A DNA stretch of 64,000 nucleotides from Tubulanus polymorphus (taxonomy: Eukaryota; Nemertea; Palaeonemertea; Tubulaniformes; Tubulanidae), in assembly GCF_964204645.1 (NCBI RefSeq), contig NC_134032.1, positions 13,386,275-13,450,274 on the forward strand, given 5' to 3'. Both the position numbers and the translations under genes were made by a program. How positions within the stretch are numbered: the first letter of the stretch is position 1; each line of letters opens with the position of its first letter. The notes beneath the pieces were generated by a model. The model saw only the letters and a list, made by a program, of their open reading frames with translations, was not told the origin of the DNA and did no database searches. Positions 1-64,000 of this stretch are shown here, in pieces.

Positions 1-8
1 TTCTGTAC

Positions 9-77
9 CTTTTTGATGTTTTTACGGGTGTTATATCCCCGATATCCTGCCTGGATTTTAGTCGCTGCCGCATTTGA
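9..77 (-). CDS. DCDC2: DCDC2-like exon encoding a second IQ motif
   Basis: 69 nt, phase 0 to 0, acceptor TTTTCAG, donor GTACAG. It encodes AATKIQAGYRGYNTRKNIKK, again a perfect IQxxxRGxxxR. It is the last exon visible, and the open phase implies more exons to the left. That this exon belongs to the DCDC2-like gene rests on strand, phase and order only. Confidence 0.7.
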
Positions 78-3000
78 CTGAAAATTTATATCTTGTCGTT
101 ATGAAATAAATGTTTTTTATAAATATGCTCATTAAGATTATGCTTTTTGTAGAAATTATTCGTATTAGGTTTTATGATAAATCATTAAGATTTTTAGATA
201 GACTTTATCTACTTTTTGATTACTAAATATGGTAGATTAAAAAGTGCTTGATTTGATGAAATATACGGTGCAAGTCGATATTTACGCCAAAACTACATAA
301 ACTACATTTAGAAAATGGAGTGCAATTCATAGTTTTTAAGACTATTTCATGGAGACTGAAAGGGTCAGTGCGTACTGATATATATCAACTGGACCCAGTT
401 CCATAGTTCTTATAGTAAGAATTCAACTCTAGAAGTTGAAACATTGGGAACGAACTACCGGTTACTGAAATTCTAAAGCTGCGATCACATGAACATTTCT
501 AGCCCTGAACAACTGTTCACCAGGATGCCAAATTGGTCTATGCCGGTTTTCCGGAAATGACTCGTTTCGCTTTGGTTGAGCATTGTTTAGTATAAAATGA
601 GTGGTTTACAAGTGAATGCGCTCTCTAATTAGGCACGGGCCAAATTTGACCAGGCCTGATTCGTGCCAATTTGGCCCAGGACGAATTGTCTCCGTGTGAT
701 TGCAGCTTAAAGTTAGATTCAGACTCTAACTCATGATCGTGGAACTGGATCCTGGTCCTGAAGGCATCACTGTCTGTCTAATAAAACTATGAGGTAACTA
801 CCGATCACGTAAAAAATGTACCTTTTCTATATCTTTACGGGCTTTACGCCCGCGTTGTACCGACTGAATTTTAGTCGCAGCATCATTTTCCCTTTTATTC
901 TTCGTAATAAATGATATTTCAATTATGTTATTGATTTCTCGCTTTTTTTAATCCTTGCTCTACCACGATGGGCAAAACTCGGAAGAAAAATCTCATGAAT
1001 TTCGTTCTCATTCATTTTTGATTGAAGTTAATTCTTTTATGTTAAGTTGATATAAAGGTCCTGTTCTCAGAATAAAATTCAAGTTCGAAACGTTTCCTGT
1101 AGTGTTTATTCAATGTTTTGGACTATTTCCTATACATAACATGTAGTAGAAGCATTGAAACTACAAACTCAAGGAACCATTTCAGGCTTCATTTTTCATT
1201 CTTAGTGAAGGCGATTTTTATATCATCAATAATACATGTAGTTTTTATGTTAAGCTAATTCGAAAAATTTAACAACACATGAAATTCAACCAAAAAATTA
1301 TCGTACCTTCGCTTCATCTGACTCATCATCTGCTGGTTTCTCTCCCTGAAAATGAACAGAAATATTTTCTTACTATAAACTTTCACTGTGTTAATATCAT
1401 AACTATAGTAATGTGGATATCAATCTGCTGCCAATTGTCTGTCACACATGCTCTCTGTGCAACATTTTGATCCGCATAATTTCATCAATAATCAGATGAT
1501 CTGCCTGATGTTATGCATCGATTCATTCAGAAAGGGTTTCGAATTGAGAAATAAGCTATTAATTTTGCATGAACCGTCAAATGTCAGATGGAACGATTCC
1601 AGGCTGCAGATTGATGACATCATTTTAAGATTCATTTTATTTCATATTATTACACTTATTACATTTAATTGTGCAGAGACATAAAAACATGAATCAAGCA
1701 GGTGTAAGATGGTTAAAGATGTGTCATACAGGTATCAGTATGTAGGTGTTGAAAAGTTAAACATGTGTCAAGCAGATGTTAGAAAAGATGTACCATGCAG
1801 TTGTCAGCATGCAGGTGTTAGGAAGTTAAAGATGTAACATACAGTTGTCAGCATGCAGGTGTTAGGAAGTTATAGATGTAACATACAGTTGTCAGCATGC
1901 AGGTGTTAGGAAGTTATAGATGTAACATACAGTTGTCAGCATGCAGGTGTTAGGAAGTTATAGATGTAACATGCAGTTGTCAGCATGCAGGTGTCAAAAA
2001 GTTAAACATGTGTCAAGCAGGTGTTAGGAAGGTGTTTAGAGGGTTAAATCTGAGGACTGACAGACACCACTCAATCGATCAATACCTCGTCCTCTTCATT
2101 GTTCACTTCATCCGCGATCGAAGTACTCGAATCTCGCTCCTTATTCTCAATAGGTGGCGTGGCTTGTCGATCGTGTTCAGAAGCAGGCCGCTCGGCTGGT
2201 GTTGCCTGGCGATCTTGTCTAGACGCAGACCGCTGGGCTGGTGTTGCTTGGCGATCTTGTTTAGACGCTGACCGCTCGGCTGGTGTCGCGGAACGCTTGC
2301 CCACTTCGGGAGTTGCAGATTGTTCTCTACGCGGAGGAGGGGTCGCCATCCCATTTTGAGGCGGTGTTTGAGATTTTGGGGGCGGGGACGGTGATAACTT
2401 TTTCGCCTACGTGAAAAGGGTAAACATTCACTAACGAAACTCGAAAAACATGAAGCAGCTATAACTAACAATACAGGAATCAGGTTTATCTATTTTGGAC
2501 GCGAAGCCACCACAGAAACAAAATTTCGTTCTCGAGGTCCTCATTGAGGTCTCTTGAATACCATAGTTTGGGTATTCTCGGAAAATGTTCCTTGCTTCGT
2601 CTCCAAAATAGAATATTAGATAGCCATACGACAGAGCCTCGTTTACCCTTTCAGGAAGCAAAGCCTATGCTACAATAGCGCAGCCATGGTATAAATAAGT
2701 TCACGAGCGGTGTAGAATTTTGTCAGAAGAATGGGGCAGTGCGATTCGAACCGCGAGTGAACCCAGTTTGAAGCAACTAACAATGAATTGAGTGAACGTA
2801 GTTTTAAGCAACTAACAAGGCAGAATTAAACAAACGACGTTTAGTTCAATAAGACACTGACCTCATCTTCTGACGGTTTTTTTGTCAGTTCTTTATCCGC
2901 CGGTACATCTTGGATTTCTTCTTCGTCCTACAAGAATATTTGTATCATCGATAAATGAGTAGTGCATTTCATAAATTCTATTTAACCCTTTCAGTGCTGA

Positions 3001-6000
3001 GTAATTGATTCCTGAAAATGGTGATTTAAAACGTTAGAAAATCCTGCCCCACCATGTTGAATAACAGGCATACCGCTTAGCCTACACTGTGGCGCGATGA
3101 ATCGTTAGTTACTAATATTTCACTATATTTGACAGATCTGCTGCCATCTTTCAATAGAGATATATAAAACCAAAAATTCATAAATTCATAGTCTTTATGA
3201 ATTTTTGAACTAATAACATGAATACATCATAATACCAAGTCCATCACTTATTTACATACTGCACTGAAAGGGTTAGTAATGATAACAACTTCATTTATAT
3301 AGGGTGGGACTATAGATTAGTCTCAGCACTTTACATGACACTTTACAAAAAAACAGAAGGTCATTCACACTTGATTAAAAATATACATGTCTAGAAAAAG
3401 GTAGGTTTTAAGATTACTAGGTGTTTCAACGGATTTACGCTCGCTTGATGATCTAGATAGGATGAGAATTGAGAATCCATGAAGCATATACGAAAAGCAG
3501 AAAGATTTAAAACAAATTTACTAATGATGACAGAAAAAACCAAGTGATGATTGCCAAGGCACAGATAAGTGAATGGATTTATGAATGTCCAATACAGGTC
3601 TTGCAGTAGGGTGCTCTTTTTTTGAAGTGACTGAATTGGCAAAAACACAACAAGTGAGTTACAAGACAGAACCTTGAAGTTTGTTTGTCTCCTGATTATC
3701 TTTTGCTATCACGTGTGGCAAGTCTCCAGCACTGGGGTTGACAAACAAACGATAACAAGACATCTATAAAGGTATCATGTGGAGGTGGTGGAAGTGGTGG
3801 AAGTGGTGGAGGTGGTGGAGGTGGTGTAATCGAGATTCACGAGCTCAAGAATCAACTGTTGCGGGATGCAGGACGAAGTAAACAATACCCTCCTCCATGG
3901 TGATATACAAGTGCGCATGCAAAGCCTTAAGGCGTATATATGATTCATATGGACCTAACATGTGCATGTAAAATGGCTACTACATCTGAGCCACATGTAA
4001 CATGTGTAACATGTAACAATGAACAGGTACGTGTGTATCACTACGGTGCAGTAAACCCCGCTTAATCCGAATCATTACGATAGTTAAACCAAGTAAGGCA
4101 GGTTTCGATTGGTCTCTACCGATTCTGGAATTTTCGTCTGGCACGTTTATCTCTACCAGATTATACGCTTTATCGTTTCGAGGATAGTATAATCCGATAG
4201 AGATTTTGGTAGATTTTGATTGGTCTCTACCAATTCAGAATTCTCTCTACCTACTCCGGATGGCTGGTAGAGAGTGTATGCTATTCCTAAACCAGAATAA
4301 GTTAGATCGAGACCTCCTGCCTCAGTTCAATAGCTAACCAAATAGCTTAAGATCGGTCTTCGCGTTTGTTTCTGACCAGAATAAGCTTAATCCATTCGAG
4401 AATAGTATAATCCGATAGAAGCAGCTCGTAGAGATTTTGGTTGGTTTTGATTGGTCTCTTCCAATTCAGAATTCCCTCATGGTGCCTTTGTTTTGGCCAA
4501 TCTGTAAACCTGATAGAAACGGCCGGGTAGAGAATTGATATTCCTAAACTGGAACACGTTCAATCGAAACCTGCCCGAGATATGATGAAGTTTAAATTCC
4601 TCATAAACCGCATTAATTTCAGATTAAGCCGAGATTATTACCGTATCATTTGAAAAACATTTTTAACGATACCTTCCAAGCGGTCGGCTCCGGGTCGGGG
4701 GACGAAAACGTCGAACGATGATGAATTTGGGCCTGAATTAATTGATTCAAACCTCCGGGCATTTCGAAATCGAACGTATTTCGATCGTTATTCGAAACGC
4801 GTAAAACATCGGGCGTACGCCTCGGGATATCGGGATGTTCCGGTTCGAAAACGACAAGATGATTATTGCTGGTCTCTTGATCGGAGAGGGCGATGTTCGA
4901 AAGATTGTTAGTAACGCCATCTATATCGGCGGTTATGCCGCTATCGACGCTACCGTCGTTATTCGGAGTCATGTCGTCATCGGTTTTCAAAGCCGGAAAT
5001 TCGATGTCGGCTTCTCGCGCGAGATCAGGGTCAGACCCGTCTGCAGCTGACTGGTCAGACCCGTCAGCAGCCAACTGGTCGAATCCGTCTGCAGCTGACT
5101 GGTCGAATCCGTCTGCAGCCGACTGGTCGAACCCATCCGCAGCCGACTGGTCGAATCCGTCTGCAGCCAACTGGTCAAATCCGTCTGCAGCCGACTCATG
5201 ACTCGATTCTGGACATATATTTGGCAAAACTGGAAAAGGATTCAGGTCCACGTTCGATTTCGAAATCTGATCTTCGTCTGTGAAAAAATTCTTGTCGTTT
5301 CGTGATTTTGGGATGTGCATTTTCGGTTTATCGAAAACGAAATCGTCCTCATCGAGGTCAAGGTCATGATCACGGTCATCGCGTGGCCCGTTCAACCGTT
5401 TATCGTCCTTTTATTCACGAAAGCAAGCGCGGAGAAGAAAAGTGCGAGATAAAAAAAGATTAGAGCGGCAACGATGAAGAGAACTAACTTCTTCTTTTCT
5501 CTAAACGTGCTCCGAGGAATGAAAACATTCGAGAAAAAGAGCTACATAGTAAAATTTGATGATAATATCAGGCAGCGGTGGATCCACAATTGCAGGCAGC
5601 GGGTGCGCAAATCAAAGTAAGACGCATAGACACGCTCTGGGTCGTTCAAAGTAGTTATCAACTCACAAATTAGATAGGGATTTTAGAACTTTCAAATTAA
5701 GGAATTGAAAGGACTTTTTGCGAAAAAGTTTTGTGCAACCCCTGGATCCACCACTCTCAGGCATGCAAAAAAGAAAGCATCAATAATGAATTTGTAAGAA
5801 AATTCATCTAAAATAACCGAACAGTGAGAAGTTTGTCTCGAGAAAAATGATGCCAGCATCATATGAATGAAAATCTAAAATTCGAATGAGAAAAATGAGA
5901 GGATATTTATAACGTATCGTACCTTCACTTCTTCAGCTTCGACCTGATCGATTGGTAACTCAACCTGCGTATCGTTCGTTTCCTCTACCTCTTCGGCTTT

Positions 6001-9000
6001 ATCCTCATCGCGAGTCTTCGCTTTGTAAACGCCGCTGTCATCTGAAACGACGAAATAACTCCAATGATAACCAACAATGTGTACGATTGCAGATTTCAGG
6101 TCACAGTACCAGATGTCCTACTGCACACTAGCAACACCTGGTGGATCCTCACTTGCCATGAGTAGAATCCCTGCACCCGGTTCCACAGTTGTGAGTTAGG
6201 GTTTACTCCGAGTTAAGATCAGTTCATTTTTAAGTCAAATCTTCACACAGAACTGTGGAACTGGGTCAAGATTGCTACAGTCAGTTGCTGAGTCTTCACT
6301 GTTGAGTTTGAGATGAAAATTATCAACTTGACAATTATCAATTTGACAATTTGTTCAGAAAGAGGACCGGGATCCAGTTTCACAATAAAGTTAAACCTAA
6401 ATTTTTGGTGCGATCACCATTGGTTACTTCATGTTTTCAATGAGGACAGCAATTCAAACTGAACTGATTTAAGCTTAAACTTTTTCATGAAACTGGACCC
6501 AGGGGTTACTAAATCAAGTGAAAAAAATTGGGGTTCATGTTCATACAGATCACACCAGGGGTGACGCTAGTACAGGATAAACGAAGAATTTATCTCGCCT
6601 TCATTGGAAACTACCTCCTATCCGCTCTTGAAGTAAATTCAATACATACCTCTGTCATAATCCACTTCTTTCGCTTTTGTTTGTTTCTTCTCATTTTTCG
6701 CGTGGAACACATCATCTTTCTTGTTTGTCGTCGTCGTCGTTGCTGCTTTCTTTTTCGAAGTTCGATTTGTTTTCCTTTGAGAGGAATGGAAAAAATGTCA
6801 TCAATTTTCTATATCATTTCAGAGATATTATACATCTCGTTTAGAGATCATAGGGGCTCGATTTACAATACAGAAATCTTGCCAGTTTCATAACTTTCTA
6901 AGCTCGCTCATGAGAACCTTCCCATCCTTTTTGACTTAGTGAAATTACGATTACCGAAGTTTATCAATTTTCAATATTAACTTCCAACGATTCAGTAAAG
7001 ATGTGATTAGTTCATCACCCTCATTCTCCTTAAACGCAGAGATAAAAATGGCCGATATTGAAAAAGTCGGAAAATATTCCGAATTAGAGTCGCTTTTCGA
7101 ATGAGACGCCATATTGGTTTCTCCGACTCCACAATTTGCTAATTACTGCCAAAAACTGTCTTAAGCAGCACTCCTAACTACGGAGCGCTCCGATGTGACG
7201 TGCGCGATTGAGGCGATTTACACTGATCTCAGGAATGAATAAAATAAAAGAGAAAGTCGGAAATCCATCTATGGTCAGAAGATTTTCATCCCTTTTAAAC
7301 GTTATAGATAATATAGGCCTAGATGATTATTGAATAAATATAGATTAGAAATTAAATCAATCTTTCCAAAATATTGAAGTTATTGAGAATGATGAAAAGG
7401 TCAAATCATAGTTTTACTGATTGTTTTTTACGCCACACGCAGAACGTACTTTTTTGGAGGTTCTCCGCTTTTCGTACTCGATTCTCCGGAGCTCGTCGAT
7501 CCACCCGTTCGATTTTTGCGCATTCGTTTTTGTTGTAACATGGCAACGCGATCATACTTCAGGGCGTCGTATCGCCTAGACAAATGAATAAACCCACGAA
7601 TCAAATAAGGATAGCTATACTAAGTGTTTTACAACGTTGAGAGGGCGTTGGGTGGCCTAGCTCAGTTATAGTAGAACATATCTGATAATTCAAAATCCAT
7701 AGAAGCAAAAACAGTAAAAATCTCATTTTCTAATGAGTAATAGATATTTATTAAAGCGAACATTTTCGGGAGTTACATAATCCCCTCTTCAGGCATAGCG
7801 CAAGTGATTAAATTTACATATCATACTGATATTTATATAGAATAAGACGATGCTAATTACAATAATGGGGATAATGTTACTTCCAAAAACATTAGCTATA
7901 ATAAATATAGATTATAATAAATATAGATTACTCATCAGAAAATGAGATTTGTACTGTTTTTGCTTCTATGGATTTTGAATTATCTAGACTCTCTACCTAA
8001 GATCTACATATGTGATAGGTCTTAAAAGGGCTTAATATTGGGGCAGTTGAACTAAAACATTGATTTTCATTTTTATTTTTACATTGTATGGAAGGATTGC
8101 CAAAAAGTATTCTTAGTATGCAGGAGAACAGAGAAAGGTGACTCCATGATTTGAATGTTCAACGATATGTTTCAGCCTCCATGACATAGTTTTTTCTATG
8201 CTTGGCATGGAGATATATGCTTAACCTTGATTCATTCAAGAAAATTTTGTGTCTCTTTTTTTACCGTGATTCAATTTGTTTAGAGAAGACTTTTCGGTAA
8301 TGAATCAATACAGTGTAAATTTGGATTGATAATCGATGTTTTAGTTCAACTGACATCATTTCCTATCAAGCCCTATATCATTTATTCAGTGGCATTGGAA
8401 GTGCAGCGACTGCAGCGGCGAAAGCCGCGGCAATAATTTACTGAATGACGTTTTTTTTTTCGTCGAATACCACGTTTTTGAAGAAATTAAGTAAATTCGC
8501 CGCGGCAATATTTAGAACTTGTCCAAATCGGTATTTGGCAGCAATCAAAAATTGCTTCCAAAACGCCTGTGATTACTAAAACTGACGGTTTCGCAAGTAA
8601 CTTTGAAATAGACATAAGGAAGAGGATCGGATCGCCTGACGTACTTCCTATCAATCCGCGGCGATGTGTTGATCGGTTTCATCGGTTGTCCGTACGGCAA
8701 CGGTCGAAATTGTTCCTTGCCGACGGCGACGTAACATTCGCCATTTTTTAAAACTGAGCAGTTCGTCACCAGTTCGCCATCTACTGTGTAAAGCCTGCGA
8801 AAAAAGTCGTAAAATATAAATCAATATATCTAAATAAATTCAACTGATCGGTTGATTGCCGATTTCAAAATCGAACCCCCATTTTGTTCTAGGCACTAGC
8901 TGACATCAAATCAATAGGACAATACCTATTTTAAGATCGAAAAACAATCAGTGAGCTTTTGCAGCCGGTGTTTATCTATAATTTAGAGTCAATGATGGAG

Positions 9001-12000
9001 TTTAAATGTTATTTTTACACGCGAAAATGTCATTTCAAGACAATCATTCAACATGATTAAATATTCCATTCAATTCACCACCATGTTGTATACAGTAGAC
9101 TCCATCCTGTACATTTATCTTAAATCCTTTCAAGCCAAATTAAGGCAGGTTTCAATTGGTCTATGCGGATTCGGGATCATATAATCTGTATTTGAATCTG
9201 GATTCGGATAGAACAAGCAGCCGGTGGAGAGTTTGTAATTGGAACTAACTATTCCTCAACCAATCATTACTAGCCTAAAAGTTACCATGTACATAACATT
9301 TTACAGTTTTTGGGCCGGGTAGTAATTATAATTTGATAAGTGTTGATATACGTACCCGTGGATAGCGCCAGTTCGTAAACTGACGCGTTCAGAAACGGCT
9401 GAGAATATCGACTCCCACGAGTGTCGTTCTCGTTCTTGTAGCAAAATACGGGACGCGTGACGCAGCGTGTCGCCATTAGTATATACACTGAAAATACATA
9501 GAGTATACACTAGAAATACATAGAGTATACACTAGAAATACATAGAGTATACACTAGAAATACATGGAGTATACACTGAAAATACATAGAGTATACACTA
9601 GAAATACATAGAGTATACACTAGAAATACATAGAGAATACGCTAGAAATACATAGAGTATACGCTAGAAATACATGGAGTATACACTAGAAATACAGAGA
9701 ATACACTAGAAATACATAGGGTATACACTAAAAATACATAGGGTATACACTAGAAATACATGGAGTATACACTAGAAATATATAGAGTATACACTAGAAA
9801 TACATAGGGTATACACTAGAAATACATGGAGTATACACTAGAAATACACAGAGTATACACTAGAAATACATAGAGTATACACTAGAAATATATAGAGTAT
9901 ACACTAGAAATACATAGGGTATACACTAGAAATACATGGAGTATACACTAGAAATACACAGAGTATACACTAGAAATACATAGAGTATACACTAGAAATA
10001 TATAGAGTATACACTAGAAATACATAGGGTATACACTAGAAATACATAGAGTATACACTAGAAATACATAGAGTATACACTAGAAATATATAGAGAATAC
10101 ACTAGAAATACATGGAGTATACACTAGAAATACATAGAGTATACACTAGAAATACATAGAGTATACACTAGAAATACACAGAGTATACACTAGAAATACA
10201 TAGAGTATACACTAGAAATATATAGAGAATACACTAGAAATACATGGAGTATACACTAGAAATACATAGAGTATACACTAGAAATACATAGAGTATCAGA
10301 GGCGATTCAGTGGGGTTCCGAGGGTTCTGGAATACGGTCGAGCTTTGTCTGTACCCCTTGGAGATGCTCCTAAATACAAAGATGTGATGTAAAAGTGTCC
10401 TCATTTTGGCATGATTTGGCATAGTAAGTGCCCCTGAAAACTAATGTTAAGTGACCTTTTTTGCCGTGGTTTGACATAGTGCCCTCACCCATAATAGTGA
10501 GTGCCCTTATACAATTCGGTACCCCTTGAGATAGGGCCCTGGATCCGCCCCTGCAGTATACACTAAAAATTGCAATTTTCCAAAATTTCAAAATTATTTC
10601 ATCAGTAATTTAGAATAAAAAATAATGGCCAGCACTGTAAGGGTAGAGAGTAGAACATGTTTGTGATACAGCAATAACTCCCCGTGTGACATTGAATAAA
10701 CTGAACTGTAAACTGTAAACTTACAATATAGTACAAGATTCATTTTTCAATTTGCGTATTCTACCAGATGCTTGAATTCGACTATGCTTCACAGGTGTTA
10801 TCTGAAAAATATAGGAAAAAATCCTAATGTAGTTTAGACAATAAGTATCCATGGTAATAATAAAAACTAATGGAAGGATTAGCCAGTGGCGATAGAAATT
10901 TATTGCCTACTATTTTTGTTGTTTGTATTAGTTGGCGGTTTCTACTTTTAGCACTGTACAGTGCATTAGTATCTATTATCATGGCATTTGTTGTTTCACA
11001 GTTGTGTGGGTTTGATATGACTTGGTGCCCAGTTCCACACAGTTGTGTTGATTTTATATGTCTATGGATCCAGTTCCACAGTTGTGTGAGTTGAATTTGG
11101 ATGACTCTGGATCAAGCTATACAGTTGTGTTGAATTAATTTGACTCTGGACCCAGTTCCACAGTTGTGTAGAATTAATTTGACTCTGGACCCAGTTCCAC
11201 AGTTGTGCGCACGTTTGAGTCTGGACCCAGGTCCACGTTGGCAGGTTACAATTGTATACTTATTCCAGTTTAGAAATAGCAATTCAGGGTTATAAATTCT
11301 CTATCGGCCGCTTCTATCAGGTTTACAGAATAAGCTGATCTGATCAGACGCGGTTCGAATTGTGTGACTTTAAACTCAAGACCATGTTCATGTGGGCCCG
11401 ATCTAAGAAGTGAGAGCCACTTGCCCGGGGGCAAGCATATCTGAAATTTTGCTTGCCCCTCCAAAAGCTACTTGCCCTACACAGGCAGTCCGATTGGTGG
11501 CACTATCATCCGTTGTATCGAGTGGGATAAAAATCTTTGTGACATAAAATTACACTAGCCCGGGGGACAAGTGATAATGATAACCTACTTGCCCTGATGA
11601 CAATATACTTGTCCCTAGCAATCGGACAAGTGCTTAGATCGGACCCTGAACCATGGACTCAGTAGAGACGCATGATTTAACTATAATCACAGCTATTCAT
11701 CTTACCAGGGGTTCAACGTATTTGTAGTGCACCATTGTCAATTAAACGACTTCACAACGAAATAAAAACAAGTCGCTAATCATTATTCCATTTAGAAAAG
11801 ATTTCCGTTGTTCCGTGTCGCCACACGTTACGTGTCAACTATTGTTTTTCTCTCTCGAGTTGTAACTAGTGACGTCTAATCCGTAATATTTAACGTTTCA
11901 TTGCATGGAAAAAACATCAATCATAATTCGAACCTATACGAAATTCCCCGACGACGAAGAACCTTCTGCTCGAGAGCGATCAACTTTTATGAGAAGAGTC

Positions 12001-15000
12001 GAAGAGGATCTTAATCGTCGATTGTTATCGCAAATATCTAGAATCCTACAATAACGGATGACGAAAGAATAATAATCAAGTCCAAAAATGTTTCCACGAG
12101 CTAGTAGTTTATTACACGTTTCGACCGTATTCTAATAGTCATTATGCCGGTATTAGAATATTATAGTCGAAATGTTGGATGAACTACTAGCTCAAGGATA
12201 CATTTTTGGACTTTATATTATTTTTTCGTTATTACTTTGGGATTCTCTATAGATTTTACCAGATTTGCGTTAACCTGGTATGAAATCAAATTTTTCGCCA
12301 GTATAATAAATCCTTAAACGAAGTATATATTCCCAGTTCGGGGCGGATTTACGAATCTTGATATCTGTAAATTTTCTGTCTAAGATCGAGAGCTCGCAGC
12401 GTCGAGGGAGATGCCTTGCGCAACGATTAAATACCGGGGGGGCAGGGTACGCGTTTGAAACTAATCCGTCGCCTACAGCAACCGCGGGCGGCCATTATTG
12501 TTAACATCATATTTCAATTGTCGTCGAGAACAACAGAGGAATTATGATTCTAGGGTATCTAGGATATGTATCTGTACATGCATCAGGAGATTCAATTCAT
12601 TGATAAAAGCGAAGAGAAATGTCGTATTCAGTTTCATATTAGACGTAGACAATGAACGCAATAACTAATCAATTTAGAGTTAATTACTGGTCTCTGTGTC
12701 GTCCTACATCATCCCCCCGGCGGGCGATTCATCCGCTTACAATTTCAGGACACGGATCGGATCTCATTGGAATAGCATTTTAACAATTCATTAATAAGCG
12801 CAAGGGAACGTGAGACAGGTGTGGCTTCCGATATCATATCATCATATATCATATCACGTAATGTAGTTCATAATGCGATATATATTGAGTTCCCCAAAAT
12901 AAGTAACTTTATTAGTATTTTCCCAAACAACGTATTAATAAACACAGGAGTCCGGTGTGAGACAGGCGTGGCTTCTAATATCATATGATATCATCACGGA
13001 TGTCGTTCATACTGCAATACATATTGAGTCCCCCAAAATAAGTAACTATATTACTATTTTCCCAAACAACGTATTTATAAACACAAGGGTCTGGTATGAG
13101 ACAGGCGTGGCTTCTAATATCATATGATATCATCACGGATGTCGTTCATACTGCAATATATATTGAGTTCCCCAAAATAAGTTAAACTTCATTAGTATTT
13201 TCTCAGACAACTTATACTTATTAATAAACACAAGGGTCTGGTGTGAGACAGGCGTAGCTTCTAATATCATGATATCATCACGGATGTCGTTCATACTGCA
13301 ATATATATTGAGTTCCCCAAAATAAGTTAAACTTCATTAGTATTTTCTCAGACAACTTATTAATAAACACAGGAGTCCGGTGGCTTCCGATATCATACTA
13401 CGCAACATGTAGTTCATACCGCTATATATATTGAGTTTTCCGAAATCAGTAACTTTGTTATCAGTATTCAATCAGTGATAAATAGAATTCATTGAAAATT
13501 ATGGCAGAAAATTGACCATCAATAAGCGCGCAAAATATCTATGGGCTTCGTCACAAATTATGCAAATTTGCAAAATAAATATAAATACTTGCTCCAAGTA
13601 CTTATATTTTCAGCAAGTATTTTCAAGTTCAAAACCGGGTCGTCACTCAAAAATACATTTCAGTTGGCCCATCTACTGCCCCTATCAATGTTTCAGAAAT
13701 ATATGAAAATAAGTGGAATCAAACTAAAATTCCTAGAACTAGTGTTGTTTACTCGACCATGGGGAATACTATCTGTCTAGTTTCCTAGTAAGAAGCATTC
13801 TGGTGATAACACTCTCTTCAGGAATACTATAACTCTGTCCCAATAGTATTAAATATTCATACTTATAAAAATAATGCGCATGGAGATTTAGCAATTGAAT
13901 TGATTGATAGTGAATAATTAATCGTCATGAATGATAAAGTGCATTTTACTGTCCATATATAGACAATGGCTGTGCAGGATATAATCAGATATACCATAAC
14001 ACCATAATAAATATAGTGTTTGTAGTAACCAGCACACAGTGAAATCACAACCGGCCTTCATCCCATGGTAACTGACCATTCAAAGCAATCGGCCACCTCA
14101 CAACAACTGACAAGTCCCATAACAACTGACCACATCATACCACTGGTCATTGCTTGATCACTGACCATACCATTCTTACCATCCCATATAGGTGATCAAT
14201 CCCTTCAACTACCCAGTCCCGTAACAACCACTGACCATCCCATAACAAGTGGTCACTCCGTAACTGACCAGTCAATAACTGACATCATACCACTGGTCAT
14301 CGCTTAATTATTGACCATTCCATTCTTACCATCCCATATCACTCATAAATCTCTTCAACTGACCAGTCCCTTAACAACTATTGACCATCCCATGACAAGT
14401 GGTCACCCCATAACTGACCAGTCCTATAATAACTGACCACATCATACCACTGGTCATCACTTATTTACTAACCATTCCATTCCTACCATCCAATAAAACT
14501 GATAAATCCCTGCAACTGAACAGTCCCATAATAACCATTGACCATCCCATAACAAGTGGTCACCCCATAACTGACCAGTCATATAATAACTGACCGCATC
14601 ATACCACTGGTCATCGCTCAATCATTGACCTGTCCATTCTTACCATCCCATATCAGTGATCAATAATCCCTGACCCTCCCATACCAGTGATCAATAACCA
14701 CTGACCATCCCATCACAAGTGCCCGTCCCTTTTCTTCCTACTTTCATGCCGCTGACTGATTCAGTAACCGCTGTGTGGCTTTTTGAATTCAAGTTTGTTT
14801 CCTTTCCTAATGGTTGGAATCCTGGGCACAGCCGAACGGTTTCAAGTCACACTCTTTATCTTAAATCACTGAAGTCGTTAGATTGGCAATAAAATCAAGA
14901 AGGGCTTAGACTGATCTTGGAAACAAAGCCTCGACTTTGCAACTGAATTATAGAAATTCTAAAAAAAATCCTGAACTGGTATGAAATACACGTTTGAAAA

Positions 15001-18000
15001 TCATTCTGGACAATTTCACTATGTACGAAATGCCTAATGTTTATTCTTGCCTGAAAGAAGATATTCCACGTTTCGAAACTATTCACCGTCACAGTGTAAC
15101 ACAATACACTCAGTACGCACACACTCAGTACACACACACACACATATCTTTAATCCTATTACCAGAACCAAAAATAGTTTTTATGAATTTCTGATATAAC
15201 ACGGTGACTTGTTTATAGAAATGACAGTGAGTTTATGTATGTATTATAGGTATTATACATAGTTGTGAGGAATTGGACAACTTAATAACCCAGAACACGC
15301 AGTAGCGTAAAACGTGTAAATTATTGTTGTCATATAAACCTCTATTATTATCAACTAAATTATAAATTGTAAGAGCCTTTTCGATTGTCCTCATGAAGAT
15401 GTGTTCCCGTTAGGGAAGAATTTCAACACTGCTATCAAAATCAAGGATTTGAACCTGATAACATTAGGAGACTCTGTCACAGTACAAACCCCTGCCCAAG
15501 TAGAGATACATCCTCTCTTAGCAGGGATTTGAATCTGATGACATCATGAGCCTCTGTCACAGTACAAACCCCTACCCTAGTAGATACATCCTCCCTCAGC
15601 AGGGATTTGAATCTGATGGCATCATGAGACTCTGTCACAGTACAAACCCCTACCCTAGTAGATACATCCTCCATCAGCAGGGGTTTGAACCTGATGGCAT
15701 CATGAGACTCTGTCACAGTACAAACCCCTACCCTAGTTGACACATCCTCCCTAACAGGGATTTGAATCTGATGGCATCATGAGACTGTCACAGTACAAAC
15801 CCCTGCCCTAGTAGACACATCCACCCTCACAGGGATTTGAATCTGATGGCATCATGAGACTGCCCTATGAGACCCATCCTCCCTCATCAAGTAGGCCTAT
15901 TTGAACCCGACCGCATCATGAGACTCTTAGCAATCGAAAGAGTAGATAAATCCTCGACAAGGGTCCAACACAATGATACCAAGTTCCAACGTTCTGAGAT
16001 TTAATTCAGAGTTCACTCTTTGAAAATGTGCTAATTTTAACACAGAATTAACAATAATTCACAACTATGCAACTGGATCGCGGATATCTAAACATTTCTA
16101 TAAATAGTTCGTATGGTGCTGAAAGCTTATCACAATCACTCAGAGTAAAATATTGCAACTCGTCCACTATAAACATGTGATACACAAGTGAAATACATTG
16201 AAATATCATGTGAAACTCCTAAAACTCTCAACAGTCAAAACCAACCAAAAGCGGTGGAACTCACGGTGCTGCAGTGCAACTCAAATCATCATATTTGACT
16301 CCAATATAATATTTCAGACCAAGGGGAAACAAATAGGGGGAAAAGCAAGTCATAGAAATTAAGAATAAATTCTCTTTGATAACTTCTTGCACAACTGTAT
16401 CGAAGTGGTTGAACAAGCAATCTGTGAATTGAGTGACAGTCTATAATTCAATCGAAGAAAAGACCCACAATTATATGCAGTAACACTAAGAGAGTGTTGA
16501 CGTTTCAACTGAATTCTTTTGATTTAAAAGGCTCAGGCAGTCGCGTCGAAATGTCGCTACTATCTTTCTTTTGAGTCTCATTCAGAGTTCCTTTTTTTAA
16601 ATAAATAGCTTGAAATAAGGGAATTCCTGTTTTATCAGTCGCATATCGCAAGAACTCACGGACAGTGAAATGTTAAACAGAGCGATTGATTTCTTATTCC
16701 GAGAAATATTTGAATCCTCGCGAAGTGCTTACAATTCTGTTGTACAGGCCTATAGGGGCATTTAAAACATTTCGGTATCGTCATTTATTGTGATTTCTGT
16801 TTCAGTAAAAACGCATGCAAAACACGCACCTCCTTAGTGATTGAATGTTGGCCGTCCGTTAAAACGGAGGCATCGAAATCTGTCTGAAAATCAAAATATT
16901 TTCCAACGGAAAATGAATATTTCGCACAGAAACAGAGACAGGGGTAAATGAAAGTCAATTGATAACATTATTGTATCATTAAGAAATTTTTGTTAATAAG
17001 TAACGAGACGAGTAGTATTGTATTCAGGTTGACGGTTTATTTGACGCACGAGCTTTCGTTTCTAATATATAGAAGCTTCATCGGGTGAATGAGTGATGAA
17101 GCCTCTATTCATTAGAAGCGAAAGCTCGTGCGTCCTCGTCTCGTTACTTATTTTGAACCTGGTTAACACGGCTACTCTACGAAATTTTTGTTAGATATTC
17201 GATCTTCACATCGATAATAGAATGACCATCACATGTTGATGTTTTCATGTTTCCGTGTCAACTCGAGTCTCCAATCAAGTGAAACAAAAATTTATCAAAA
17301 CAGAAGTCGAAAAATTCCTGGAAACAAGACAAGGTTTAGAACTTAGTGCTACAAACATACATGCGGACAAAGATATTGCACAGCAACACAAACAGGTATG
17401 TGATAGGTAATGGTAGAAATGAGTGCTACAGCTGAAAATAGAGTGTTTAAGACCTTTTGGATTTGCAGAAGGTGCTTTAAGACATAGGTTTGCAGAAGGT
17501 GCTTTAAGACAGATGTTTGCGGAAGGTGCTTTAAGACAGAGGTTTGCAGTTACTTAATGTGGTTCTGCAAACGGAGTGCTACAGAGACAGTGGATGGCAG
17601 ACACAAGTGTAACAAAGTACTGCAGAGTAGTGCTAAAGACAGGAGTCTGCAGAGTGCTTCGGACATGGCTCTCCAAACCAGAGACTCTAAAACAACACCG
17701 GGTAATTCTTTTCTTTTTTATGTTTTAGAGTCCATTTCCGATCTGACTACTAATGGTCGGGGTTAGCAGACGAGAGTGCTTCTCCAAACCTCAGTTCTAA
17801 AGACGATGGTTTTACAGGTGATGTTGTGGACAGTGTGCTACAAACAAGAGTGCAAGATTATTACCTCATCGGGGACATCATTTATCTGAAAGCAGGAAGA
17901 ATTGTAAATACGTATTTAAATACTAAAGCGATATATAGCCTATAGAATGGATTAAATCACGAGGAATAGTATTCTACACATTAGAGATCAGAAAGAATGT

Positions 18001-21000
18001 AATAACGAGCTTATCTAAAAGCATTATCATGAAATGGCGATTTTTAAACAATCTTGCTTTCACATGCCCTTGAAGATTTGATGTATATTTTCTTTTTCCA
18101 AGATAGATAATATGGACACTGTGCAAGATTTACATCAGATTCCACTACCAACTATAACCACAGCGACAAATAGAATTCCAAGGATCCAGTTCCACAGTTC
18201 TGAGTTAGAGTGAACTCTGAGTTAAAATAAGTTCATTTTCAATGAGTCAAATCTTAACTCACAACTGCGGTTGTGGGTCCAGGGTTAAATGACATAATAG
18301 GTCTATAGTTCACTGACCCTTCAAGCAACCATCATAATCACTATACTTTCTAATTGTTTACAATGATTAGATCATAACAAGTGATACTCGAGGCTAACAG
18401 TTTTTAAATGATAAGATCCTAATTAGAGGATTATTTGGCCAAATTTGGCGCGAGCCTGATCGGTGTCAATTTGGCCCAGGCAAATCGTCTCTGTGTTGGC
18501 CAATAATAGCTCTTTATCTTGATAATTTTCTCCTCTTCCATATTTAACAACAGGAATTGACCAAACACTTCGTATTGGATCAGCCGGGGGCGGGGGGGGG
18601 GGGTAAAGGCTGTCCATAAACACCTAAAATTCTACAAGGCCTAACCCGGTGGTTGTTCCCCCCATACATGTGTCGAACACGAAATAAAACAAACCGATTT
18701 AATTCCTGTCGAAAATGCACTTAAATTTCCTTTTTGTTTGGAATGAATAGCCGCGTGACAAGCGTGACACGGGAGCCGCGTGACAAGCGTGACACGGGAG
18801 TTCGTTATATTCTCTGTATTTGAATCAGAACCAGTCAACGCTGTGTCAGTGTCACGAACATAGCGTTGAATATCTCTGAATAAAAAACTGTTGTAATTGT
18901 CGTGAATATGAGATCAAGTTTCCGTGTTTTGGTAACAAGTGTTTGACCGAATTTTGAACAGGTGCAACGTCGCGGTTTCACACTTACACAGATTTTCACT
19001 CCAATTAGGATACATCAAAAAGTGAAATGAATTAGAATTGGGTAAAGTCAAATTTAAACCCACACAACTGTGGAACTGGGTCCAGGGTCAAAACAAAACC
19101 ACACAATTATGGATCTGGGCCCATAGTCGAAATTAAACCCACACAACTGTGGAACTGGGTTTAGAGTCAAATTAAACTCACACAACTGTGGAACTGGATC
19201 CAGAGTCATCAAATCAAACCCACACAACTGTGGAACTGGATCCAGAGAAACTAAACAACTGTGGAACTGGGTTTAGAGTCAACTGAAACCCACACTATTG
19301 TGGAACTGGATACACAACTGTGGAACTGGACCCAGAGTTAAATTCAACACAGCTGTAGAAATGGGTCCAAGTCAAATCAAACCCACACAACCGAACTGTG
19401 GAACCCAAGCACCCGTGGAACTGGGTCCAGAGTCAAATTCAGACTGATTTTTGTATCGACTGATCAAAGTTAATCTATCTTTATCAAATGTTAATCCGAC
19501 CTTGAACAAGTTCAGAGTTTGTTAAACACTTACACAAATTTCATTCATAGGTCATATAAATTTGCGTTTGATAAAGCATATTTAGCAGATACTAGGTTTT
19601 CAATGTCACTGGTTCAATATGTGCTATAAGCATTGAATTAGTAAAGCAAACAGTTTAGTGTCTAAGTGCGACAACCAGTTCAACGCTTGTTAAAACAATT
19701 TGTGAAATTTGACTTCGCTTGTTTCAATAGAAACTGGCGACAGTTTTCAGTTTTCAGTATGAAATCGCAGTGAATGGTAGAGTGGGAGAGGGGTAATAAA
19801 CATTGGAAGCAATTTCTGCATGCCGCGTCCAATTGCCGATTTTGATAGGTTCTAGTATCATGTTGCCGCCGCAAATTTACTTCAATTTCGTCAAAAAAAT
19901 TGTATTAAAAAAATTTCATTCAGTAAATTATTGGTAAATTATTCAGTAAAGCATCTCGTTTGAATTCGCTTGAATAATTCAATTAAAATCTAGAATAAAC
20001 TTTTCTGTTCAGACTATGAATCGGTGAAATCTATACGAAAAACTGGAGTAAAAACCCAATATTGGATGAATCAATAACATGGATTCACTATAGTTGAAAA
20101 TGCAATTTTGACTAGCTCAGTGATAGCAGTTCCTGAACCCATTCACCCATACCTAAGTTCAATCAGTGATCAATGATATCGTGCAGTTCTGATCATTAGA
20201 CGACATTTCTCTATCATTTTCATCGGTTATTGATTGAAACACCTCATTAATGAGTTTACGAATACAACTTGTCGATAGGAAAGAATAATAGTTTACACAA
20301 TATGGAATTAAGAGTCTGCATGACTCTCCTTAACAATACACCCACTGATTAACCCCTCCCCTCGTCTAGGGTTTCCCTTTATTCTCCGAGTATACGGTTC
20401 TTATAGATCTAGATATACCCGAAATTTCCTAAGTATTTCCCTGATCTTTGACCAAAATAATTCCCAGATTAAACTATGGGGCTGTTTCTTAGCGAGAGGT
20501 TCCCTCCTCGTGCCACTTGTCAAATAGAAAACCCGATTAATATGCAGGCGACTCATCAGTACATAACCGCAGCATACAATAATGCTGAACCCCAAATCGC
20601 TTGAGTCTTTAATGTATTTTTTATTGTGGGAGTTTTTTGAAGAGCGATTATATATAACAAAAAGACACTTAAACTGGAGCTGGATTAAATCGGATCCGAT
20701 TAGAAATGGATAATCTTTAAGAAGTAGGCCAATACCGGCGCTTTTTATTCAGTCTCATTTACTAAGACTAAACAGTAAGATAGTTGTTAATGGTAAACAG
20801 AGTTTCCATGGAGGATATTATTGTCTTATTTTGCCTTATTTAGTGCAGGCATATGTCCCTAAACTCGCCACATCTGCTGGGAACAAAACAGAGGCGTCAT
20901 ATTCAACTCCAAATCTATATTGCCTACATATCATGTACATTCTCAGCCAATGTCGAAGCAGTCAACCTAAAGCTGAATGCTTGAATTTTGAAAGCCTATT

Positions 21001-24000
21001 GTCAGAGATGGTGGAATAACATTGATCTGACGATATGCATTTCTTGTCTAAACACAAAACTGATTTCAATCTTGAACTCGATCTGAAGAATATTCTCATT
21101 GATAACTGTGACCAAGTGATGACTTTCACTTCTGACACTAAAAATACACTTTATAACTGAAAACATGGCTTCTTCACACTACGATCCATTGTGAACTGAC
21201 AATTGAACCAATGATAAAGTACTGTGTAACTTTCTTGTTCAAACGCTATAACCTGACTTTAACCGTAAAGATAAGAACAATGCATCGAAAATTGGCTTAC
21301 CTCTTGTAGTTTGTGTGTTTTCGGAAGTTTTGGAAAGACTGGACTGTGAATATTCAAATATCTACAAAAAATAATATCACAGCAATTCAATAAATTTCTG
21401 ATAGAATTATACACCAGGCCCTACGACAAACATTGTACATAGTGTAGTCTATTTTAGAATTAAAATTCCAATATTCAAACTTACAGTACATGTACATGAA
21501 AATTTGAAAGAGCTTGGGCATTTTGCTCAAAACGAAGTAGTTTCAAGCATACGTTTGAAAGATTTTCCATTTTGAAAGAGTTTTTAAGGAATCAAGGCAT
21601 TGTAGGGACCCTAACAGGGGTCAGTTGCTGAAACGTTGCTAAAAAGTAACCACCGTTCGAATATACCCAGTGTTTTCAATAAGAAATTAACAAGTCAGGT
21701 CCCTTTGAAAAACTGGAGGGTCCCATAATATGTCACAGTCCCTGAAACGAAAGCTGGTTTGAAAAAACAGGCGGGTCCTTTACAAACGACAGACGGACCT
21801 GGGGTCTGGGACCTGGCTCTTATTGAAACCACTGATACCTAGGCACCACGGTACGGGAGGTTATTGAATATTAACATCATTTTGCGTACCGCGGTGTGTG
21901 GTTAATGAAGATACCGCGTCGCTGTCATAAGACAATGACCGGATGTTCAATTGGTTTCTACGGTTACACGCCATAACATCACGTACGACTGGACATCGGT
22001 CAATTAGTGCGATATTTAATTAAAATCAATCCCAGATCAAACTACGGTCGACCGTGTTCAAACTGAAAGGACGTAAATTGATTTCGTCTTTATTAAATGT
22101 AAACAGAATTTCGATGTATCGCGTGATAGTGTTAATACATCGCGTTAAATCCTTTTGTTCGTAAATTCATTTCGAAGTTTGCTCAAAGCTTTTCGCAGTT
22201 TGCCTAAAAGGTTAGCGAACATATAGCCACACCATTAGTCAAATTGCTATCAAAAGCATACATCTGATCGCCATATAGATTGTACAAAGTAAATTATCTC
22301 TGGGCTTCCGAGGAGGGGCTTTTTGATTGATGGGGGACACAAATTAATTAAACCAGCAGGACCCTTCGGACCCTGTTCCACAAATGTTAGTTAACAAAAT
22401 CAGTCCATTTCTGATTTTAAGATAAAAACACATTGGCCTTCATTAAGAGAAACCCACAATATTATCAATTCAATCATCTGCTAGAGGCCTATGATTTTTT
22501 TTTCTTACATTTCCAGTAGAATCTATCCACCCATCTTTGAATAAACTGTGAAGATGGGTGGAAGGATTCCACAAGAAACATAAGAAAAAAAAAACAATAG
22601 GCATAATTGGCCTAGTTGGTTATGTTGACATTGCTGTCGGTTTCTGACCAGCAGAACTATCGAACTGGCTGCATGGTTGTTAAGCCGTAGTAGTTAAATT
22701 TGACTTAAAGGTATACTTTTACAGCAGATCTTTTTTTCTAAGGAACAGAGATTTGACGCACAGTGGTTATCCAAAGAAATGCCTGAAAAAGAAACCCTAG
22801 TTTTTTGCATTTTGATAAGGTCTCGCATATCGAACAATTAACCAATGAGAATAAACAAATATTTGAAATAAAAGCAGTTGTTTTTAAAGGACGACATTCT
22901 CTGTACCCTGTATGTACAGACAAGACCTAAAGGCAATAACTCATAACTACTATTAGGCTAATACATAGTTCTGCTCTATAGCCAAATAGGCTACATGTAA
23001 ATTTCTTTAATTTAGACCTACTAGACTGTGACACAAGAACTGAAATAAAATGACCAAGAAATGCTGGCACTGGTGGTCATTAGCCTACTTGGGAAATTCA
23101 CCACTCCTGACCATTAACACACTCAACTCATTAGCGCCTATGTTCAGTTGCTGGGGACACCTTGAGCGTAGTAACGGATCACCTCCACCAGGAAGGCTCT
23201 GGTACTACACAAACTCCGGGATGTCCCTTTTAGGCTTTTAGACCCATCCCAACTCATCATCCAACATGGATTATTTGAGGATCCTACTCCTATAGTCTAA
23301 ATACGGCCGCTATGTCCTCCGTAGACCTATAGTCAGTAACCTGTCTGTGGTTTAGTCTCACAATCAGATATTTTCACAAACAGCCCCATCTGATTTAGGC
23401 CTAGGCCTATAGGTTAGGTAACGAAGCTTAACTTAACTACCCTAGACCCACCCCTCAGCTCAGGGCCGATCACAAGGCAGGATGGGTTTAAAAGCCATCA
23501 CACTGAATCATTACAGGCACAGCATCCAAAAGGCCCTAGCAATAGCAGCAACTAAATAGGGCCAAATTTAAGCCAATTTCAAACCGACTGTATACATTGA
23601 CTATGAATGAGTTGAGAAGAAATTGATAGGCCTATGTTTTGATATAGGACTACCACCTAGTCATAGAGCTAATAAAAAGACACAATATAGCCTATTATGG
23701 GTAAAAGTGCAGATCCGCACCTCTCTGCGTAAACGGTTCAATCAATTACTTAAATATCATTGTTTAAGATTCAAAATGTCATCAGCAATTCAGTACATTG
23801 TCAATGGCTAATTTTAAGATATCTTCACTAGAGAGAGTAGCCTATAGAGATTTTAGCCTGGATTCTGTCATTCAGAGATTGCGTCAATCACGAGAGGTGC
23901 GGATCTGCACTTTTACCCCTATTATGCTTGATATTTCATTTTTCTTTTAACAAAAAAGAAACAACTTACGCTAATTTTTTAAATCGTTCTAAGCCGGCGG

Positions 24001-24301
24001 CCACATACTGTTTATCGGGCTGTAACGTGCCGATATCCTGGGGCACCCTGTGTCCGCCCACGGGCGTGTACAGTTTGCGAACGCATCCGAACGACGGGTT
24101 GAGAGTTTTGGTCAGTTGCGACAGAAAACAGTCGTAAGTCCTCACTTGTTTCGGGTTCAGAACGAACCGGCGCGCCTGAAAGAAACTATCGCCGTTCCTG
24201 TAAATCCAAACGCTTTTCACGCCGTCGCCGTTTTTTTGCGGCTGGTGTTCGGTTGAAATACCCGCCGCCGCGTGAGGACCGCCACCAGCATCTGTGGCCA
24301 T
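9..24301 (-). CDS. DCDC2: DCDC2-like doublecortin-domain gene, 16 exons, 3' end off the window
   Basis: Minus-strand exons in transcript order: 24301-23970, 21361-21301, 17885-17865, 16883-16830, 10801-10725, 9487-9356, 8794-8645, 7575-7450, 6774-6650, 6041-5923, 5407-4673, 2927-2862, 2406-2086, 1345-1307, 899-822, 77-9. All junctions are AG/GT and phases agree throughout, giving 835 codons without a stop. DCX domain 1 is residues 28-110 (VWIYRNGD ... AAGLERFKKLA). DCX domain 2 is about 179-260 (FVYTNGD ... CYVAVGKEQFRPLPY). The linker motif PVKHSRI and the downstream motif TQVELPIDQ match DCDC2 as known from vertebrates. DCDC2 binds microtubules and works in primary cilia. Vertebrate DCDC2 is about 476 aa, so this protein has a much longer tail, with two coding repeats and two IQ motifs. 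No stop is reached, so the C-terminus lies left of the window. DCDC2B or DCDC2C relatives are the alternatives. Confidence 0.85.
78..821. other. DCDC2-like intron, no gene seen
   Basis: It holds a stretch at 600-690 (GGGCCAAATTTGACC ... CCAATTTGGCCCAGG) that recurs in diverged form at 18430-18500, so it is a dispersed repeat. A fragment with CAACTGGACCCAGTTCCA near 385 belongs to the foldback family described at 6165-6275. Confidence 0.5.
822..899 (-). CDS. DCDC2: DCDC2-like exon encoding an IQ motif
   Basis: 78 nt, phase 0 to 0, acceptor ATTACGAAG, donor GTACAT. It encodes 26 residues with ATKIQSVQRGRKARKDIEK, a perfect IQxxxRGxxxR motif. IQ motifs bind calmodulin or light chains. The exon is a module homologous to the one at 9-77. 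Confidence 0.7.
1307..1345 (-). CDS. DCDC2: DCDC2-like 39-nt acidic exon
   Basis: Thirteen codons (GEKPADDESDEAK), phase 0 to 0, acceptor CATTTTCAG, donor GTACGA. Short, but splice sites and composition fit the exons on either side. Confidence 0.65.
1690..2035. repeat. 44-bp minisatellite in a DCDC2-like intron
   Basis: Repeats of the pattern TGTAACATACAGTTGTCAGC followed by ATGCAGGTGTTAGGAAGTTA, near-perfect at 1820-2000 and decayed at 1690-1820. It lies just beyond the donor of the exon at 2086-2406. Confidence 0.85.
2086..2406 (-). CDS. DCDC2: DCDC2-like Pro/Ser/Arg-rich exon with 14-residue repeats
   Basis: 321 nt, phase 0 to 0, acceptor TTCACGTAG, donor GTATTG. It starts with a proline-rich run (SPSPPPKSQTPP) and contains about three repeats of SASRQDRQATPAER (42-bp unit, about 2155-2290). 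The exon ends EEDE. If the donor were not used, translation would stop four codons later, so this could be an alternative C-terminus. Confidence 0.75.
2862..2927 (-). CDS. DCDC2: DCDC2-like acidic exon
   Basis: 66 nt, phase 0 to 0, acceptor TTCTTGTAG, donor GTCAGT. It encodes 22 residues (DEEEIQDVPADKEL...), compositionally like the acidic tail of DCDC2. Confidence 0.75.
2928..4672. other. DCDC2-like intron with GGT/GGA microsatellite and MITEs
   Basis: A (GGTGGA)n trinucleotide tract lies at about 3778-3828. From 4095 to 4580 there are two related foldback elements with ends like GGCAGGTTTCGATTGGTCTC and an inverted partner near 4290-4325 and 4540-4580. Related pieces occur at 9145-9260 and 11248-11340. 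No exon was identified in this 1.7 kb. Confidence 0.55.
4673..5407 (-). CDS. DCDC2: DCDC2-like large acidic exon with 8-residue tandem repeats
   Basis: 735 nt, phase 0 to 0. It starts DDKRLNGPRDD after a weak acceptor (GAATAAAAG) and ends at donor GTATCG after TAWK. It is rich in Asp and carries seven repeats of the pattern AADGFDQS (24-bp unit, 5040-5200). The part after the repeats is low in predicted order and unlike any domain I know. Confidence 0.75.
5923..6041 (-). CDS. DCDC2: DCDC2-like exon: acidic linker with TQVELPIDQ
   Basis: 119 nt, acceptor CGTTTCAG, donor GTACGA. It encodes DSGVYKAKTRDE then an acidic run with NDTQVELPIDQ. Vertebrate DCDC2 has a closely similar TQVEVPVDQ after a comparable GIFKA segment, so homology extends past the DCX domains. 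This supports DCDC2 over other DCX proteins. Confidence 0.85.
6165..6275. mobile_element. Foldback MITE with CCCAGTTCCACAGTT termini
   Basis: Inverted ends CCGGTTCCACAGTTGTGAGT and ACAGAACTGTGGAACTGGGT flank about 70 bp. A second, better copy is at 18178-18287. The ends recur in decayed pieces (about 375-440, 15965-16085) and in the minisatellites at 11030-11245 and 19030-19440. Confidence 0.7.
6365..6503. mobile_element. Foldback MITE with CTGGGTCCAGTTTCA termini
   Basis: GGGATCCAGTTTCACAA at the left and ATGAAACTGGACCCAGG at the right are inverted copies. A related copy lies at about 60465-60595 inside an EXOC3 intron. No coding capacity. Confidence 0.6.
6650..6774 (-). CDS. DCDC2: DCDC2-like exon: Lys/Thr-rich linker
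   Basis: 125 nt, acceptor CCTCTCAAAG, donor GTATGT. It encodes KKTNRTSKKKAA, a run of five Thr from (ACG/ACA) codons, then a Lys/Glu-rich part. The ACG run is a coding trinucleotide repeat likely to vary in length. Confidence 0.8.
7450..7575 (-). CDS. DCDC2: DCDC2-like exon: basic Ser-rich linker
   Basis: 126 nt, acceptor TTTGTCTAG, donor GTACGT. It encodes a Lys/Arg-rich stretch (MLQQKRMRKNR) followed by Gly/Ser/Thr. Basic tails after DCX domains are common, and here one probably adds electrostatic microtubule affinity (inference). Confidence 0.82.
7640..8385. mobile_element. Nested foldback elements in a DCDC2-like intron
   Basis: Outer element: GTGGCCTAGCTCAGTTATAG at the left, and inverted halves around AGTTGAACTAAAACAT (8046) and ATGTTTTAGTTCAACT (8336). 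It shares ACTCCATGATTTGAA and GGCCTAGCTC with the large foldback at 56688-57190. Inner element: ATAATTCAAAATCCATAGAAG at 7686 is repeated inverted near 7965-7985, with a different core, so one element appears to have inserted in the other. Confidence 0.6.
8645..8794 (-). CDS. DCDC2: DCDC2-like exon: second DCX domain, second half
   Basis: 150 nt, acceptor TTTTTTCGCAG, donor GTACGT. It encodes GLYTVDGELV ... GECYVAVGKEQFRPLPY, the end of DCX domain 2, then a Pro-containing linker. Confidence 0.92.
9356..9487 (-). CDS. DCDC2: DCDC2-like exon: second DCX domain, first half
   Basis: 132 nt, acceptor TATTTTCAG, donor GTACGT. It encodes FVYTNGDTLRHASRILLQ and ends SLRTGAIH, the ubiquitin-like DCX fold start with the YxNGD loop. 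The acceptor and first exon bases resemble the unit of the adjoining 22-bp minisatellite (9481-10296). Confidence 0.92.
9481..10296. repeat. 22-bp minisatellite, about 37 copies, abutting a splice acceptor
   Basis: The unit AGTATACACTAGAAATACAT+AG is repeated about 37 times with few changes. Read on the minus strand the unit is ...ATGTATTTCTAGTGTATACT, which closely resembles the true acceptor and exon start (TATTTTCAG followed by TGTATATACT) at 9488/9487. At least one interior unit (near 9576) keeps TTTTCAG exactly. The array appears to have grown from the acceptor itself. Confidence 0.95.
10297..10553. mobile_element. hAT-like MITE inserted in the 22-bp minisatellite
   Basis: 257 bp, with ends CAGAGGCGATTCAG and (inverted) CAGGGGCGGATCCAG, typical of hAT-type non-autonomous elements. 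One more minisatellite unit (CAGTATACACTAAAAAT) continues on the far side, so the element entered the array. A possible short target duplication (AGTAT) is hard to judge in repeat DNA. Confidence 0.65.
10725..10801 (-). CDS. DCDC2: DCDC2-like exon: start of second DCX domain
   Basis: 77 nt, acceptor TTTTTCAG, donor GTAAGT. It encodes ITPVKHSRIQASGRIRK and ends ESCTI plus two bases. This corresponds to KPVIHSRI...EPCTI in vertebrate DCDC2, immediately before the second DCX core. Confidence 0.88.
11030..11245. repeat. About 45-bp minisatellite built from MITE ends (forward)
   Basis: About four to five units of GACTCTGGACCCAGTTCCAC plus AGTTGTGTRGAATTAATTT. The core is the terminus of the MITE at 6165-6275. 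The array at 19030-19440 carries the same unit on the opposite strand. Confidence 0.8.
11394..11646. mobile_element. Foldback element with GGGCCCGATCTAAG ends
   Basis: GGGCCCGATCTAAGAAGTG at the left and CAAGTGCTTAGATCGGACCC at the right are inverted copies. CTTGCCCGGGGGCAAG motifs lie inside. No open frame of note. Confidence 0.6.
12063..12236. mobile_element. Foldback element, 80-bp arms
   Basis: GTCCAAAAATGTTTCCACGA at 12080 pairs with CAAGGATACATTTTTGGAC at about 12195-12213, and the arms continue through GAGCTAGTAGTTTATTACAC to a loop near TAGTCATTATGCCGG. MITE-like, in a DCDC2-like intron. Confidence 0.65.
12790..13460. repeat. About 145-bp satellite-like array, five copies
   Basis: Five units each containing GAGACAGGCGTGGCTTCTAA, ATATTGAGTTCCCCAAAATA and AATAAACACAGGAGTCCGG. 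The fifth is partial and the units differ by small indels. Confidence 0.85.
14050..14735. repeat. About 130-bp degenerate tandem repeat
   Basis: Units built from ATCATACCACTGGTCATCGC, CCATTCTTACCATCCCATA and CCATAACAAGTGGTCACCCC, about five copies with indels. Confidence 0.75.
15430..15930. repeat. About 85-bp tandem repeat, six copies
   Basis: Units of GGGATTTGAATCTGATGGCA, TCATGAGACTCTGTCACAGT and ACAAACCCCTACCCTAGTAG. The long frames open on both strands here are produced by the repeat length and are not genes. Confidence 0.85.
16830..16883 (-). CDS. DCDC2: DCDC2-like exon in the inter-DCX linker
   Basis: 54 nt, phase 0 to 0, acceptor TTTTCAG, donor GTGCGT. It encodes a polar peptide of 18 residues beginning TDFDASVLTDG. 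It has no clear vertebrate counterpart, so it is placed by splice sites and frame. It could also be a cassette exon. Confidence 0.6.
16985..17165. mobile_element. Foldback element around 17.0-17.2 kb
   Basis: AATAAGTAACGAGACGAG at 16997 pairs with CTCGTCTCGTTACTTATT at about 17132-17151, and GCACGAGCTTTCGTTTCTAA pairs with TTAGAAGCGAAAGCTCGTGC. The core holds GAAGCTTCATCGGGTGAATG. MITE-like. Confidence 0.65.
17455..17550. repeat. About 27-bp tandem repeat, three copies
   Basis: TTTGCAGAAGGTGCTTTAAG followed by ACAGAGG, three copies with single-base changes. Confidence 0.8.
17865..17885 (-). CDS. DCDC2: Possible 21-nt DCDC2-like microexon
   Basis: Between acceptor CTGCTTTCAG and donor GTAATA there are seven codons (INDVPDE) in phase 0 on both sides, so inclusion or skipping leaves the frame intact. 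Support is only splice sites and phase, because this linker is not conserved. Confidence 0.4.
18178..18287. mobile_element. Foldback MITE, better copy of the CCCAGTTCCACAG family
   Basis: GGATCCAGTTCCACAGTTCT at the left and ACAACTGCGGTTGTGGGTCC at the right are inverted. GAGTTAGAGTGAACTCTGAG lies in the left part. Same family as 6165-6275. Confidence 0.7.
18750..18800. repeat. 25-bp perfect tandem duplication
   Basis: CCGCGTGACAAGCGTGACAC plus GGGAG occurs twice in a row without change. A G-tract of about 13 bases lies nearby at 18588-18602. Confidence 0.85.
19030..19440. repeat. About 40-bp minisatellite built from MITE ends (reverse)
   Basis: About nine diverged units of CACACAACTGTGGAACTGGG plus TCCAGAGTCAAATTAAAC. 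It is the reverse complement of the array at 11030-11245, in another intron-scale part of the same gene. Confidence 0.8.
19441..21300. other. DCDC2-like intron, no gene seen
   Basis: AT-rich, unstructured sequence. The short open frames (for example at 19680-19874 and 20401-20595) lack homology, splice sites and codon bias. Confidence 0.5.
21301..21361 (-). CDS. DCDC2: DCDC2-like exon 2 (inter-DCX linker)
   Basis: 61 nt, acceptor TTTTTTGTAG, donor GTAAGC. The first base completes the split alanine codon from exon 1, giving FKKLAYLNIH, which matches FKKLNYL in vertebrate DCDC2. It ends in phase 0. Confidence 0.85.
21668..21834. mobile_element. MITE with CAGTGTTTTCAATAAGA ends (copy 1)
   Basis: The same element is found inverted at 58952-59090. 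Ends CAGTGTTTTCAATAAGA and TCTTATTGAAACCACTG. The interior includes GTCCCATAATATGTCACAG and CCTGAAACGAAAGCTGGTTT in both copies. Confidence 0.75.
22495..22594. other. About 100-nt imperfect hairpin, pre-miRNA-like
   Basis: Arms TTTTTTTTTCTTA and TAAGAAAAAAAAA close a stem that continues through GAATC/GATTC to CCACCCATCTT/AAGATGGGTGG with a loop of about 12 nt (TGAATAAACTG). The stem has a few mismatches and bulges. It lies in intron 1 of the DCDC2-like gene. It could be a miRNA precursor or a short foldback transposon. Confidence 0.4.
23699..23919. mobile_element. 221-bp MITE next to exon 1 donor
   Basis: Terminal inverted repeats GGTAAAAGTGCAGATCCGCA and its complement at 23890-23917, flanked by TATTAT on both sides (23693-23698 and 23920-23925), a likely target duplication. 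It ends about 45 bp from the splice donor of exon 1. Confidence 0.75.
23970..24301 (-). CDS. DCDC2: DCDC2-like exon 1: start codon and first DCX domain
   Basis: ATG is at 24301-24299. The exon encodes 110 codons plus two bases and ends at donor GTAAGT (23969-23964). A Gly/Ala-rich leader of about 28 residues precedes the whole first DCX domain (KSVWIYRNGD, YTPVGGHRV, YVAAGLERFKKL). Codons are GC-rich compared with the flanks. No in-frame ATG lies further upstream before a stop. Confidence 0.92.
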
Positions 24302-24822
24302 ATCGCTTTCGACAAAAGAGCAGAGTGTATCGCTAAAAATTATCCAACAAGAATCGCTGTCTTCGCTTTATCCATATATTCACACTATCTCATAATACTC
24401 AGTGTCAGTCCAGTAGTGTCACAACTAGTTGTTGAACTTTCATCTCAAACCTACACGCGATGCATTCTGGGTGAGATTTATTGTTTACATAGGTGTCAGC
24501 GCTACCTCGTCGCCTAGCAACACGACGCCGAAAACACGTGTAGTTACACATTCACTGTGATGCGCCAGGTGGCAGCACTGTACGGGGCTGAATTGATTGC
24601 GTGTTATTTTCCATACAGCATAATGTACAATGATTCAATGTCAAAGAGAAATGTCAAATTGATCGAAAAACTCAAGTCAACCCTCGTAACACAATGCGTG
24701 CTTACTTAATTGCAAATGAAATAATTATTTGATAAGCAAAAGAAGTTTTTTTATAATACCAAAAAAATAATTTGTTATGGTCCTGATCGAATGTAAAATG
24801 CAATTTGACTCACACCAGGTTG
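24302..24822. promoter_or_regulatory. 5' flank and likely promoter of the DCDC2-like gene
   Basis: Unique-looking sequence between the ATG and the start of the duplicated block. It is richer in CG dinucleotides around 24500-24600 than the flanks. No clear TATA box was seen at a sensible distance. The X-box is the only motif I can support. Confidence 0.4.
24509..24521. promoter_or_regulatory. RFX X-box upstream of the DCDC2-like gene
   Basis: GTCGCCTAGCAAC is a perfect match to the palindromic RFX consensus GTNRCC N0-3 RGYAAC. It lies 208 bp upstream of the start codon of the minus-strand DCDC2-like gene, the usual distance for X-boxes in cilium genes. Function is inferred from sequence and from the known role of DCDC2 in cilia. 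Confidence 0.7.
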
Positions 24823-25159
24823 AAAGCCTGTTTGGTCGACGGATGGCTATAGTGACAACCAAAAAGACTGCTGATTTCATAATACTCTTCGGCAGCTAAA
24901 CACTTGCTTCTAACCGGTCAACTAAGTGTCTGTGTGTCCGGCTTAAGCTGTATTACCATTGATGCATAATCACATCATCATGTTTTCCGCACATCCTCGT
25001 CTCTGGACAATATTGGTGGAAATATTGGGTTGAAAAAAGAGGTGGATTGCAAGATAAAAAAAAATCACTGACTGGTCAACTCAAAAAGTTCAGAGTAGCC
25101 ATTTAACTAAACAAATAAAATAAAGAATTTCAAACAAACATATTTATTATCATACAATA

Positions 25160-26850
25160 AAAATACAAAATGCCAGGTATGTGCTCGAGGAATTATAACG
25201 TAAGTTCCTCAAACACGTGGACTGTATTTCAAAAACAGTCCAACCATGGACGCATAAACTATAAACTAGAGTTTATACATCCATGGTCCAACCATAGACT
25301 CTAAACGGAAATGTCTATGGGCCACAACCATGGGCTCTAAACTGTAAGAGTCCATGGCTCCCCGCACTAAAACCAGAGGTAAACCTGGCCAATTACCCTG
25401 GAAAGCGTAAGATTTAATGTTGAATCAATCTGATTTACATTTTTACTCTTAAAAGTTGACCCGGCCAGCCGCCTATCTACCTTATAGGTATTGCTTTAAA
25501 ATCATGATCAAGCTAACTATAACAACTGATTACAAATATCATTGTTATTTACAAAATGACAGCTGGCCGATCAGGAAAACAAGGTATCATTTTTAGCCTT
25601 ATAATGAGCTATCCAAAAAATAAGATTACCGTACTAGCCTTTAACATCACAATTGCTACTGCAAGGTATTTCAAGGTTTTTATTCACCAAAAACATTTCG
25701 ACTACAACTGATTCAGAAAATTTGAATCAATAGGATAATGATAATATAACACAAAGAATTGTAAACTCTGATCCATAAAACACCGACAATTGGGACCAGT
25801 CTGAATGTCTAAGACTATTAATTTGACAATTCATGAAGTCACGAGGCATAAGTGACATTTGGCTATTTCATGAAATATGAAGCATTTTATCATATCAACT
25901 CTTCAAATGACAAAAGATACTCTGTTTAAGTATCATCAATCATCAAAGAACTACATAACATATCTCCAACATATAAACATTAAAGCTCCATAAATCCACA
26001 AATTCGCTCTCAAATAATCAATCTCTAATTTCATTTCATTAAACATCATTCTTAAAAGAAAACCGAAATTTCGCAAACTTTGCTTTGTATTTGAGGAATT
26101 GTAAGTTACTCGTTAACACATGAGTGAACTGTATTCGAAAAACAGTTCAACATAAAAGCATTAAAACTAATGAAACCTACAGATTCAATCTTGAAAGCTT
26201 GAGATTAACTAATCAATCTTCATTTTTTCATTTCCATTAACATTATTTTACAAACTAGAGTTTTAAGTAAGATAACTAGAGTTTTGCCAAACTTGCCTGA
26301 GGTTTTCAAACATTTTCGATGTTATTTTCTCAATATTGTTACGTTTAATGCAAAGTATTTTGAAGGTTTTTTAATTAAGATATATTGAGTATCATCGTAT
26401 AGATATTTCATCTATCCATATATCTAGGTAAAATACAAATAACTGATCGCTGAGATATCTACAATTAAACTGAATTCGATAACTTTTTCGAGATCGGAAA
26501 TGCATCGTGCGCAGATTTGAATCGGGCCCCATATATTGTAAAACCGACAATAGCTATCAAAACATAGCTAGGACAATTTACTAATCAACACTGTTTATAT
26601 ATCCTCATTTATAGTAAAAAATGCTCCTCTATATTTGATAGGACCTCAGTTTGATAGTTGCTATAAACCTAACTAAACAGTCGAAAAATTTTAAGATGAA
26701 TAATGAACACATATGAGTCGTTTTATTCTCATGACAAAACCTTGCTAAATGACAGGTATTTACTCGAGGAATTATCATCTAAGTACCTTGTTAACAAATG
26801 GACTGTATTTTAATAACAGTTCGACATAAAAACATTTAAACAAGAGACAA
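25160..26850. repeat. Three diverged copies of a block inside unit A
   Basis: CTCGAGGAATTATAACGTAAG with GTGGACTGTATTTCAAAAACA (about 25170), TTGAGGAATTGTAAGTTACT with GTGAACTGTATTCGAAAAAC (about 26090), and CTCGAGGAATTATCATCTAAG with TGGACTGTATTTTAATAACA (about 26755) are versions of the same 80-100 bp block. The same three recur in unit B at about 39660, 40580 and 41250. No gene found in them. Confidence 0.7.
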
Positions 26851-27215
26851 AACCTACAAAATCCCACTTCCGCTGACCCTCGTCTTAAGAACTTAAGATT
26901 TTCAAACATTATCAGTTCACTCATTTAATACTACGTTATTTCAGGGAAAACATGACAATAATTTTACCATCGATAACTAATCACTTTTATAGCTGTTTAA
27001 CATTCTTTCTAAAAAAGAGTAATATGTATCTCCCAGATATTAGCCCTAAAACAATCAACAGTAACAGCAGTGACAGGGTGTGCTATAGGTAAAAGGGCGG
27101 GTGATCTTTCATCAGTTATTTGAAGCATTCTATCGAATCAGTTATTTTTTTAGTGTGTTTGATTTAGTTAAGGTTTATGGTTATTTGTTTTGTTTATTAC
27201 TAACTGTCCGATAGA

Positions 27216-27365
27216 ATGCTTAAAACAACAACAGAAATGATCTCAAGAGGTTGGGAAACTCTAGAGAAGGTTGTTCCATGTGAAGAAGAACCTTTAATGA
27301 TTAGATTAAGTTATTTAAAAAAAATTCCTGATGATGAAGGCCCTATAATTATAGAAGTTAACTAA
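27216..27365 (+). CDS. Short unrecognised ORF in unit A
   Basis: An ATG frame of 49 codons (MLKTTTEMISRGWETLEK ... IIIEVN, stop). The unit B copy (41716-41865) keeps the frame, and two of the three differences are synonymous. In B a donor-like GTAAAC replaces GTTAAC near the end, so it could be an exon. I do not recognise the protein. Low confidence that it is a gene. Confidence 0.3.
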   Translation: MLKTTTEMISRGWETLEKVVPCEEEPLMIRLSYLKKIPDDEGPIIIEVN

Positions 27366-28369
27366 TTGTTTATTCGTTTTTGTCTATTTTTTTATTAGTT
27401 ATGATTTGTTTTTTTTTAATATTTATTTTGTTATGTATTTTTTATTCATTGTTTTTTTTATTTATTTACTTTTTAATTATGTTCTATGTATTTTGTACTA
27501 TTTTTTACTATTTACATCATCAGGAATTTCTTACCGGTGGAAATATGGGCTCACTTAAAGAAAAGTGCTACAAATTCACTGCTGCACCTAAATAATCGTT
27601 TATCATTAAACACCCCGATTTGGAGTTAAGCGATCATTGAAAGCCACTCAACCTTATGATATGGATGACGATGAAAGAAGTTAAAACAGCTATAAACAGA
27701 CTTAAAACGATCAAAATTACTGCTGGCCATTATTATTTATTCCTTTATATCACATTATTCCTAGCTATACCTCTCTTATACCTCTGTAGATACAATGTAC
27801 TAAGATACAAGTTTTCATATACCTAGCTATGATCATCCACATGGGAGCTCAATGTGAAAATCGAGATATTCCACTCATTAGTCAAATCGCTTTCATGGGC
27901 CTTCGAAAAATTTATGGTATCAAAAAATACATCAACACTTTGGTATATAAACTTATCATTTGTACACAGAACACTGCCAAACATTATAGTCTATGTGATG
28001 ATATGATGACTACGTGATGATATTCAAGGGCGTAGCCAGTCTATACTGAAGGCCCACTTTTTGGCCAAGGAATCATTTTCAAAACATCTTTATTCAAAGC
28101 CCATAAACTTGCTGGGCGAGTTTAGGAGTCCAAACTAATCAGGTATCAACTTCCTTTATTATGTTTAAAAGTTGCAACCGTTTAACTGACTACCCCTCTC
28201 CCTTTTGAACATTTAGGCTATGCAAATCATTTTCACTCTCAGGAAATATAAAATGAATCACGGTTTCTAAGAGACCAAACAATGTCATTATTACAAATCA
28301 TGCAAAGCTATGTTTAACTAAGTATGAAGATTATCTGAACTATCCTGTTGATATCATATCTCAATTTAG

Positions 28370-28576
28370 GTGCATTTCAATGGACCTACGTCGAACCGTG
28401 ACGCTGAATGTGATCAATACCATCAATTAATGGAGTGTAGATTTCAGACTCCGAGAAGGAACTTTCTGTCACATTACAAAGGACATGACACATCTGTTTA
28501 CAAATCGAAAACAGTTTGCCTAATCAATATGAAAGAATTAGGATGCCATTTTATTAAAATATTCAAATATGAATAG
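28370..28576 (+). CDS. Probable coding exon of an unrecognised gene, unit A
   Basis: A frame opens right after an acceptor-like CTCAATTTAG and reads VHFNGPTSNRDAECDQYHQL ... for 68 codons. Before the position where unit B gains a stop there are five differences between the units: four are synonymous third-position changes and one is Thr/Ser. That pattern suggests past selection on this protein. There is no ATG at the start, so it is probably an internal or terminal exon. The upstream exon is unknown, with candidates at 27216-27365 and 27524-27629. Confidence 0.45.
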   Translation: MHFNGPTSNRDAECDQYHQLMECRFQTPRRNFLSHYKGHDTSVYKSKTVCLINMKELGCHFIKIFKYE

Positions 28577-28984
28577 TTCCTTCTCAGGCCCAGAGCCCTA
28601 ATTTACTAACTTCAATTTTCACTAATCAACATTAAAACTATTTCTTTATTTCCGGCTCTTCAAATAGACAGTGAATTTTAAGACGCATTTTGAAACCTAT
28701 GTTACACATCAGACTGGTTTGTAAAAAGGTAATACACAAAATAAATCAATACTTTACATATTCTACTGACGTTGCTGCTCCTGAATAAGTGTTTATAAGA
28801 TACGCATTGTCTGTGCTGCTCCTGAATAACTGTTCACAATATATATACATTGTCTCTGCTGCTCCTGATTAATTGTTTATATATAACACACGCATTGTCT
28901 CTGCTCCACCTGTAGAAGAAATCTGTCATTGGGCGATAAACCGCTGCTGGCTGAATTTCTCATCTGGACTTCTAGGCCTAAGCA

Positions 28985-31900
28985 GTTGAATTCAAGTTGG
29001 ACTCTTCTGTGGTAGTTGATGATTTCAATTCAAGTTGGAATCTTCTGTTGTCTGTTTTAATCAATAGATTCTAGATGGTTAGTTGACCTAAGTATGGGCT
29101 TTTTCTTATAGATGTGATCTAGCTAAAATGCACAAAAGGAGATATGCTGTATTCACACAATATTTCATATAGCATTAACAATAATAAATTCCATGTAAAT
29201 CAATTTACCTTTCAAGATAACTGGGTTTAGTGTCAGCTAGGAGTTCTAAGTTGGTTGATTAGTAAAATTCAAGGTGCATTCTTCTGTTGTCTGTTCTAAT
29301 CAGTAGGTTCTAGATGGTTAGTTGATCTTAGTATGGGCTTTTTCTTATAGATGTGATTTAGCTGAAATGCACAAAAGCAGACATGCTGTATTCACACAAT
29401 ATTTCATATAGCATTAATGATAATAGATTCCATGTGAATAAACTTACCTTTCAAGATTGCTGAGTTTAGTATCGGCTAGGATCGTCTAAGTCGGTTCATG
29501 AGTTAAATTCGTTCTGTGGTAGTTGATGATGATTTTAATTCAAGTTGGAATATTCTGTTGGCTATTCGAATCAGTACATTTTTCACTAGTTAATAATAGG
29601 CTGAGCGTTTTCTTATAGATGTAATTTAGCTGAAATGAATGAAAGAAGATATCCTGTAATTATACAATATCTTACAATATACACAATTTTTCATATAGCA
29701 TTAACCATAACAAATTCCATGTAAATCAATTTACCTTTCAAGATAACTGGATTTAGTGTTGGCTAGGAGTTCTAAGTTAGTTGATTAGTAAAATTCAAGG
29801 TGCATTCTTCTGTTGTCTGTTCTAATCAGTAGATTCTAGATGGTTAGTTGATCTTAGTATGGGCTTTTTCTAATAGATGTGATTTAGCTGAAATGCACAA
29901 AAGGAGATATCCTGTATTCACACAATATTCCATATAGCATTAATGATAATAGATTCCATGTGAATCAACTTACCTTTCAAGATAACTGGGTTTAGCGTCG
30001 GCTAGGTGTTCTTAGTTGGTTGATTAGTAAAATTCAAGGTGCATTCTTCTGTAGTCTGTTCTAATCAGTAGATTCTAGATGGTTAGTTGATCTTAGTATG
30101 GGCTTTTTCTTATAGATGTGATTTGTGATAACTGGGTTTAGTGTCGGCTAGGATTGTCTAAGTCTGTTCATGATTTAAATTCGTTGCACTCTTCTGTGGT
30201 AGTTGATGAGTTCAATTCGAGTTAGAATCTTCCGTTGGCTTTTCTAATCAGTAGATTTTTGAGTAGTTAATCTTAGGATGGCCTATTTCTATAGATGAGA
30301 TTTAACTGAAATGATTAAAAGAAAATATCCTGTATTCACATAATTCTTTATATAGCATTGATCATAATTTCCATGTCAATCAATTTACCTTTAACGATTG
30401 CTGGCTTCAGTATTGGCTTGGATCCTCGGTGTGTTCGGACATTAGTTACGAACCCCAACTGCCTAATTGTAGAAGTAGCATTAGTTCATCACTGTTTAAG
30501 ACTAATGACGGCCGGATATATATCAGATCGGCAATGTGGACCGGTGCATAGATTTTGGTAATTAAATGCCTCTTATGTGCGCTGTTCTCTAATTGGCAGA
30601 TTTCAAACGAGTTGTTGACCTCAAGTGCCGCAGTTTCATATAGATATTATTTAGCTGAAATGAGTAAACAAAGATATCCTGTAAATACAAATATTTCATT
30701 CAGAATTAATCGTAACTAGTGGAAAGCCCATGGAAACGTAAACGTAGAACTTCCGGCTTATTAATGCATTGCACCATACGTCCAGTAACGATGGAGCAAT
30801 CGGTACGACAATTCAGTATTATATTAACAAGATAATTTCACGTATATCAAGTTACCTTTCATGATTGCTGGGTTCATTATCAATGAGGATCTCCTAAGTT
30901 GGTTGGTTGTAGTTGAGATCAATTCAAATTCGCCCCTTCTGTGCATGGTTCTCTAATCGGCAGATTTCAAATGAGTTGTTGATCTCAAGCGCCGCAGTTT
31001 CATATAGATATTATTTAGCTGAAATTAGTTTAAAAAAATATCCTGTAAATACAAATATTTCATTCAGAATTAATCGTAACTAGTGGAAAGCCCGTGGAAA
31101 CCACGGGAGATTTTTAAACGAAGAACTTCCGACTTATTAATTCGTTGCACCATACATAAATGGCCCACCACATAAATGCCATAAATTCAATGGAAACCAT
31201 GCCCAAGCGATGAAAGACGTCGAGATCTACAACTGGGTGATTTCAGGGCAATACATCCAGTAACGACGGAGCAGAAAAAAGTTTTCACTCGGTACCGTCG
31301 GTTGGTCGGGTTACGGCAAACGGACCATTATTTTGGGTTGGCCTTATTATTCATAATATTTCCATGTAAATCAACTTACCTTTCAAGATTGTCGAGTTTA
31401 GTATCAGCTAGGATTGTCTAAGTCGGTTCATGATTTAAATTCGTTGGACTCTTCTGTGGTAGTTGATGAGTTCAATTCGAGTTAGAATCTTCCGTTGGCT
31501 TTTCTAATCAGTAGATTATTGAGTAGTTATTAGGATGGGCTTTTTCTTATAGATGAGATTTAACTGAAATGATTAAGAGAAAATATCCTGTATTCACATA
31601 ATTCTTTATATAGCATTGATCACAATTTCCATGTATATCAACTTACCTTTAACGATTGCTGGCTTCAGTATTGGCTTGGATCCTGGGTGTGTTCGGACAT
31701 TAGTTTCGAACCCCAACTGACTAATTATTTGTTGTAGTAGTAGCATTAGTTCATCACTGTTTAAGACTAATGACGGCCGGATATATATCAGATCAGCAAT
31801 GTGGACCGGTGCATAGATTTTGGTAATTAAATGCCTCTTATGTGCGCTGTTCTCTAATCGGCAGAGTTTAAAGGAGTTGTTGATCTCAAGCGCGGCTGGT

Positions 31901-33725
31901 TCATAGATAGGATAAAGCTGAAAGAAAGATATCGTGTAAATACAAATATTTCATTCAGAATTAATCGTAACTAGTGGAAAGCTCGTGGACACCACGGGTG
32001 ATTTTAATCGAAGAACTTCCAACTTATTATTTCATTGCATGTTAATTGAGTATTTGGGCATTTTAAAGTGGCCTAATTTATGTGGTGTGATCAGCTGTGC
32101 CCATATAGAGATATTACAGGATCTCAGGACTCACTTGACCGTCTTCCCATGGAGGCCCAAGGTTATAGAACTATAGATAGAAACAAATATGTAAAGTACC
32201 GATATGATCATTTCATAATGTGTGAATTTCGTGAACCGGCAGCTGGGTCACAAAGGCAGCAGTAGCTCGTACTGTATCAACAGTGACAACAGTGGCTGTC
32301 TCTAGTCAGTGGCTATGCCAGCTGACCCATGCACCCTCTGTGAACAGTAGGAGAGACTACAAAAATTTGGAAAGTGGCCCACCACATAAATTCCAAAATA
32401 ATTTTTAATGGAAACCATGCCCAAGCGATAAAAGACGTCGAGATCTACCGCCGGGCAAATTTTCAGGGCAATACATCCAGTAATGACGGAGCAGTCAGTA
32501 CAACAATTCGGTATTATTATATAAGATAATTTCATGTATATCAACTTACCTTTTATTATCGGCAGATTTTAAACGAGCTGTTGATCTCATGAGCGGCAGT
32601 TTCATGTAGAAAGGATTTAGCTGAAAATGAGTAAACAAAGATATCCTGTAAATACAGATATTTCATACAGAATTCAGGCCCCTTCTGTGCGCTGGACTCT
32701 AATCGGCAGATTTTAAACGAGTTGTTGATCTCATGAGCGGCAGTTTCATATAGAAAGGATTTAGCTGAAAATGAGTAAACAAAGATATCCTGTAAATACA
32801 GATATTTCATTCAGAATTCAGGCCCCTTCTGTGCGCTGTACTCTAATCGGCAGATTTTAGATGAGTTGTTGACCTCAAGCGCTCGATTTACTTTGTATGA
32901 ATTTCCTGACCCAGCAGCCGGGTCACATCGTACTGTATCAACTGTGACAATAGTGGCTGTCTCAAGTCAGTGGCTATGCCAGCAGACCCATGCGCCCTCT
33001 GTTTACAGTAGGAGAGACTACAAAAATTTGGCAAATGTTCCAGTTGGTCGATTTTGGAAGAGTTGTTGATCTCAAGCTGGGTTTTTTCTTATAGTTGCAA
33101 TTTAGCTGCTATGATTAAAAGAAGATAGGCTGTAATGACAAATTATTTCATTTAGAATTCATCATTATCATTTCCATAAAATATCAACTTACATTTCAAG
33201 TTTGCTGGGTTCTGTATCAGTTAAAATGTTCTATGTTCATTGATGCATTTGATTTAAGCTTGAATTGTTGTGTGGGCTGTTCTTATCGGTAGATTCATGA
33301 TTTGTTGTTGATCTCAAGCTGGGCAGTTTGATGAAGATAGGATTCAGCTGAAGAGTAAACAAAGATATCATGTAATCACAAAACATTTCATTGAGAATGA
33401 ATTGAAATAATTCCATCCATACTAAGTTACCTTTTATGATTGCTGGATTCATTATCGGCGTGGATCATCTATGTTGGTTGGTTGATTCTAGTTGGCTGTG
33501 CACTGTTCCAGTTGGTCGATTTTGGACGAGTGTTTGATCTCAAGCTGGGTTTTTTCTTATAGTTGAAATTTAGCTGCAATGATTAAAAGAAGATATCCTG
33601 TAATGACAAAGTATTTCATTTAGAATTTATCGCAATAATTTCAACTATATTAAGTTACCTTTTATGATTCCCGGGTTCATTATCGACAAGGGTCTCCTAA
33701 GTTGGTAGTCTAATTTTACATATCT
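28985..33725 (-). repeat. Array of about 12 exon-like modules, unit A
   Basis: The best-conserved modules repeat about every 240-270 bp. On the minus strand each has an acceptor-like ...GCATTTCAG, an exon-like part of about 150 nt starting CTAAATCACATCTATAAG and ending CCCAGTTATCTTGAAAG, then a donor GTAAGTTGATT and an intron-like spacer of about 90 bp. Donor-bearing modules are seen near 29215, 29450, 29735, 29970, 30390, 30855, 31375, 31645, 32545, 33190, 33430 and 33655. Most modules have stops in all frames, so they are noncoding exons, decayed coding exons, or a tandem repeat that merely looks spliced. Confidence 0.7.
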
Positions 33726-33768
33726 TTTGTTGTTTTTTTCTAGTCCGAAAGTTTACAATGTTTGAATT

Positions 33769-34140
33769 TTGTCTAATTTAACATTTCTTTGCTTTTCTTT
33801 TCATGTAAATAGTCCGAAAGTTTACAAGGTTAAGATTATTTTGTCTAAGTTTTACTTTTTACTTTTGCTTTTCCGTAAAGTTTTTTTTGTAAAGTTTTTT
33901 CGAAATCGGAAATCGAAGTACAGATATAGTTGCGTGATCGGCGATCGATTTTACATAAATTTTCTTTTCTTGAAATCCAAACACATAACGGGAAATTCGG
34001 TTCCGGTGCCTTCAATTAATCTTCCAACCAGTCTGAACCGGCAAGCGTCTGATTGGGGACTGCCTATTTTAATACATCGAGATTTGGAATATCTATATTA
34101 CAAGGTTGAAGATCATTTTGTACATTTTATGACTAGTTGA
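33769..34140 (+). CDS. Unrecognised ORF or terminal exon, unit A
   Basis: The frame is open for 123 codons. The last 68 (VIGDRFYIN ... VEDHFVHFMTS) are shared with unit B and look protein-like, whereas the first part is Phe/Leu-rich and low in complexity. An acceptor-like TCATGTAAATAG lies at about 33810. In the shared 68 codons I count three differences, two of them synonymous. No family recognised. Confidence 0.3.
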   Translation: MSNLTFLCFSFHVNSPKVYKVKIILSKFYFLLLLFRKVFFVKFFRNRKSKYRYSCVIGDRFYINFLFLKSKHITGNSVPVPSINLPTSLNRQASDWGLPILIHRDLEYLYYKVEDHFVHFMTS

Positions 34141-35252
34141 TCATATAGTTCAAACCTGCTAGTAATATTGCCCCTATATACATTTCGATTCCCAGCTAAA
34201 CTATGTTCGTATTATTAAATTAACTTCATCGCCAATTAATAAACTTTAAGAGATATGTATTCTTCCCACAGACATCTGTGCCCAGTGAATGGTATTCTAA
34301 TCCATTTCAGTAATTCTAAATATTGCTGGTAAAATATATACAATGATATACTTATGATTATGATAATATAACTAGCTTAACGAACCCAGAATTCCCCAAA
34401 ACCTAACTGATTCAACAGATCCCACACACATGTGGCCCAGTTAGACGCAGACAACATTGCACGATACAGTCGTCTCATCCACTGCGCTATTTTTAATAAA
34501 CTTAAATTTGTTATATTGAATTAATTCTAACTAATTTTCTGATATCTAAGTGATCCATTAATTAGTAATCATACTAGCCACAATTAATTGTCAGTCGAAC
34601 AATATTTATATGGAGCCTGAAAACCTACACGAGTAGAATTTCAGATGTGGTGAATTCATCACTATTTGAATTCATCAGAACTTAAGATAAAATCCCATTT
34701 TTAGTGGTAAATTAAAAATTCCCTTACCCGAATTGCAATATAATCTTTATTTCCCTGTTACAGTACACTGTGTATAAGGATCAAAAGACCTTGTTATGAC
34801 CGGACCTCCCTGGTGCGGTGCAAGAAATGATGCTGGAATATAGTTTGAAGGAGAGGGGTTAGTAAAAGAGAGCTATTAGCAAGAGGAATAAGACCTAAGT
34901 TCAGGATATCCTGTCAGAATAAGGCTCTCAATCTGACATACACAGTGAAATTGAAATATTCCCCCTCCCAAATTCAGGAATGTATTTGTGCAAGTACAGA
35001 TTTGTTTTATCTCCCTTCGATCGGAAGTAAATCTGCATTAAATGATTTTGGCAATATGTTTCAAAACTAATACAGCTGTATGAAGACACAATAGGTTCAC
35101 TTAGATACAGATGAATAAGTAATGTGCTTAGATACACATTGTATCAGCTACATTTTTGATGTCTATGTACTTGAATTAAAAATAATTTCACATCATTGAA
35201 TTTACCTTAATTGTAGATATCTAAGTAATACCTTAATGAGTAATTCACCTTA

Positions 35253-35640
35253 GTTATATCCTTACTCATCCTCCAAGTTTTTTGTCCCGCGTGTTGACTA
35301 GGTAATGATATTGTTGGAACGTCCAATGGTGCCATCGGACTGAGTCCCAAAGTCGGATTATGGATGTTGGTATCACCAGACTTCCCACCATCGGAGTTTG
35401 ACTTCTGGCTAGCGAAATGACAAGATGAAGAGAGCATATTATATATTAAGTCAAAATGTTTGTCAGACAGAGCCTGACCACTGTGGTTTGAGAAAGCTTT
35501 AATTATCTCATAACCATCCCTATCATTAATAGTATTAACTATTTTTGTGCCACAGATTTATGCCAGCTCCGTTCGTGTCTGGGTTAGGTACATATACAGC
35601 CAAACCATGTACCTCTTCCCCACACAATAAGTGTTTTTTG
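35253..35640 (-). pseudogene. Unrecognised protein-like minus-strand segment with a frame break, unit A
   Basis: One frame (about 35640-35546) reads KKHLLCGEEVHGLAVYVPNP and continues, after a shift near 35550, as KIVNTINDRDGYEIIKAFSN and then to about 35253, where a donor-like GTGAAT follows DITK. Unit B (about 48916-49310) has the same shift plus a Trp to stop change, so it was already broken or is spliced here. The family is not recognised. Confidence 0.35.
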
Positions 35641-35790
35641 AGAACACCTGTATTTTGGAATTAGTAAAAATCAACCCCTGATATACCACTATTGCCCCAA
35701 GTTTGCTTAAAATGAGCTGAAATTAAATAGTACATAATCATTAATTAACAAGACAAAATTTGCAACCATATCTAACTTTGATAGTGGATG

Positions 35791-35955
35791 ATGAAAAAGA
35801 TGAAAGGCCAGGATGAGGGGTCTGAATCAGAAATCGAAGATACAGAGTTTACGATGTATTTGAAGTACACAAAAGATGCTCGAGATTACAGAGTTCACGA
35901 ATACAAAATAGACGATATCATCCGCTGCGACAAGAAAAATTGGGAAAGATTTTGA
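35791..35955 (+). CDS. Short acidic ORF, unit A
   Basis: An ATG frame of 54 codons (MMKKMKGQDEGSESEIEDTE ... IRCDKKNWERF). The unit B copy (49451-49615) is open too, with two amino-acid changes near the end. Unrecognised, and it may be part of the foldback element that follows. Confidence 0.25.
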   Translation: MKKMKGQDEGSESEIEDTEFTMYLKYTKDARDYRVHEYKIDDIIRCDKKNWERF

Positions 35956-36134
35956 TGGAAGGGGAAAGAACCTTGGATGAAAAATAAAATTTACACAGTT
36001 TCACGGCTTAAATCGAAGTACAACCATATAGACGCTGGTAATACATAGTTTTAACGGCTTTACATCATATTTGATCTAACCGGAGAGAAAGAAGTCAGCA
36101 CAGAACTTCTGGCTGATAACAGCAAAGTCCGGTT

Positions 36135-36753
36135 CTCAGGGTTCCAACTGGCAGCGGCAGAGTCGGAGTTCTCTAACGTGGCCTCGTCCCAGCTAGTGGC
36201 CGGGTGCCGATGACACTGGTGTTACTACGGAGGACCCGCAATCAGAGTAAGACAGGAAGCGACAAGCAACTTCGGCTTCGGGGGATATCCGATCTTCAAG
36301 CATCAACACCAAAAGACAACCGGCACCCAGATGAGAGAGAAAAACTGGGTGAACGGGGAGCCCATCAGCAAGATGCCAATGGGTAGCCTTAGGCGAAGAA
36401 ACCAGCCGATTCAGACCAGAATGGACCTAACTGGGGACCCAATTGAGAATTGAGCACACCACCTAAGACAACCGACACCCAGATGACGAGGAAAAACTGG
36501 GTGAACGGGGAGCCCATCAGCAAGATGCCAATGGGTAGCCTTAGGCAATGAACCAGCAGATTCACACTAGAATGGACCAAACTGGGGACCTAAAGATCCA
36601 ACAGCCCCCTCAGTCGAAGATTGCTACCGCCCCCATCTTATTCTGATCGCAGGTCCCCCGTAGTAACATCCGCATCACCAGCACTCCGCACTAGCTGGTG
36701 CGAGGCCACGTTAGAGAACTCCGACTCTGCCGCTGCCAGTTGAAACCCTGAGA
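36135..36753. mobile_element. Foldback element with about 118-bp inverted arms, unit A
   Basis: The left arm (36135-36253, CTCAGGGTTCCAACTGGCAG...) is repeated inverted at 36637-36753. Between them a block of about 55 bp with ACTGGGTGAACGGGGAGCCC occurs twice (about 36345 and 36495). GC-rich compared with its surroundings. Non-autonomous transposon-like. Open frames across it are a by-product of composition. Confidence 0.7.
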
Positions 36754-36889
36754 TTGAGAGGGCAGGGGCGAATGAAATGAAAGAAAAAAAAATGAAAAAA
36801 CAAAAATAATATAGAAAAATAATGAAAAAAATGAGATATAAAATATACCACACATTCATACGACACATATAAGCTCCATTCACTCCTCT

Positions 36890-36985
36890 TGCACACACCA
36901 CGCACACAACTCCATCCACCGCACACACAACTCCATCCACCGCACACATAACTCCATCCACCGCATACATAACTCCATCCACCGC
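36890..36985. repeat. About 20-bp minisatellite, four units, unit A
   Basis: ACTCCATCCACCGCACACAC, with small changes, occurs four times. In unit B (about 50560-50626) it occurs three times. It opens several overlapping minus-strand frames that I treat as artefacts. Confidence 0.8.
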
Positions 36986-37159
36986 CACCGGCGCCACGCC
37001 ACCACTCCGAAAAACACCGCGCCACAAGATCGCCAGGAAACACAGCAAAAGCTGACGAGCTCGAGAGAACGCCATCTGATCGTGTCAAAGACTAGTACTC
37101 GATTGAACGATTGTGGAGAAATTCCGCACTCTACAGTATCAAATGCAAACATAAATGTA

Positions 37160-39300
37160 GATATTTTATTGAACGGAACTGATTTTCAGTCCACGTCAGT
37201 TGAAAACCCGTTTTGATCGATGTTTTAATGTTTATTTTAAATACAAATTAGATTTAAGACCTAACTAATATCTAATTGTGAGGGTAGGATAAAAGGATCG
37301 CGGATAAATTTCCTGCTCGCATGCCACAGCTCTGTCAAATCTCAATCGTCTAGTGCTGCCCCTAAATACTGTGGCGAATACATAAACTAATCGATTAATA
37401 TACTCTACCCGTATTTGTACATGAGGCCTACCGTTTACTTATCTTGCTTTACGTCGTTCGTGTCTTGTGGTTTCCCAAGACCATAAATCATATTGGATCC
37501 ATTTTCAGGGGTAGAGCTAGATAATTAAATGGTAATTGTCCGAACAGTAGATTGTTCTATTTTTTCTCCACGTCAAAGTTAATAGTTTAAAAATTCAAAA
37601 TACAAATTATGTTCAAATTCAGATTTCACAAACAACAACTCGTTGGCCCACTGAAAGATAGCAGCGAAACAATCTTCGGGTAATAAATGTTAGAAAGAAT
37701 TAGGTTATCCTCTCAGGGCCTGGTTAATTGCGTTTCCGTAGCGTATGGAAAAAGTAAAGCAAAGGAGGTAGGCCTGACCATGTAGGCTTACATTATCCAA
37801 CTACAAAAGCCTTGACGCAACATAAACAAAATCGAAAAGGAAAATATCAAAAATGCAGGATATCACATGCTTGAAGTAGCTTGGGCTTGAAGCTAATTAC
37901 ACCACGAGGGCATATCTAGGCAAACATATCCGAATTTCAATTGCTAGACTTGCTAGAGTGTGGTCGAATGAGAGAGTATAGCATCTCAGGGAATGTCTAG
38001 AAGTTCAAATCACACTGCGTAGATTTGTTCACGTCAAAATTTCATATCAAACTCAAACAGTACCATAAGAATGAGCACCTGAATTCTACATCAAGGACAG
38101 GGGGCCATTTTATCAGAATCTGGGAAGAAATCCGTTGAGGAAGCGATGGATAAAGGCAAATGCATCTGATTTAAAACAAAACATGTTTTGAACATTAGTT
38201 TCCATAATATTGAAAGTATGCCTAGTTACAATATTTCTCATTAAAAAACCAAAACCCACCCTGAAAGATATATTCCAAGGAGGTTGGTTTGCAATTTAGG
38301 TGGTAAACTATTGGAGATTTGGCTGTGGAAGGTATGAATCACATTATGTTTCATTCAGTAGCCTATGTCGTAATACATAGCGATTGTGCACTCGGATTTC
38401 ACGTCACAGTCGAATGATCGTGGGTGGGTATCTCAGGGAATTCACTATACGCCAGATCAATTGAGTCTATTCACGCTCGTAACACAAACTAAGTCCCGTA
38501 CTAACGTACGGTCAGCCCTATGTTTATGGGCCCTGGTTGTTAACTATTAAGACGATTTTTGATGACTGCGGTCTTTCGTTTTAGGTTGTTTGGTCATTGT
38601 TCTGAAGGTTGACCAAATTTCATCTGGGTTTTCATGCAGACTTTTCGAATTTGTCTGCCCAGGCTTTCTTAGCGTTTTGAATACTTAATTGGTGGTTTCC
38701 TCAGCAGAAGGCAAGGAGATGGAGTTTCTTTGTTTTTGTGAATTGTGCTATTGATGAATGGATTTACGAGTTTATCATGGACGTTAGAGTCTGATACATT
38801 GTCCTTGTTACCGATTCCCTACAACCGTTTTTTGTTTGTAGAACGACGGCTATAGGTACTAGACTATCATGGACGTAAACTAGTTTATACGTCCATATGA
38901 GTTTATCAAATGTTCCACTGCCGGGTTGAATACGCGCCTCTGTACCCAGCTCAACGATATCGAATTCCAGAGTCCCACGTCATTGCGGTCCCAGATCCGA
39001 CGCGAGTGGATTGAGTGCATGATTGAATAATAAAACCCCGGCAATAGACAGATTTTAATTCATAAAAATTCTTATTCAATTGAGTGGAGACATATTAGGC
39101 TTTTTAGATTACTTGCAGTGTGCATCCTCTGGAAATTCTGCCAATAACTTCATTGCGCTTACCACTCATAATTTGAAAAAACCCAAATTTCATTCTTTGA
39201 TTTTGATACTGGATTAAACGGTACATCAGAATGTAAATACAGGAGTCCATATTAAGAATTTCGTTTCTTGTTTTCAGTCTTAAAATGATATTATCTGTTT
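37160..39300. other. End of unit A, no gene seen
   Basis: Unique-looking AT-rich sequence, collinear with 50800-52950. Short hairpins such as ATGGACGTAAACTAGTTTATACGTCCAT near 38868 are present in both units. Splice-site-like sequences occur but no convincing exon. Confidence 0.45.
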
Positions 39301-41715
39301 TTTCCAAAGTATTTTAAAGCCTGTTTGGTCAACGGATGGCTATAGTGACAATCAAAAAAGATTGCTGATTCCACAATACTCTTCGGCAGCTAAACACTTG
39401 CTTCTAACCGGTCAACTAAGTGTCTGTGTGTCCGGTTTAAGCTGTATTGCAATTGATATAATCGCATCATCATTTTTTCCGCACATCCTCGTCTCCGGAC
39501 AATGTTGGTGGAAATATTGGGTTGAAAAAAGAGGTGGATTGCAAAAAAACCACTGACTGGTCAACTAACAAAGTCCAGAATAGCTAATTAACAAATAAAA
39601 TAAAGAATTTCAAACAATTATATTTATTATCATACAATAATTATACAAAATGCCAGGTATGTGCTCGAGGAATTATAACGTAAGTTCCTCAAACACGTGG
39701 ACTGTATTTCAAAAACAGTCCAACCATGGACGCATAAACTATAAACTAAATTAATGGTTCAACCATAGACTCTAAAATGGAAATGTCTATGGGCCACAAC
39801 CATGGGCTCTAAACTGTAAGAGTCCATGGCTCCCCGCACTAAAACCAGAGGTAAACCTGGCCAATTAACCTGGAAAGTGTAAGATTTAATGTTGAATCAA
39901 TCTGATTTACATTTTTACTCTTAAAAGTTGACCCGGCCAGCCGCCTATCTACCTTATAGGTATTACTTTAAAATCATGATCATAACCATAACAGATTCGG
40001 CAGTTATAGAGATTAACTGACTACAAATTTCATTGTTATTTACAAAATGACAGCTGGCTGATCAGGAAAAACAAGGTTTCATTTTTAGCCTTATAATGAG
40101 CTATCCAAAAAATTACCGTACTAGCCTTTAACATCACAATTGCTACTTCAAGGTATTTCAAGGTTTTTATTCACCAAAAACATTTTGACTACAACTGTTT
40201 CAGAAAATTTGAATCAATAGGATAATAATAATATAACACAAATAATTGTAAACTTTGATTCATAAAACACCGACAATTGGGACCAGTCTGAATGTCTAAG
40301 ACTATTAATTTGACAATTCAAGGCATAAGTGACATTTCGCTATTTCATGAAATATGAAGCATTTTACCATATCAACTCTTCAAATGACAATGTAGGAGAT
40401 ATTTAGGATACTCTGTTTATGTATCATCAATCATCAAAGAACTACATAACGTATCTCCAACATATAAACATTAAAACTCCATAAATCCACAAATTCGCTC
40501 TCTCAAATAATCAATCTCTAATTTCATTTCATTACATCATTCTTAAAAGAAAACCGAAATTTCCCAAACTTTGCTTTGTATTTGAGGAATTGTAAGTTAC
40601 TCATTAACAAATGAGTGAACTGTATTCGAAAAACAGTTCAACATAAAAGCATTATAACTAATGAAACCTACAGATTCAATCTTGAAAGCTTGAGATTAAC
40701 TAATCAATCTTCATTTTTTTCATTTCCATTAACATTATTTTACAAACTAGAGTTTTAAGTAAGATAACTAGAGTTTTGCCAAACTTGCCTGAGGTTTTCA
40801 AACATTATCAATGTTATTTTCAAACATTGAGTCGTTTAATGCAAAGTATTTTGAAGGTTTTTTTAATTAAGATATATTGAGTATCATCGTATAGATATTT
40901 CATCTATCCATATATCTAGGTAAAATACAAATAACTGATCGCTGAGATATCTACAATTAAACTGAATTCGATAACTTTTCGAGATCGGGAATGCATCGTG
41001 TGCAGATTTGAATCGGGCCCCATATATTGTAAAACCGACAATAGCTATCAAAACATAGCTAGGACAATTTACTAATCAACACTGTTTATATATCATCATT
41101 TATAGTAAATAATGCTCCTCTATATTTAATAGGACCTCAGTTTGATAGTTGCTATAAACCTAACTAAACAGTCGAAAAATGTTAAGATGAATAATGAAGA
41201 CATATGAGTCGTTTTATTCTCATGACAAAAATTACACCCTGCTAAATGACAGGTATTTACTCGAGGAATTATCATCTAAGTACCTTGTTAACAAATGGAC
41301 TGTATTTTAATAACAGTTCAACATAAAAACATTTAAACAAGAGACAAAACCTACAAAGTCCCACTTCCGCTGACCCTCGTCTTAAGAACTTAAGATTTTC
41401 AAACATTATCAGTTCACTCATTTAATACTACGTTATTTCAGGGAAAACATGACAATAATTTTACTATCGATAACTAATCACGTTTATAGCTGTTTAACAT
41501 TCTTTCTAAAAAAGAGTAAAATGTAAAATCTCCCAGATATTATCCCTAAAACAATCAACAGTAACAGCAGTGACAGGGTGTGCTATAGGTAAAAGGGCGG
41601 GTGATCTTTCATCAGTTATTTGAAGCATTCCATCGAATCAGTTATTTTTTTAGTGTGTTTGATTTAGTTAAGGTTTATGGTTATTTGTTTTGTTTATTAC
41701 TAACTGTCCGATAGA

Positions 41716-41865
41716 ATGCTTAAGACAACAACAGAAATGATCATAAGAGGTTGGGAAACTCTAGAGAAGGTTGTTCCATGTGAAGAAGAACCTTTAATGA
41801 TTAGATTAAGTTATTTAAAAAAAATTCCTGATGATGAAGGCCCTATAATTATAGAAGTAAACTAA
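41716..41865 (+). CDS. Short unrecognised ORF in unit B (copy of 27216-27365)
   Basis: Same 49-codon frame as in unit A, with one amino-acid change (MISRG to MIIRG). An inverted pair AAGCATTCNATCG / CGATAGAATGCTT brackets the upstream region in both units. Confidence 0.3.
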   Translation: MLKTTTEMIIRGWETLEKVVPCEEEPLMIRLSYLKKIPDDEGPIIIEVN

Positions 41866-42870
41866 TTGTTTGTTCGTTTTTGTTTATTTTTTATTAGTTA
41901 TTTGTTTTTTTTTTAATATTTATTTTGTTATGTATTTTTTATTCATTGTTTTTTTATTGATTTATTTCTTTGATTATGTTCTATGTATTTTGTACTATTT
42001 TTTATTATCTACATCAACAGGAATTTCTTACCGGTGGAAATATGGGCTCACTTTAAAAAAGTGCTACAAATTCACTGCTGCACCTAAATAATTGTTTATC
42101 ATTAAACACCCCGATTTGGAGTTAAGCGATCATTGAAAGCCATTCATCCTTATGATATGGATGACGATGAAAGAAGTTAAAACAGCTATAAACGGAATTA
42201 AAACGATGAAAATTTATTGCTGGCCATTATCATTTATTCCTTTATATCACATTATTCCTAGCTATACCTCTCTTATACCTCTGTGGATACAATGTACTAA
42301 GATACAAGTTTTCATATACCTAGCTATATTCATCCACATGGGAGCTCAATGTGAAAATCAAGATATTCTACCCATTAGTCAAATCGCTTTCATGGGCCTT
42401 CGAAAAAATTTTGGTATCAAAAAATACATCAACACTTTGGTATATAAACTTATTATTTGTACACAGAACACTATAGTCAAACATTATAGTCTATGTGATG
42501 ATATGATGACTACGTGATGAAATTCAAGGGCGTAGCCAGTCTATATTGAAGGCCCACTTTTTGGCCAAGGAATCATTTTCAAAACATCTTTATTCAAAGC
42601 CCATAAACTTGCTGGGCGAGTTTAGGAGTCCAAACTAATCAGGTATCAACTTCCTTTATTACGTTTAAAAGTTGCAACCGTTTAACTGACTACCCCTCTC
42701 CCTTTTGAACATTTAGGCTATGCAAATCATTTTCACTCTCAGGAAATATAAAATGAATCACTGTTTCTAAGAGACCAAACTATGTCATTATTACAAATCA
42801 TGCAAAGCTATGTTTAACTAAGTATGAAGATTATCTGAACTATCCTGTTGATATCATATCTCAGTTTAGG

Positions 42871-43077
42871 TGCATTTCAACGGACCTACATCGAACCGTG
42901 ACGCTGAATGCGATCAATACCATCAATTAATGGAGTGTAGATTTCAGACTCCAAGAAGGAACTTTCTGTCACATTACAAAGGACATGACTCATCTGTTTA
43001 CAAATCGAAAACAGTTTGCCTAATCAATATGAAAGAATAAGGATGCCATTTTATTGAAATATTCAAATATGAATAGT
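42871..43077 (+). pseudogene. Unit B copy of the 28370 exon with a premature stop
   Basis: Same frame as in unit A, but the TTA leucine codon in ...MKEL is TAA here, which shortens the product by about 11 residues. Whether the shorter form works cannot be told from sequence. Confidence 0.4.
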
Positions 43078-43524
43078 TCCTTCTCAGGCCCAGAGCCCTA
43101 ATTATCTAACTTCAATTTTCATTAATCAACATTAAAACTATTTCTTTATTTCCGTCTCTTCAAATAGACAGTGAATTTTAAGACGCATTTTGAAACCCAT
43201 GTTACACATCAGACTGGTTTGTTAAAAGGTAATACACAAAATAAATCAATACTTTACATATTCTACTGATGTTGCTGCTCCTGAACAAGTGTTTATAAGA
43301 TACACATTGTCTCTGCTGCTCCTGAATAAGTGTTTATAAGATACGCATTGTCTTTGCTGCTCCTGAATAACTGTTCACAATATATATACATTGTCTCTGC
43401 TGCTCCTGATTAATTGTTTATATATAACACACGCATTGTCTCTGCTCCACCTGTAGAAGAAATCCGTCATTGGGCGATAAACCGCTGCTGGCTGAATTTC
43501 TCATCTGGACTTCTAGGCCTATGC

Positions 43525-46500
43525 AGTTGAAATCAAGTTGGACTCTTCTGTGGTAGTTGATGATTTCAATTCAAGTTGGAATCTTCTGTTGTCTGTTCTA
43601 ATCAGTAGATTTTAGATGGTTAGTTGACCTTAGTATGGGCTTTTTCTTATAGATGTGATTTAGCTGAAATGCACAAAAGGAGATATCCTGCATTCACACC
43701 ATATTTCATATAGCATTAATGATAAAAGATTCCATGTGAATAAACTTACCTTTCAAAATTGCTGAGTTTAGTATCGGCTAGGATCGTCTAAGTCGGTTCA
43801 TGAGTTAAATTCGTTCTGTGGTAGTTGATGATTTCAATTCAAGTTGGAATATTCTGTTGGTTATTCGAATCAGTACATTTTTCACTAGTTAATCTTAGGC
43901 TGAGCATTTGCTTATAGATGTAATTTAGCTGAAATGAATAAAAGAATATACCCTGTAATTATACAATATCTTACAATAAACACAATTTTTCATATAGCAT
44001 AAACCATAATAAATTCCATGTAAATCAACTTACCTTTCAAGATAACTGGGTTTAGTGTCGGCTAGGAGTTCTAAGTTGGTTTGATTAGTAAAATTCAAGG
44101 TGCATTCTTCTGTTGTCTGTTCTAATCAGTAGATTCTAGATGGTTAGTTGATCTAAGTATGGGCTTTTTCTTATAAATGTGATTTAGCTGAAATGCACAA
44201 AAGGAGATATCCTGTATTCACACAATATTTTACATAGCATTAATGATAATAGATTCCATGTAAATCAACTTACCTTTCAAGATTGCTGAGTATAGTATCG
44301 GCTAGGATCGTCTAAGTCGGTTCATGAGTTAAATTTGTTCTGTGGTAGTTGATGATTTCAATTCAAGTTGTATTTTCTGTTGACTATTCGAATCAGTACA
44401 TTTTTGACTATTTAATCTTGGGATGAGTATTTTCTTATAGATGTAATTTAGCTGAAATGAATAAAAGAAGATATCATGTAATTAGACAATATCTTACAAT
44501 ATACACAATTTTTCAGATAGCGTTAATGATAATCCAATCAATTTACCTTTCAAGATAACTTGGTTTAGTGTCAGCTAGCAGTTCTAAGTTGGTTGATTAG
44601 TAAAATTCAAGGTGCATTCTTCTGTGGTCTGTTCTAATCAGTAGATTCTAGATGGTTAGTTGATCTTAGTATGGGCTTTTTCTTATAGATGTGATATAGC
44701 TGAAATGCACAAAAGGAGATATCCTGTATTCACACAATATTTCATATAGCATTAATGATAATAGATTGATTCCATGTGAATCAACTTACCTTTCAAGATT
44801 GCTGAGTTTAGCTGATGATTTCAATTCAAGTTGGAATATTCTGTTGGCTATTCGAATCACTACATTTTTGACTAGTTAAACTTTGGCTGAGCATTATCTT
44901 AAAGATGTAATTTAGCTGAAATGAATAAAAGAAAATATCCTGTAATCATACGATATCTTACAATATACACAATTTTTCATACAGCATTAATCATGATAAC
45001 TGTAAATCAATTTACCTTTCAAGATAACTGGGTTTAGTGTCGGTTAGGAGTTCTAGGTTAGTTGAGTTCTAAGTTGGTTCTAAGTTCAAGTTGCATTTTT
45101 CTGTCGACTGTTTTAATCAGTAGATTCTAGATGGTTAGTTGATCTTAGTATGGGCTTTTTCTTATAGAGGTGATTTGTGATAACTGGGTTTAGTGTCGGC
45201 AAGGATTGTCTAAGTCTGTTCTCTAATCGGCAGATTTTAAACGAGTTGTTGACCTCAAGCGCGGCAGTTTCATATAGATATTATTTAGCTGAAACGAGTT
45301 AACAAAGATATCCTGTAAATACAAATATTTCATTCAGAATTAATCGTAATAATTTCATGTATGTCAACTTACCTTTAACGATTGCTGGGTTCGGTATTGG
45401 CTTGGATACTCGGTGTGTTAGGACATTAGTTTCGAACCCCAACTGCCTAATTATTTGTTGTAGTAGTAGCATAAGTTCATCACTGTTTAAGACTTATGAC
45501 GGCCGGATATATATCAGATCAGCAATGTGGACCGGTGCATAGATTTTGGTAATTAAATTCCTCTTATGTGCGCTTTTCTCTAATCGGCAGAGATTAAAGG
45601 AGTTGTTGATCTCAAGCGCGGCTGGTTCATAGATAGGATAAAGCTGAAAGAGTAAACAATGATATCCTGTAAATACAAATATTTCATTCAGAATTAATCG
45701 TAATTAGTGGAAAGCTCGTGGAAACCATGGCTGATTTCTAAACGAAGAACTTCCAACTTATTATTTCGAGGCATGTTAATTGAGTATTTGGGCATTTTAA
45801 AGTGGCCTAATTTATGTGGTGTGATCAGCTGTGCCCATGTAGAGATAATACGGGATCTCAGGACTCACTTGACCTTCTTCCCATGGAGGCCCAAGGTTAT
45901 AGAACTATAGATAGAAACAAATATGTAAAGTACTGATATGATCATTTCATAATGTATGAATTTCGTGACCCGGCAGCTGGGTCACAAAGGCAGCAGTAGC
46001 TCGTACTGTATCAACAGTGACAACAGTGGCTGTCTCTAGTCAGTGGCTATGCCAGCTGACCCATGCACCCTCTGTGAACAGTAGGAGACTACAAAAATTT
46101 GGAAAGTGGCCCACCACATAAATTCCAAAATAATTTTGAATGGAAACCATGCCCAAGCGATAAAAGACGTCGAGATCTACCGCCGGGCAAATTTTCAGGG
46201 CAATACATCCAGTAACGACGGAGCAGTCGGTACAACAATTCGGTATTATTATATAAGATAATTTCATGTATATCAACTTACCTTTTATTATTGCTTTGTT
46301 CGCTATCGGCGAGGATCTCCTAAGTTGGTTAGTTGGTGTTGAGATCAATTCAAATTGGCCCCTTCAGTGTGCTGTTCTCTAATCGGCAGATTTTAAACGA
46401 GTTGTTGATCTCATGAGCGGCAGTTTCATATAGAAAGGATTTAGCTGAAAATGAGTAAACAAAGATATCCTGTAAATACAGATATTTCATTCAGAATTCA

Positions 46501-47395
46501 GGCCCCTTCTGTGCGCTGTACTCTAATCGGCAGAGACCTCAAGCGCTCGATTTACTTTGTATGAATTTCCTGACCCAGCAGCCGGGTCACATCGTACTGT
46601 ATCAACTGTGACAACAGTGGCTGTCTCAAGTCAGTGGCTATGCCAGCAGACCCATGCACCCTCTGTTTACAGTAGGAGAGACTACAAAAATTTTGCAAAT
46701 GGCGCTGTCCCAGTTGGTCGATTTTGGAAGAGTAGTTGATCTCAAGCTGGGTTTTTTCTTATAGTTGCAATTTAGCTGCTATGATTAAAAGAAGATAGCC
46801 TGTAATGATAAATTATTTCATTTAGAATTCATCATTATCATTTCCATAAAATATCAACTTACATTTCAAGTTTGCTGGGTTCCGTATCAGTTAAAATGTT
46901 CTAAGTTCATTGATGCATTTGATTTCAGCTTGGATTGTTGTGTGGGCTGTTCTTATCGGTAGATTTATGATTTGTTGTTGATCTCAAGCTGGGCAGTTTG
47001 ATGAAGATAGGATTCAGCTGAAGAGTAAACAAAGATATCATGTAATCACAAAACATTTCATTGAGAAGGAATCAAAATAATTCCATCCATACTAAGTTAC
47101 CTTTAATGATTGCTGGATTCGTTATCGGCGTGGATCATCTATGTTGGTTGGTTGATTCTAGTAGGCTGTGCGCTATTCCAGTTGGTCGATTTTGGACGAG
47201 TGTTTGATCTCAAGCTGGGTTTTTTCTTATAGTTGAAATTTAGCTGCAATGATTAAAAGAAGATATCCTGTAATGACAAAAAATTTCATTTAGAATTTAT
47301 CGCAATAATTTCAACTACATTAAGTTACCTTTTATGATTGCCGGGTTCATTATCGGCGAGGGTCTCCTAAGTTGGTAGTCTAATTTTACATATCT
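43525..47395 (-). repeat. Array of exon-like modules, unit B (shorter)
   Basis: Same modules as unit A but about 870 bp shorter, with a different order of module subtypes. Donor-like TTACCTTTCAAGAT (plus strand) is seen near 43745, 44030, 44270, 44545, 44785, 45015, 45370, 46280, 46860, 47097 and 47330. Gain and loss of modules by unequal exchange explains the size difference. Confidence 0.7.
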
Positions 47396-47603
47396 TTTGT
47401 TGTTTTTTCTAGTCCGAAAGTTTACAATGTTTGAATTTTGTCTAATTTTACATTTCTTTGCTTTTCTTTTCATGTAAATAGTCCGAAAGTTTACAAGGTT
47501 AAGATAATTTTGTCTAAGTTTTACTTTTTACTTTTGCTTTTTCCGTAAAGTTTTTTTTGTAAAGTTTTTTCGAAATCGGAAATCGAAGTACAGATATAGT
47601 TGC

Positions 47604-47810
47604 GTGATCGGCGATCGATTTTACATAAATATTCTTTTCTTGAAATCCAAACACATAACGGGAAATTCGGTTCCGGTGCCATCAATTAATCTTCCAACCA
47701 GTCTGAACCGGCAAGCCTCTGATTGGGGACTGCCTATTTTAATACATCGAGATTTGGAATATCTATATTACAAGGTTGAAGATCATTTTGTACATTTTAT
47801 GACTAGTTGA
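47604..47810 (+). CDS. Unrecognised ORF, unit B copy of 33769-34140
   Basis: The 68 shared codons remain open, with one Phe to Ile change. The upstream part is out of frame because of a small indel in the T-rich tract, which suggests the upstream part is not coding. Confidence 0.3.
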   Translation: MIGDRFYINILFLKSKHITGNSVPVPSINLPTSLNRQASDWGLPILIHRDLEYLYYKVEDHFVHFMTS

Positions 47811-49794
47811 TCATATAGTTCAAACCTGCTAGTAATATTGCCCCTATATACATTTCGATTCCCAGCTTAACTATGTTCGTATTATTAAATTAACTTCATC
47901 GCCAATTAATAAACTTTAAGAGATATGTATTCTTCCCACAGACATCTGTGCCCAGTCAATGGTATTCTAATCCATTTCAATAATTCTAAATATTGCTGGT
48001 AAAATATATACAATGATATACTTATGATTATGATAATATAACTAGCTTAATGAACCCAGAATTCCCCAAAACCTAACTGATTCAACAGATCCCACACACA
48101 TGTGGCCCAGTTAGATGCAGACAACATTGCAAGATACAGTCTTCTCATCCACTGCGCTATCTTTAATAAACTTAAATTCGTTATATTGAATTAATTCTAA
48201 CTAATTTTCTGATATCTAAGCGATCCATTCATTAGTAGCCACAATTAATTGTCAGTCGAACAATATTTATATGGAGCCTGAAAACCTACACGAGTAGAAT
48301 TTCAGATGTGGTGAATTCATCACTATTTGAATTCATCAGAACTTAAGATAAAATCACATTTTTAGTGGTAAATTAGAAATTCCCTTACCCGAATTGCAAT
48401 ATAATCTTTATTTCCCTTTGAGAGTACACTGTGTATAAGGATCAAAAGACCTTGTTATGACCGGACCTCCCTGGTGCGGTGCAAGACATGATGCTGGAAT
48501 ATAGTTTGAAGGAGAGGGGTTAGTAAAAGAGAGCTATTAGCAAGAGGAATAAGACCTAAGTTCAGGATATCCTGTCAGAATAAGGCTCTCAATCTGACAT
48601 ACACAGTGAAATTGAAATATTCCCCCTCCCAAATTCAGGAATGTATTTGTGCGCGTACAGATTTGTTGTATCTCCCTTCGATCGGAAGTAAATCTGCATT
48701 AAATGATTTTGGCAATATGTATCAAAACTAATACAGCTGTATGAAGACACAATAGGTTTACTTAGATACAGATAAATAAGTAATGTGCTCAGATACACAT
48801 GTATCAGCTACATTTTTAATGTCAATGTACTTGAATTAAAAATAATTTCACATCATTGAATTTACCTTAATTGTAGATATCTAAGTAATACCTTAATGAG
48901 TAATTCACCTTAGTTATATCCTTACTCATCCTTTAAGTTTTTTGTCCCGCGTGTTGACTAGGTAATGATGTTGTTGGAACGTCCAATGGTGCCATCGGAC
49001 TGAGTCTCAGAGTCGGATTATGGATGTTGGTATCACCAGACTTCCCACCATCGGAGTTTGACTTCTGGCTAGCGAAATGACAAGATGAAGAGAGCACATT
49101 ATATATTAAGTCGAAATGTTTGTCAGACAGAGCCTGACCACTGTGGTTTGAGAAAGCTTTAATTATCTCATAACCATCCCTATCATTAATAGTATTAACT
49201 ATTTTTGTGCCACAGATTTATGCCAGCTCCGTTCGTGTCTGGGTTAGGTACATATACAGCCAAACCATGTACCTCTTCCCCACACGATAAGTGTTTTTTG
49301 AGAACACCTGTATTTTGGAATTAGTAAAAATCAACCCCTGATATACCACTATTGCCCCAAGTTTGCTTAAAATGAGCTGAAATTAAATAGTACATAATCA
49401 TTAATTAACAAGACAAAATTTGCAACTATATCTAACTTTGATAGTGGATGATGAAAAAGATGAAAGGCCAGGATGAGGGGTCTGAATCAGAAATCGAAGA
49501 TACAGAGTTTACGATGTATTTGAAGTACACAAAAGATGCTCGAGATTACAGAGTTCACGAATACAAAATAGACGATATCATCCGCTGCGACGAGAAAAAT
49601 TGGGGAAGATTTTGATGGAAGGGGAAAGAACCTTAGATGAAAAATAAAATTTACACAGTTTCACGGCTTAAATCGAAGTACAACCATATAGACGCTGGTA
49701 ATACATAGTTTTAACGGCTTTACATCATATTTGATCTAACCCAAGAGAAAGAAGTCAGCACAGAACTTCTGGCTGATAACAGCAAAGTCCGGTT

Positions 49795-50416
49795 CTCAGG
49801 GTTCCAACTGGCAGCGGCAGAGTCGGAGTTCTCTAACGTGGCCTCGTCCCAGCTAGTGGCGGGGTGCTGATGACACTGGTGTTACTACGGAGGACCCGCA
49901 ATCAGAGTAAGACGGGAAGCGACAAGCAACTTCGGCTTCGGGGGATATCCGATCTTCAAGCATCAACACCAAAAGACAACCGGCACCCAGATGAGAGAGA
50001 GAAAAACTGGGTGAACGGGGAGCCCATCAGCAAGATGCCAATGGGTAGCCTTAGGCGAAGAAACCAGCCGATTCAGACCAGAATGGACCTAACTGGGGAC
50101 CCAATTGAGAATTGAGCACACCACCTAAGACAACCGACACCCAGAAGACAGAGGAAAAACTGGGTGAACGGGGAGCCCATCAGCAAGATGCCAATGGGTA
50201 GCCTTAGGCAATGAACCAGCAGATTCACACTAGAATGGACCAAACTGGGGACCTAAAGATCCAACAGCCCCCTCAGTCGAAGATTGCTACCGCCCCCATT
50301 TTATTCTGATCGCAGGTCCCCCGTAGAAACATCCGCATCACCAGCACTCCGCCACTAGCTGGTGCGAGGCCACGTTAGAGAACTCCGACTCTGCCGCTGC
50401 CAGTTGAAACCCTGAG
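49795..50416. mobile_element. Foldback element, unit B copy
   Basis: Same structure as 36135-36753, with arms at 49795-49913 and about 50300-50416 and small indels in the right arm. Confidence 0.7.
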
Positions 50417-50559
50417 ATTGAGAGGGCGGGGGCGAATGAAATGAAAGAAAAAAAAATGAAAAAACAAAAATAATATAGAAAAATAATGAAAAAAATGAGA
50501 TATAAAATATACCACACATTCATACGACACATATAAACTCCATTCACTCCTCTTGCACA

Positions 50560-50626
50560 CACCGCGCACACAACTCCATCCACCGCGCACACAACTCCAT
50601 CCACCGCACACATAACTCCATCCACC
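50560..50626. repeat. About 20-bp minisatellite, three units, unit B
   Basis: Same repeat as 36890-36985, one unit shorter. Confidence 0.8.
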
Positions 50627-52961
50627 GCCACCGGCGCCACGCCACCACTCCGAAAAACACCGCGCCACAAGATCGCCAGGAAACACAGCAAAAGCTGAAG
50701 AGCTCGAGAGAACGCCATCTGATCGTGTCAAAGACTAGTACTCGATTGAACGATTGTGGAGAAATTCCGCACTCTACAGTATCAAATGCAAACATAAATG
50801 TAGAAAATTTATTGAACGGAACTGATTTTCAGTCCACGTCAGTTGAAAACCCGTTTTGATCGATGTTTTAATGTTTATTTTAAATACAAATTAGATTTAA
50901 GACCTAACTAATATCTAATTGTGAGGGTAGGATGAAAGGATCGCGGATAAATTTCCTGCTCGCATGCCACAGCTCTGTCAAATCTCAATCGTCTAGTGCT
51001 GCCCCTTAATACTGTGGCGAATACATAAACTAATCGACTAATCGATTAATCTACCCGTATTTGTACATGAGGCCTACCGTTTTCTTGCTTTACGTCGTTC
51101 GTGTCTTGTGGTTTCCCAAGACCATAAATCATATTGGATCCATTTTCAGGGGTAGAGCTAGATAATTAAATGGTAATTGTCCGAACAGTAGATTGTTCTA
51201 TTTTTTCTCCACGTCAAAGTTAATAGTTTAAAAATTCAAAATACAAATTATGTTCAAATTCAGATTTCACTAACAACAACTCGTTGGCCCACTGAAAGAT
51301 AGCAGCGAAACAATCTTCGGGTAATAAATGTTAGAAAGAATTAGGTTATCCTCTCAGGGCCTGGTTTATTGCGTTACCGTAGCGTATGGAAAAAGTAAAG
51401 CAAAGGAGGTAGGCCTGACCATGTAGGCTTACATTATCCAACTACAAAAGCCTTGACGCAACATAAACAAAATCGAAAAGGAAAATATCAAAAATGCAGG
51501 ATATCACATGCTTGAAGTAGCTTGGGCTTGAAGCTAATTTCACCACGAGGGCATATCTAGGCAAACATATCCGAATTTCAATTGCTAGACTTGCTAGAGT
51601 GTGGTCGAATGAGAGAGTAAAGCATCTCAGGGAATGTCTAGAAGTTCAAATCACACTGCGTAGATTTGTTCACGTCAAATTTCATATCAAACTCAAACAG
51701 TACCATAAAAATGAGCACCTGAATTCTACATCAAGGACAGGGGGCCATTTTATCGGAATCTGGGAAGAAATCCGTTGAGGCAGCGATGGATAAAGGCAAA
51801 TGCATCTGATTTAAAACAAAACATGTTTTGAACATTAGTTTCCATAATATTGAAAGTATGCCTAGTTACAATATTTCTCATTAAAAAACCAAAACCCACC
51901 CTGAAAGATATATTCCAAGGAGGTTGGTTTGCAATTTAGGTGGTAAACTATTGGAGATTTGGCTGTGGAAGGTATGAATCACATTATGTTTCATTCAGTA
52001 GCCTATGTCGTAATACATAGCGATTGTGCGCTCGGATTTCACGTCACAGTCGAATGATCGTGGGTGAGTATCTTAGGGAATTCACTATACGCCAGTTCAA
52101 TTGAGTCTATTCACGCTCGTAACACAAACTAAGTACCGTACTAACGTACGGTCAGCCCTATGTTTATGGGCCCTGGTTGTTAATTATTAAGACGATTTTT
52201 GATGACTGCGGTCTTTCGTTTTAGGTTGTTTGGTCATTGTTCTGAAGGTTGACCAAATTTCATCTGGGTTTTCATGCAGACTTTTCGAATTTGTCTACCC
52301 AGGCTTTCTTAGCGTTTTGAATACTTAATTGGTGGTTTCCTCAGCAGAAGGCAAGGAGATTGTCGATGGAGTTTCTTTGTTTTTGTGAATTGTGCTATTG
52401 ATGAATGGATTTACGAGTTTATCATGGACGTTAGAGTCTGATACATTGTCCTTGTTACCGATTCCCTACAACCGTTGTTTGTTTGTAGAACGACGGCTAG
52501 GTACTAGACTATCATGGACGTAAACTAGTTTATACGTCCATATGAGTTTATCAAATGTTCCACTGCCGGGTTGAATACGCGCCTCTGTACCCAGCTCAAC
52601 GATATCGAATTCCAGAGTCCCACGTCATTGCGGTCCCAGATCCTACGCGAGTCGTGGATTGAGTGCATGATCGAATAATAAAACCCCGGCAATAGACAGA
52701 TTTTAATTAATAAAAATTCTTATTCAATTGAGTGGAGACATATTAGGCTTTTTAGATTACTTGCAACGTGCATCCTCTGGAAATTCTGCCAATAATTTCA
52801 TTGCGCTTACCACTCATAATTTGAAAAAACCCAAATTTCTTTAATTTTGATACTGGATTAAACGGTACATCATCATGTAAATCCAGGAGTCCAATTAAGA
52901 ATTTCGTTTCTTGTTTTCAGTCTTAAAATGATAGTATCTGTTTTTTTCCAAAGTATTTTAA

Positions 52962-54173
52962 TGAATGGCGTTAACATGTAAATGTTTGTTTATGGACAAG
53001 ATTGATAAGGGAAAAAAATTTATTTGAGCCTGCTTTCTTTTCGAAGACAGTATAGGTACTCAAGCAAGCAAGCAATAGCAAACAAGAATCATTTGGCAAC
53101 TGGCAATGTCGTCTCAGGGCTTCCATAGTTTAGTACCGGTCCATCTTCACCCGTCAAAAGATTCGAACCCACTACGCTAAAGCTGTTCGCTGGTGGAAGC
53201 GAGTTCGGTAGTGATACCGGACCACTGGCAAGCGAGGATGGTTTCAAACAGAAAATGAGTGGCGCTAGCCGACGCGCCGGGGATTCGGGATAAACAATCA
53301 TAGCTCATAGCTACACAATGTCTAACCTAGATCATGAAGAAACCGTTAACCATTAGTACTGTAAAAAATCGTTTTTTATTGCCGCTTAAAACGTGTGGTG
53401 TAAGTAATGCAAAATATACGGGGCATATAAAGGAGCTAAATAGGCCTACTTGATTTGAAACAACACTGTTGTTAACAGAGACCAGACAGAGTCGTCAGAG
53501 GTAGTTAGTTACCTAATCGTAGACGTTGGTGGTAAGCTTTTAATAATCAATCGCAATCGGATGGGCTTATACTGTTATACCAAACTTTTGGTTTGTGAAA
53601 ATATCCAATCGTCAAACTAAACCACAGTTAGGTTACTGACTAAGGTTATCCGGTTATTGAACATTTGAACAGAAGAGAATGGTTGCCTCTTCTCTTGCTC
53701 TTTCTTCAGTTTCACACTTTTTTGATTTGAGCATCCATCAATCATCATTTCATGTTATAATTTAAAGGTGGTCTGACGATACCCTGAACGCATTTGAAGG
53801 GGTGGACAAATAAATTTTGAAGTTTTTTTCCCAATTTTTGGCCTAATTTACCTCAGAGACTGCCCTAGTCTAGTAGGCCTACCTAGTCGTCATTCTACAA
53901 ACAATGGTTGTAGGGAACCGGTGACAACAACGACTGGTATTCAGACTACCCTATGCTATGTCACGATGAGCCGAGTGATCGAGCGAACTACACCGGCTAG
54001 AAAAGATTTTCAACAATATCAATATTATAGTTTAGTTGGAGTTGGGTTGTCAGGGTTGGGGCAAGGAATTCATAATACCTAAAATTTAGTTACGACTGCA
54101 TGAAATTCAGGAATAATAGAAATGCATCTGATTAATCTGTTTTAGGAGAAACTTATCTATCGATCGAACAGTC
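52962..54173. other. Spacer between unit B and the Fic gene
   Basis: At 53095-53300 lies a segment whose minus strand carries a pol III B-box-like GGTTCGAATCT, possibly a SINE relic. A (CAAG)n tract sits at 53059. An acceptor-like GTTTTAG at about 54144 suggests a 5' UTR exon upstream of the Fic gene start. No coding exon was recognised. Confidence 0.4.
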
Positions 54174-54615
54174 ATGTCGCAAGAGGAACTTTTCTCCGAT
54201 TTGCCGATCGTCTGGTTGGAATTGAATTTCGACTTGGACGAGACTCCGCCTTGGCTGGCCTCGGCGTCCGGCGAAACCGAGAATAAGATCTCCATCGACG
54301 AAGTTCTGTCGGAAATCGTGAACTTCTCACGACAATACGCGACGGCGTCCGCGACGAACGACGCGCGAAACAAAATATTAAAAGCTATGAAAGATGAATT
54401 TATTTATCGTATGGCCGTTGAAGAGGATGTCGGATTGCAGGATGCGGCGCAGAGTCGCGAGATTATCAACTCGAACGACGCGTTGCATGCGCGGAAATCG
54501 AGGCGTCCGCGTGAACAAGAGACTGTAAATATGTATCAGGCACTCGAGCACTTCACTGATAAATTCACAGAAATGGAAAGCACCGGTCTGCTCGACGAGG
54601 AATATGTGCTCGAAG
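54174..54615 (+). CDS. Fic gene exon 1
   Basis: 442 nt from the ATG in AACAGTCATGTCGC to donor GAAG/GTATTT. Reading through the donor gives only 16 more codons before a stop, so splicing is needed to reach the Fic core. Strongly GC-rich third positions compared with the flanks. Confidence 0.85.

Positions 54616-64000: not shown

Follow-up and report, generated by a model that had tools for sequence, protein, structure and literature searches.

The locus and its two module arrays

The window, the whole stretch of 64,000 nucleotides considered here, is C8:13386275-13450274 of a eukaryotic 268-Mb assembly. It contains two head-to-tail units of a dispersed repeat of ~14 kb (tandem dimer 24820-53127), namely unit 1 (24820-39313, ~14.5 kb), delimited by self-comparison and by copies on other chromosomes, and unit 2 (39313-53127), delimited by self-comparison, with the minus strand being the sense strand of both. 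The left end of the element is adjoined by an exon with a doublecortin (DCX) domain (23966-24367, minus strand), a gene with a Fic/DOC domain (54132-55552, plus strand) lies just past the right end, and a 22-bp tandem repeat of 37 copies occupies positions 9482-10296 of the window.

Each unit carries, on the minus strand, an array of exon-like bodies separated by short introns. For the array of unit 1 (28985-33725), the first-pass annotation of the window had proposed a tandem series of exon-like modules, each with a minus-strand acceptor and donor. Profile alignment of the modules bears this out: there are 12 donors, every one GT, and 13 acceptors, every one AG, between positions 33658 and 29123. 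The array of unit 2 (43550-47400) contains 11 donors and 12 acceptors, with the signals located between 47328 and 43664 in the profile alignment, so that across both arrays of the window GT is found at 23 of 23 donors and AG at 25 of 25 acceptors. Donors and acceptors alternate almost strictly along the arrays, the exceptions being a few doubled acceptors, one of which stems from a 144-bp duplication (32558-32877, minus strand). Among all aligned copies, the donors are mostly GTAAGT (53), GTAAAT (21) and GTAACT (20), other types being rarer.

Most of the array introns are either 83-87 or 95-105 nt long, from the first module intron of unit 1 (33574-33658, minus strand, GTAACT...GCAG) to the last one (29123-29208, minus strand, GTAAAT...TTAG), and the longer introns in the window (201, 361 and 632 nt) have other sequence inserted inside. 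Most of the exons are 142-182 nt long (about 140-180 nt in round figures), and some reach 266-332 nt where a donor and intron are absent. Near position 30120 (minus strand), two exon bodies are joined without an intron, and this is one place where splice signals are lost. The same break in the profile hits indicates that this fusion is apparently common to nearly all the copies read of family A, the family of the window element; the junction does not correspond to an exact intron loss.

The element that carries the arrays

The element ends sharply on its sense-5' side. The terminus of unit 2, at 53127, reads ...CTCAGGGCTTCCATA on the plus strand, and this terminus is common to eight loci outside the window, beyond which the flanking sequences differ, except at C11, C4 and C1:30479984. 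The element is present on at least eight other chromosomes, with copies or parts of copies on C11, C4, C3, C10, C5, C7, C9, C1 and C2; these dispersed copies with a common terminus and different flanks identify it as a mobile element. A segment of ~500 bp, denoted X, lies near the sense-5' end of unit 2 (52455-52961, minus strand) and is directly repeated at the junction of the tandem units (38807-39313, minus strand). Judging by this junction, the dimer would have arisen through exchange between these direct repeats.

A related family, B, with at least 25 copies, has a core in common with family A and is 82-84% alike to it in the searched segment; overall, the two families differ by ~17-18%. 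The number of modules differs between element copies, from 1 to ~10: modules are few in the two family B copies read, this related family carrying one to several, and other arrays with up to ~10 modules occur in the genome. The first-pass annotation did not recognize that the array forms part of a ~14-kb dispersed mobile element, that this element has related families, or that modules number in the hundreds genome-wide.

LARD-like LTR derivatives and Helitron-like elements are large and non-autonomous, and some of them contain internal tandem arrays. The present element is similar in being large, dispersed and non-coding, with internal tandem repeats and the directly repeated segment X, but is distinct in being without TG..CA long terminal repeats, a CTRR end or a recognizable parent protein. 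The direct repeats of X are without TG..CA ends, and the 5' copy lies 166 bp inside the terminus, contrary to the hallmarks of LARDs; the terminus is CCATA, with neither the CTRR 3' end nor a Rep/helicase domain of Helitrons found. A scan of part of the frames and bases, covering an A unit and most of a B element, detected no Pfam domain, transposase included. A search for a LINE reverse transcriptase ORF yielded only a relic of 38 amino acids upstream of the array (34380-34493, minus strand), which, from its resemblance, we take to be a piece of LINE ORF2; its motif recurs elsewhere at 48-71% identity, in open frames of 247-400 amino acids. Near one end of a B element (L045/L046, C2:23602500-23617499, reverse-complemented positions 1362-1661), there is a zinc-finger-like ORF that starts with MDCVFYCCGKCRGLYETEEKLENHKTNC.

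The copies on C11 (L013/L014) and C4 (L015/L016/L019) are enclosed in further sequence with ~47-bp inverted repeats (GCAAAATGTACCATG...), and the C11 copy is also flanked by a 9-bp duplication, GGTTCAGAC. It is doubtful that these repeats are the element's own ends, given that other copies terminate within them, at ...GGGCTTCCATA. A nested insertion is an equally likely source of the C11 arrangement, and the wrapping possibly represents a nested element that moved the whole.

Candidate transcription and polyadenylation signals

Alignment of the copies reveals a TATA-like sequence, TATAAATA, upstream of the array (34603-34610, minus strand), a candidate promoter. Both B copies have it, as do the aligned copies of family A other than C3, in which the region is deleted, and C5, which has TATAAATG. 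Other blocks upstream of the array are kept in most copies as well. A non-coding block at 34740-34960 (minus strand) includes windows that are 98-100% alike between families A and B, the average being 82-83%; it holds TACTAAC and a pyrimidine tract and is possibly a further 3' splice site or a regulatory element.

Downstream of the array, a candidate poly(A) signal, AATAAA (28550-28555, minus strand), belongs to a block conserved between A and B; the block, which ends with CAATAAAATGGCATCC, shows little change between the families, as expected of a poly(A) site. The exceptions are C4, with AATTAA, and C7 and C3, which are without the stretch. The predicted 3' terminal exon contains 41-43-bp tandem repeats (28773-28912, minus strand).

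Conservation of the splice signals

The conservation of the modules was assessed with an intron-centred profile of 88 modules and 236 columns, in which changes were counted on a tree; centring on the intron keeps the acceptor off the profile edge and removes the end-of-profile bias. The ten best-conserved 8-mers all overlap the donor or the acceptor, with AAAGGTAA, TTTCAGCT and their neighbours at the top, followed by TACAGGAT, perhaps the branch-point region, the pyrimidine tract and TTAATGCT. In the 88 modules, the splice GT and AG together show 1 change, whereas random pairs of dinucleotides average 11.4 (fraction 0.003). The splice GT is intact in 85 of 86 modules and the splice AG in 100 of 100, whereas other GT and AG dinucleotides of the same module are kept at 68% on average. 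The suggestion of the first-pass annotation that the splice signals are among the best-kept bases of the module is thus confirmed, and the situation it named as refutation, GT and AG changing at the same rate as the remainder of the module, clearly does not hold: no other bases of the module change as slowly as the splice signals. Change is faster in exons than in introns, with mean rates of 0.047 for the 5' part of the exon, 0.036 for its 3' part and 0.030 for the intron interior.

The same contrast is seen among recent changes. When modules are joined into groups at 91% identity, there are 0 changes in 340 cells of the four core positions, where the intron interior would lead one to expect ~6 events (P about 0.002) or, when unshared changes alone are counted, 4.6 (P about 0.01), these P values being approximate because the modules are related by descent. 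The splice sites appear to be kept by selection, past and present, which is visible as slowed change, and the sparing of GT and AG by recent changes suggests selection on single copies or else a recent series of functional source copies.

The genome was also searched with patterns, independently of any alignment. The exact donor pattern matches 679 sites and the reversed control none; with two mismatches, the numbers are 1,240 and 10, respectively. Freeing the GT in the donor pattern adds 98 sites, and, among the matches listed, nearly all are a single inherited TT subfamily that belongs to the second module place of family B; freeing a control dinucleotide adds 27 sites, with several types among the matches listed. 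When the AG of the acceptor pattern is left free, AG is found at 58 of 58 sites while other free positions nearby vary. In family B (L045-L048), the second module place has TT instead of the GT donor (TGAAAGTTAAGT), and this state is inherited in many B copies; a GT one base upstream may substitute for it.

Coding and small-RNA content

The exons have the properties of non-coding sequence. Their lengths follow no modulo 3 rule, the rates of change show no codon period, no open frame kept across the modules was found, and none of the ORFs kept across copies has a coding signature by pN/pS or codon position. Modules from two other arrays (L057 and L058) likewise contain stops and indels that are not in threes. 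A frame of 116 amino acids at ~35.2-35.6 kb was rejected as coding: it has no excess of third-position changes, and a neighbouring frame scores equally.

Small structured RNAs were sought in the introns. C and D boxes in order occur in 0 of 90 introns, the introns fold no better than shuffled sequences (z from -0.06 to -1.2), and Rfam gives no match at the gathering score, the one weak hit, to mir-785 (33159-33246), being far below it; on these results, snoRNA, miRNA or structured RNA in the introns was rejected. A search for intronless (spliced) retrocopies with two junction patterns detected none, and two hits to the retrocopy patterns, at C8:10611134 and 10611377, resemble an unspliced acceptor in which CAG has changed to AAG.

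A proposed spliced non-coding RNA gene carried by a mobile element

The best explanation of these observations, with a probability of about 0.6, appears to be that the array constitutes the multi-exon portion of a non-coding RNA gene, with a spliced and polyadenylated product, that resides on a dispersed, non-autonomous mobile element. Of the three readings that had been offered for the array, a multi-exon non-coding RNA made by exon duplication, a decayed tandem-exon gene and a satellite that began from a spliced locus, it is the first that the sequence appears to support best, with GT and AG changing slowly and the exons non-coding.

Transcription of the minus strand might start at the TATA-like sequence around 34.6 kb and would proceed through the array and end at the poly(A) signal near 28.55 kb, if the conserved hexamer is indeed used. 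Each module is a self-contained cassette of acceptor, exon and donor, so that unequal exchange or slippage could add or remove modules and shift the number of exons without breaking splicing. Non-coding exons impose no reading frame, and a self-contained cassette with frame-free exons would explain copy numbers that range from 1 to ~10 between elements. Most likely, an unspliced or mis-spliced array would block the making, stabilization, export or use of the RNA, whatever role the RNA may have, and the splice sites would be kept for this reason. The simplest answer to why the splice sites are kept while the exons drift seems to be that splicing is required regardless of the exon text.

In an extended form of this proposal, perhaps a hundred lncRNA genes borne by mobile elements make up a genome-wide family, in which the number of tandem spliced exons differs from gene to gene and the splice sites are selected in individual copies; this would be either a mobile element with a variable-exon spliced RNA product or a domesticated lncRNA family spread by a mobile element. 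We put it forward tentatively, as a possibility that we consider less likely than not.

The array could instead be a neutral minisatellite within dead copies of a mobile element, descended from a founding module of a spliced locus, with splice signals that are now unused fossils. The variation in module number between copies, the drift of the exon text, the absence of coding or RNA family matches, and the many insertions and the LINE relic in the copies all accord with this view, and the satellite reading is right to the extent that the array behaves as a variable-number tandem repeat. Fossil signals, however, should decay like the rest of the module, and GT and AG do not, even in the most recent changes, nor is AG replaced at any of the free acceptor positions, which makes neutrality unlikely. 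The undecayed splice sites, together with the lack of a codon signature, also speak against a decayed tandem-exon gene. Tandem exons are common in coding genes, and the array copies read are only a part of all, so a protein-coding gene that is decayed here and intact in unseen copies can be imagined; given that the exons at other loci also show stops and frame-breaking indels, and that neither exon length nor codon position betrays a frame, this is very improbable.

Mobile-element arrays are plausible piRNA sources, and the array might be spliced to release small RNAs from introns or exons, either snoRNA-like or as a spliced piRNA precursor of the element, a possibility with which the somewhat slower change of the intron interior and an anatomy like that of the SNORD115/116 and Bsr hosts are compatible. 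We regard it as rather improbable, in view of the introns that carry no ordered boxes, reach no Rfam gathering score and fold like shuffled sequence. Finally, the modules might be kept as exon traps, because copies that land in host introns splice out harmlessly or capture host exons. Cassettes of acceptor, exon and donor could conceivably enter host transcripts, but such trapping is not needed to explain conservation inside the array, and we give it hardly any credence.

If the array is spliced, as in the non-coding RNA gene proposed here, it would represent a case of a non-coding gene, free in its number of exons, that is disseminated by a mobile element, with hundreds of natural replicates in one genome. 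The contribution of splicing to a non-coding RNA would then be directly testable where the exon sequence hardly matters, as would the way in which tandem exon lncRNAs, such as Firre and the snoRNA hosts, may originate. Without splicing, the unusually strong conservation of GT and AG would need another cause.

Comparison with known systems

A literature search of partial coverage found no description of such an element, and comparison is with systems that have parts of its organization. Splice-site conservation is an accepted mark of lncRNAs (Nitsche et al. 2015, cited in PMC7734150). Non-coding RNAs owe part of their origin and regulation to mobile elements (e.g. PMC3636048). In such mobile-element-derived lncRNAs the element lends pieces to host lncRNAs, whereas here a complete multi-exon unit with an amplified exon seems to be carried by the element itself.

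In Firre, the RRD repeat has a unit of 156 bp (PMC7734150), and the repeat overlaps 7 of 13 exons in human and 11 of 23 in mouse (PMC4820808). The likeness, by anatomy alone, is that of a repeat unit spread across many non-coding exons, the module exon here being of similar size, ~150 nt. Firre occupies one locus, to which its local repeats are by definition confined, unlike the arrays described here, which are scattered within mobile elements; moreover, here the whole exon-intron cassette is tandem and the introns are very short. The SNORD115/116 and rat Bsr hosts consist of tandem, non-coding intron-exon units whose copy number shifts by non-allelic exchange (PMC11028025 and its reference 87). 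C/D snoRNAs reside in the introns of these hosts, in contrast to the array introns, in which none was found. Judged by anatomy, Firre is the nearest system in plan, and the SNORD115/116 and Bsr hosts are the nearest in the tandem layout of introns and exons.
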